Of a stretch of DNA of 44,910 nucleotides, positions 1 through 44,910 are shown one piece after another. How positions within the stretch are numbered: position 1 is the stretch's first letter; each line of letters opens with the position of its first letter. The notes beneath the pieces are model-generated. The model had not been told where the DNA came from, made no database searches, and saw nothing but the letters and a program-made list of their open reading frames with translations. Origin of the DNA: Nitrospira sp. UW-LDO-01. Lineage in GTDB: Bacteria; Nitrospirota; Nitrospiria; Nitrospirales; Nitrospiraceae. The stretch spans positions 1 through 44,910 of the forward strand of contig NIUT01000110.1 of the NCBI GenBank assembly GCA_002254365.1. The letters run 5' to 3'. The translations under genes and the position numbers were made by a program.

Positions 1-1361
1 CCATCCTCCGGACACGTGTGCCATTCATTGATGGTGGTATCATACTGCGTCCCTGGATCGGCACAGGTCCAGGCGGCCCACGCAATCCGATCCCACAACT
101 CTCTGGCCTTGATGGTCTTGCAAACTTTGCCGTTGGTGCGTCGTTTCAGCTCCCAATCGGCATCGGCTTCGAGCGCGGCGAAAAACTCGTTTGGAATCCT
201 GACGCTGTTGTTCGAATTCTGGCCGGAGACTGTTTGATAGGCCTTCCCGTCCCAATTGGTATCGTATTCGTGAAAGACAAAATGTGTGAACCCCTGCTGC
301 GCATAGGAAAACATCCGTTGGATATAGGCCTCCGGCACCATCTCGCGGCGGGCTGACGCCAGCGCCTCGCGCAGGACCGAATTCGTCTTTCGATCGAGGT
401 CCAGCCGGAGCGCACCGTTCCCATCGACGGTATGACAGGCCTTCAAGACGGCATTGAGGCGCTGCGCACAGATCTTCGACCCCGTCACCATCGCCGCCAC
501 TTTTTGTTCTTCAATGACTTTCCAATCGATGAATTCTTCGATGTCAGGATGGTCCAAATCCAAACAGACCATTTTGGCGGCACGGCGCGTCGTTCCTCCG
601 GATTTGATCGCTCCGGCCGCTCGATCACCGATCTTCAGGAAGGACATGAGCCCGGAAGACCGCCCTCCACCGGACAGTCCTTCGCCATCGCCGCGCAGTC
701 TCGAAAAATTTGTTCCGGTTCCTGAGCCATACTTAAACAATCGCGCCTCTCGAACCCACAGATCCATGATGCCGTTTTCATTCACCAGATCATCCTCGAT
801 CGATTGAATGAAACAGGCATGCGGCTGTGGATGCTCGAACGCATTCGTCGCCTTCACCACTTCTTGCGTTTTCGGATCGACGTAATAGTGCCCCTGGGCC
901 GGTCCCGATAATCCATAGGCATAATGCAGGCCGGTATTGAACCACTGGGGGGAGTTCGGCGCAGCCATCTGGTACGCCAGCATGTAGCACATCTCATCAT
1001 GAAAGGACTCTGCGTCTTCCGGTGTCTTGAAATATCCATAGGCCCTGCCCCAATGGGTCCAGCACCCGGCCATGCGCTCAAAGACCTGTCGGGCATCCCG
1101 CTCGCCGCCCAGCACCGGCTTGCCGTCGGCATCGGCCATCGGCTCGCCGTTCTGATCGCACTGCGGAACGCCGGCCTTCCGGAAGTACTTTTGCGCCAAA
1201 ATGTCGACCGCCAGCTGAGACCAGGGTTCAGGAATATCGATATTCTCAAGTTTGAAGACCGTCGATCCGTCCGGGTTCCGAATCTCGGACGATCGTTTGA
1301 CGAACGCCAACCCCTCATATGGACTCACTCCACGACGGGTAAATTTCCGATCAATTCTCAC
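1..1361 (-). CDS. nrdJ: Vitamin B12-dependent (class II) ribonucleoside-diphosphate reductase, N-terminal part, cut by window edge
   Basis: This enzyme reduces ribonucleotides to deoxyribonucleotides using adenosylcobalamin. The frame stays open from 1361 to the left edge, giving about 453 residues; the rest lies outside. Visible class II motifs are NSPQWFNTG (about residues 136-144), QPHACFIQ with the first active-site cysteine near residue 183, GSGTGTNFSRLRG (about 212-224) and SGGTTRRAAKMVCLDLDHPD (about 254-273). The start is GTG at 1361, preceded after 6 nt by a strong AGGAGGG ribosome site (1368-1374). Two NrdR-box-like sites lie about 100 bp upstream, suggesting repression by NrdR. No cobalamin riboswitch was recognised in the roughly 280-bp leader. 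The C-terminal cysteine pair cannot be checked here. Confidence 0.95.
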   Translation of the reverse strand, partial: MRIDRKFTRRGVSPYEGLAFVKRSSEIRNPDGSTVFKLENIDIPEPWSQLAVDILAQKYFRKAGVPQCDQNGEPMADADGKPVLGGERDARQVFERMAGCWTHWGRAYGYFKTPEDAESFHDEMCYMLAYQMAAPNSPQWFNTGLHYAYGLSGPAQGHYYVDPKTQEVVKATNAFEHPQPHACFIQSIEDDLVNENGIMDLWVREARLFKYGSGTGTNFSRLRGDGEGLSGGGRSSGLMSFLKIGDRAAGAIKSGGTTRRAAKMVCLDLDHPDIEEFIDWKVIEEQKVAAMVTGSKICAQRLNAVLKACHTVDGNGALRLDLDRKTNSVLREALASARREMVPEAYIQRMFSYAQQGFTHFVFHEYDTNWDGKAYQTVSGQNSNNSVRIPNEFFAALEADADWELKRRTNGKVCKTIKARELWDRIAWAAWTCADPGTQYDTTINEWHTCPED

Positions 1362-1450
1362 AGGTAGCCCTCCTAGGAGAGGAAAAGGGTTATGACGATG
1401 CGTTGGTTAGGAGCCATCAGGTATGTGATCTCGTCTAATTTCAAGCGACG

Positions 1451-1498
1451 ACTCTACATATAGCTAGCATGTTTTTTTGTCAACACCAAGTATTGTGG
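1451..1498 (-). promoter_or_regulatory. Pair of NrdR-box-like operators upstream of nrdJ
   Basis: Two 16-bp sites resemble the NrdR consensus acaCwAtATaTwGtgt. The site at 1451-1466 reads ACTCTACATATAGCTA and the site at 1483-1498 reads ACACCAAGTATTGTGG. By hand they match about 11 and 12 of 16 positions. Their starts are 32 bp apart, about three helical turns, as is usual for paired NrdR boxes. NrdR is the ATP/dATP-sensing repressor of ribonucleotide reductase genes. The next gene inward is nrdJ, so the context agrees. Confidence 0.65.
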
Positions 1499-1640
1499 AT
1501 GTTTGGGAAATGAGGGGACAGGCTGTGAATAGCCGAGACGCGAGTTGCAGAGCCTATTTTGATGACGTAGGAACGAGGTTATCCACAGAAAACTTGCTCA
1601 AAACAGCCACACAGCAGATGACCCCAGCCATTTTTTATCA

Positions 1641-2012
1641 CTAAAAGGCCATTCGGCCGATTTTTAACGTAGCCTCTTCAACACCCCGAAGAGGGATGAA
1701 TCGACCACCGATCCCAAGCACCACAACGTTCGTACCTGCCACCTGTGTGTCATACTGACTGACGAGTCCCCAATTGTGTCGCGCCGTATTCGGCCGAACG
1801 ATTGACTCGAGAAGCTTTCGACTCTGTGACTGGAATACCTGCCGAATAAACTGTTGCTCCCGAGACGATGTGCCCTGATCCATTCGGTCTATCGCTTTCC
1901 CCAATTCCTGTTCCACAAAACGCAAATAGTCCTCCATGGTCGGGTTCGACCATACCAGACCGACGGCTCCGGCGAGGGTAACGACGAGCACGCCTAAGCG
2001 AAAGAGACTCAT
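1641..2012 (-). CDS. Small exported or membrane-anchored protein, DUF4359-like
   Basis: This is a 123-residue protein. Its first 22 residues form a hydrophobic signal or anchor (LFRLGVLVVTLAGAVGLVWS). The next segment, NPTMEDYLRFVEQELG, resembles the start of the DUF4359 family, and a basic amphipathic middle follows. The C-terminal half contains a hydrophobic strand-rich stretch (GTNVVVLGIGGRFIPLRG). No catalytic motif is visible and the function is unknown. It lies downstream of and divergent from nrdJ, and stands alone. The family link was made by eye and is tentative; the reading frame itself looks genuine. Confidence 0.7.
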   Translation of the reverse strand: MSLFRLGVLVVTLAGAVGLVWSNPTMEDYLRFVEQELGKAIDRMDQGTSSREQQFIRQVFQSQSRKLLESIVRPNTARHNWGLVSQYDTQVAGTNVVVLGIGGRFIPLRGVEEATLKIGRMAF

Positions 2013-2110
2013 GACGTTCTGAGAAACCAGCTCTGTTTGACAAACAATTATCGGGCCGATTAGGTTAGCCCAGATTCAGCATACATCGTCTTATCCAGTC
2101 TGGAGGAGCT

Positions 2111-2404
2111 ATGTTCGTCTGGAGCAAAAAGCTTATCGGAGGCCTGCTAGGCGCATTCGTACTGCTGTTGGGAATCTTCCTTTTTCAAGGTCCGTCAGAA
2201 GCCACGAGCGCCCTCAAGACTCACACCACGCAATGGATCATCTTAAACTATGCCTGCCTGCTCATCTGGCTCTTTGTCTGGATGTTTGACCAAGCGCGCG
2301 TCCGCGGCAAAAACGTCTGGCTCTGGTTGGTGCCGTTCATCCTCGCTCCGCTTCCCACGCTCATGATCTTCGTGCTCTTTCTACAACGGCGGCTGTCGTC
2401 TTAG
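2111..2404 (+). CDS. Small three-helix membrane protein of unknown function
   Basis: This 97-residue protein has three likely membrane helices: about residues 8-26 (LIGGLLGAFVLLLGIFLF), 41-59 (TQWIILNYACLLIWLFVWM) and 71-91 (WLWLVPFILAPLPTLMIFVL). A good ribosome site (GGAGGA) sits just before the ATG at 2111. The protein ends with a basic cytoplasmic tail. I do not recognise a family. The gene stands alone between two leftward genes. Confidence 0.7.
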   Translation: MFVWSKKLIGGLLGAFVLLLGIFLFQGPSEATSALKTHTTQWIILNYACLLIWLFVWMFDQARVRGKNVWLWLVPFILAPLPTLMIFVLFLQRRLSS

Positions 2405-2443
2405 ACATTGATCAATTAGGCATCCAGCCCGTCCCGAATTTCT

Positions 2444-2833
2444 TCACGCACAGTCTTGATATTCACTTTTCGACACTACGGTTAGGTTAAAGAAGGGAAT
2501 AGCAAGTGCGCTTGTCTTCTCGGCTGAATCCCATTGAAACTCCAAAACATACTTTTTGCTCTCACTCGCTGCTCTATCGACAAAGGCTCTCCAGCTTTCG
2601 CTGCTCTGCTGTGGGTTCACTTCCCAGCTGTAAATGTACGGCGAAGGAATGGTAGGCCCAGGGGAAGTTGGAAGCCAAACTTCTCCTCCAAGGACAGCGT
2701 AGTCAAAACCACAAAGAAAGGTAATAACAGCGAGAGCCTCCTCTCGAGGCCATGCAGCTTCTCCTCCAGACGAGTAGTGGGCCTTTGCTTTAATGTCATC
2801 TGGTAAATGCTCAATGTAAGATTTTCTTTCCAC
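2444..2833 (-). CDS. Hypothetical soluble protein, 129 aa
   Basis: The protein has no signal peptide. Its conserved-looking core runs AAWPREEALAVITFLC, then AVLGGEVWLP, then SPYIYSWE, followed by an amphipathic helix and a segment with FNLTVVSK. This arrangement resembles small immunity-like proteins such as the Imm40 group, but the match is only an impression. The start is GTG at 2833. An in-frame TAG lies two codons upstream, so no longer start is possible. No clear ribosome site is visible and no toxin gene is adjacent. The base composition is lower in GC than its neighbours, which may mean recent acquisition. Confidence 0.6.
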   Translation of the reverse strand: MERKSYIEHLPDDIKAKAHYSSGGEAAWPREEALAVITFLCGFDYAVLGGEVWLPTSPGPTIPSPYIYSWEVNPQQSSESWRAFVDRAASESKKYVLEFQWDSAEKTSALAIPFFNLTVVSKSEYQDCA

Positions 2834-2882
2834 GCTCTAGAGCCCGCTAACAAACCAGCTAATCCACTCGCAATTGCGGTGG

Positions 2883-4169
2883 TCACTTAGAAATTGGTGA
2901 AGCTGCCGACTCCATAACAGTAGGCTGTACGGTAGTATTCTGTTCCGGCTCAATGGAACGACGGATTCGCCAGACGGCCCAGAGACCAGGTAAGGCTGCT
3001 ACGGCTGTCAGCGCATAGAATTGCGCCCATCCCATCACTTCAACGAGATCCGCAGAAGGACGCCCGACAAATACCCGGCCCAGCGCTTCGAGCGAGGACA
3101 GCAGCGCGAACTGTGTCGCCGTGTATCGGGCATCACAGAGTGACATGACCAATGCGACAAACGCCGCTGTGCCCATCCCGCCCGTCACATTCTCGATCAC
3201 GACCGCCGCCGTCAGCGCACCGGCATGTTTCCCCATCAAAGCCAACACGACAAAGCCCAAGTTCGACACAGCCTGCAAGACACCGAAGATCAACAACGAC
3301 CGGACCAGTCCGGACTTTGTCATCAAGAGTCCGCCGATAAAGGCACCGACCAAGGTTGCAACAATCCCAAGCCCCTTTGCGGCGCCGACCTCAGTCGCAG
3401 AAAACCCCAATCCTCCGATTAGAAAGGCCGTCTGCAGTGCGGACGCAAAGGCATCTCCCAGTTTGTAGAAGACGATCACCGCCAAGAATCCCAGCGCTGT
3501 TGGTCGAGAAAAAAACTCCACCAGCGGGGCACCGACAGCCTCCTTCAGACTCTTAGGAGCAGTGGCCACGGCCATCGGATCAGGACTGACCAAGACAACA
3601 ATCACCCCGACGACCATGAGGGTGGCCATCGCCAGGTAGGTCATCTGCCACCCGACATGATCAGCGAGCGCCAGAGCGCCGGCACCTGACGCCAAGAGGG
3701 CGATTCGATAGCCATTTACCCACACAGCCGCGCCCAATCCACGCTCATGGGACTGAAGTGTGTCCGTACGATAGGCATCGAAGACGATGTCCAGCGACGC
3801 GGCCAGGAATGCGACGAGTACGGCATAGGCCGCGAGCCATCCCGGGTGAAGCTTAGGGTTGGTCAAGGCCATAAGCCCGAGAGCAATGGCCACACAGAGC
3901 TGTGTGAGGACCATCCAGCCGCGGCGCCGCCCCAGCCATGGCGGCACCACGCGATCCATCACCGGCGCCCAGAGAAACTTCAGCGTATAGGGCAGTCCGA
4001 CCAGCGTGAAAATGCCGATCGTCTTGAGGTCGACTCCCTCTACCGTGAGCCAAGCCTGCAAGGTCCCGGACGTGAGTGCGAGCGGAAGCCCGGATAGAAA
4101 CCCCAGAGGGAGCATCACGATGAGGCGTCGATTCAATAGTGCGCCGAAATTGGATGAGCCCTGTGTCAC
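2883..4169 (-). CDS. AmpG-like MFS permease
   Basis: This is a polytopic inner-membrane transporter of the AmpG/MFS type, about 428 residues from GTG 4169. The N-terminal half carries the AmpG hallmarks GFLSGLPLALTSGTLQAWL and GIFTLVGLPYTLKFLWAP, followed by DRVVPPWLGRRRGW in the first cytoplasmic loop. About twelve hydrophobic helices follow. AmpG proteins import anhydromuropeptides for cell-wall recycling, but distant AmpG-like carriers may move other substrates. The frame also stays open to a GTG at 4262, which would add 31 residues that look non-conserved and hydrophilic; I prefer 4169. No ampC, ampD or nagZ gene lies nearby, so the substrate is uncertain. Confidence 0.85.
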   Translation of the reverse strand: MTQGSSNFGALLNRRLIVMLPLGFLSGLPLALTSGTLQAWLTVEGVDLKTIGIFTLVGLPYTLKFLWAPVMDRVVPPWLGRRRGWMVLTQLCVAIALGLMALTNPKLHPGWLAAYAVLVAFLAASLDIVFDAYRTDTLQSHERGLGAAVWVNGYRIALLASGAGALALADHVGWQMTYLAMATLMVVGVIVVLVSPDPMAVATAPKSLKEAVGAPLVEFFSRPTALGFLAVIVFYKLGDAFASALQTAFLIGGLGFSATEVGAAKGLGIVATLVGAFIGGLLMTKSGLVRSLLIFGVLQAVSNLGFVVLALMGKHAGALTAAVVIENVTGGMGTAAFVALVMSLCDARYTATQFALLSSLEALGRVFVGRPSADLVEVMGWAQFYALTAVAALPGLWAVWRIRRSIEPEQNTTVQPTVMESAASPISK

Positions 4170-4291
4170 GGGAACGTACCTATATGAGCATGGAATGAAT
4201 TGGACTGATCTCTGTGCAGGAAATACACCCTCAGTGGAATGCAGAATACCATCGCCGCTCACTGTGCCTCAGTAGAATCACAAAACACGCG

Positions 4292-4317
4292 CCCTTCGAC
4301 AAACTCAGGGTGAACGG
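4292..4317. repeat. REP-like intergenic repeat unit
   Basis: The sequence CCCTTCGACAAACTCAGGG followed by TGAACGG is typical of a dispersed palindromic element seen between genes in many bacteria (the TTCGACAAGCTCAGGG type). It lies between two leftward genes with no start or stop of its own. A diverged inverted pair of a similar motif occurs at 26009-26063. Confidence 0.55.
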
Positions 4318-4366
4318 ACTCTGATAAGAACTTTTGAAACGCAGCACTATCCGGTTGGCATTGAAA

Positions 4367-4771
4367 TCAACAGGGCTGTCCGTTGAACAGACAGGGTTTA
4401 TACCGTGAGAGATCAAACTCGGTATTTTCTTGGTAGACCCGTTCATTGCCGTTGACGCCGTCCTGTTCGGGGTCGCTCCACATGGTGTGATTCCACCAAT
4501 AGAACAGCGGCTGGACTTCTGTCTGGTAGACAGGATTGCCGTAGCTGCTGCGCGAATACTCCTGAACCAGTCGACCCGTTACATAATCGATCTGACCGTT
4601 GCCTTTTAGGGAATAGAGAAGAATGAACAGGCGGGCCTCATGATCATAAAGCTCATCGATGCGAGAGTTCAGATCAGGTTCAGCCGGGAGGGTATCCTTC
4701 CCCCATCCTGCCGCAGGAGGGCCCGCGAAAAGCCAGAACGAAACAGACAGAATGGCAAACAGTCGCACCAT
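4367..4771 (-). CDS. Exported protein of unknown function
   Basis: This 134-residue protein has an N-terminal signal peptide (MVRLFAILSVSFWLFAGPPA), so it is probably periplasmic. The mature part is acidic and rich in aromatic residues (PLFYWWNHTMW), with DLNSRIDELYDHEARLFILL predicted to be helical. It has two cysteines near the C-terminus. No family is recognised. It lies divergent from mtaB, with about 125 bp between the two starts. Confidence 0.6.
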   Translation of the reverse strand: MVRLFAILSVSFWLFAGPPAAGWGKDTLPAEPDLNSRIDELYDHEARLFILLYSLKGNGQIDYVTGRLVQEYSRSSYGNPVYQTEVQPLFYWWNHTMWSDPEQDGVNGNERVYQENTEFDLSRYKPCLFNGQPC

Positions 4772-4857
4772 TCATCACACCAAGACTGGACGAGCTTGTT
4801 TCCTCTGTTCAGCCACCAGAAGGCACTGGAAGGAGCTGAATCGGTGGCGAGACAACC

Positions 4858-4887
4858 TTGCCGGATTACGCATGCCCCCCCTATAAT
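4858..4887 (+). promoter_or_regulatory. Predicted sigma-70 promoter of mtaB-miaB
   Basis: A -35-like TTGCCG (4858-4863), an 18-bp spacer and a perfect TATAAT -10 (4882-4887) precede mtaB. Transcription would start near 4893-4895, only two to four bases before the ATG at 4897, so the message would be almost leaderless. No ribosome site is seen before that ATG, which agrees. Confidence 0.6.
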
Positions 4888-4896
4888 GCCGGTCCT

Positions 4897-6234
4897 ATGA
4901 CAACAACCCGCGCCTCTCTACATACGCTCGGCTGCCGGCTGAATCAAGCCGAAACCTCGATCCTTGGAGAAGGACTCAGGCGAAAGGGGTTTGAGCTCGT
5001 CGAGTTCGGCCAACCGACGGATGTACTGATCCTCAATACCTGTTCTGTGACGGAGGACGCCGAACGTACCTCGCGCTACCTGATCCGCAAAACACTGAAA
5101 CACTCTCCCCATGCCTTCATCGCCGTAACCGGCTGTTATGCCCAGACGGGCATGGAGAGCCTCACGCAACAATCCGGGATCGATCTCATTGTCGGCCAGC
5201 AGTTTAAGATGGACCTGCCGGCGTACCTTCCTCCCCCCCATGAGCTTCAAAAACGGCCAACCGCAGAGGTTCACCACACGAAGACGATCTCGCGCGCAGA
5301 CTTTGAGCTGCCCTATTTCGCCGAGACTGACTCGACTCGTGCCTTACTCAAGATACAAGATGGCTGCAGTGCCATGTGTAGCTTCTGTATCATTCCATTC
5401 GCACGGGGGCATGAACGCAGCAGGAAGCTTGACGATATGCTGAGCGAAGTACGGAGTTTAACGGCCGGGGGCTATAAGGAGATTGTGCTGACGGGGGTAA
5501 ATATCGGCCAATACAAGCAGCAGGGCGTTGACTTTTGTACGATGCTTCGCCGCCTCGACCAAATTACGGACCTTGAACGAATCCGCATTTCGTCGATCGA
5601 ACCCACGACCGTCACCGACGAATCGCTCGACCTCCTCGCCTCGTCCAAAAAATTCTGCCCCTATCTGCACATCCCTCTGCAAAGCGGAGACGACGAGATC
5701 TTGCAGGCCATGAACCGTCGCCACACTATCAAGGAATACAGGGCATTAATTGATAGGGCATTCGCCAAGATTCCCGACCTCGGCCTTGGAACAGATCTGA
5801 TGGTAGGATTTCCTGGAGAGACTGAGATGGCGTTCCAAAATACCTTGGCGATCGCAGCGGATCTTCCGTTTTCCTATCTGCATGTCTTCCCCTACTCCGC
5901 GAGACCTGGCACGGCAGCCACTCGTCTGAAACAGCGGGTCCCGTCAGCCTTGGTGAAGAAACGCACCGAGCTGCTGTTGGAACTGGATCGTACCAAGCGG
6001 CTTGCCTTTCACAACAAACAGATTGGAAAAACGGTTTCGGTCCTATTTGAAGCCGGAACCCGCGGCGCCCATCAGTTCGGCACCACCCCCAACTTTACAC
6101 GAGTAGCAGTGACAGACGCTGGTGATCTTCAGAATCAGATCATGCCCGTGACCATTACTGCTGCAACGGACCGTCACGGATTCGGCCACATCGCTTCGGC
6201 CCAAGCGATGCCCTCTACTATGGCACTGCTATGA
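4897..6234 (+). CDS. mtaB: tRNA threonylcarbamoyladenosine(37) methylthiotransferase MtaB
   Basis: This radical-SAM enzyme adds a methylthio group to t6A37 of tRNAs reading ANN codons. From ATG 4897 it has 445 residues, normal for the family. The N-terminal UPF0004 domain shows three cluster cysteines: C13 in HTLGCRLNQAE, C49 in LNTCSV and C80 in TGCYAQ. The radical-SAM CxxxCxxC is C157, C161 and C164 in DGCSAMCSFCIIPFARG. A C-terminal TRAM-like region follows. LGCRLNQAE and the spacing place it in the MtaB branch rather than MiaB or RimO. A TTG further upstream is a poorer start. The stop overlaps the miaB start (ATGA). Confidence 0.92.
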   Translation: MTTTRASLHTLGCRLNQAETSILGEGLRRKGFELVEFGQPTDVLILNTCSVTEDAERTSRYLIRKTLKHSPHAFIAVTGCYAQTGMESLTQQSGIDLIVGQQFKMDLPAYLPPPHELQKRPTAEVHHTKTISRADFELPYFAETDSTRALLKIQDGCSAMCSFCIIPFARGHERSRKLDDMLSEVRSLTAGGYKEIVLTGVNIGQYKQQGVDFCTMLRRLDQITDLERIRISSIEPTTVTDESLDLLASSKKFCPYLHIPLQSGDDEILQAMNRRHTIKEYRALIDRAFAKIPDLGLGTDLMVGFPGETEMAFQNTLAIAADLPFSYLHVFPYSARPGTAATRLKQRVPSALVKKRTELLLELDRTKRLAFHNKQIGKTVSVLFEAGTRGAHQFGTTPNFTRVAVTDAGDLQNQIMPVTITAATDRHGFGHIASAQAMPSTMALL

Positions 6235-7562
6235 GCATGAAAACTCTTCCTCGTGTTCATATCGAGACGTTCGGTTGTCAGATGAACGAGTCCGACAGCG
6301 AGCTCGTTCGTGCGATGCTGAAGCAGGAAGGGTTCGTCTTCACTGAGGACCGTGAACGGGCGGATGTAGTCTTAGTCAACACCTGCGCGATCAGGGAGAA
6401 TGCGCACAAAAAGATCTACCTCCATCTTTCCGAACTCAGGGCGGTAAAAAAGCAACGCCCGCTGGTCGTCGGCGTGCTTGGGTGCATGGCTCAGAATCTC
6501 AAAAGCGAGCTGGCCCAAAAGGAACCGCTCATTGACGTCTTGGCCGGGCCGGATTCGTACCGACAACTCCCCACGTTGTTGATGACTGCGCTTGACGCCC
6601 AAGAACAGGGACTCGCTCGGAAGGGGTTTGCGCTCGACCTTTCCGAATATGAGACATATGAAGGAATCCTCCCGGACCGCGACGACGGGGTCAATGCCTG
6701 GATCACCGTCATGCGAGGCTGCGATAATTTTTGCTCCTTCTGTGTCGTTCCCTATACTCGGGGACGTGAACGATCGCGTGATCCAGAATCCATTCTACTC
6801 GAAGCTCGTGATGCCGCAACCCGTGGGTTCAAACAGATCACCTTGCTCGGCCAAAATGTAAATTCCTACCGCCATGAGGAATGGGACTTTGCCAAGCTCA
6901 TCGGCGCCGTCGCAGACCAGCCTGGCATTGAGCGAGTCCGGTTTACTTCGCCACACCCCAAAGACTTTCCTCAGACCTTGATCGAAGCCATCGCCACACA
7001 TCCTAAAATCTGCAAGCATGTTCACCTCCCGCTTCAGTCAGGGAGCGATCGGATCCTCGACATGATGGGGCGCACCTATACCGGTGCTGAATATCTATCC
7101 TTGGCAGAACACATCCGAGCCATCATCCCCGATGTCGTCCTGACCACGGATATCATCTGCGGGTTCTGTTCTGAAACTGATGAAGACTTCCAGGCCACCG
7201 TTCGCCTGGTGGAACAAGCCCAACTCGACTCTGCCTATATCTTCAAGTACTCGGAGCGGAAGAATACGATCGCAGCACGAAAGTATATCGACGATGTGCC
7301 GGATCAGCTGAAGGGGCAGCGGGTAGCCAAGTTAATGGAGATTCAACGGGCCATTACTGCGGAGCGCAACCGTCGCTACATCGGGAAAACCGTAAAGATC
7401 TTGATCGAAGGCGACGCAACCAAGTCCTCAACACAGGGCATGGGGAAAACCGACGGAAACATCACGGTCGTTTGGGACAAACACACCGGCCACTCCAAGC
7501 CAGGAACACTGCTGACTAAACACATCTTTGACGCCTCTGCTGCAACGTTGTACGGAGATTAA
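6231..7562 (+). CDS. miaB: tRNA-2-methylthio-N6-dimethylallyladenosine synthase MiaB
   Basis: MiaB converts i6A37 to ms2i6A37 in tRNAs reading UNN codons. The 443-residue protein has the classic layout: the UPF0004 domain with C16 (ETFGCQMNESDSE), C52 (NTCAIRENA) and C85 (LGCMAQ), the radical-SAM triad C164, C168 and C171 (RGCDNFCSFCVVPYTRGRE), PLQSGSDRIL in the barrel, and a TRAM domain near the end. It overlaps mtaB by 4 bp, so the two are translationally coupled. Together they cover the methylthio modifications at position 37. A second in-frame ATG two codons later is possible. Confidence 0.95.
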   Translation: MSMKTLPRVHIETFGCQMNESDSELVRAMLKQEGFVFTEDRERADVVLVNTCAIRENAHKKIYLHLSELRAVKKQRPLVVGVLGCMAQNLKSELAQKEPLIDVLAGPDSYRQLPTLLMTALDAQEQGLARKGFALDLSEYETYEGILPDRDDGVNAWITVMRGCDNFCSFCVVPYTRGRERSRDPESILLEARDAATRGFKQITLLGQNVNSYRHEEWDFAKLIGAVADQPGIERVRFTSPHPKDFPQTLIEAIATHPKICKHVHLPLQSGSDRILDMMGRTYTGAEYLSLAEHIRAIIPDVVLTTDIICGFCSETDEDFQATVRLVEQAQLDSAYIFKYSERKNTIAARKYIDDVPDQLKGQRVAKLMEIQRAITAERNRRYIGKTVKILIEGDATKSSTQGMGKTDGNITVVWDKHTGHSKPGTLLTKHIFDASAATLYGD

Positions 7563-7996
7563 CGTCTGGTACGGTACAGGGCAGCGACAACCAAGTTGCC
7601 GAATTATCCGCACGTCCGATTATGTACACCGACCGATCACAATGAACATTTTCTGACAGCATTCCCGATGGTTTTCTGACAAGTTTTTTCCCCGTTGCTC
7701 CGGTCCTTCTCGCATTCGCCATCCTTGGAATCGTTTCCCCACGCAGGGCTTTCCCTCCCTCTCCTTCCTACTTAACGAGTGATCCCGTTCTAACTCCATG
7801 ACTTTCCGTGTGGATTCATGGCAATCCCTCAGGGAGGTTCTTTAAGCGTTCTGTTCGACTGCACCTCTCCATAAGAGACAGATCTCACCTGACCACCAAC
7901 CGCCCAACACGTCTACATCAAACACCAAGAAGGCATGGACCTTGCTGAATCTTCCACGTCCGCCCCAATAAATGATCAGAGGGAGTTCCGCACGTC
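7563..7996. other. Gene-free stretch after miaB
   Basis: No convincing gene is seen in these 434 bp. A direct repeat TTTTCTGACA occurs twice about 23 bp apart (around 7650-7685), and an A/T-rich run follows it. No clear hairpin terminator was found. Confidence 0.4.
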
Positions 7997-8134
7997 ATGA
8001 AACCCACAGACGCTGAATCAAAACCCAATCCCAACCAATCCAATTCCCGCATCACGCTCGAGGCAATCATTTCTGTCGGTGTAGTCGGTTGGTTGGCCAT
8101 AGGTATAGTGCTTATGGGTCTCGGCATTTGGTAG
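7997..8134 (+). CDS. Small single-helix membrane protein, 45 aa
   Basis: A short frame starts at ATG 7997 and stops at TAG 8132-8134. The polar N-terminus (MKPTDAESKPNPNQSN) is followed by one long hydrophobic helix (about residues 22-45, including SVGVVGWLAIGIVLMGLGIW) that runs to the C-terminus. This fits a single-pass or tail-anchored peptide. A GGGAG lies about 12 nt upstream. It sits before the lipoprotein gene and may share its transcript. The function is unknown. Its helix composition is too regular to be a chance frame, but this rests on sequence appearance only. Confidence 0.5.
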   Translation: MKPTDAESKPNPNQSNSRITLEAIISVGVVGWLAIGIVLMGLGIW

Positions 8135-8222
8135 CAGGACATTCAGAAAAACGAAAACTCCTGGGCCTCATCCCAGAGTCATGATACTTCTTGCGAGTAG
8201 TACAACTAGAAGGAGACCTCTT

Positions 8223-9197
8223 ATGGATGCACGGTTGAGCCTCCGCGTTGCCCAGTATGCCGGCGCCTTTTTGGCCCTCAACTTGATCATGACCGGATGC
8301 TCAACCCTCTCGGGAGAATCAAAAGTTGCGAAAACCACGAAGGGATCCGTCTATCTCAAGGACATCGCCGATTGGTCGTTTGAGGCGAGCCATCCTGCGA
8401 CGATCGACCAGACGACCATCCGCACAGTCGTCAAGGGAGTGGTAACCGAGGACGCCATCAAACCGTTATCCAACATGCCCGCCAGTGGCAGCAAGCCGAT
8501 GAGAGTATTCAGCGATGAAGACGCCGAGTTTCTTGCTCCCCTGCTAGCCCAAGGTCTATCAGAAGCGAAACCGGAGCAGATTGTCGGTTTCAAGGTGTTT
8601 TCATCGGCAGGGTCAGGCGCTGAACCCACAGCGGGCACCCTCTATGTGCAGAAGGGGTCCCTCTATCTGACGATTGCTTCTGCTCAAGCGAACAAGCGGC
8701 AGAGATACGCTCTTCCAACTGCCGCTCGTATCGAAAAGGCCCCTTCCTTTGTGGCGATGGGAAAGGGAGCCATGACCCTGGTGATCGACTACCAGGCGGT
8801 TGCTAAGGCTTCGACGCCGGGGTCGGCTATCGTAGCCGATGCCCCCAAAGACACTGCCTTATCGGTGTCGAGTACCCAAGTCGCAGACGCCGCTTTGTCA
8901 CGGGACGACGAAGCCCTTCTTGATCCTTCAGGAACCTCAGCCCCTATTAGGACCGAAACAGACGCACTCCAATTGAGCATCGATGAATTGCTCAATAGAA
9001 AACTGGACGAACTCCGAGCAGCGCGAGAGGCGAACAAACTGAAAGATTCTGAAATCGCGACGCTCAAGAAAGAAGCCACGCTGGTAAAGAAGGAACTCCG
9101 GCAGCGGACAGACGAAATCAAAGCCTTGAAGGCCAGTAAGGCCTCAGCCCCGTCAGCTCCGAAGAAGAAAACGGCGGAAGCGCGCCGGACGCGCTGA
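8223..9197 (+). CDS. Lipoprotein with C-terminal coiled coil, unknown function
   Basis: This is a 324-residue lipoprotein. The signal has a lipobox LIMTGC, giving a lipidated Cys at about residue 26, so it is anchored in a membrane. A globular domain covers about residues 40-190, followed by an Ala/Ser/Asp-rich linker. A charged coiled coil (NRKLDELRAAREANKLKD, then further heptads) leads into a basic Lys/Pro/Ala tail that could bind peptidoglycan or acidic polymers. The start at ATG 8223 is chosen because AGAAGGAGA lies just upstream; a more upstream ATG (8181) has none. No enzyme motif is seen. Confidence 0.8.
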   Translation: MDARLSLRVAQYAGAFLALNLIMTGCSTLSGESKVAKTTKGSVYLKDIADWSFEASHPATIDQTTIRTVVKGVVTEDAIKPLSNMPASGSKPMRVFSDEDAEFLAPLLAQGLSEAKPEQIVGFKVFSSAGSGAEPTAGTLYVQKGSLYLTIASAQANKRQRYALPTAARIEKAPSFVAMGKGAMTLVIDYQAVAKASTPGSAIVADAPKDTALSVSSTQVADAALSRDDEALLDPSGTSAPIRTETDALQLSIDELLNRKLDELRAAREANKLKDSEIATLKKEATLVKKELRQRTDEIKALKASKASAPSAPKKKTAEARRTR

Positions 9198-9209
9198 AGA
9201 CCAATTGAT

Positions 9210-9926
9210 TCAGCCGATGTCGCACAATTCCGGTTGCATCAGAATGACTTCTCTGGAGAGCGGCTGGCGAAAATTCATGCGGCTGTAACAGGCATACGTC
9301 ACATAGGTATCTTGTAAGCAGTACTGAGCCAGCTCACGCCCCTGCCGCTTCTCCCACATTTCGGCGACCTGCTCCCCACTCCCTGACTTCGTATCGACTT
9401 GTAATGCTCGGGCCAATACATCGAGCTTGACCCAGCCTCTCGTATCCCAATTGCTCCAAATGGCCATCGTGTCATACACCGGCTCCGTCCGAAATTTGGC
9501 CAGATTGATTTCGACACTGGGCTTCACCTGATTGATGATTGATCGCTTCTTGATAAAGGGAAGGTCAAACCCCAGCCCGTTGTGCGTGATGTACAACGTC
9601 GGCCTGTCTTGAGCCAACCTGGCCCAAAATTGCCGCAGCAACTCGCGTTCATTCACCCCATACCAGGCAATGGCGCTGCGCGCCTCCATCTGATCAGAAA
9701 ATTCCAGCAGGCCGATGCAAACGATGCGACTGAACGTCCCATCGAACGCTGATTTTGCGTAAGCCTCGTCGTCCGCACGACGCGCTTCCTCCACCGCACT
9801 CACCGTAAAGAGATCGTAGCCAGGTTCATCGGAAACAGGGCCCTGACATTCTGTCGGCTTCCCCACAAGACGAGCCCACTCCTCACGAGGCGCTTGGACC
9901 GTTTCGATATCGAGTACAACCTTCAT
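9210..9926 (-). CDS. 3'-5' exonuclease, PolB-type DEDD family
   Basis: This 238-residue protein is a predicted DnaQ-like exonuclease related to the proofreading domain of PolB. Motif I is LDIETVQAP with the paired acids D6 and E8. Motif II is ITHNGLGFDLPFI. Motif III is AQYCLQDTYVTYACYSRM, where the aspartate would complete the metal site. Such proteins remove 3' nucleotides from single-stranded DNA. It is the last gene of a mutY-mutT-exonuclease operon and overlaps mutT by 4 bp (ATGA), which suggests a role in repair of damaged bases or 3' ends. Confidence 0.8.
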   Translation of the reverse strand: MKVVLDIETVQAPREEWARLVGKPTECQGPVSDEPGYDLFTVSAVEEARRADDEAYAKSAFDGTFSRIVCIGLLEFSDQMEARSAIAWYGVNERELLRQFWARLAQDRPTLYITHNGLGFDLPFIKKRSIINQVKPSVEINLAKFRTEPVYDTMAIWSNWDTRGWVKLDVLARALQVDTKSGSGEQVAEMWEKRQGRELAQYCLQDTYVTYACYSRMNFRQPLSREVILMQPELCDIG

Positions 9927-10333
9927 CGCGACACTCCAGAGGTTTCACGCTGCAACGACTGAATCACGGCGTAATCAGCAGGGGGGAACGTAAACTTCGT
10001 CAGCTCCTCAGGAAATACCCATCGAATCTCTTCACATCCCAGAGGGACCGGCTCTCCCTGTTCGATCGCGCAGTGAAAGAAGTGAAGCTCCACAACCTTG
10101 TCGGAATACTCATGACGAACGATTTGATATGCAATGGGAGAATCGATCCGAATGTTGAGCTCCTCCCATAGCTCTCGCTGCAAACAGTCCGCAAATGATT
10201 CACCTGCTTCCCGTTTACCGCCGGGGAATTCCCAGAATCCGGCGAGATGAACACCAGCCTTCCGACGGGCGATCAAATAGCGATTACTCCGTTTGATCAG
10301 GCCGGCTGCCACCTCTATGACCTGCATAGACAC
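9923..10333 (-). CDS. MutT-like NUDIX (deoxy)nucleoside triphosphate pyrophosphohydrolase
   Basis: This 136-residue single-domain protein has a perfect NUDIX box: G39 to I61, GKREAGESFADC followed by LQRELWEELNI. GFWEFPGGK precedes it, as in MutT. These enzymes clean the nucleotide pool of 8-oxo-dGTP. The start may be GTG 10333 or ATG 10327, two codons later. The GTG lies only one base after the mutY stop, so translation is probably coupled. The next gene overlaps its stop. Because the MutY upstream lacks a C-terminal NUDIX-like domain, this protein may also work with it, but that is speculation. Confidence 0.88.
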   Translation of the reverse strand: MSMQVIEVAAGLIKRSNRYLIARRKAGVHLAGFWEFPGGKREAGESFADCLQRELWEELNIRIDSPIAYQIVRHEYSDKVVELHFFHCAIEQGEPVPLGCEEIRWVFPEELTKFTFPPADYAVIQSLQRETSGVSR

Positions 10334-10334
10334 T

Positions 10335-11051
10335 CTACGACCGTCTCCGTTCCATTGGGCTGAATGGATAGGTCTTGCAAAATGACTTCATCGGACAGAG
10401 CAGGCAGTACGGATCGCGCGCCGTACAGACCATCGCGCCAAAATCCATGATCGCCTGATTGAAGTCGTACCCTTTCCTCGGAGGAATCAGGACTTCCGAC
10501 AATTCCCATAGCATCGTCTTCTGCGCTTTCGGGTCCCCTTCGGCGACAAACACCCTGTGTAGGACCCGTATCACATTCGTGTCCAGAATAGGGGCATCTT
10601 CATTGAACGCAAACGAGCGAATCGCTCCGGCGGTATACCGTCCGATCCCTTTGAACGAAAGCAACTCCTCCGCATCACTGGGAAGCTTCCCCCCATACCG
10701 TTCCACCGTTTCACAAGCAATCCCGTGCAACCGTTCCGGGCGAACGTTGTATCCCAGCGGATACCACGTCTTCTTCACATCAGCCACCGGCGCCTCCGCC
10801 AAATCTTCAAAGCTCGGATAGCGCTTGAGAAACTCCTGGTATTTGGGGATGACTCGATCAACTTGCGTCTGCTGCAACATCACTTCGGATACAAGAATGT
10901 GATAGGGATCCGATGTTTTTCGCCAAGGCAAATCCCGACCATGCTCTCCATACCATTTCAAGAGCCGCTGCTGAAACCGCCGCTTTGCAGAAAGATCGGG
11001 AAGCGTTGCCTTGCGTGGTTTTTTCTTATTGGAAGGGCGTCGACCTGGCAT
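10335..11051 (-). CDS. mutY: Short MutY-like A/G-specific adenine glycosylase (HhH-GPD)
   Basis: This 238-residue base-excision glycosylase has RDLPWRKT near residue 40, SEVMLQQTQVDRVIPKY with the catalytic Glu at 56, the helix-hairpin-helix FKGIGRYTAGAIRSFAF (133-149) and ILDTNVIRVL with the catalytic Asp at 157. Cysteines C209, C216, C219 and C225 form the C-x6-C-x2-C-x5-C [4Fe-4S] site. It ends soon after the cluster, so it lacks the C-terminal NUDIX-like domain that full MutY uses to read 8-oxoguanine. The N-terminus is basic. It heads an operon with mutT and an exonuclease. A related thymine-mismatch glycosylase is possible. Confidence 0.85.
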   Translation of the reverse strand: MPGRRPSNKKKPRKATLPDLSAKRRFQQRLLKWYGEHGRDLPWRKTSDPYHILVSEVMLQQTQVDRVIPKYQEFLKRYPSFEDLAEAPVADVKKTWYPLGYNVRPERLHGIACETVERYGGKLPSDAEELLSFKGIGRYTAGAIRSFAFNEDAPILDTNVIRVLHRVFVAEGDPKAQKTMLWELSEVLIPPRKGYDFNQAIMDFGAMVCTARDPYCLLCPMKSFCKTYPFSPMERRRS

Positions 11052-11240
11052 GTGCCGAACCTCTACTCACGCTTGCTCACACTCACATAACCGGTGGCAT
11101 TGTAGGAGTCCCGTTCCACAAAAATCAAACAGGCCATTTGATCGCAGCCGTATCGATCGGCGCCTCACAATCAACGGAGACCGTCTGTTCAAAGTGAATT
11201 TCGCATGGTACGCTCTAACCAAAAGCACAGGAGGGCGGCC

Positions 11241-11717
11241 ATGAGCTGGGAGACCTTCCGAAATCAATGGATACGAGCTTCAGCCTTCGCTGGAAGTTTG
11301 ACTTGTGTTCTCACCCCCTTTCCATCCGGAGCAGAAACCCTCCAAGTACCGTGGGAATGTTCAAACTATACGACAGACGCACAGACTCGCTGTGTAAATG
11401 CCTTCATGGAAGCGCAACAAAAGAAAATCTCCGAGCTGGAAGGGAAACTCCAGGCCCAGCAAAGTACCGTCGGCCAACTCAAGGAACAGCTGGACCGGCA
11501 ATCTGCAGCAACGACTAATTTGCAACGACAGCTTGCTGAGCGCCCCACGACCAGCGTCGCTCCATTTTCATATGGCTATCCTTATAGCTACGCCCTAGCA
11601 CCGGCCCTTGGACTCGGCTTAGGCCTCCATTTTGGAGGCACTGGGTTCTACGCCTCGCCGTACTACGGCCCTTATTGGGGACACCGGCACTTTGGCTATT
11701 GGGGCTACCGATGGTAA
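11241..11717 (+). CDS. Secreted coiled-coil protein with Gly/Tyr-rich tail
   Basis: From ATG 11241 the protein has 158 residues. GGAGGGCGG precedes this start, and a longer start at 11205 lacks such a site. A signal peptide covers about residues 1-30. Two cysteines flank the DAQTRC region. A coiled coil follows (QQKKISELEGKLQAQQSTVG and further heptads). The C-terminus is rich in Gly, Tyr, Phe and Trp (for example YYGPYWGHRHFGYWGYRW), as in surface or envelope proteins. The function is unknown. It is divergent from mutY. Confidence 0.75.
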   Translation: MSWETFRNQWIRASAFAGSLTCVLTPFPSGAETLQVPWECSNYTTDAQTRCVNAFMEAQQKKISELEGKLQAQQSTVGQLKEQLDRQSAATTNLQRQLAERPTTSVAPFSYGYPYSYALAPALGLGLGLHFGGTGFYASPYYGPYWGHRHFGYWGYRW

Positions 11718-11932
11718 TGTCAGCCGACGACAGCGCCGGAGAAACCTCTACAGCTCCCGCTTGCTTCACTACTGTTTAGATCGGGCTTTTCATTGACAAC
11801 GACGCCCTCACCACATAGCCTGCTCTGTAGGGTACGATCGAGACCGATTCATATCCGCCCGATAAGGGGACTCATATACTTCTCGAGCCCACTCATTGGC
11901 AGACGGCAAGACCTAAATCAAAGGGATACGAG

Positions 11933-12292
11933 ATGGTTGTTCGGAAGTTTCCGCGATTCCCGGTTTCAGCTCCCAGCACGCTAGTGCAACGGGATAAATT
12001 GCGATACAACGCCGTGGTGAAAGACCTTTCCCTCAAAGGATGCCGGTTGGAAAGTACCCTTCGTCCCTTCACCGGCATGCAGGTAGAACTGTTCATCCAG
12101 ATGGAAGCAGATGCCACCCCAATCCATATCAGCAAGGGAACGGTTCGATGGTCCGGGTCTCAAGGTATTGGCGTCGAATTTGTAACTATTGACACCTCAG
12201 ACCAAGGACGCCTCAAACAAATGGTGGAACAGCTCTCCTTCACAGCAGGACAGGCCCTGATCGTACCGAAAGGCGAGCTACCAAAGAAGTGA
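11933..12292 (+). CDS. PilZ-domain protein, probable c-di-GMP receptor
   Basis: This 119-residue protein is a single PilZ domain. The N-terminal RxxxR motif is RKFPR (residues 4-8), and the second motif, DLSLKGCRLE (D/NxSxxG), lies near residues 31-40; together they form the c-di-GMP pocket. GTVRWSGSQGIGVEFV is the usual last strand pair. No output domain is attached, so it must act on a partner. A second PilZ gene lies about 230 bp downstream on the same strand. The ribosome site is weak. Confidence 0.85.
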   Translation: MVVRKFPRFPVSAPSTLVQRDKLRYNAVVKDLSLKGCRLESTLRPFTGMQVELFIQMEADATPIHISKGTVRWSGSQGIGVEFVTIDTSDQGRLKQMVEQLSFTAGQALIVPKGELPKK

Positions 12293-12521
12293 CTGTTTCT
12301 CTCTGACACGCTCCTCGCGGACATCGTCTCCGCACCGGTGTTCCTGCGAGATTCTTATCAACGAAGACCTACTGGTGAAGGAGTTGGGTTTCGTCTTAGA
12401 CACAATGAAGTTGGCCTACCCCATTCCTGATGAAGAAGTGTGAATCAATTCCTCCTCATTTCTCTCAAGTTGTGTCAGCAGATTGCCGAATCATTAATGT
12501 AACTTAGGCTGGGAGAGAGCT

Positions 12522-12884
12522 GTGAAGTGGTGGAAGTCCTCAGCAAAAGCCAAGCAAGAAGCCGTTCGTCTCGACTCCGACCGCCGACGAGAGCCTCGCA
12601 TAGGAGGAACGTTTAAAGTACGATACTCCGGCTCCGAAGGAGCTGACATCATCATCGGCCACGGCACCATCACCGACTTGAGCCGATATGGATTCCGGAT
12701 CCAAGGAAATCAACAGGTCAAGGTCGGCATGGAGCTTGGCCTGTTCCTAGAACTGCCGGATCAGGAGAGTCCGCTCTGCATTCCCCAGGCTACCGTCTCT
12801 TGGGTAAACGGGCGATGGTTTGGTGTGGAGTTACGGGCCGACCGAAAAAAAGAGCCGGAATGGTTGGAGTACCTACTGGAATAA
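12522..12884 (+). CDS. Second PilZ-domain protein
   Basis: This is a 120-residue single PilZ domain. RRREPR (about residues 21-26) supplies the RxxxR part and TDLSRYGFRI the DxSxxG part. The final strands include ATVSWVNGRWFGVEL. The start is GTG 12522 with GGGAGAGAG just upstream. It differs clearly in sequence from the PilZ protein upstream, so the two are not a recent duplication. The partner is unknown. Confidence 0.83.
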   Translation: MKWWKSSAKAKQEAVRLDSDRRREPRIGGTFKVRYSGSEGADIIIGHGTITDLSRYGFRIQGNQQVKVGMELGLFLELPDQESPLCIPQATVSWVNGRWFGVELRADRKKEPEWLEYLLE

Positions 12885-12956
12885 GGATACCGCGAAATAG
12901 GCATAGGACCGCGCCACACCAGGGAACAGAACATCCAAGAGATTTTTCGCGGCTTA

Positions 12957-13499
12957 CTAAAACGCAGGTTGATCCGGCAGGCTGGCGAGGTAGACTGGGA
13001 ACTCCCCGTTCTTCGCATCGGCAACATAGCGCCTCAGAGCTTCGCCGACCACCGGGAAAGCCATGGTCTCCCAAGGGATGGTGGAGTGTGAGAAGAGCCT
13101 GACATCCAAGCTTTCAGGTCCCGCCATGAAAGTTGGTGCCTTCATCCGTCCCCGAAACACGAGATAGACCTGTCCGATATGAGGTAGACTGAGCACGGCG
13201 TAGAGTCCGGTAATCGTGACATCAGCCTGCGCCTCCTCCATCGTCTCACGCACTGCCGCCTGTTCAGTACTTTCGCCCAACTCCATAAATCCCGCAGGGA
13301 ACGTCCAGAGTCCAAGACGTGGCTCAATCGCACGACGGCAGAGGAGGACTTGGCCGTCCCATTCTGGAATACAGCCCGCGACAATCTTGGGGTTATGATA
13401 ATGAATGTGCTCACACTCGTTACACACATGCCTGGGAAGATTATCACCCAGTGGAACTTTGTGTGTAACGGTCGCGCCACAATGACTGCAATAGTTCAT
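12957..13499 (-). CDS. Zinc-ribbon NUDIX hydrolase
   Basis: This 180-residue protein has an N-terminal zinc ribbon (C4-x2-C7 and C26-x2-C29, NYCSHCG and HVCNEC) followed by a NUDIX fold. The box runs from G70: GFMELGESTEQAAVRETMEEA, with E76, R84-E85 and E88-E89 in place. This arrangement is found in NAD(H)/ADP-ribose-type pyrophosphatases. It lacks the longer N-terminal domain of NudC, so the exact substrate cannot be stated. It stands alone and faces leftward, divergent from lon. Confidence 0.85.
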   Translation of the reverse strand: MNYCSHCGATVTHKVPLGDNLPRHVCNECEHIHYHNPKIVAGCIPEWDGQVLLCRRAIEPRLGLWTFPAGFMELGESTEQAAVRETMEEAQADVTITGLYAVLSLPHIGQVYLVFRGRMKAPTFMAGPESLDVRLFSHSTIPWETMAFPVVGEALRRYVADAKNGEFPVYLASLPDQPAF

Positions 13500-13829
13500 G
13501 GCCGATGGGCCCCCAAACTATATCTGCCAAGAACGAATCGCTGACAACACGACTGCACTGATAGTGCATGGATAACACAATCGCTCAGGCTTTGCACGTC
13601 GGTACCGCACCTCCATCACACCGACAACTGCCCATTGTTCTAAAGGACAAACACCCCGCCTGGCGTAGATCTGAGCCGATGCCATTCAGTCTCCTACTTA
13701 AGAAGTACGGCAAAGCGGTTAGCTTTCAACAAGTTATCGACATGCAATACTTCCATCCCCTTGACTTCTATGCAGAGCAACCTATTGGGTTGATATAATG
13801 CCCTGAACGTTCAGCAAGGATGGTTATCC
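13500..13829. other. Intergenic region upstream of lon
   Basis: This 330-bp divergent region lies between the NUDIX gene and lon. A 76-codon frame (13568-13798) has no family resemblance or ribosome site and is judged spurious. The only signal found is the extended -10 near its right end. Confidence 0.4.
13791..13799 (+). promoter_or_regulatory. Extended -10 promoter element of lon
   Basis: TGATATAAT is a perfect TATAAT preceded by the TGn extension. No good -35 is seen at 17-18 bp, as expected for extended -10 promoters. The predicted start near 13806 gives a leader of about 24 nt containing AAGGAT before the lon ATG. Confidence 0.5.
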
Positions 13830-16226
13830 ATGGAAGAGAATGTCTTATCGATACTGCCGATACTCCCTGTCAAACGCACGGTTCTGTTTCCCGGAATCAT
13901 GATGCCGCTGACGATTGGGCGTGAACGATCTGTCGCCGCTGTCAATGCCGCGATGAAGACGGAGGAAAAGACGATCGTCGTCGTGGCGCAACGAGATCCC
14001 CAGACCGAAGAGCCCGAGTTGGCTGATCTGTACTCCATCGGGACAAAAGCCATCATCAAACAAATCGGTCAAGCCTCAGAGGGAACGATCCACGCCCTCG
14101 TTCAAGGCCTGGATCGCGTCGTCCTCTTAAAAGAGGAACCATCAGCTTCTTACTCCACCGTACGCGTTCGGACTCTTGAGCGTCCGTCGGACGAGGGAGC
14201 GGAGGTGCAAGCCCTTCACCGAGCCATTCAAGAACTTGTGTCCGAGTTGCCCAGACTGATCCAAGCTCCTGCCATTCAAGAAGTCGGGACGATATTGAGC
14301 AATGAAAATGACTCTGTCGCGCTGGCCTATCGTATCGCTTCTCTGGTGAATCTCAATGTAGTGGAGGAACAGCGTTTGCTTGAGTCTGCATCGACTCTCG
14401 ACCTCCTCCGCACTCTCTATGCCGCTCTGTCGAAAGAAATCCAAATCTTGCAACTTCGGGAAAAAATCACCCGAGATGCACAGACAAAAATCGGGAAAAC
14501 CCAGCGCGAGTACGTCTTGCGAGAACAATTGAAGGCCATCCAGGAGGAACTCGGTGAAGGCGAGAGTGATGAGAATGAAGTGGCTCGCCTCAAGCGACAA
14601 ATCGCGGAAGCAGATCTCCCTGATCATATCCGCAAAGAAGTCGAGCGAGAAGTCACCCGATTAGGCAAAGTACCACCAACCTCACCGGATCACCAGGTCC
14701 TTCGGACTTACCTTGAGCTGGTCCTCGAACTCCCCTGGAGAAAAGCTTCTGAGGGGCACCTTGATCTCTCTACGGTCCGTGAAGTGCTGGAGGAAGATCA
14801 CTACGGCATCAAGGAAGTTAAGGAACGGATCGTCGAACATTTGGCGGTTTTGAAGCTCAACCCAAAGGCCAAGGCCCCGATTCTTTGTCTGGTCGGACCA
14901 CCTGGTGTCGGCAAGACCAGCCTCGGTCAATCGATTGCTAGGGCCATGAGCCGAACCTTCGAGCGATTCAGTCTGGGCGGCGTCCATGACGAGGCTGAAT
15001 TGCGAGGCCACCGCCGCACCTATGTCGGCTCGCTCCCCGGCCGTATCATTCAGGCGATCCGTCGGGCAGGGGTCAACAACCCTGTCTTGATGCTTGATGA
15101 GGTCGACAAGATGGGACGCGATTTCCGAGGCGACCCTGCGGCTGCGCTACTCGAGGTTCTAGACCCAGCACAGAATCATACGTTCCGCGATCACTATTTA
15201 GATCTTCCCTTCGATCTCTCCAAGGTATTTTTCATCACCACGGCGAACACGCTCGATACCATCAGCCAACCCCTATTGGATCGGATGGAAGTGATTCGCC
15301 TTCAGGGGTATAGCGAGCGCGAGAAAGCCGAAATCGCTCGTCGTTATCTCTGGCCCAGGCGACTAACGGAAGCCGGCATTCAGGAAAGCCAGACGGTACT
15401 CACAGATGACGTGCTGAATCTTGTAATCTCGCGCTACACACGGGAAGCTGGCGTACGACAACTTGAACAGATGCTGGGACGGTTGACCAGAAAAGTCGCC
15501 CTAACCTTCGCTGATCTGCCGAACGGCCAGAATCGCCAACCTGTCGCTATACAGGCCGACATGCTTAGCGAGTGGTTGGGATCCGAGCGGTTTATGCCGG
15601 AAGAAGCAAGAAAACATTTGCCTCCCGGCGTCGCGACTGGTCTCGCCTGGACGCCGACCGGCGGGGATGTGCTCTATATTGAAACCACCTTACTCCCTGG
15701 TGGCCATGAGTTGACCTTGACGGGACAACTAGGCGACGTGATGCAAGAGTCGGCGCGTGCGGCAAGAAGTTATCTCTGGTCGCATGCTGAAAGTATGGGG
15801 TTGGATATCTCACGCTTCAAGCGAAACGGAGTCCACATCCATGTCCCATCTGGGGCTATTCCAAAAGACGGTCCGTCGGCTGGCATCACCATGGCTACCG
15901 CCTTGGCTTCCGCGTATGAGAACAGAGCCGTGCGAAGCGACACGGCGATGACGGGGGAAATTAGCTTGAGTGGACTCGTCTTACCCGTAGGCGGGATTAA
16001 GGAAAAAGTCTTGGCGGCCCATCGCGCCGGAATCAAGCGGATCATTCTGCCGAAGGCCAATGAGAAAGATCTGAAAGATGTTCCGCAGGAAGTACGCGAC
16101 GAACTGACCTTCATCCTGGCGGAACGGATTGAGGAAGTCTTGCCGGCAGCGTTCAATCTCGATTCGCACAATGCGCCGACGGGCAGCGAACCCGTAGGCG
16201 CTGTCAGCACCACGGAAGACCGTTAA
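13830..16226 (+). CDS. lon: ATP-dependent protease Lon
   Basis: Lon is a cytoplasmic homo-hexameric AAA+ serine protease that degrades misfolded and regulatory proteins. The 798-residue protein has the standard length and order: the N-terminal LON domain (LPILPVKRTVLFPGIMMPL), a long helical region, Walker A GPPGVGKTS (about 356-364), Walker B VLMLDEVDK (about 419-427), and the protease domain with catalytic Ser683 in PKDGPSAGITMATAL and Lys726 in GGIKEKVLAAHRAG. All key residues are present. Its stop shares the four bases TTAA with the stop of the convergent gene downstream. Confidence 0.97.
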   Translation: MEENVLSILPILPVKRTVLFPGIMMPLTIGRERSVAAVNAAMKTEEKTIVVVAQRDPQTEEPELADLYSIGTKAIIKQIGQASEGTIHALVQGLDRVVLLKEEPSASYSTVRVRTLERPSDEGAEVQALHRAIQELVSELPRLIQAPAIQEVGTILSNENDSVALAYRIASLVNLNVVEEQRLLESASTLDLLRTLYAALSKEIQILQLREKITRDAQTKIGKTQREYVLREQLKAIQEELGEGESDENEVARLKRQIAEADLPDHIRKEVEREVTRLGKVPPTSPDHQVLRTYLELVLELPWRKASEGHLDLSTVREVLEEDHYGIKEVKERIVEHLAVLKLNPKAKAPILCLVGPPGVGKTSLGQSIARAMSRTFERFSLGGVHDEAELRGHRRTYVGSLPGRIIQAIRRAGVNNPVLMLDEVDKMGRDFRGDPAAALLEVLDPAQNHTFRDHYLDLPFDLSKVFFITTANTLDTISQPLLDRMEVIRLQGYSEREKAEIARRYLWPRRLTEAGIQESQTVLTDDVLNLVISRYTREAGVRQLEQMLGRLTRKVALTFADLPNGQNRQPVAIQADMLSEWLGSERFMPEEARKHLPPGVATGLAWTPTGGDVLYIETTLLPGGHELTLTGQLGDVMQESARAARSYLWSHAESMGLDISRFKRNGVHIHVPSGAIPKDGPSAGITMATALASAYENRAVRSDTAMTGEISLSGLVLPVGGIKEKVLAAHRAGIKRIILPKANEKDLKDVPQEVRDELTFILAERIEEVLPAAFNLDSHNAPTGSEPVGAVSTTEDR

Positions 16227-17491
16227 GAGTTGTAGAAAGTCTGATCAATCTGTGCCGTATTGAAGAGTAACGCGTGCCGACGTGTATACACCGCGTGACC
16301 AAAGTAATGGTCACGCGGATTCGTTGAACCGGTGCTGTCTTTGTAATCGACGAGCATACAGCGGCCTTCGCTGGGAAACCGCACGGCCCGCCTCGCACAT
16401 TCCAGCCACCGTTCAAATCCATCATAAGGCTCCACTATCTCCCAGACCATTTTGTTCACAGTCTTAGCTGGTTCCGTTGTTGCCACAGCATCACTGCCGG
16501 CCACTGCCAATTCTTGAACGTAGTCCCCACCCCAGGCAATAGGCATCTCCATGGTGACTTGAGGCAGTTCCATCTTGGCCAGCCAATTTTTCCCATCCGT
16601 CCGCAAATTGCGGTGATTGACGATGTGTAGGAGCTTCCCAATCCCAGAGGTATCCCATCCGTAGCGGACCGGTGTGCCAAAGGTGACGATGTCGAGTGCG
16701 GCACCATTGAGGAGTGCCATTGTCGCGAGTAGAGATTCGATACGTGTCACCGTCTCGACGAGTGCCGGCTGGTTTGTCTGCTGCGCATAGCTGCCCAGAA
16801 TACTGAGTAGTTTGGGTCGTCCCGTGATCGGGCTTGGACAAAGGAGATTCGACACAAGCGCCAGAACCAGTCCCGCTTGTCCATGCGCTTGGACAAGAAT
16901 TCGATGCCCTTTTCCCAACCGTTGCTGTTTACAGAAATTGTGGAGTTCTGCGAGCAGGGACACAGCGCCGAGAGCCCGCCCCAGATGGTGGTGTTCGCAT
17001 GACCAAAGCAGCCTGTGGCATGAGATGGGCTGAGACAGATTCTTGTTGATGGCGTTCTTGAATGATTGAACGTAGGCCTCAGTGAAGTTTCCCGCGTCAC
17101 CGATCTGCTCATCCAGAAGGGTTTTCGTAGCATCATCGTTGACCAACGGTGGCTTGAGTCCTCCCGGCAGGAGGGGAATCCCGTTGCTTTCCTCGCGCAT
17201 CGCCGCGAGTACGGCATCGACCCCCGACACACCTCGTGAATAGCCCCGCTTCAATCCACCGGCCTCATCCAACCGCTGCATGCCAAAAAGATCGGTCCCA
17301 TGGATCGAGCCATGGAGAAAAACCACGCTTGCGACACCGGCTTGAGACAGGTTCGTCCCATGCTGTGCCATCGCCTCGCCCCATCGGGGAGAATCCGGAG
17401 GAACGACGTCCGTCAGATCGGCGATACGCAAACGCTGACCAGGGTTCTTCCGTGACAGCTCATCGTGTTGAAAATTATTTTCAGTCGGCAT
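16223..17491 (-). CDS. Alpha/beta-hydrolase (lipase)-like protein lacking the nucleophile serine
   Basis: This 422-residue protein has no clear signal peptide. VASVVFLHGSIHGTDLFG (about 53-70) resembles the oxyanion-hole strand of lipases. GHRILVQAHGQAGLVLALVS matches the nucleophile-elbow strand and helix, but the usual GHSxGG reads AHGQAG, so the serine position holds glycine. DIVTFGTPVRYGWDTSG follows, as in lipases (the VTFGxP strand), and a late HYFGHAVYTR could hold the histidine. It looks like a fold-retaining protein without classic hydrolase activity, but a different nucleophile cannot be excluded. It converges on lon and lies downstream of two exported-protein genes on the same strand. 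Confidence 0.6.
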   Translation of the reverse strand: MPTENNFQHDELSRKNPGQRLRIADLTDVVPPDSPRWGEAMAQHGTNLSQAGVASVVFLHGSIHGTDLFGMQRLDEAGGLKRGYSRGVSGVDAVLAAMREESNGIPLLPGGLKPPLVNDDATKTLLDEQIGDAGNFTEAYVQSFKNAINKNLSQPISCHRLLWSCEHHHLGRALGAVSLLAELHNFCKQQRLGKGHRILVQAHGQAGLVLALVSNLLCPSPITGRPKLLSILGSYAQQTNQPALVETVTRIESLLATMALLNGAALDIVTFGTPVRYGWDTSGIGKLLHIVNHRNLRTDGKNWLAKMELPQVTMEMPIAWGGDYVQELAVAGSDAVATTEPAKTVNKMVWEIVEPYDGFERWLECARRAVRFPSEGRCMLVDYKDSTGSTNPRDHYFGHAVYTRRHALLFNTAQIDQTFYNS

Positions 17492-17552
17492 GACAGGTTA
17501 CATATCCGATCTGGATGCAGGACTGCAACTCAACCTATATGATGGCAATACG

Positions 17553-18005
17553 TTACTGATGGGGATCAGAGGGGCTTGGCGTTGGGCCAGGAAGCTTCGG
17601 CAGTACTTGACGTTTCAACATCACAGCAGTGGCCGTACAAATCTTATTCTCCTCATCAATCCGTCGGTCGACAATCTTCACATCCTGTAAATACTCTTGA
17701 ACGATTTCTTCGCGAGTCAGTTCAATATCCTGCTCGGTCTCACGCCCAGACCGTTCACGGACACGGTCGATAAGATGTTCTTTGACCAACACACGAATCT
17801 GCTTGGCCAGATCCGTCCGAGCCGACAGCTCCGACACGCGCAGACAGATCGCTCTCCCTTTGGCCAGATCGCCCTGTCCTTTACCGATCCAGTACTGATC
17901 CGCAGAGTAGCCAACTTCAGAGGCTGGCGCCGTATCAGAAACAAGTCCCCAACCTAGCCAGAGACTCATCGTGACTGCAATAATTCCCAAGCTTTTCTTC
18001 AACAT
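17553..18005 (-). CDS. Exported LPP20-like protein of unknown function
   Basis: From ATG 18005 the protein has 150 residues with a signal peptide (MLKKSLGIIAVTMSLWLGWG). The mature part contains DLAKGRAICLRVSELSARTD then LAKQIRVLVKE, and LTREEIVQEYLQDVKIVDRR, ending in a Pro/Ser tail. This pattern, a helix carrying conserved Ala/Leu/Lys followed by strands, resembles the LPP20/FlgT-type envelope domains. The frame continues upstream of 18005, but that part overlaps the preceding gene and is not convincing. The start lies 7 bp after the stop of the upstream gene, so the two form one operon. Confidence 0.7.
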   Translation of the reverse strand: MLKKSLGIIAVTMSLWLGWGLVSDTAPASEVGYSADQYWIGKGQGDLAKGRAICLRVSELSARTDLAKQIRVLVKEHLIDRVRERSGRETEQDIELTREEIVQEYLQDVKIVDRRIDEENKICTATAVMLKRQVLPKLPGPTPSPSDPHQ

Positions 18006-18012
18006 GTCAACC

Positions 18013-19044
18013 CTAGCGACCTCCGCCCGGCACTCCGAAAGACGGAGCTCCCCGATGAGGCGAGCCTGATTGTTGTAATCCAGACTGCCCCTGAGGCACT
18101 CGCCTCGCTCCGCCAAACCCCTGTCCCGGTTGACCCATTGATTGACGATCCCCCTGAGGCACCCCACGAGGTGTCCGATGAATCGACTCATTGAGCGGGC
18201 GAGCCCCTGCGGATCCGCCTGGAGGTGGGACAAGCTCATGGCTCGGCATCCGACCTGGGTAACTCCCTGGTCGCGGGGGAGCGGGTGGTGTATGGGGTTG
18301 CCGGTAGGCGATGATCTGTTGGGCAATAGCGATATGTGGATTGGCCGGAAAGAGGCCGCTCGCACTGTTCAAGAAACCTTGCGGGATTCCCATCGGCGAG
18401 ACGAGCACCCAATTAGTCCAAGCCTGCGACACCATCGCATTCGATTGCACACGGTTCAGAATTTCTTTCCGCCTGAGCGCGGCCTGCTGCACTTGATCCG
18501 GTGTGGACGCACTCCCCAGCGCCTGATTGGCTGCCTGGAGTTCCTCTTGCAGCTGTTCATTTTCTTGCTTCAGCTCGGCTAACTGCACACGGGCATCTTC
18601 GTTTTCTCGGAGCGCCGTAATCGCACGTGCAACCTCCTCCGTATCCATCTGCGTCAGAAGGTCCGCCTTGATGACCACCACATCGCCGTCGAGAGTCGTG
18701 GAGATCTGTTGATTGAGCACCAGCACCAAGCCGGCGGTATACGTACGAATCTCGTCTTTGGTCACGTCCATGCCATTCACGATCGTCACACTTTCCAGAT
18801 ACGTGGCAACCTGCTCCAAGGCATTCCGCTTCGCCGCCTCCGTCGCGAGCCGGATCGCATCCTCACGAGTATCGCGGTTGCCCATGCGATGCTCGCCTTG
18901 GGCATTCACGACTCGAGGCTCTGCGAATGCAGGAGATAGGATAGAGAAATCGGCAGCGATGATGTGCAGGAACGAAACCAGAAGACACGTCCTGTACACA
19001 GCCACATAGCGGGGCAATGACGGTTGCTGGAATCGACCGGACAT
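18013..19044 (-). CDS. Exported protein with FlgT/LPP20-like domain, coiled coil and Pro/Gly-rich tail
   Basis: This 343-residue protein has a signal peptide with likely cleavage after A41 (SPAFA|EP). The domain after it has GEHRMGNRDTREDAIRLATE, then KRNALEQVATYLESVTIV, then VTKDEIRTYTAGLVLVLNQQ, a pattern seen in FlgT/LPP20-like outer-membrane proteins. A coiled coil follows (ELKQENEQLQEELQAANQAL). The C-terminal third is a disordered Pro/Gly/Gln/Arg tail. It shares the DxTxxEI...V/IxK element with the downstream gene. The start has GAGAGGG upstream. It is divergent from the phosphatase-like gene. Confidence 0.75.
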   Translation of the reverse strand: MSGRFQQPSLPRYVAVYRTCLLVSFLHIIAADFSILSPAFAEPRVVNAQGEHRMGNRDTREDAIRLATEAAKRNALEQVATYLESVTIVNGMDVTKDEIRTYTAGLVLVLNQQISTTLDGDVVVIKADLLTQMDTEEVARAITALRENEDARVQLAELKQENEQLQEELQAANQALGSASTPDQVQQAALRRKEILNRVQSNAMVSQAWTNWVLVSPMGIPQGFLNSASGLFPANPHIAIAQQIIAYRQPHTPPAPPRPGSYPGRMPSHELVPPPGGSAGARPLNESIHRTPRGVPQGDRQSMGQPGQGFGGARRVPQGQSGLQQSGSPHRGAPSFGVPGGGR

Positions 19045-19146
19045 CGCATACCCTCTCGCCTGTAAGCGGCAGCTGGAACGACTGGTGGAATCAGCTTAAC
19101 ACCGAGACAACGGTTCTGCCAGCATTCGGCGGGTGCCGTCCCCACC

Positions 19147-19176
19147 TTGCCTTCCGGAAAATTTGCATGTTAGGGT
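19147..19176 (+). promoter_or_regulatory. Possible promoter of the phosphatase-like/HEAT gene array
   Basis: TTGCCT (19147-19152), an 18-bp spacer ending in TGT, and TAGGGT (19171-19176) form a weak promoter with a TGn extension. Transcription would begin near 19183, a few bases before ATG 19190. The match is modest. Confidence 0.35.
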
Positions 19177-19189
19177 ACTCCTTTCGTCT

Positions 19190-20236
19190 ATGAAACAAGC
19201 GGATCATCGTCACGTCATGACGCATCGTTCTTCGCGCATATGCACAACGCTGGGAGCTCTTCTCGCCTGCTGGCTTGCTATCGGAGCCTCCATACCTGTT
19301 TATGCGACGCCTCCCGCCGGCGAAGCAGCCACTCCGCTCAACTCCGTAACAGAGCATGTCATCCTGTTCGTCCTTGAAGGATTCAGCCAGGACTCGCTCA
19401 AGAGCGGCGCCATGCCGGTTCTCAGCAAGCTCGTCAAAGAAGGGTCTGTGACATGGTCGGCCAACGCGGTTCAGCCGGCCTTGCGGCTTCCCATGATGGC
19501 GTCGCTCGTCACCGGCCTACCGGTTGAGAAACATGGGATTACCTGGAATTCGTTTGAGTTCAGCCGGGGCTATCCACGCGCCCCTAGCCTCTTCGACTAT
19601 TTGGATGTCGCCGGAGGCCGAGACAGTGCCGTCTTTTTTATGGACGAGGCCCTCTATCAACTCGCGAAGCCTGCACCCTACACCGACTATCAACTCTGCG
19701 GGGCATTGCGGCCCGAGTGCGGCGCACAGAAGCTCGTCGCTTACATTCAACAGTATTTCCAGAAGGCCTCGAGCGGTCATGGGTACGGCCATGCAGTCCA
19801 TGCCCTCCCACATCTGTTAATAGTACATCTTCCAGAAGCGGGGCGGGCCGGCGTACTTCACGGTTGGAACTCAAAAGAGTACCAACAGGCCCTCAAGACG
19901 GTTGATACCGCGATGAAATCCGTCCTGGATCTCTTCAATCACTACAATCTCTTAGACCGAACAGCCGTCCTCGTGACAACGCTCAGCACCAAGGGGAATG
20001 ACGCCGGTGGGGAAACGACACAAGCTGAGGCGCCGGCTGTTCCTTGGATCGTTTCCGGAGCAGGTATCGCGCGTGGCCAGGTCATCCGTCAACCAGTGTC
20101 CATCATCGATACCGGAGCGACGGTCATGCGAATGCTCAAGATGGAGACCCATACGGAATGGGACAGCAAGGTGATCGAAGAGATTTTCCAGAACGACACA
20201 GCCGCCCGTACTGTACCCCGTGCTAAGAAACGCTAA
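19190..20236 (+). CDS. Exported alkaline-phosphatase-superfamily protein without recognisable metal ligands
   Basis: This protein of about 348 residues has a signal peptide (RICTTLGALLACWLAIGASI). The fold landmarks of type I phosphodiesterases are present: HVILFVLEGFSQD, LPMMASLVTGLPVEKHGITW, HLPEAGRAGVLHGWNSKEY and VPWIVSGAGIARGQ, then IIDTGATVMRML. The catalytic positions are replaced. The first Asp is Glu (LEGF), the Thr/Ser nucleophile region reads ALRLPMM, the DxxGH motif reads GRAGV, and the SDHG motif reads STKGN. It is probably a non-catalytic, binding or scaffolding member. The start may be ATG 19190 or 19217; neither has a good ribosome site. It leads the HEAT gene array. Confidence 0.75.
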   Translation: MKQADHRHVMTHRSSRICTTLGALLACWLAIGASIPVYATPPAGEAATPLNSVTEHVILFVLEGFSQDSLKSGAMPVLSKLVKEGSVTWSANAVQPALRLPMMASLVTGLPVEKHGITWNSFEFSRGYPRAPSLFDYLDVAGGRDSAVFFMDEALYQLAKPAPYTDYQLCGALRPECGAQKLVAYIQQYFQKASSGHGYGHAVHALPHLLIVHLPEAGRAGVLHGWNSKEYQQALKTVDTAMKSVLDLFNHYNLLDRTAVLVTTLSTKGNDAGGETTQAEAPAVPWIVSGAGIARGQVIRQPVSIIDTGATVMRMLKMETHTEWDSKVIEEIFQNDTAARTVPRAKKR

Positions 20237-20241
20237 CCACC

Positions 20242-20709
20242 ATGCGCTCCAAGACAGAAATAACATACCGGCTCTTCCTCCCCTGCATCGCCGCCATTGG
20301 CCTGCTGACTGTCGTGTTTTTTCAAGAGAGCCTTGCTGGAGACCGTCCGGCTGCCCATCTTCATGAACACCAGATCACCATTGATGCGACCAAGTTAGTC
20401 CCCATGTCATGGTGGCAGATACCCGGCGTGACGCCCTCGATCTGGAATTCCGATCCGGAGTCCCTTGATGCCCCTAAGACATCTGAGCGTCGTGACCTCT
20501 CACTCCGACCCGGCAAGTACAAATTCATCAGTTTCACCTTCGATTTTCCCTTTACCGTCGGCCTGAACGGCACCATCGATTTTTCACCGGCCTTGGACCA
20601 ATGCGTGCAAGGTCGTGGAACCCAAACCTTGGTTGTGCTGTGCAAACGCACCTACCCCCATGGTGGACAGCCTGACCCTTACTACAACCAGAAACCAAAC
20701 AATGGCTAA
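20242..20709 (+). CDS. Exported protein of unknown function
   Basis: This 155-residue protein starts 5 bp after the preceding stop. It has an N-terminal hydrophobic segment (FLPCIAAIGLLTVVFFQESL), so it is exported or anchored. The mature part is beta-rich, with LSLRPGKYKFISFTFDFPFT and TIDFSPALDQCVQGRGTQTL, and has two cysteines that could pair. Its end overlaps the first HEAT gene by 8 bp, so it belongs to the same transcript. No family is recognised. Confidence 0.7.
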   Translation: MRSKTEITYRLFLPCIAAIGLLTVVFFQESLAGDRPAAHLHEHQITIDATKLVPMSWWQIPGVTPSIWNSDPESLDAPKTSERRDLSLRPGKYKFISFTFDFPFTVGLNGTIDFSPALDQCVQGRGTQTLVVLCKRTYPHGGQPDPYYNQKPNNG

Positions 20710-22057
20710 CGCACTCGACAACCTATTAGACGCACTTGAGGACGTGGACGACGCTACTCGTGAGGAGGCGGCGAAAGCCCTCGCCGATCTGGGTGATCCG
20801 TCAACCCTCGAGGCGTTACTCGTTGCCTGCAGCGACGACTATTGGTCGGTTCGGGCCTATGCGGGCTGTGGCGTCTCAAAAATCGGCGGCCCCAAGGCGA
20901 TAGAAGCCCTGATCGGTTTGTTCAATGACCCGATCATGGAGGTTCGAGACCAGGCAGTCGAGGCCATGGCCAAGGTAGGCTCACCTGCCATCGATCGCGT
21001 AATAACAGCGTTGAAGGACGAGCGTTGGCGCGTCCGAGAACATGCCGCCAAAGTTTCCGGCAAGATAAAAGATCCTCGTGCCGTCGAAGCGCTGATGGTT
21101 TCTTGTCGTGACCGAGACGGAGCCGTCAAGAGTGCCGTGGCAGAGGCACTTGGCCGAATCGCAGATCCGACGGCCGTTCCAGCATTGATCAAACTGTTCC
21201 GGGATTCTTCAAAAATCGTCAGGGAAACCGCAGGAACCGCGCTGATGTACATCGGACAACCATCGGTCGATCCGCTGATTGAGAGCCTCAGCGACAAGGA
21301 TTTCGTGGTCCGCTGTCACGCAGCCCGGGCGTTGGGTGGGATGACGACGGACTATCAAATCGGCCGAACCTGGGTCCGTGATGCCAAGGTGGTAGAAGCC
21401 CTCATCACCGCATTGAAAGACCAGGATCGGGCCGTTCGTGAAGATGCGACGATCGCGCTCGGCATGATCGGCGACCCACGAGCAATCGATGCGCTGATCG
21501 AGGCCATGAAAGACGGTGCCGTGAAGCGCCATGCTATCGCCTCACTCGGCATGATCGGCGACCCGCGTGCACTCCCCGCCGTACTGGACGCTTTGAAGGG
21601 TAAAGGGATCAAGCAGGAGGGTTCGCCGACACCAGGATGTATTGTCAGCGAGGATGCGTTCATCAAAGAAGCGGCGGCGACCGCGCTGGGCCAGTTTCGC
21701 GATCCACGCGTGATTCCTGATCTGATCATGCTGCTGAAAGACGGGGTCTTACGTGAAAAAGCCGCGGCAGCACTGACCGTCATCGGAGATGCGGCGATCG
21801 AACCCCTTATTGCCTTTCTCTACGACCCCAAAGCCTCGGAAGTTGAAGCGGAAAAGGAACGGGTGCTCTCGTACGCCTCGGTTCGCCTGACGGCCAAAGA
21901 TGCCCTCAAGCAGATTACGCTCGAAACGTTGGAAACGCTTGGATGGACCCCTCCCGATGAGGAGGTCGAGATCAGTTCCAGCCAAGCCGACAACCTGCGC
22001 ATCGATCGGCCACTGGGACAGACCGGACGGTTTGGGCCCTCCGGCGACACGGTCTGA
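20702..22057 (+). CDS. HEAT-repeat protein 1 of 5
   Basis: From ATG 20702 this 451-residue protein is almost entirely HEAT repeats of the PBS-lyase type. About a dozen units of 31 residues follow the pattern DxxAVxxLIxxLxDxxxxVRxxAAxALGxIGD; examples are DPRAVEALMVSCRDRDGAVK and DPRAIDALIEAMKDGAVKRH. It has no signal peptide, so it is cytoplasmic. Such solenoids bind proteins or prosthetic groups rather than act as enzymes. The start overlaps the upstream stop by 8 bp (ATGGCTAA). The C-terminal 60 residues are charged and less repetitive. Confidence 0.85.
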   Translation: MANALDNLLDALEDVDDATREEAAKALADLGDPSTLEALLVACSDDYWSVRAYAGCGVSKIGGPKAIEALIGLFNDPIMEVRDQAVEAMAKVGSPAIDRVITALKDERWRVREHAAKVSGKIKDPRAVEALMVSCRDRDGAVKSAVAEALGRIADPTAVPALIKLFRDSSKIVRETAGTALMYIGQPSVDPLIESLSDKDFVVRCHAARALGGMTTDYQIGRTWVRDAKVVEALITALKDQDRAVREDATIALGMIGDPRAIDALIEAMKDGAVKRHAIASLGMIGDPRALPAVLDALKGKGIKQEGSPTPGCIVSEDAFIKEAAATALGQFRDPRVIPDLIMLLKDGVLREKAAAALTVIGDAAIEPLIAFLYDPKASEVEAEKERVLSYASVRLTAKDALKQITLETLETLGWTPPDEEVEISSSQADNLRIDRPLGQTGRFGPSGDTV

Positions 22058-22279
22058 TTCAATCCGGCGGATGCCGCATTCCTTCGCAGCACAGCCACTG
22101 AGCAGGTTGCTGTACCATCGCACGTAGCATGTCACTATCCCACAGGAATGTTCAAAAGACCGGACAGCAAGACCGCAACCAGTGACGAGGCGCCGCATAG
22201 TTAAGTCCGTATGTTGAGGCTTCCGAGCGACGCGAGAAGGAATCTTGCGGACGGCTTCAACATCCTGGTAGAGAGCAAC

Positions 22280-23377
22280 ATGGTCGATAGGGTTGCAGAA
22301 CAGATCGCAGCACTCAAGGATGAGGATTGGGCGATCCGTGAGGAGGCGGCACGTCTGCTTGGTCGGCTCAAAGATCCGCGCGCGGTGGCTCCCCTTGTGC
22401 CCCTTCTTCGGGACGAGGACCGTTCCGTGCGTGAAGCGGCAGTGGAAGCGTTGCGTGCTATCGGAACTCCGGCCGTAGAAGCGCTCGGATCCTGCCTGAC
22501 TGAAAGCAGTTTGGCGGTTCAAGAGGCAGCCTCGTCTATCCTGGCGACCACCGCGGATGAGCGAGTGCTCACTCAACTCGTGTTGGCACTGAGGAGCAGC
22601 GACTGGATCGTCAAGATGCACGCGGCTCAAGCCTTGGGCCGCGTGAAAAGCGCAGATACCGTCGATGCCCTGATCCCGCTGTTGCAGGATAAGGTCAAGG
22701 CGGTTCGCGAGGAAGCAGCCACAGCCCTGGCAGCCATCGGTGACACCGCCATTCCATGTTTAGTGCATGCGTTGAAACATGAAGACTGGCTGGTTCGCCT
22801 GCATGCAGTGGAATCGCTCGGGAAGACTCGATCCCCTCGTGCAGTAGAACCGCTGCTCTCGGTACTGTTCAACGATGCTGATTCCGCCGTTCGCGAAGAT
22901 GCCGTGCGGGCGTTGGGCGAAATCGGTGATGCTGAAGCCGTCGATCATTTATGCGTAGCCATGCGTGAACCGGGGTTACGGACCGTAGCGGTCGAGGCAC
23001 TCGGGCGTATCGGCAATCCCAGCGCCGTGCCCGTCCTAATCGATGTCGTCACAGGTGGCGCCCCTCCGGAAGCGACCAGGACAGCGGTCGGCTGTGGGGA
23101 TCAGTGGAATGAGGAGCTCATCACGCAAGGGGCCGCCGTACGAGCATTGGGGCTGATCGGTGACGACCGGGCGATTCCTTCGCTCGTCGCGGCGCTGAGC
23201 CCGACCCATACCCGCGCAGAGGCAGCCGCCTCATTGGCCAAATTCGGATCGAAGGTCGTTCCCGTTCTCATTCCACTGTTAACTGATTCGCTGGACGACA
23301 ACCTCCGGTTCCATGTTCGCGAGACCTTGACCCTCGTGGGATGGAGACCACGGCAGATCTCCATCAGCCGCCTCTGA
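22280..23377 (+). CDS. HEAT-repeat protein 2 of 5
   Basis: This is a 365-residue HEAT solenoid if ATG 22280 is used; GAGAG lies just upstream. An earlier ATG at 22211 would add 23 poorly conserved residues. Units include DPRAVAPLVPLLRDEDRSVR, DTVDALIPLLQDKVKAVREE and SPRAVEPLLSVLFNDADSAV. There is no signal peptide. It follows HEAT protein 1 after a gap of about 220 bp, the longest in the run, so an internal promoter is possible. The repeats are diverged enough from those of protein 1 that a recent tandem duplication is unlikely. Confidence 0.82.
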   Translation: MVDRVAEQIAALKDEDWAIREEAARLLGRLKDPRAVAPLVPLLRDEDRSVREAAVEALRAIGTPAVEALGSCLTESSLAVQEAASSILATTADERVLTQLVLALRSSDWIVKMHAAQALGRVKSADTVDALIPLLQDKVKAVREEAATALAAIGDTAIPCLVHALKHEDWLVRLHAVESLGKTRSPRAVEPLLSVLFNDADSAVREDAVRALGEIGDAEAVDHLCVAMREPGLRTVAVEALGRIGNPSAVPVLIDVVTGGAPPEATRTAVGCGDQWNEELITQGAAVRALGLIGDDRAIPSLVAALSPTHTRAEAAASLAKFGSKVVPVLIPLLTDSLDDNLRFHVRETLTLVGWRPRQISISRL

Positions 23378-23382
23378 ACACC

Positions 23383-24483
23383 ATGTCAAAAGAAACCATT
23401 GAGACCCTGGTCTCCGAACTCACGCACGAAGAAGATTGGCGCCGCATGCGGGCGACGGCAGCCTGTGTGGCCGGTGGACCACGATCAGTCCAGGCGCTGA
23501 TGGATGCCCTACGAACCGGTTCTACCGAGCTGAAGAAGGAAGCAGCAGCAATGTTGGCTCGTATCAAGGACCCACGGGCCGGAGTCGCCCTTGTCGAACT
23601 GCTCGAACTCGACGAGGACGGTGTCCGCAAGGCTGCGGCGACGGCCCTTGAACAGATGGCAGGTGTGCTCGATGTGGACACTGCAGGGGCGTTAGTCTCC
23701 TTGTTACCCCACACACCGGAAGGGCCGACAAGGCAGGTTCTCACGCACCTGATCGGCGCTATTCCCACCGCTGTGCTTCCCTTGTGCGACCTACTCAAAC
23801 ACCCCAATACTGAGGCGCAAATTGCATCAGCACTGATGCTTGATCAATTGCTAGACCCCCGTTCTATCGACGCCTTCATCGATGCGATGGGACAGCCGGC
23901 TGTTCAAGAAATCGCCGTCGGCACATTAAAGAAGCTGAGTGCCATTCGAGAACGGATCGATACGACATTCAATGCACTGCGCGACGTTGAAGGGGCCAGC
24001 GAGCGGGAAGAGGCGCGGATGGCGACCGTCATCGACCTCTTGGGGATTGGACGGCCGAGTGTGGAAATCCTTCTCGAATATCTCGAAGATGAGGATTGGC
24101 TCGTGCGCGAAGCGGCAGCCGACCTTCTTGGAAAAATCGGAGATGTCCGGGCCGTCATCCCACTGATGAAGCGACTTGAACAGGACAAGGATACCGGAGT
24201 GAAGGAGCTGGCGATCAAAGCGTTGGGGTTGATCGGCGACTCACGTCCGACCCAGCTCTACCTCGATGCCATTCCCATCCGACCGCTCCGGGTCTATGCG
24301 ATGGAAGCCTTGGCCAAGATCAAGGATGTGGGAGTTTTGCGTCCGTACAAGGATACCTTTGACCAACTTCGGACAGATCGTGACGGCCTGGTCTCGTATA
24401 ATGCCGGCCTGATCGCTGATAAGCTTGAGGCCATCATGGCCATGGAAAGTCAGACCCGAGAAGAGGACCACGAGCATGACTGA
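23383..24483 (+). CDS. HEAT-repeat protein 3 of 5
   Basis: From ATG 23383, 5 bp after the previous stop, this 366-residue protein contains HEAT units such as DPRAGVALVELLELDEDGVR and VRAVIPLMKRLEQDKDTGVK. A central part (about residues 100-210) is less regular and may break the solenoid. It has no signal peptide. It overlaps the next gene by 8 bp, consistent with translational coupling. No enzyme motif is present. Confidence 0.8.
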   Translation: MSKETIETLVSELTHEEDWRRMRATAACVAGGPRSVQALMDALRTGSTELKKEAAAMLARIKDPRAGVALVELLELDEDGVRKAAATALEQMAGVLDVDTAGALVSLLPHTPEGPTRQVLTHLIGAIPTAVLPLCDLLKHPNTEAQIASALMLDQLLDPRSIDAFIDAMGQPAVQEIAVGTLKKLSAIRERIDTTFNALRDVEGASEREEARMATVIDLLGIGRPSVEILLEYLEDEDWLVREAAADLLGKIGDVRAVIPLMKRLEQDKDTGVKELAIKALGLIGDSRPTQLYLDAIPIRPLRVYAMEALAKIKDVGVLRPYKDTFDQLRTDRDGLVSYNAGLIADKLEAIMAMESQTREEDHEHD

Positions 24484-25240
24484 GCAACCTGCATCTGATC
24501 GCATCGAGCAATTGATTCACGCGCTCTACGACGAAAACGAAGCCCTACGCGATCACGCGATCGCGAGCCTCGGCCAAACCGGCCAGGACGCACTGCCCCG
24601 GCTGATCGACCTGATGGCCGATGAGGACGTGGTCATTCGTGAGGCTGCCACCAGCGCCGTCGTGCGAATGGGTCTCTCGGTTGTTGAACCGATGATCGAG
24701 GCGCTTCAAGACAGCTCCTGGGCGATCCGTGAACAGGCGGCATCCGCACTCGGAAAATTGCGAGACCGGCGTGCGGTTGAACCGTTGGTGAAGGCCATCA
24801 AGGACCGTGACGGAGCGGTACGGACAGCCGCAGTATGGGCACTTGAGCGGATCGGCGATTCAGGAGCCGTCCCTGGATTGATTGAAGCCCTCATGGACAG
24901 CACTCTCCGAGAGGATGCCGCCCGCGTGCTCAAGAAGGTCGGCGACGTGCGAGCAGTTGAAGCCCTGATCGACGGACTGCTTGGGCCTAATTGGATGGTT
25001 CGCCGTCATGCGGCAGAGGCGCTGGGAAAAATCGGTGATCGCCGAGGCATCGGGCCCTTGATTGAATCGCTGGGCGACGAAGATTGGCTCGTCCGGCGCA
25101 ATGCAGCCGAGTCACTGGCTCGTCTCGGCGCACAGGAAGCCATTCAACCCCTGTTGCCGTTACGTGAGGACGAAAATACCATGGTCCAGGAAACCGTCGA
25201 GGCCGTGTTGGCGAGCCTCGGTTGGAATCCAGAACAGTAA
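24476..25240 (+). CDS. HEAT-repeat protein 4 of 5
   Basis: This 254-residue protein starts at ATG 24476 inside the end of the previous gene (overlap ATGACTGA). It contains about seven very regular HEAT units, for example SSWAIREQAASALGKLRDRR and VEALIDGLLGPNWMVRRHAA. It is a compact cytoplasmic solenoid and the most regular of the five. The end (ASLGWNPEQ) resembles the end of HEAT proteins 1 and 2 (GWTP, GWRP). Confidence 0.83.
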   Translation: MTEQPASDRIEQLIHALYDENEALRDHAIASLGQTGQDALPRLIDLMADEDVVIREAATSAVVRMGLSVVEPMIEALQDSSWAIREQAASALGKLRDRRAVEPLVKAIKDRDGAVRTAAVWALERIGDSGAVPGLIEALMDSTLREDAARVLKKVGDVRAVEALIDGLLGPNWMVRRHAAEALGKIGDRRGIGPLIESLGDEDWLVRRNAAESLARLGAQEAIQPLLPLREDENTMVQETVEAVLASLGWNPEQ

Positions 25241-25275
25241 ACCTTTTTACTTCATACCACAGAGGATAGATTCCT

Positions 25276-25983
25276 ATGGCAGATGATGCACCAAAGTTGA
25301 TTCAGATAGCGCCGAAGGGCGGCGAGAAAAAAGACGGCTTTAACCTCGTCACAGAACGAGTTGTCGCAGTTAATCCAGAGAGCCGGCAGCTGGAGGTCGA
25401 ACTCCTGGCCTACGACGGCAAGACGGTCCTGTTGGAGGTGGCGGAAGAAGCACTAGAGGATCTTAAAAAAATCAAGACTGGGGACGGCGCCACCATCCGT
25501 GTCGTGGAGGAAGGCGGCAAGCGGGTCGCAAAGAGCTTCAAGATCCGTCCCAAAGATCCGAATACCGCACGAGCCGATGCCATGTTGCTCGACATGAAAG
25601 ATTCGCACTGGCTGAATCGGAAATACGCGGCAGAAGTGCTGGGTGAGCTAAAAGATCCACGCGCGGTTGAGCCGCTCGTTGCGGCATTGACCGACGAAGT
25701 CGGTGATGTCCGCCAACGAGCCTATGATTCACTTATCAAGCTCGGAGGGCCTTCCGTTTCCTTACTGATTCCACTCCTCGTATCGGAAGAAGACGAGATC
25801 CGCCAATCGGCGACTGAAATTCTCCGGAAGATCGGCAAGCCGGCGGTGGAACCACTGGCCACCGCGTTAGCCGATGCCGATGATCGACTGAAGACAAGGA
25901 TTATGAAAGTGCTGGATCGAATGGGGTATAAACCAAAGACGAAGGAGGCAGCTCCCAAAGCTGAATTGCCGCGGCTGACGTAG
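25276..25983 (+). CDS. HEAT-repeat protein 5 of 5, with N-terminal beta domain
   Basis: This 235-residue protein differs from the other four. Its first roughly 90 residues form a beta-rich domain (DGFNLVTERVVAVNPESRQL, then VELLAYDGKTVLLEVAEEAL) of unknown type, somewhat like small RNA/DNA-binding barrels. About four HEAT units follow (DSHWLNRKYAAEVLGELKDP and others) and then a Lys/Ala tail. AGAGGA precedes the ATG. The downstream hairpins at 26009-26063 probably end the transcript. Confidence 0.82.
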   Translation: MADDAPKLIQIAPKGGEKKDGFNLVTERVVAVNPESRQLEVELLAYDGKTVLLEVAEEALEDLKKIKTGDGATIRVVEEGGKRVAKSFKIRPKDPNTARADAMLLDMKDSHWLNRKYAAEVLGELKDPRAVEPLVAALTDEVGDVRQRAYDSLIKLGGPSVSLLIPLLVSEEDEIRQSATEILRKIGKPAVEPLATALADADDRLKTRIMKVLDRMGYKPKTKEAAPKAELPRLT

Positions 25984-26008
25984 TGCCGTTATAATCGATA
26001 GACTGATC

Positions 26009-26063
26009 GCTCTGAGCGCTTCGGCACGCTCAGAGCAGGCCAGTCGATGGGCCTGCCCTGAGC
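26009..26063. terminator. Overlapping alternative hairpins, REP-like, between convergent genes
   Basis: Hairpin 1 pairs GCTCTGAGCG (26009-26018) with CGCTCAGAGC (26027-26036), 10 bp perfect. Hairpin 2 pairs GCTCAGAGCAGGCC (26028-26041) with GGCCTGCCCTGAGC (26050-26063), 14 bp with one mismatch. They share the arm 26028-26036, so only one can form at a time. There is no U-tract. Its position between the last HEAT gene and the converging ugd fits a two-way terminator. The sequence resembles the element at 4292-4317. Confidence 0.6.
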
Positions 26064-26099
26064 CGGTCTAGAGGCAAAACACTTCAATCTGTTCAGCTC

Positions 26100-27419
26100 C
26101 TACCCCTTGGGGCTGTAAGCCGACCGTCCCACTGACACGTGCTTAAAGCCCGCTGCAGTGACTCGTTCAGGATCATAGACATTCCTAAGATCGATCAGGA
26201 GCGGCGCACGCATGGTAGACTTCAGCTTCTCAAAGTCGAGATTTCTGAAGATGTTCCACTCAGTCATGATCACCAAGGCATCCGCACCTTCAGCCGCATG
26301 GTAGGCATCTTGGCAAGGCTGAAGCTTAGGCATCATCTGACAGGCTTCCGTCAGCGCTTCTGGATCATACGCGCGAATGGTCGCGCCCTCTGCCAACAGT
26401 TCTTGCCCGATCGCCAGCGCCGGAGCTTCCCTGAGATCATTCGTGTTGGGCTTAAACGACAGGCCAAGGAACGCCAAGGTTTTTCCTTTGAGTCCACCGA
26501 CAGCGTCCCGGATCTTATCAATCATTTTCCCACGTTGGACATCGTTGACACGCGACGCCGCTGAAGCAATCTGCATGGGATAACCGTTGCGCTCCCCAGT
26601 CTGAATGAGCGCCGCGAGATCCTTGGGGAAGCACGATCCGCCGAATCCTGGGCCCGCATGAAGGAACTTGGACCCGATTCGATGGTCCAATCCCATCCCC
26701 TTCGATACCAGTTGCACATTGGCCCCGACTCGCTCGCACAGATTGGCGATCTCGTTGATGAACGAGATCTTCGTCGCCAGGAACGCATTGGACGCATACT
26801 TGATCAGTTCGGCCGTCGGCACATCAGTCACGACGATCGGGGTTTCAATCAGGTAGAGCGGACGATAGAGATCCTTCATGATAGCGACCGCTTGATCACT
26901 GTCTGCACCGATCACCACGCGATTCGGCCGCATGAAATCCTCAATGGCCGATCCCTCTCGAAGAAATTCAGGATTCGAGACCATATCGAACCGGATCGGC
27001 GTTTTCTGGGTTTTTTTAACCACTTCACGAATCGCTTCACCGGTTCCGACCGGCACCGTTGACTTGGTGACGATCACTTTGTAACTGTTCATATGGAGAG
27101 CAATGCCTCTCCCCACTTCTTTGACAAACGACAAATCGGCACTGCCATCCGGGCTTGGTGGAGTACCGACGGCGATGAAAATCGCCAGCGCCTTGTCCAC
27201 TGCCTGGGCAATATCCGTCGTGAAACTTAACCGGCCTTCCTTGCTCCCCTTCGCCACAAGTTCCGCCACCCCTGGCTCAAAAAACGGGATTTCTCCATTT
27301 TTGAGCTTCTCGATCCTTCGGCTGTCATTATCCATACAGGTGACATTCACTCCAAACTCAGCAAAACAGGCCCCTGTCACCAGTCCAACGTAGCCGGTTC
27401 CGATCACACTGATATGCAT
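26100..27419 (-). CDS. ugd: UDP-glucose 6-dehydrogenase family protein
   Basis: The enzyme oxidises UDP-glucose to UDP-glucuronate, a precursor of exopolysaccharide and other envelope polymers. The 439 residues show the NAD-binding motif GTGYVGLVTG (7-16), VGTPPSPDGSADL, TKSTVPVGTG, NPEFLREGSAIEDF and the catalytic cysteine in GPGFGGSCFPKDL. This is the standard family length. UDP-mannuronate and similar dehydrogenases share these motifs, so the exact sugar is inferred. It stands alone, convergent with the HEAT genes and divergent from the spermidine-synthase-like gene. Confidence 0.92.
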   Translation of the reverse strand: MHISVIGTGYVGLVTGACFAEFGVNVTCMDNDSRRIEKLKNGEIPFFEPGVAELVAKGSKEGRLSFTTDIAQAVDKALAIFIAVGTPPSPDGSADLSFVKEVGRGIALHMNSYKVIVTKSTVPVGTGEAIREVVKKTQKTPIRFDMVSNPEFLREGSAIEDFMRPNRVVIGADSDQAVAIMKDLYRPLYLIETPIVVTDVPTAELIKYASNAFLATKISFINEIANLCERVGANVQLVSKGMGLDHRIGSKFLHAGPGFGGSCFPKDLAALIQTGERNGYPMQIASAASRVNDVQRGKMIDKIRDAVGGLKGKTLAFLGLSFKPNTNDLREAPALAIGQELLAEGATIRAYDPEALTEACQMMPKLQPCQDAYHAAEGADALVIMTEWNIFRNLDFEKLKSTMRAPLLIDLRNVYDPERVTAAGFKHVSVGRSAYSPKG

Positions 27420-27528
27420 GCCCGATCCTCCTTCACCTTAAGGAATTTGTTCAAAAGTATAACAACCTGGACCGCCTCGGGCAATGAATTCCATGATCGG
27501 CCCGCAACTAATTGCCCGTCGACCTTCG

Positions 27529-27558
27529 TTGACTCTCACAAAATGCGTTGAGTACAAT
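27529..27558 (+). promoter_or_regulatory. Sigma-70-like promoter upstream of the spermidine-synthase-like gene
   Basis: TTGACT (27529-27534), an 18-bp spacer and TACAAT (27553-27558) each match the consensus at five of six positions. The start would be near 27565, giving a leader of about 50 nt. That leader contains GGAGAAGGG (27584-27592), which is too far upstream to serve ATG 27616 as a normal ribosome site. Confidence 0.55.
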
Positions 27559-27615
27559 CCGACGCCGCTCTGAACTTAATGCAGGAGAAGGGTTCCCAGA
27601 CTCCCATCCAATCCG

Positions 27616-29163
27616 ATGACGCTTCACCCACCTCGAATTCCACGCTGGTTCTTACTTGGCACGGCCCTCGTGACCGGGGCAGTCGTCATGGCCTTGGAAA
27701 TTTTGGGAAGTCGGCTGTTGGCCCCTGTGTTCGGCAGTTCATTGTTCGTGTGGGGCGCATTGATCGGCGTGATTCTCGCCGCGATGAGCAGCGGCTATGC
27801 GTTCGGTGGATGGGTCTCCGATCGGTATCCCAGCGGACGAGTTCTGGCGGCCCTATTGCTGTTTTCCGGAGGGTGGACGTTTCTCGTCGCATGGACGAAC
27901 CAGCCTATTCTATTTGAGATCGAGAAGCTCGTGCAGGACCCCCGTTGGGGCCCCTGTCTCGCCGCTACCGTCCTTCTTGCTCCACCCGCATTCGGCCTCA
28001 GCGGTGTCTTACCAGCCATGTTACGACTAGCCGTGGCCGACATGGATCACCTCGGTCGACAGACAGGCCGTATGATCGCCCTCTCGACCGTGGGCAGTCT
28101 GGCCGGCACCTGGGGAACCGCCTTCTTCCTGTTATCATGGCTTGGGAGCCAATCGCTCCTTGCCTGGTTGGGTGGCATCCAGGTCGGGCTTGGGGCCCTG
28201 TGGCTGATGAGGGCAACACCCCCTCGCCCCTTCGTCCCGCTGATCGCGGTTGGATGCATCGGGCTACTGGGGATGTTGGCTCTCAATCCTATTCAACGAC
28301 TCAGAGCCCCTATTCATCAAGAGGAAAGTCCCTACCAGCAGGTCCGCATTCGTGAGGATGATCTGTTTCGGTATCTCGTCTTGGACAGGACATTCCACGC
28401 CACCATGTGGAAAGTCGAACCAGCGTCTCTCTTTCTCCCCTACAGCCAAATGATGGTCGCGTCATTGGCCTTGGTGTCCGAACCAAAGCGTGGTCTCATC
28501 ATCGGCCATGGCGGTGGTTCATTGGCCAAGTGGTTGGCACAACAGTGGCCGACATTGGAGCTGGATATCGTGGAGTTCGACCCGGTCGTCGTCCGTATGG
28601 CAGAAGAGTATTTTGCCTATCAGGCTCCGACCAATCACCATGTGTTTGTGAAAGACGGTCGAGCCTTTCTCAACGCGACAGAACAAACATACGATCTTAT
28701 ATGGATCGACGCCTTCGCACGAGACATGATTCCGTTTCATCTGACCACGACGGAGTTCTATTCGCTGGTACGAGCACACCTCAACCAAAACGGCATTGTT
28801 GCGGTCAACCTGGCCTCGTCCGGAAAAGAAGGTGACCTCGCCCGCGCATCCGCGGTCGTGCAGACGATGAAGCAAGCCTTCCCAGCCCTGGAGAGTTTCG
28901 CCGTGGAAGGGCCCTGGAAGACGGGCATGTCTCCGGCGAAGAACTTGGTGTTCTTTGGAGGCCGTTTCATTGAACAAACCTCAGCAGACTCTGTTCTGGC
29001 GAAGATTACCGAGACAGCGATGAATCAGCGATTGCCGATGGAAACGATCGCGTTATTGAATACGCGACGAACCGACCCCTGGCCACAGGGTGTGGTGTTG
29101 ACCGACGATTTCGCCCCGTACGACCTGCTGCTTGGTCGAGAGCGATCGCAATTGGTGGAGTAA
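27616..29163 (+). CDS. Membrane protein fused to spermidine-synthase-like domain
   Basis: This 515-residue protein has an N-terminal half of about seven membrane helices (start FLLGTALVTGAVVMALEILG, end GLLGMLAL near 220). The C-terminal half is a spermidine-synthase fold, with GLIIGHGGGSLAKWLAQQWP (motif I) and DIVEFDPVVVRMAEEYFAYQ (acidic loop), then DLIWIDAFARDMIPFHLTT. Fused 'fly-trap' proteins of this kind are widespread but their substrate is not settled. A true aminopropyltransferase needs a conserved acidic pair in the gatekeeping loop, which I cannot confirm by eye. It is transcribed alone, toward otsB. Confidence 0.85.
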   Translation: MTLHPPRIPRWFLLGTALVTGAVVMALEILGSRLLAPVFGSSLFVWGALIGVILAAMSSGYAFGGWVSDRYPSGRVLAALLLFSGGWTFLVAWTNQPILFEIEKLVQDPRWGPCLAATVLLAPPAFGLSGVLPAMLRLAVADMDHLGRQTGRMIALSTVGSLAGTWGTAFFLLSWLGSQSLLAWLGGIQVGLGALWLMRATPPRPFVPLIAVGCIGLLGMLALNPIQRLRAPIHQEESPYQQVRIREDDLFRYLVLDRTFHATMWKVEPASLFLPYSQMMVASLALVSEPKRGLIIGHGGGSLAKWLAQQWPTLELDIVEFDPVVVRMAEEYFAYQAPTNHHVFVKDGRAFLNATEQTYDLIWIDAFARDMIPFHLTTTEFYSLVRAHLNQNGIVAVNLASSGKEGDLARASAVVQTMKQAFPALESFAVEGPWKTGMSPAKNLVFFGGRFIEQTSADSVLAKITETAMNQRLPMETIALLNTRRTDPWPQGVVLTDDFAPYDLLLGRERSQLVE

Positions 29164-29301
29164 AACTGATTCGTCCTCCCTCGTTGTTCACACCTTGTAT
29201 CTCGAAACCGAACGGCGCTTCACGAGATAGCTTCCACACGTGTAGAACCGATTCAAGCACGACAGCATAGAACTCTTTCAACATCCAGCCAATGCGTTTC
29301 G

Positions 29302-30123
29302 TTAGAGTGGGGGGATGGGACTGGGAACTCCCTGTTCATGGCACCCGCTCCAGCTCTGAAGACCACGATCACAGCCCTCGACCAGGAACTGGAGTACGGC
29401 GGCAATTTCTGCCTGTCTTTTCAGGAAATAGCGGGCTGACGAACCCTTCTTCCTACCCACCCTCACCGTCAAGATGCGATGGTCGTGCAGCGCAAAGACA
29501 TCTTCATCGGTTTCGTCATCCCCCACATAGAGCGCCAGGGAACAGTCAAGCCGACGCATGTACTCCAACAATGCCGTCCCTTTGTGTGAAGCCGTCGGCG
29601 GCATCACATTGACAACGGATTTCCCAAGAACAATGCGAGGAGGCGGAGACAACTCGCCGATCATCCGAGAGATCAGCAGCCGTGCCGCATCTCGGTGATC
29701 GACGGTTCGATAATGAAAGGAGAGTGAATAGGACTTATGCTCAATGGACACTCCACATTGTGCCAACTCATCGTGAAACCGTTCGGTGATCGACTGCAAC
29801 CACGCCCGACAGGTCTCACGGACCTGTTGCTGATCCTCCTGCCGCGTATGAGGGCCTTCTGAACCATGGTTGCCGATCAAGTGGGGCACGATCGCCCCGA
29901 CCCGTGAGTGCAGATCTTCGACGGAGCGTCCCGAGATAATTGCGGTGGGGACTCCCTGTGCAAGCTTTTCGAGCCATAAGCGGATGGGGCGCGACAGTTT
30001 GGCCGCATGGTGCTCCCGGACGATCTTTGCCAAGGTGCCGTCAAAATCAAACGCGTACAGCGACCTCCCTTTTACGAGTTTCGCTAACTCCAGCTTGCCT
30101 GTTTCCGTCAAGAGGTAATCCAT
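29302..30123 (-). CDS. otsB: Trehalose-6-phosphate phosphatase
   Basis: OtsB hydrolyses trehalose-6-phosphate to trehalose. The 273 residues show the HAD-fold motifs DFDGTLA (nucleophile Asp near residue 26), ISGRS, GNHGSEG and YVGDDETDEDVF (metal-binding acids). The standard length is about 260. It starts 21 bp after the otsA stop, so it is in the same transcript and supplies the second enzyme of the pathway. Confidence 0.93.
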   Translation of the reverse strand: MDYLLTETGKLELAKLVKGRSLYAFDFDGTLAKIVREHHAAKLSRPIRLWLEKLAQGVPTAIISGRSVEDLHSRVGAIVPHLIGNHGSEGPHTRQEDQQQVRETCRAWLQSITERFHDELAQCGVSIEHKSYSLSFHYRTVDHRDAARLLISRMIGELSPPPRIVLGKSVVNVMPPTASHKGTALLEYMRRLDCSLALYVGDDETDEDVFALHDHRILTVRVGRKKGSSARYFLKRQAEIAAVLQFLVEGCDRGLQSWSGCHEQGVPSPIPPL

Positions 30124-30144
30124 GATGCCTGTGATACCTTTCCA

Positions 30145-32385
30145 TCAACCTCGTAAACTCGGCCGTCGTACCTGTTTCATCACTCGTTCCTTTTGTCGCA
30201 TGCGAGCCGCATCGATGAGCATCCGGCCCGCCCACCGATACACATTGAACTCTTGGATCAACCCCCGCATGCTCTGCATCCTGGCCCGTTGCTCCACCTT
30301 CGGCATCGTCAGACCAAGATGAAGCGCCGCAGCGAATTGATCGATGTCATAGGGATTGATCACCAGCGCCTCCGTCAGTTCCCGAGCAGCCCCCGTGAAT
30401 TGGCTGAGAATCAACACCCCCTGCTCATCGTCCCGGGCACCGACAAACTCCTTCGCGACGAGATTCATCCCATCATGAAGACTGCTCACCACGCACAGAT
30501 CCACTCCACGGTAGCACTCACAGACCTGGGCCGGCTCGTGATGTTGAATGCGGAGACAGATCGGCTCATAGCCGGCATGCCCGAAGCGTTTATTGATCTG
30601 CTCGGCCAACGCAGAGACCTGACTGGTAAAATGATGGTACTGTTCGATGACGGAGCGGCTTGGTGCCGCGATCTGAACAAAGGTAAACTTCCCGATCCAT
30701 TCCGGTTGAAGTTCCAACAGCCGTTCCACCGCCATGAACCGCTCAAGTATCCCCTTCGTATAATCCAACCGCTCGACCCCCAAGCCGATGAGGCGATCCT
30801 CCGGCATGCCGTATGCCGCCCGCAACTTGGCTCGGCATTCTTGGATCGATTGCTGGCTAGGGAGCCACTGTAACGGCCACTCGATGGAGATCGGATAGGG
30901 GTTGACGGCTGTCAGTTTCCCACCATAGGACACCGTGGAGCTGTTCCGATCGATCCGTGCCTCAAGGGTACGATCGACACTATCGATGAAATTATTACAA
31001 TGCACCCTGGTGTGGAACCCGAGAATGCTGCTGCCCAAAAGCCCCTCCAGAATTTCCTCGCGCCAGGGACAAATCCCGAAGCTTTCCGCGTTCGGCCACG
31101 GAATGTGCCAAAACATGATGATCGTGGCGGTCGGCAACCGGTCTCGGATGAGCTTCGGAAGGAGGGCAAAATGATAGTCCTGAACGAGCACGACTGGATT
31201 GTCGGTCGTCGCTTCCTCATACACGGCCTGGGCAAACCGTTCATTGACGGCCACATACTGTTTCCAGTCTGATGACCGGAATGTCGGCCGAACATGTGCG
31301 ATATGGCAGAGCGGCCACAATCCCTCATTGGAAAATCCATAGTAATACCCAGCCTCTTCCTCTGCCGTAAGCCACACCCGACGAATTTGATACGAGGGAT
31401 TCGAAGGTGGGACACTGACATGGTGTCGCTCATCCACAACGTCCCTGTCCGCGGATCCGTTTCCATGCGCAACCCAGATGCCTGAACAGGCGCGCATTAC
31501 CGGCTCGAGCGCCGACACCAGCCCGCTGGCCGGCACCTGTACCGCAATGCTTTGTCCTTGCCAATAATGGGCGTAGGGTTGCCGATTGGAGACAATCAAT
31601 ACCTGGTCTCCGGCAAGTTGCTCATGAAGAATCGACTTAAGGCTGGCCGGTGTCCATGAAATCTGGCTCTCATCGCGCATCCGACGGTCGGACTCAAGCG
31701 CCTCCACCAACGAGCGCAAGTCCTTCGCCAGCGGCTGAAGTTCCGGGGCATGGTGCTCCTGCGCCAATGGAGTCAAGAGCCGCTCGCCCTTGACCATCGC
31801 CCGCACTCCGGCCACCCACTCTTTCCAGCTGAAATGCGCAATGAGCAAGGTCACCAGTGAGATAATCGCCGCAAGCGCGGCAAACAGATAGAAGGCATAT
31901 TGTTTGGTATCGCTACTCCGCTGCTGGATAAAGCTCATATCGTGGAGAAGGAGAAGACGTCCTAGCCGACGTCCGCTGGATTCGATCGTTGCCGACGTGA
32001 TATGAAGCGGTCCGCTACCGAACGTACGTACGGTGGAAAAGTTTGGCGCAAGACTCGTCATTTCTTGACAGGTGACATCCTCCGGGAAAGCCTGCGTTTC
32101 ATAAAGAAGTCGGTTCTCCAGGTCGCAAAAACCTAGGGCGTACAACCGTTCATCCTGAATGATACGGGTAAAATAGGCGGAGATCTTACTCTTTGAGTTA
32201 GAAACCAGTAGATCGGCCAGCGGTCCCCCCATTGTGCTGACCATGAGCTTGGACCGCATATCGAGATCGCGGACAAACCATTTCAGTTGGAATGAATCGA
32301 CCAGCGGAATAACCCCGTAGGCGATCACGGCTAATACGATCACCAAGGGGAGGACAAACCTTAGCGAAAGCGCGAAGAGCCTCAT
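30145..32385 (-). CDS. otsA: Trehalose-6-phosphate synthase fused to membrane sensor and HAMP-like region
   Basis: Glycosyltransferase family 20 domain: residues from about 262 to the end, with VLIVSNRQPYAHYW, VLVQDYHFALLPKL, FWHIPWPN, the nucleotide-binding GVERLDYTKGILERF and SSLHDGMNLVAKEFVGARDD. All key positions are seen. It makes trehalose-6-phosphate from UDP-glucose and glucose-6-phosphate. The N-terminus is unusual: helix 1 (about 9-29), an extracytoplasmic segment of about 130 residues, helix 2 (about 164-185, FYLFAALAAIISLVTLLIAH), then a HAMP-like linker (about 186-240). E. coli OtsA is about 474 residues, so some 260 are added. The upstream part looks like a sensor. Start ATG 32385. 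It precedes otsB. Confidence 0.9.
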   Translation of the reverse strand: MRLFALSLRFVLPLVIVLAVIAYGVIPLVDSFQLKWFVRDLDMRSKLMVSTMGGPLADLLVSNSKSKISAYFTRIIQDERLYALGFCDLENRLLYETQAFPEDVTCQEMTSLAPNFSTVRTFGSGPLHITSATIESSGRRLGRLLLLHDMSFIQQRSSDTKQYAFYLFAALAAIISLVTLLIAHFSWKEWVAGVRAMVKGERLLTPLAQEHHAPELQPLAKDLRSLVEALESDRRMRDESQISWTPASLKSILHEQLAGDQVLIVSNRQPYAHYWQGQSIAVQVPASGLVSALEPVMRACSGIWVAHGNGSADRDVVDERHHVSVPPSNPSYQIRRVWLTAEEEAGYYYGFSNEGLWPLCHIAHVRPTFRSSDWKQYVAVNERFAQAVYEEATTDNPVVLVQDYHFALLPKLIRDRLPTATIIMFWHIPWPNAESFGICPWREEILEGLLGSSILGFHTRVHCNNFIDSVDRTLEARIDRNSSTVSYGGKLTAVNPYPISIEWPLQWLPSQQSIQECRAKLRAAYGMPEDRLIGLGVERLDYTKGILERFMAVERLLELQPEWIGKFTFVQIAAPSRSVIEQYHHFTSQVSALAEQINKRFGHAGYEPICLRIQHHEPAQVCECYRGVDLCVVSSLHDGMNLVAKEFVGARDDEQGVLILSQFTGAARELTEALVINPYDIDQFAAALHLGLTMPKVEQRARMQSMRGLIQEFNVYRWAGRMLIDAARMRQKERVMKQVRRPSLRG

Positions 32386-32433
32386 GGAAACAAGTTAGTT
32401 TACTTTCACGCAGAAATCAAATATGGTCATGCT

Positions 32434-34218
32434 GTGTACCAGTTCGGCCTCATCGGAAACTGCCAAATTTCGGCGTTGATCAGTGCCCATGGGTCGATCG
32501 ACTGGCTCTGTTTGCCGAGACCGGATAGCCCCCCGGTTTTTGGGAGGATCCTTGATCAGGAGGGGGGCCATTTTTCGATCGACCCGTCCGTTCCTCTCTC
32601 GGAAACGACCTCCAAGCAACACTATCTCCCGAACACCAATATCCTGGTGACCACCGTCTCCCTCCCGAACGGGGACGCGTACCAAATCACCGACTTCTGC
32701 CCGCGGTTTCTGCAGTATGGCCGCGTCTATCGGCCGACCGCCCTCTTTCGAATTGTGGAGCCGCTCAGCGGCACCCCTTCCATTCGCGTCTGTTGCAAGC
32801 CGGTGTCCGGATGGGACAAGACGCCGGTGCGATTCGTTCGCGGCAATAGTCACTTCCGGTACGACATACGCGGTGAATACTTGCGGCTCCTGACCGATAT
32901 GCCACTCACCTACCTCTGCGAGGAAACGCCGGTCGCGCTGACCTCGAAGATGTACTTCGCCTTGACCTGGGGGATCGGGATTGAAGACGACCTTGTCAAG
33001 GTCAGCCACGAATTTCTTGACCAGACCACGAAATATTGGCGCATCTGGGTGAAACATTGCTCAATCCCAGTGCTCTATCAAGAAGAAGTCATTCGCTCCG
33101 CCCTTGCACTCAAACTCCACTGCTACGAAGACACGGGGGCAATCCTTGCGGCATTGACGACGAGCCTCCCTGAAGAACCCGGCGGCACTCGGAATTGGGA
33201 CTATCGCTACTGTTGGCTGCGCGACGCACATTTTTCACTTTCTGCCTTCTATAACCTAGGACATTTTGAGGAAATGGAAGGGTTCCTCAAATTCTTATTG
33301 AACGTGGGGTATACCCGCGAACAATCACAGGATCGGCTGGCGCCGGTCTATACGCTCAGCCAAGACCTTCCCCTCCCGGAAACCGAACATTCCAATTGGC
33401 AGGGCTTTCTGGGAAGCGGACCGGTGCGCAGCCATAATCAAGCCGCGGAACATGTGCAAAACGACGTCTACGGTGAGATGCTGCTGACGCTGGCACCGAT
33501 CTTTTTTGACAACCGTTTTTATGACCTTCGGACAAGGGATCATGAAGCGCTGGTCGCAAACTTAATCCGATTATGCGAACGAAGCATCTCCCAACCTGAT
33601 GCCGGGCTCTGGGAAATTCGGAACGGCTGGCAGGAACACTCCTTCACGAACCTCATGTGCTGGGCCGGCCTCGATCGCGCCTACCGCATCCAGCGAGCGG
33701 GGTTTCTCCGCGACCTCACGATCGATCTCGACGCGGCACGAGCCAGAGCAGCCAACGCCCTGCTTCGAGCCATGAAGGACAAGGCCTTACGGAACGGCCC
33801 CAAGGACGACAGTTACGATGCTTCCTTAGCGCAATTGGCCATTGTCGGGTTTCCGGATCGAGAGGTCTGCGATACAACGGTCTCTCAGATCAAGCACTCT
33901 CTCGCCCTCCGGCACGAGGGGAAGGAGACCGGGTTTTTCTACCGGTATCTGCGGCAAGATGACTTCGGCAAACCCCAGGCAAGCTTTGTGATTTGCTCAT
34001 TCTGGGTCGTTCAGGCCTTGGCGAAACTCGGTCGCTTGCCGGAAGCCAAGCAGATCATGAATCAGTGCCTCACCGGTGCCAACAGCGTCGGACTTGTTGC
34101 CGAACACTTTGTGCCGGAGACCCGAACCCAACTCGGGAACTTCCCCCAAGCCTATTCCCACGTCGGCCTGATCAACGCCGCCTTCGCCCTCAGCCCTCCC
34201 TGGAGTGACGTGCTGTAG
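32434..34218 (+). CDS. Glycoside hydrolase family 15 (glucoamylase/trehalase-type)
   Basis: This 594-residue protein has no signal peptide. The start has GLIGNCQISALISAHGSIDW, typical of GH15. RNWDYRYCWLRDAHFSL lies in the barrel, GSGPVRSHNQAAEHVQNDVY in the substrate region, and GLWEIRNGWQEHSFTNLMCW carries the likely catalytic Glu. GH15 members include glucoamylase and trehalase, and standing next to otsA and otsB makes trehalose the most likely substrate. The start is GTG 32434, with no clear ribosome site. It is divergent from otsA with about 48 bp between them, so the two may share control. Confidence 0.9.
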   Translation: MYQFGLIGNCQISALISAHGSIDWLCLPRPDSPPVFGRILDQEGGHFSIDPSVPLSETTSKQHYLPNTNILVTTVSLPNGDAYQITDFCPRFLQYGRVYRPTALFRIVEPLSGTPSIRVCCKPVSGWDKTPVRFVRGNSHFRYDIRGEYLRLLTDMPLTYLCEETPVALTSKMYFALTWGIGIEDDLVKVSHEFLDQTTKYWRIWVKHCSIPVLYQEEVIRSALALKLHCYEDTGAILAALTTSLPEEPGGTRNWDYRYCWLRDAHFSLSAFYNLGHFEEMEGFLKFLLNVGYTREQSQDRLAPVYTLSQDLPLPETEHSNWQGFLGSGPVRSHNQAAEHVQNDVYGEMLLTLAPIFFDNRFYDLRTRDHEALVANLIRLCERSISQPDAGLWEIRNGWQEHSFTNLMCWAGLDRAYRIQRAGFLRDLTIDLDAARARAANALLRAMKDKALRNGPKDDSYDASLAQLAIVGFPDREVCDTTVSQIKHSLALRHEGKETGFFYRYLRQDDFGKPQASFVICSFWVVQALAKLGRLPEAKQIMNQCLTGANSVGLVAEHFVPETRTQLGNFPQAYSHVGLINAAFALSPPWSDVL

Positions 34219-34420
34219 TAGCAGGCGAAGGCCTCTCGCTCTTATTCTCTATCGATAACACCTGTTGGATCCCAAGACGAAATCGGTGCCTATCCATCCA
34301 CTCCACCACTGGTGAGTTGAGGACTGTTTCCAACACCGTCAATCGAGGGATAAGCCACCGGCACGCGCAAGCGAGGCATTACTAAGAAATTAGGAAGCAC
34401 TGGTGGCGTGTCCCCCATCG

Positions 34421-34446
34421 CCCGGAGCCATCGTAAGGGCTCCGGG
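34421..34446. repeat. Strong hairpin in the repeat region
   Basis: CCCGGAGCC (34421-34429) and GGCTCCGGG (34438-34446) form a perfect 9-bp stem with an 8-nt loop. There is no following T-run on either strand. It could end tmRNA transcription or protect its precursor, but this is not certain. Confidence 0.5.
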
Positions 34447-34489
34447 TCGAGCGAGCTGAGAAGGAATTCCGGTGGGTTGAAGACTCTTT

Positions 34490-34521
34490 CCGGCGGCGTC
34501 AGTCAGAGAGTAAGCCGCCGG
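34490..34521 (-). terminator. Hairpin downstream of tmRNA 3' end
   Basis: CCGGCGGC (34490-34497) and GCCGCCGG (34514-34521) form a perfect 8-bp stem with a 16-nt loop, about 20 nt beyond the tmRNA CCA. It has no T-run, so processing or Rho-assisted ending may be involved. Confidence 0.4.
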
Positions 34522-34539
34522 TACGCACGAAGTGCGGTT

Positions 34540-34889
34540 TGGTGGAGGCGAGGGGAGTTGAACCCCTGTCCGAAGATCGTCAGTGCACTGTGTCTACATG
34601 TGTAGCCGACAATTTAAGTTTCGCAGCCATCCACGCCCGTCGGCAGGCTTAGAACAGCCACTAGCCCAGAAAGTTCTCATCCTCAGCCGCTGAGCACCGG
34701 CCTGGGACCAGCCCGCTGCATCGCGCCATTCCACCCCCGCGGGCCTCAGATGGAACGACGTCTCAGCCTAAATTAGGCTGCGAGTGCCAGTTCTTGATTG
34801 GCAGTTGCGTTTTCTCGGACTTTTACGAGTTCCCGAGAGCTCGACATGCGACAGTGACCTCAGTATCCCCGTCGAAACCGGTCGCCCCC
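34540..34889 (-). ncRNA. ssrA: Transfer-messenger RNA (tmRNA)
   Basis: The RNA rescues stalled ribosomes by adding a degradation tag. On the minus strand the 5' end is GGGGGCGACCGGTTTCGACG. The 3' end contains the T-arm GGGGTTCAACTCCCC and finishes CGCCTCCACCA. GGGGGCG pairs with CGCCTCC in a 7-bp acceptor stem with one G-U pair. The length is about 350 nt. The tag frame runs from the likely resume codon GCA at 34808 to TAA at 34773 and reads ATANQELALAA, ending in the usual ALAA degron. CCA is encoded in the gene. The resume codon is placed by comparison with E. coli and could be off by a few codons. Confidence 0.95.
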
Positions 34890-35059
34890 TTTCTTCAAAA
34901 TCTCGAAAAGTAAATTGTCATGAGGTGAGAGGCATCAACCTCAACAAAGATTCATCCTGCCTGAACAAACGTTCACCTTTCACACCTCACATTTTACGTC
35001 TTTACCATACAGCACCGGTCAAGGGAATACCAGGACCTCTTCAAATCGGCACTCCGCAG

Positions 35060-35794
35060 ATGCAAATCGCGAAATCCATAGCCCCCTACTCGAGAAGGGA
35101 CTATGCTGGATCCTACGTGGATGTGACTATACAAGGGTACGAGGTCGAGACGACCCGCTATCAGATCGGGACGGTGTCCTATCAGATTCGGACCCTGCGC
35201 GATCGACGTCAGTTTTCAGACCCTGACGGTTGCGCGGAACGAATCGGAATCTCCTCCGCCTCCTGGCCTCTCTTTGGCGTCGTGTGGCCGGCCGGACTCG
35301 CGCTCGCTGAGGAGATGAGTCGGTTTCCCATCGCAGGCAAACAGATTCTCGAGGTCGGGTGTGGGATCGGCCTCCCCAGCCTCGTCTTGCAACGGCGTGG
35401 TGCCAATATCACCGCCTGTGACTACCACCCGCTGGCAGAGGAATTTCTCCGCCGAAACACAGATCTCAACGGGCTCGCACCCATTCCCTTCTTCAACGCC
35501 CCATGGCTAAATCCGGTTGTTGAACTGGGCCGCTTCGATCTCATCATAGGCAGCGACCTATTGTACGAGCGAAATCATCCTGCCCTGCTGGCAGGTTTTC
35601 TGGCCGGACATGCCAGACCCACCTGCCAAATACTCCTCGCCGATCCTGGCCGACACCGATGCGGCGAGATGAGTGCCCACCTCACCGCACAAGGCTATGA
35701 CTGTACGGAGACGCATCTTGAATCCGGAAAACCGCTCAAGCCATCCCACGGAGGACACCTGTTGAATTTCGTACGCTACCACGTGACATCGTAA
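35060..35794 (+). CDS. Class I SAM-dependent methyltransferase
   Basis: From ATG 35060 the protein has 244 residues. ILEVGCGIGLPSLVLQRRGA is motif I (SAM binding), ITACDYHPLAEEFLRRN is motif II, and DLIIGSDLLYER is the motif IV region of the lysine-methyltransferase-like (Methyltransf_16) group. The preceding ISSASWPLFGVVWPAGLALA is typical of that group. The substrate is unknown. The frame is open further upstream, but that region overlaps the tmRNA gene. A GTG at 35117 is another possible start. It is divergent from ssrA. Confidence 0.82.
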   Translation: MQIAKSIAPYSRRDYAGSYVDVTIQGYEVETTRYQIGTVSYQIRTLRDRRQFSDPDGCAERIGISSASWPLFGVVWPAGLALAEEMSRFPIAGKQILEVGCGIGLPSLVLQRRGANITACDYHPLAEEFLRRNTDLNGLAPIPFFNAPWLNPVVELGRFDLIIGSDLLYERNHPALLAGFLAGHARPTCQILLADPGRHRCGEMSAHLTAQGYDCTETHLESGKPLKPSHGGHLLNFVRYHVTS

Positions 35795-35907
35795 GTTGGT
35801 GCTCGAACCTTCGCCTGCCCCCCTTCAAGAAGCCGAGGCACGGCAGAGGTCCGGATTCTGATCGCGACTCTCTCCCAAGAATTACCAGTCACTTGCCCTT
35901 GCAGACG

Positions 35908-37149
35908 TTACTCATCAAGACTGGGACGGACCAGGTATGGCCCATAGTGAAAGACAAAGAGAAGATAGGCCCCGCTCCAGCCAAGCGCAGACATCCCGAG
36001 CATGGCATGAGTCAGAGCAGTAGGTGTCTCAGGGTGCGGAGCAAAGATTCGCAACAACGCCGCAGCGTTGACCAACAGATAGATCGCCACGGTGAGCCGA
36101 TCCGCGTATCGCGGTCGTCCCGTGTGGCCAAGGCTTGCACGGGTCATGACCGCCAACGTCATGGCTCCCATCGCACCAGTCGTCAGCAGATGAACTGCGT
36201 TGGCAGGCTCAAACCCAACCCCCAGAATCGCAGCACCAAGGGCTATCAAATACAGTCCAATCCATCCATACCCGACATTCAAGATAAACACCAACGGTTC
36301 ACGCCAAGCTTTCCACCCTCGCCATCGGAGGAGACGCACCAGGGTTGCCAGTCCTGCCACGATCAACGCGATCCCTGTCCAGTTACTTTCCGGCTGAAGC
36401 ACCCAGACAATAACAGCTAGAAGAACCACCAGCATCACGACGGCATCGAAACGGGTAAACGCAGCAGGCAGCTGTGCTTCATTCCGTCCTTCCAAGTACT
36501 CAATCGTAAACGTTGGCGTCAGCCGACCTCCGATCACCGTGAGCATCATCGTCATAATCGACAAGGCTAGCCGTTCAGGAAGGTCTGTGGGGCTATGCTG
36601 GACTGCCGACAGATGAAACAACACATTCGTAGCCGCATAGAGACTCACGAGGACGCCTATCGGGGTCCGGTCCCAGGCGTTTGCGGCACTGATCTCCCGC
36701 CAGACATAGGCAGCCAAGAACACCAAAAACGCTCCATCGATGACCGCAGCAGCCGGACCTCTCGTAAACGGTATGGCCATGAGCAGCCGACCTGCAAGCC
36801 AGAGTAGAAACATTGCCAGCAACGGCACGCCTCTCAATGGCATGCGGTCCGTCCAGTTGGGCATGGCTGTCAGCAGAAATCCCGCGATCAAGGCAGGAAT
36901 ATACCCAAACAACATTTCATGGACGTGCCATTCGCGTGGAGGATAGAGAAAGTCCGCCTGTCCATACTCTGCATAGATCGCCACCCAAGCCAAGACTGAT
37001 GCCGCGCTAAACACGGCAGCGCCGAGGAAGAATGGCCTGAAGCCATAAGAGAGGAATGCCGGCCCGGCGTAACGAGGAAATGTGGGTTCGTCTGCTTGCG
37101 GCACGGCTGCAGCTGGCTGACCAACCACTGGTATCTCTTTCGATGACAT
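35908..37149 (-). CDS. nnrS: NnrS family membrane protein
   Basis: This 413-residue protein has about twelve membrane helices. NnrS signatures include FLSYGFRPFFLGAAVFSA, PREWHVHEMLFGYIPALIAG with histidines in the early helices, ANVLFHLSAVQ, GRLTPTFT, HLLTTGAMGAMTLAVMTRAS and RASLGHTGR. NnrS proteins are haem- and copper-containing membrane proteins linked to nitric oxide and nitrosative stress, so this fits an organism of the nitrogen cycle. The gene has no adjacent nitrite or NO reductase here. No FNR/NNR box was found upstream. Confidence 0.9.
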   Translation of the reverse strand: MSSKEIPVVGQPAAAVPQADEPTFPRYAGPAFLSYGFRPFFLGAAVFSAASVLAWVAIYAEYGQADFLYPPREWHVHEMLFGYIPALIAGFLLTAMPNWTDRMPLRGVPLLAMFLLWLAGRLLMAIPFTRGPAAAVIDGAFLVFLAAYVWREISAANAWDRTPIGVLVSLYAATNVLFHLSAVQHSPTDLPERLALSIMTMMLTVIGGRLTPTFTIEYLEGRNEAQLPAAFTRFDAVVMLVVLLAVIVWVLQPESNWTGIALIVAGLATLVRLLRWRGWKAWREPLVFILNVGYGWIGLYLIALGAAILGVGFEPANAVHLLTTGAMGAMTLAVMTRASLGHTGRPRYADRLTVAIYLLVNAAALLRIFAPHPETPTALTHAMLGMSALGWSGAYLLFVFHYGPYLVRPSLDE

Positions 37150-37297
37150 AGCCCCTGATTCTCGTGTGCGGATCAGATTCCTGTCAACCGAGAGCGTGCA
37201 TCACGTAGATACGGCTGTGTCGGAAAGGTGGGAAACCAGCAGAGAGCATGAAGAGGTGATGTGCTGAAAGCAGGTCGGTCAACTGACTGCACAACCT

Positions 37298-38767
37298 TCA
37301 CCTGCGATCCAGAAACCGTTTGGAGGCAGGGTAGACGCTCCAGAGCAGTTCGAGCGTCATGGACGTCAGCAGCGCGGTGAGTGGTGTCGGATTCTTATCC
37401 GTTCGGGGTTTGGGGTCTTGCGCCCGCAGACCAGTCCATTGTTCGTGCAAGACCGTCTGTTGCCTCGCTACCAAGGTTTTCACCTTCTCGACCCAGAACC
37501 TGGGATTTTCCGGATCCGACACATACTGCCCCTGGCCTCGGCCGAAGTGCGCGATGGCGAGGTACCGTACAATGACGTCTTGGACCAACAGATCCAAATA
37601 CTCATCCGACCACGTGACTGGGGTCGGTGTATTGCCGACACGCCGTTCCGCCCAGGCTTCTCCTCCCAAAAATCCGAGGACACCCCCAACCACTGCCCCG
37701 GCGACCGTAAACAGCCCCATGCTGACTCCGCCAGCCGCCGCGTCCAGATGGAGCCCGGCATAGGCCCCGCTGGTCAAGGCTCCACCGATCCCGCCAATCG
37801 CAGTACCGCCGAGAGTCGTCTCATCAAGGCCACGCGAGCTCCGTTGAACTTCCACATGCTCCATTCTGGCCTGGATGATCCCAACTGCATCTCCCTCCAG
37901 GCCATGCAGAGCAATGACGGCTTTCGTCGTCGCCCCCACCGCGTTCACCAATCCCCTCAACAGACCATCGACGGCCTGCTGTTTTTGCCGCTCCATCGGC
38001 GAGCCGTCACCTTTGGTCATCACCCGAGCTCTCGCGGCAGTCGACACCAGCATGGCCCACTGCTGCATCGCCGCGTGGAACACCGTGAGATTCGTGTGCT
38101 TCCAGGCAACAAACAAGCGCGTCATCAGCTGACGGCCGTCCGGAGGAAGCAACGATTGAATGGTCTCAAAGAGGATGCCTTCCTGGACCCAACAGCGGCT
38201 GAACGCATCAAGACTGTGCACCGCCCTGACGAAGCCATACCGAGCAAAGTAGTCCTTCCAAGGTTGTTCAAGACGCTGCTGTTCCTCGCGGTCTTTGGGT
38301 GGACCGATTTGATTCAAGAGGATGATGACCGGCTTCCCGATCCATTCGAGCAGTTGCAGTTCTGATGCAATGTAGCCGGCCATGTTCGGTTCTTCGGTCG
38401 CATTCACAAGATAGAGCACGACATCTGCCTCGTGCTGAACGTTCAAGACCGCCTGCTGGGCACACCAGGATGGCCGATCGCGAAATCGGTCCCATACTTC
38501 CGTCAGAATCCGAAGAATCGGGTTCTTAGCCCCTTGTAGTCGCGACAGGATCTTCTGACAGTTGGGAAAGCCTGGCGTATCCCACAGTTGCAGCGACTCT
38601 CCTGCTTCCGTTTCAAGCACCGTATACTTTTGACTCTCAAGTGTGACATGGGCTCGATCGGCGACGAGTCCGATCTCCTTCCGGAGCAACGTTCTTGCTA
38701 AGGTGGTCTTCCCAATGTTGGTATGGGAAATCAAAGAGAGCGCGATCTGAGATTTCTGCACGCTCAT
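37298..38767 (-). CDS. DUF3482 GTPase-like protein
   Basis: This 489-residue P-loop protein has an N-terminal GTPase domain with SHTNIGKTTLART as an unusual P-loop, LQLWDTPGF as G3 and VIILLNQIG as a shortened G4 (NQ in place of NKxD). A long helical region follows. Two glycine-rich hydrophobic stretches (about 320-380, LGGTAIGGIGGALTSGAY and VAGAVVGGVLGFLGG) could insert into or contact the membrane. It overlaps the DUF2868 gene by 4 bp, which is the known two-gene arrangement for these families. The role is unknown; a membrane GTPase module is the likely picture. Confidence 0.8.
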   Translation of the reverse strand: MSVQKSQIALSLISHTNIGKTTLARTLLRKEIGLVADRAHVTLESQKYTVLETEAGESLQLWDTPGFPNCQKILSRLQGAKNPILRILTEVWDRFRDRPSWCAQQAVLNVQHEADVVLYLVNATEEPNMAGYIASELQLLEWIGKPVIILLNQIGPPKDREEQQRLEQPWKDYFARYGFVRAVHSLDAFSRCWVQEGILFETIQSLLPPDGRQLMTRLFVAWKHTNLTVFHAAMQQWAMLVSTAARARVMTKGDGSPMERQKQQAVDGLLRGLVNAVGATTKAVIALHGLEGDAVGIIQARMEHVEVQRSSRGLDETTLGGTAIGGIGGALTSGAYAGLHLDAAAGGVSMGLFTVAGAVVGGVLGFLGGEAWAERRVGNTPTPVTWSDEYLDLLVQDVIVRYLAIAHFGRGQGQYVSDPENPRFWVEKVKTLVARQQTVLHEQWTGLRAQDPKPRTDKNPTPLTALLTSMTLELLWSVYPASKRFLDRR

Positions 38768-40239
38768 TGTGTGCCTCGAAAATCACCGGGCCACAAACAA
38801 TCGGGTAAAGCCTGCAGTTCTCCATCCGGCGATCCAGAAGGGTCTCGGTACCGCACAGCCCGAAGCCCACACTCGGTTGCCAGCGTCACCCAGGCTTGAC
38901 ACCGCTCTTTGAACCGTTTCTCGTGGTCAAGTTGCGCGTACGCCTCGCAATCCAACACAATCAACAGCATGTTCGGTCGGCCTCTGCTGTGGATTGTCGT
39001 TTTCAACTCCTCCAAAAATTCACTGTGGGTCTCCTCGGGCGCCTGGGCCAGATTGAACAAGACCACCGCGCACAGACCGCGATCGGAGTCGGCCGGAAAC
39101 TGGGGATGCCGGTCGCCGTATTGGACTGAGTTCCCGACATGGATGTGCGCCAGAAGACCAAAGGCCTCGCTGAGGAATGTGAGGAGACGATCGTCAGCAT
39201 CCTTTACCCGATGGCTGTACGCCAGCACCTCCACAAGTAGCCCTTTCCCTCGATATGGATTCAGAAGGCGTCGAAAGTAGGGCTCGTTGACTGGGAGCTG
39301 CATGTCAGCCGCCAGGCGAGTCTTTTTCCTCCAGACAGCCACCGCCAGTAAGGTTCGTGGGAGGATAATGAATAGCACCGTCGTCATCGCCCAGAAGTGA
39401 ATCCACATCGCCGCATTAACCTTCGCCGTGCCGCGCAAGCTGGCGATGGCATCCACGCCGGGCATCGGAATGCTCAAGAGCCAACTGGCGGGAGCAAAGA
39501 GGATCGAGAGAAATCGATGGACCCCCTCAGCCTCTACAAAGGTGCTGTCCCAACCTGCCTGATACAACAAACTGATGCCGCGTATATAGAGCCCCGCGAT
39601 CACACCGATCGCCAGCGCTGCCGCAGCCATGTGTAACAGACTGCGGGCATGGGTCACCACCAAGCCTCGACTACTATGGAGCAGATGCACGGCGTAAGAC
39701 GCAAGGGATGCGGTGATCCACTGGACTTCACCAGGACTCTGGGCCCGATCAGACCGCAGGCGACTCAGCCGTCCCTTCACCGTCAGTCCCACAAGCCATT
39801 CCACCAGCCCCGGCAGGCCGGGCTGTTCCAAATCTGATTCTGATCGAGACACGACGAAGTTGTAGAGCAACCCAATATACGCAACGGCATTCCAGAGGAG
39901 GAGTGTCAGAAGGGGAAAATTTAGAAGGTTAATGTGCCCGGTAGGCCCGATCGGGTCGGCGAGAAAGCCCCCTATCAATGCACAACCAATGAGGGGTGTG
40001 ATCGGAGTCTTGATTTGGGCGACGGCTACCGCTGAACCGAACAGAGAATGTTTTTGCAACAATCGATCGGAGATCTGCTCAGCTCGTTCAATGACCCTGG
40101 CCTCTGCGGCTCGTTGGTCTCGAGAATCGCTTCCTTGACCGGATGCCTCCCGTTCATACCGTAAGATAAACTTGTGCTCGGGATCATGCTCTTCACAGGC
40201 CTGAACCAGGAGCACCTTAGCAAGTTGGACAAGCGTCAT
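38764..40239 (-). CDS. DUF2868 membrane protein, partner of the DUF3482 GTPase
   Basis: This 491-residue protein has an N-terminal soluble helical part and about four to five membrane helices: around residues 80-100, 105-130 (LLNFPLLTLLLWNAVAYIGL), 205-225, 245-260 and 280-300 (MWIHFWAMTTVLFIILPRTL). The C-terminal half is soluble and has repeated strand/helix patterns (VLFNLAQAPEETHSEFLEEL, LLIVLDCEAYAQ). It is translationally coupled to the DUF3482 GTPase by an ATGA overlap. The two together suggest a membrane complex. No function is established. Confidence 0.8.
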   Translation of the reverse strand: MTLVQLAKVLLVQACEEHDPEHKFILRYEREASGQGSDSRDQRAAEARVIERAEQISDRLLQKHSLFGSAVAVAQIKTPITPLIGCALIGGFLADPIGPTGHINLLNFPLLTLLLWNAVAYIGLLYNFVVSRSESDLEQPGLPGLVEWLVGLTVKGRLSRLRSDRAQSPGEVQWITASLASYAVHLLHSSRGLVVTHARSLLHMAAAALAIGVIAGLYIRGISLLYQAGWDSTFVEAEGVHRFLSILFAPASWLLSIPMPGVDAIASLRGTAKVNAAMWIHFWAMTTVLFIILPRTLLAVAVWRKKTRLAADMQLPVNEPYFRRLLNPYRGKGLLVEVLAYSHRVKDADDRLLTFLSEAFGLLAHIHVGNSVQYGDRHPQFPADSDRGLCAVVLFNLAQAPEETHSEFLEELKTTIHSRGRPNMLLIVLDCEAYAQLDHEKRFKERCQAWVTLATECGLRAVRYRDPSGSPDGELQALPDCLWPGDFRGTQ

Positions 40240-40807
40240 CGATGGTCAGGCTAGGTTCTCGTTTGCGCACTCGGTGCCGGGGAATTACCTACTCTGCTCA
40301 CAGCTACACCGCTACCCTCGCCCCCCTTTGCCATGAATCGTTGCATTATCGGAGCCCGAAACTATTCCGTCAATGACATGTTCTTGATTTTGCTCTCCCT
40401 ATCATGCCGATACCACAACATCCCGGCAGGGAAGTCTCAGAGACACAGCACGCTTCACAGCACATTTACCAGCCATAACCAATAGCGGCTACCCGCCAGA
40501 CGGTTTCAGCAAGACATGGAATCGCCAGGCAACCGTTTCCTTCGTCAGCCCCCCATCCCAACCTTCTACGTAGGTAGGATGTATCGTTTTGTCACACCAG
40601 CTGTATCGAGAAAGATACGAGGCGGAGCCACAAGGCCGGAGGGCATCTCGAACTGCACACAAGGATTGTGGCGCTGATTCAGGACTAGCGAGCCGTTGAG
40701 TCTACACAGCCACACACAATTCATTCTGGCATCATCATTGCGTAGAGGACTCACTACATACTGAGCAAGATCATCCGCGCTCATTCATTCACGAAGGAGG
40801 GATTCCC
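40240..40807. other. Long gene-poor region, 568 bp
   Basis: No supported gene was found. A 72-codon leftward frame (40566-40784) has no ribosome site. A small GTATC/GATAC hairpin is visible near 40600-40615. The region separates the DUF2868 gene from the divergent zinc-ribbon gene, so it may hold both promoters. Confidence 0.4.
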
Positions 40808-41029
40808 ATGAGGTGCACGAAATGTAGTGGTCTGATGGTGGTGGATCATTTACTGGACATGAAGGAAAGTTATCTGCCGATGTGGATGCAGGCCCTTCGT
40901 TGCCTGACCTGCGGCAACATCGTGGACTCGCTGATCCATTTTCATCGTGCAACCCAGCAGGCGCAGAGAGCCAGTCGGCCCGCAACTGGGTTTGCAAGAA
41001 AGATGAGTCGACCAGCCGTGGCGGCGTAA
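40808..41029 (+). CDS. Small zinc-ribbon protein
   Basis: This 73-residue protein has two CxxC pairs, RCTKCSG at the N-terminus and RCLTCGN near residues 35-41, which would hold one zinc ion. Between them lies DMKESYLPMWMQALRC. The tail is basic. A very good ribosome site (AAGGAGGG) precedes ATG 40808. Such short proteins are often regulators or nucleic-acid binders, but no function is known. It is monocistronic. Confidence 0.75.
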   Translation: MRCTKCSGLMVVDHLLDMKESYLPMWMQALRCLTCGNIVDSLIHFHRATQQAQRASRPATGFARKMSRPAVAA

Positions 41030-41162
41030 TCGTTTGGCAGTGCTTCAGGACTCATGAACGATAGGCCATGGCTTGTGCTGCGCTTCTTCTTGGGCCTGTG
41101 CCATCTCATTCACGTCTTGCAGCACTGCCCACCTTACGAATTCGCGACGGGTAGGTTTTATT

Positions 41163-41196
41163 CGCAGGGCATAAACTTCGCCTGCGCAACATTTTT
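41163..41196 (+). terminator. Possible terminator after the zinc-ribbon gene
   Basis: CGCAGG (41163-41168) and CCTGCG (41181-41186) form a 6-bp stem with a 12-nt loop, followed by TTTTT (41192-41196). It is weak but correctly placed about 130 bp downstream of the gene. The rest of 41030-41378 holds no gene. Confidence 0.35.
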
Positions 41197-41378
41197 ACTC
41201 CAAACTCCCTTGCCCCTCTCAAAGGCTGAATGAGGACTGCGGGACTCCCCTCCAGGTACTCACGTTACACCGCATGGTCCTCAGACATGTCCGCCTTAGA
41301 AGTGTGGCGAAATACTCTCACCAAACCTCAACACTATTTTTCCCCAGGACATGAGAACAATCTTGGCATTGGCCAGGG

Positions 41379-43238
41379 TTACTGAGGGCCATTCACCACA
41401 GCCAACACCCGTCGCCCGTACCGTTCGGCCTTAAGCTCGCCGATGCCAGGAATTTCCAACAGCGCCGCTCGCGTGTCTGGCTTTGAACCGGCGATGGCCT
41501 TCAACGTCTTATCATGAAAAATGAGGAACGGCGCCACGCCCTCTTCCGCGGCCAGTTCGGAGCGGAGCTGCTTGAGCCGTTCAACCAGCAGTCGATCCGG
41601 CGGCAATGTCATCGGAACACCCGTGAGCGCAGCATCCGAGCGACGCGGTTTTTGTATTGGCCCGCGGGCTGAAGCGTCTTCCCCCTGTTCCAGCTCAACC
41701 GTACGAAGCCCTTGCAGAACTTCTCGCCCTGAGGGAGTCACCTCGAGCGTGGGGTACTCCGTCCCCTCAACACGCAGGTAATCGGAACTGACAAGAGCTT
41801 TCACCTGGCTTGTGACGGACAGCTTCGTCTCCGTTCGACAGACGCCGTAGGTTGGGCAATCTGCGACACCGTAAGCCGCCAGCACCTTCGACCGACTTCC
41901 GCGCAGAATATCGACGATCCGCCCCATCCCGAACCGTCCTCCGCACCAGGCCACCGTGTCCAGAATTGCCTGTGCGATCGCATGGTCCTGAGGAACCTTT
42001 CGGCTTAACTGCCGCACCGGCGTCATACAGCGGTCACACAGACCACAAGGGCCCAAGGCAACCTCAGTCTGATCACTAAAGTAGTCCAAAATCGCCAGCT
42101 GTCGGCAGGTCGAGGTCGACACATACCCCAGCAGCTCTTGCAAGAGCGTCGTCATGCGTCCCGCACGTTCAGCGCCGTCAGAATCCTTGGATGCCTGCGA
42201 AATGAAATAGTCCTGCGTGGCCACATCCCGTTCATGAAACAGCAACACACAGCGCGCAGGCTGGCCATCACGTCCGGCTCGACCAGCTTCCTGGTAGTAG
42301 GCCTCGATGCTTCCAGGAATATCGAAATGGACGACCAGTCGGACATCTGGCTTATCAATGCCCATACCGAAGGCATTCGTCGCCACCAAGATTCGCAAGG
42401 TCCCTCGACGGAAATCACCATGCACAAGTCGCCGTTCTTCATCGGACAAACCGGCATGGTAGAAGCCAACCGACCGATGGGATTGTCCCAACCAGCTCGC
42501 GACCTCCTCCACCGTTCGGCGCGTCGCGCCATACACCAGAATCGTGCCTCTCTCCGTTCCCTGAACCAGCTGCTCCACGAGCTCGAGTTTCTCACGGAGA
42601 GACTGACAATGTTGGACGGAGAGAGCCAGATTCTTCCGTCGAAATCCGGCGACCAATCGGAACGGATCCTGAAGCGACAGCCGTCGACACACATCCGTCT
42701 GCACACGAGCCGTGGCCGTCGCCGTCAAGGCCAAGCAGGGAGGATTCGTGAGCTCCTGGCGCAGCCGACCAATCTTCATATAGTCGGGCCTGAAGTCATG
42801 GCCCCACTGGGAAATGCAGTGCGCTTCATCGACCACCAGCAATGATACCCAAAGCGAACGCAACAGTCGGAGAAACCCTTCATGCTGCATCCGTTCCGGT
42901 GCGAGATAGAGCAGCTGCACTCGCTTCTGTTGGAGATCCTCCAGCACAATATTCTTTTCCAGCCCAGTGAGTCCGGAGTGAAACGCCGCAACCGCAATCT
43001 TGCGCTGCTTCATGGCCGTCACCTGATCCTGCATGAGCGCAATGAGCGGCGAAATGACCAGCGTCAGTCCCGGCAGCATGGTCGCCGGCAACTGATAACA
43101 GAGCGACTTGCCTTGGCCCGTCGGCATCACCGCCATGACATCGCGCCCAGCCAACACGGCACGTATGACGTCTTCCTGGCCGGGTCGGAATGCCGAAAAC
43201 CCGAATCGGTCCTTGAGCTGTTGAGTCAGATCAGTCAC
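41379..43238 (-). CDS. recQ: ATP-dependent DNA helicase RecQ
   Basis: RecQ unwinds DNA 3' to 5' in recombination and fork repair. The 619 residues show motif 0 (FSAFRPGQ), Walker A TGQGKS (40-45), DEAH box (137-140, VVDEAHCISQWGHDFRPDY), SAT-type ALTATAT, GMGIDKPDVR and HFDIPGSIEAYYQEAGRAGRDG. A zinc site is suggested by CRQLAILDYFSDQ and CGLCDRC. A winged-helix domain precedes the C-terminal HRDC domain (LRSELAAEEGVAPFLIFHDK). The length matches E. coli RecQ (about 610). It stands alone. Confidence 0.95.
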   Translation of the reverse strand: MTDLTQQLKDRFGFSAFRPGQEDVIRAVLAGRDVMAVMPTGQGKSLCYQLPATMLPGLTLVISPLIALMQDQVTAMKQRKIAVAAFHSGLTGLEKNIVLEDLQQKRVQLLYLAPERMQHEGFLRLLRSLWVSLLVVDEAHCISQWGHDFRPDYMKIGRLRQELTNPPCLALTATATARVQTDVCRRLSLQDPFRLVAGFRRKNLALSVQHCQSLREKLELVEQLVQGTERGTILVYGATRRTVEEVASWLGQSHRSVGFYHAGLSDEERRLVHGDFRRGTLRILVATNAFGMGIDKPDVRLVVHFDIPGSIEAYYQEAGRAGRDGQPARCVLLFHERDVATQDYFISQASKDSDGAERAGRMTTLLQELLGYVSTSTCRQLAILDYFSDQTEVALGPCGLCDRCMTPVRQLSRKVPQDHAIAQAILDTVAWCGGRFGMGRIVDILRGSRSKVLAAYGVADCPTYGVCRTETKLSVTSQVKALVSSDYLRVEGTEYPTLEVTPSGREVLQGLRTVELEQGEDASARGPIQKPRRSDAALTGVPMTLPPDRLLVERLKQLRSELAAEEGVAPFLIFHDKTLKAIAGSKPDTRAALLEIPGIGELKAERYGRRVLAVVNGPQ

Positions 43239-43443
43239 GGAATAAGTCGACGCAGCATGAGGGGAGCAGAGATAAACACTGCCAGGGAGTATAGATGACC
43301 CAGCACGGGCAAGTCGAGGTGGTTAGGACAGACCAAGCCGTACCTGCCTCCCTATCGGCGGTCATACCACGCCTGCAGAGAACGCCGTCTGTGGGAATAG
43401 AGCAAGGAACCGCTTGAGTGGATAGAGGTCCTCGCAGAAATGG

Positions 43444-43968
43444 TCACGCTGCGAGGGAATCGTCTTCCGTGGCCCGGTCTCCGTCCAGATTCATTCCATC
43501 AAGTCGCTGGATCCTCGGCTGATACGCAATCACCTTCCTGAGAATCATGGTTCTCAAGTCTTCATCCTTGATGTGGGATAGCGCATCGTGGGCCCCATCC
43601 ATATCCCCGTCTTGTGCCATATGCGCGGCGATGCCGATGAGCGGGAGGACCCCCGCGTTGCCCATCGCCTTCGCAATTTCGACGGCCCCTGCCCGATCAC
43701 CGGCCTTAATGAAGAGTTGCGGAAGCTCAAGATAAAAGTGGCTCGCCAAGAGCGCTGGATCGGGACAGGAAAGAATCGTGTGTTTCAGAGCCTGCACATT
43801 CCCCCGTTCCGACTCGACAAAGAGCATCATCTGCCAAGCATCTCGCAAGTGCCGTGTATCCGCAATCTCGTTCGCGGTCTGTTGTGCTCCCGCCGTATCC
43901 CCCGCCAGCACTTGCCTGATTACCTGATTCTTCAGTTCCTCATCGGTAGGTGTGTGAGTTGGTATCAT
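43444..43968 (-). CDS. Alpha-helical repeat protein of unknown function
   Basis: This 174-residue cytoplasmic protein is made of helix pairs like TPR or similar solenoids (AGDTAGAQQTANEIADTRHL, AGDRAGAVEIAKAMG, GDMDGAHDALSHIKDEDLR). No other domain is present. GAGGAG lies a few bases upstream of ATG 43968, supporting this start. Its role is unknown; a protein-binding adaptor is likely. Confidence 0.7.
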   Translation of the reverse strand: MIPTHTPTDEELKNQVIRQVLAGDTAGAQQTANEIADTRHLRDAWQMMLFVESERGNVQALKHTILSCPDPALLASHFYLELPQLFIKAGDRAGAVEIAKAMGNAGVLPLIGIAAHMAQDGDMDGAHDALSHIKDEDLRTMILRKVIAYQPRIQRLDGMNLDGDRATEDDSLAA

Positions 43969-44613
43969 TGTTTAGCTCCTCTTTTGGCGTGACCAGCGTA
44001 CTCAATCTGAAATTCTAAACACCTGTTTCGAAATGTAACCATGAACGCCGTGCTTGTCGATTGTTTCTGAAAAATCGACAGGGCCATTGACCACACTCTC
44101 GGCAGACCCAACTCTCTTGGGGACAATTCGCATTGACATCGAGCATGTTACTGAAGATCCGAAGCAGAATACTCTCGGATATCACATTACCTATGTCACA
44201 TCGATTCGGAGAGACCACGCATGATTCAAGCCTCTCGACCATCATACTCGAAGCCACCATGGTCCAAACACACTGACTCCGGATACCCAACCTTCTCTTT
44301 GTCAGACAACGTCGCTATCAGTTGGTCCTCAGCAGATTAAGGAAAACGATGTCGATACATGGATCGACCGGTACGGCGAAAGCTTGTGTCTTGATGATGC
44401 ACGCGCCAATGGGATTCCACTGACGGAGGAGGGAGATGAATGCACCTTGAGACTACCGGCGGATTGCGGGGTCCTGCAACTGTGAACTCGAATGCATACA
44501 CGCTTGCACCACTCAGAAATGGCACCAGGAGGTAGCTACTCAACTAATGTATCGGTGCACTCTTCTCCCGACTCGTCGATATATGTAGCTGATGTGTTGC
44601 CGTACAAGTTCTA
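43969..44613. other. Region before the insertion element, 645 bp, no intact gene
   Basis: No intact gene is found. Several short frames overlap here. One rightward frame is listed separately as a possible gene remnant. The base composition is more AT-rich than the genes to its left. Confidence 0.35.
44318..44485 (+). pseudogene. Possible gene remnant (C-terminal part), low confidence
   Basis: The frame ending at TGA 44483-44485 has coding-like composition: IKENDVDTWIDRYGESLCLD, then DARANGIPLTEEGDECTLRL and PADCGVLQL. It is open upstream to a stop near 44223 but has no ATG or ribosome site. It may be the tail of a gene whose front has been lost beside the insertion element. I recognise no family, and chance is possible. 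Confidence 0.25.
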
Positions 44614-44910
44614 GGGCCCGTTAACACTATTAACGCTGTTTATGCGATACTGCGCCCATGGAACTCACCGAGGCTCAGTATCGTCACATTGAACGATGTT
44701 TGCCGACCCAACGCGGCAATGTCACACTCGACAATCTGCAGGTGCTCAACGCCATCCTGTATGTTGCCGAGCAGGGATGCAAATGGCGCGGTCTCCCCAA
44801 GCAGTTCGGCAACTGGCACACCATCTATACGCGCATGAACCGGTGGGCAAAGAGTGGGGTGCTGGATCGCGTCTTTGCCCAGTTGCAACGCCTACAGATC
44901 ATCCGCATCA
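44614..44910 (+). mobile_element. Left end of an IS5-family-like element, cut by window edge
   Basis: The likely left terminal repeat begins GGGCCCGTTAACACTATTAA at 44614, preceded by CTAG (44611-44614), a YTAR target as IS5-type elements use. A transposase frame starts 44 bp in. The right end is outside the window, so the boundary and the inverted repeat are not confirmed. Confidence 0.55.
44658..44910 (+). CDS. IS5-family-like transposase, N-terminal part, cut by window edge
   Basis: Starting at ATG 44658, the frame is open to the window end (84 residues). The sequence ELTEAQYRHIERCLPTQRGN and GCKWRGLPKQFGNWHTIYTR, then NRWAKSGVLDRVFAQL, is the DUF4096-type N-terminal domain of IS5-family transposases. 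The catalytic DDE part lies outside. Whether the element is intact cannot be told. Confidence 0.85.
   Translation, partial: MELTEAQYRHIERCLPTQRGNVTLDNLQVLNAILYVAEQGCKWRGLPKQFGNWHTIYTRMNRWAKSGVLDRVFAQLQRLQIIRI

Follow-up and report, generated by a model that had tools for sequence, protein, structure and literature searches.

A trehalose-6-phosphate synthase fused to a predicted membrane sensor module in Nitrospira

Architecture of the fused protein

Can an enzyme of trehalose synthesis respond directly to conditions outside the cell? The question is raised by a gene on contig NIUT01000110.1 of Nitrospira sp. UW-LDO-01, of which we analyzed positions 1 to 44,910, hereafter the window. This minus-strand gene (30145..32385, read from 32385 to 30145) encodes a sensor-fused trehalose-6-phosphate synthase of 746 amino acids; the plus strand is interrupted by many stops in the same frame. 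A first-pass annotation had given exactly these coordinates, with no strand, and had described a membrane sensor architecture and an intact GT20 enzyme within one protein, a description that our analysis bears out.

Hydropathy places two transmembrane (TM) helices at approximately residues 5–30 (TM1, 32296..32373) and 161–186 (TM2, 31828..31905) and none elsewhere, in agreement with the two membrane helices flanking an outer segment of about 130 residues that had been noticed at the outset. In an AlphaFold2 model, these regions fall within a long helix of residues 3–62 and a helix of residues 151–198. The segment between them is a predicted extracytoplasmic PAS/single-Cache-like sensor domain (approximately residues 31–160, 31906..32295). 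TM2 is followed by a degenerate HAMP-like segment (residues 187–241, 31663..31827), a connector of fixed length with a conserved tryptophan, W244 (residues 242–260, 31606..31662), and the GT20 (OtsA) catalytic domain (residues 261–724, 30214..31605), all encoded on the minus strand. GT20 is the sole Pfam domain above cut-off; a match to adenovirus E3B overlies a TM helix and was taken as chance. In keeping with the earlier suggestion that control might proceed without a kinase relay, the protein contains no kinase domain.

A search for the same architecture elsewhere, proposed at the first pass, recovered full-length relatives in dozens of genomes, which rules out an assembly or frameshift artefact. 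A bifunctional OtsA-OtsB identity was also ruled out, as the protein is extended at its N-terminus and otsB stands apart as a gene of its own.

Catalytic domain and genomic context

The catalytic domain matches PF00982 over profile positions 2–469 of 473 (E 1.3e-118; 397 bits, where the cut-off is 32.5), and its closest solved structures are trehalose-6-phosphate synthases. Substrate-binding positions were taken from the M. thermoresistibile structure, in which the roles of the residues in G6P and NDP-glucose binding have been described (PMC6879718), and mapped via E. coli OtsA. The residues that bind the G6P acceptor and the donor (R268, Y348, D403 and R577, together with R539, K544, D638 and E646) are all eight invariant in 46 of 46 members, so the initial view that the active-site motifs are intact is upheld. 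With the NCBIfam OtsA equivalog model TIGR02400, the protein scores 400.2 bits, under the cut-off of 564.85; given this shortfall and the conserved residues, we regard it as a GT20 synthase on the basis of its residues and not as a certified OtsA equivalog. Assignment as a glucosylglycerol-phosphate synthase was rejected, with a TIGR02398 score of 286 versus 400 for the OtsA model. In this genome, searched over 3.9 Mb at 99% completeness, the sensor-fused gene is the only GT20 gene, and no TreS match was found above the family cut-off.

The otsB gene, encoding trehalose-6-phosphate phosphatase, lies 21 bp downstream on the minus strand (29302..30123; PF02358, E 2.4e-30; TIGR00685 above cut-off), and because it adjoins the fused gene, trehalose-6-phosphate is the probable product. 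Upstream, at a distance of 48 bp, a divergent GH15 trehalase/glucoamylase-like gene occupies the plus strand (32434..34218; PF00723, TREH_N PF19291). Across 80 loci on public contigs, the fused otsA has otsB beside it in 78 cases and a GH15 relative close by in 64, with contig ends accounting for some of the absences; in Betaproteobacteria the GH15 gene is usually downstream of the fused otsA and in the same direction. The otsB and trehalase-like neighbors support a role in trehalose metabolism but point to no particular signal. The osmotic stress suggested at the first pass would be one possible signal. A scan for consensus promoters and terminators near the gene returned nothing better than shuffles.

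Elsewhere in the window, Rfam and ARAGORN both locate a tmRNA gene on the minus strand (34540–34889) with the tag ANQELALAA; it is overlapped by the ORF listed at 34784, whose real start is therefore probably further downstream. Five consecutive plus-strand ORFs (20615–25983) resemble HEAT/PBS-lyase repeat proteins, the first matching HEAT_2 with an E of 4e-73. On the minus strand, a DUF3482 GTPase gene overlaps a DUF2868 gene (37298–40239), forming a membrane/GTPase-like pair, and two further ORFs, at 16223–17491 (422 aa) and 18013–19044 (343 aa), have no Pfam match at E ≤ 0.01.

Distribution and ancestry

The closest public relatives of the window protein are found in Nitrospira MAGs, with protein identities of up to 97%. 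A profile of the N-terminus matches in 70 of 296 Nitrospirota genomes, mostly within the window's own family. Among 297 genomes that share a phylum with a deltaproteobacterial MAG, 27 match strongly, and there are 4 clear cases among 398 that share a phylum with a betaproteobacterium. The sensor-fused GT20s thus come from Nitrospirota and Pseudomonadota as well as from a deltaproteobacterial phylum. All sampled fused forms make up one clade in a GT20 tree (support 100/100), apart from the bifunctional and soluble Nitrospirota enzymes. We refer to its two halves as type 1, which contains the window protein, and type 2, its sister clade. A single fusion followed by spread would be the simplest history of these proteins.

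Fold of the outer domain

The AlphaFold2 model, built from 47 aligned N-termini, has pLDDT values of 86–95 across residues 31–160. The long helix of TM1 leads into a second helix, followed by two strands, three long strands and finally TM2. With both Foldseek and VIA-align, extracytoplasmic PAS/Cache domains occupy the top ranks. The VIA-align comparison with the WalK receptor domain (4ywz_B) gives a Z of 13.6 and an rmsd of 2.4 Å over 126 residues, followed by LuxQ (3c30, Z 13.0), CitA (2j80, 11.8), CusS (11.3) and DcuS (10.9). With a confident model and these structural matches, a PAS/single-Cache fold is well supported as a prediction for the outer domain. The first-pass annotation had named the lack of a sensor fold in residues 30–240 as grounds for abandoning its reading; in the predicted structure a sensor fold is present there.

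At the sequence level, the window protein has no match to Pfam sCache families, and single sister-clade members show weak single-Cache matches (E about 1e-3; 19.5–20.1 bits versus a cut-off of 28.4 for sCache_3_2). When PDB sequences were searched with the N-terminal profile, all matches fell below threshold, the best being a sensor kinase. Within its own genome, the same profile at E ≤ 1 did not find the sensor module with other outputs; weak matches to kinases in other genomes were judged to be ordinary sensors. In one relative (L224), the outer domain is interrupted beside the last sensor strand by a simple repeat, SSQIGSSEVG with variants.

Two cysteines of the outer domain, C87 and C106, are present in 36 of 36 members of the window clade and in 0 of 11 from the sister clade. 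This pattern would fit a redox or folding-state sensor, in which a putative periplasmic C87–C106 disulphide tunes the enzyme by its state. However, a purely structural disulphide predicts the invariant pair equally well, and we consider redox sensing improbable.

The HAMP-like segment and the connector

The segment that follows TM2 had been described as HAMP-like. Pfam HAMP (PF00672) has no match in 32 close members of the window clade, even at E ≤ 10. Compared profile to profile with 14 accepted HAMPs from the same genome, the window clade scores 16.2 (E 0.0062), and 2 of 300 column shuffles score as high. For type 2, comparison with accepted HAMPs gives an E of 3.2e-5, above all 100 shuffles, and Pfam HAMP is detected in 2 of the 14 proteins of the type-2 alignment (best E 7e-4, 20.3 bits, under the cut-off of 25). 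The whole N-termini of the two types align end to end in a profile-profile comparison (E 1.3e-23). At the column of the HAMP proline after TM2, all 11 type-2 sequences have proline and all 36 type-1 sequences have tryptophan (W190 in the window protein). The AlphaFold2 monomer model has low confidence at residues 204–213.

Taken together, the weak direct score, the recognizable HAMP that type 2 has at this position and the end-to-end alignment make it most likely that the window protein carries a degenerate HAMP by descent. The wording "HAMP-like" can be kept, with the qualification that the position is shared with relatives in which a HAMP is recognizable; plain "HAMP" would be too strong for a segment that lacks a Pfam match and whose profile score some column shuffles equal.

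The connector to the enzyme is of nearly constant length. Among 139 distinct sequences, many of them close kin, P218 in the second HAMP helix is separated from W244 by 26 residues in type 1, and the corresponding distance in type 2 is 33, with three exceptions (L085 with 25, L215 and L217 with 32); for L148 and L223, the lengths of 26 and 33 were read by eye. The spacing from the conserved tryptophan to the SNR substrate loop is 22 residues in every one of the 139. The distance between the sensor and the proline of the second HAMP helix, measured in a smaller set, is variable, at 67 to 74 residues. The difference between 26 and 33 is exactly one heptad, and a near-fixed connector with a one-heptad change is as would be predicted for a phase-locked coiled coil. 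The split follows one deep branch of the family and may reflect a single indel event.

Selection and a natural loss of the sensor

Between close Nitrospira pairs, some with dS near saturation, dN/dS is 0.02–0.04 for the GT20 domain, 0.04–0.09 for the sensor and 0.03–0.09 for the HAMP-like linker. By these estimates, every part of the fused protein is under purifying selection and is being maintained. The low values in sensor and linker, together with the full-length relatives in so many genomes, rule out chance as the source of the architecture.

A GT20 protein encoded on the Aminobacter aminovorans plasmid pAA02 (L229:3342-5159) retains a single TM helix along with the connector tryptophan and the GT20 domain, and lacks the sensor. 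It is nested within the type-1 half of the tree and, judging by sequence, is a natural case of sensor loss. The gene can therefore persist without its sensor.

This plasmid-borne relative, having kept one TM helix while losing the sensor, makes a membrane anchor or scaffold the main rival to control by the sensor. The N-terminus would then tether the enzyme to the membrane, perhaps in the vicinity of OtsB, of a sugar transporter or of places where the envelope is made, with the Cache-like domain serving only to dock a partner or keep a dimer together. The eroded HAMP signature of the window clade also fits such a role. However, anchoring would make the conserved 130-residue sensor fold, the fixed connector length and the HAMP of the sister clade superfluous, and we consider it rather unlikely. 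A vestigial fusion, in which the N-terminus is a functionless remnant, would likewise agree with the degenerate HAMP and the one observed sensor loss, but it is hard to reconcile with a dN/dS of 0.03–0.09 over sensor and linker and with one clade persisting across phyla, and we regard it as very improbable.

A proposed receptor-enzyme

Computation supports the parts of this protein and their order, the sensor fold, the intact active site, the conservation, the common origin and the near-fixed connector length. We propose, at slightly better than even confidence, that the protein is a one-component transmembrane receptor-enzyme in which the Cache/HAMP stalk controls OtsA allosterically. The PAS/single-Cache domain, outside the cytoplasmic membrane, would read a cue, which may be a small molecule, a partner protein or a physical state. 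In a probable dimer, the pair of membrane helices and the HAMP-like stalk would relay the change inward. The connector, with its fixed helical phase, would then hand the change on to the beginning of the N-terminal lobe of OtsA, immediately ahead of the substrate-binding SNR loop, where it could shift the balance between the open and closed states of the enzyme. We infer a dimer, a signal and regulation, and with them a direction of control, the favored one being an enzyme restrained until signalled. The adjoining OtsB would then finish trehalose synthesis.

Allosteric control of this kind is made plausible by two properties of known synthases. Closure of OtsA displaces elements of the N-lobe by up to about 12 Å (PMC6879718), and truncation of the restraining N-terminal extension of plant class I TPS leads to higher activity (PMC6984353). 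The case for a receptor-enzyme is weakened by the degenerate HAMP signature in the window clade and by the sensor loss in Aminobacter. That the fused proteins form a dedicated receptor-enzyme family in at least three phyla, passing a Cache signal via a HAMP-type stalk to a glycosyltransferase and controlling trehalose post-translationally without kinase, second messenger or transcription, is in our judgment an evenly balanced proposition.

If the receptor-enzyme proposal is true, a metabolic enzyme would be the output, with sensing and response in one molecule, and HAMP-type signalling would be able to drive an enzyme of unrelated fold. The stalk would then be a possible module for making enzymes signal-responsive. 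As the trehalose enzyme is built onto an outward-facing membrane sensor, Nitrospira and some other bacteria may tune trehalose production to an external signal and bypass the kinase and gene-regulation steps that are usual. This would matter for how Nitrospira, key nitrifiers of soils and water works, tolerate stress. The trehalose capacity of Nitrospira has been described via trehalose synthase genes (PMC7784846; PMC10308925), in contrast to the present genome, where the sensor-fused OtsA is the sole GT20 and TreS does not appear above cut-off.

Comparison with known systems

In the open-access literature we found no description of OtsA, or of trehalose, in connection with fusion to HAMP, Cache or TM segments; protein-domain databases may list it. 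Like E. coli OtsA, the window protein belongs to the GT20 family, conserves the donor and acceptor residues that we checked and is genetically linked to otsB. In contrast to that soluble enzyme of 474 residues, it is extended at the N-terminus by approximately 260 residues, which include two TM helices and the predicted sensor. The placement of a PAS/Cache-like outer domain between two TM helices is shared with the histidine kinases WalK and CitA, and WalK continues into a HAMP stalk. Known Cache-HAMP stalks mostly serve kinases, cyclases, diguanylate enzymes and chemoreceptors. Here, the output is a biosynthetic glycosyltransferase and not a kinase, and the HAMP is eroded in the window clade. 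Plant class I TPS is also a GT20 synthase with an N-terminal extension, which restrains activity in the plant enzyme (PMC6984353), whereas the extension described here is a predicted membrane sensor module. The bifunctional OtsA-OtsB proteins of other Nitrospirota serve the same pathway and are of similar length (740–800 aa), but their extra length is a C-terminal phosphatase and they fall in a separate GT20 clade.
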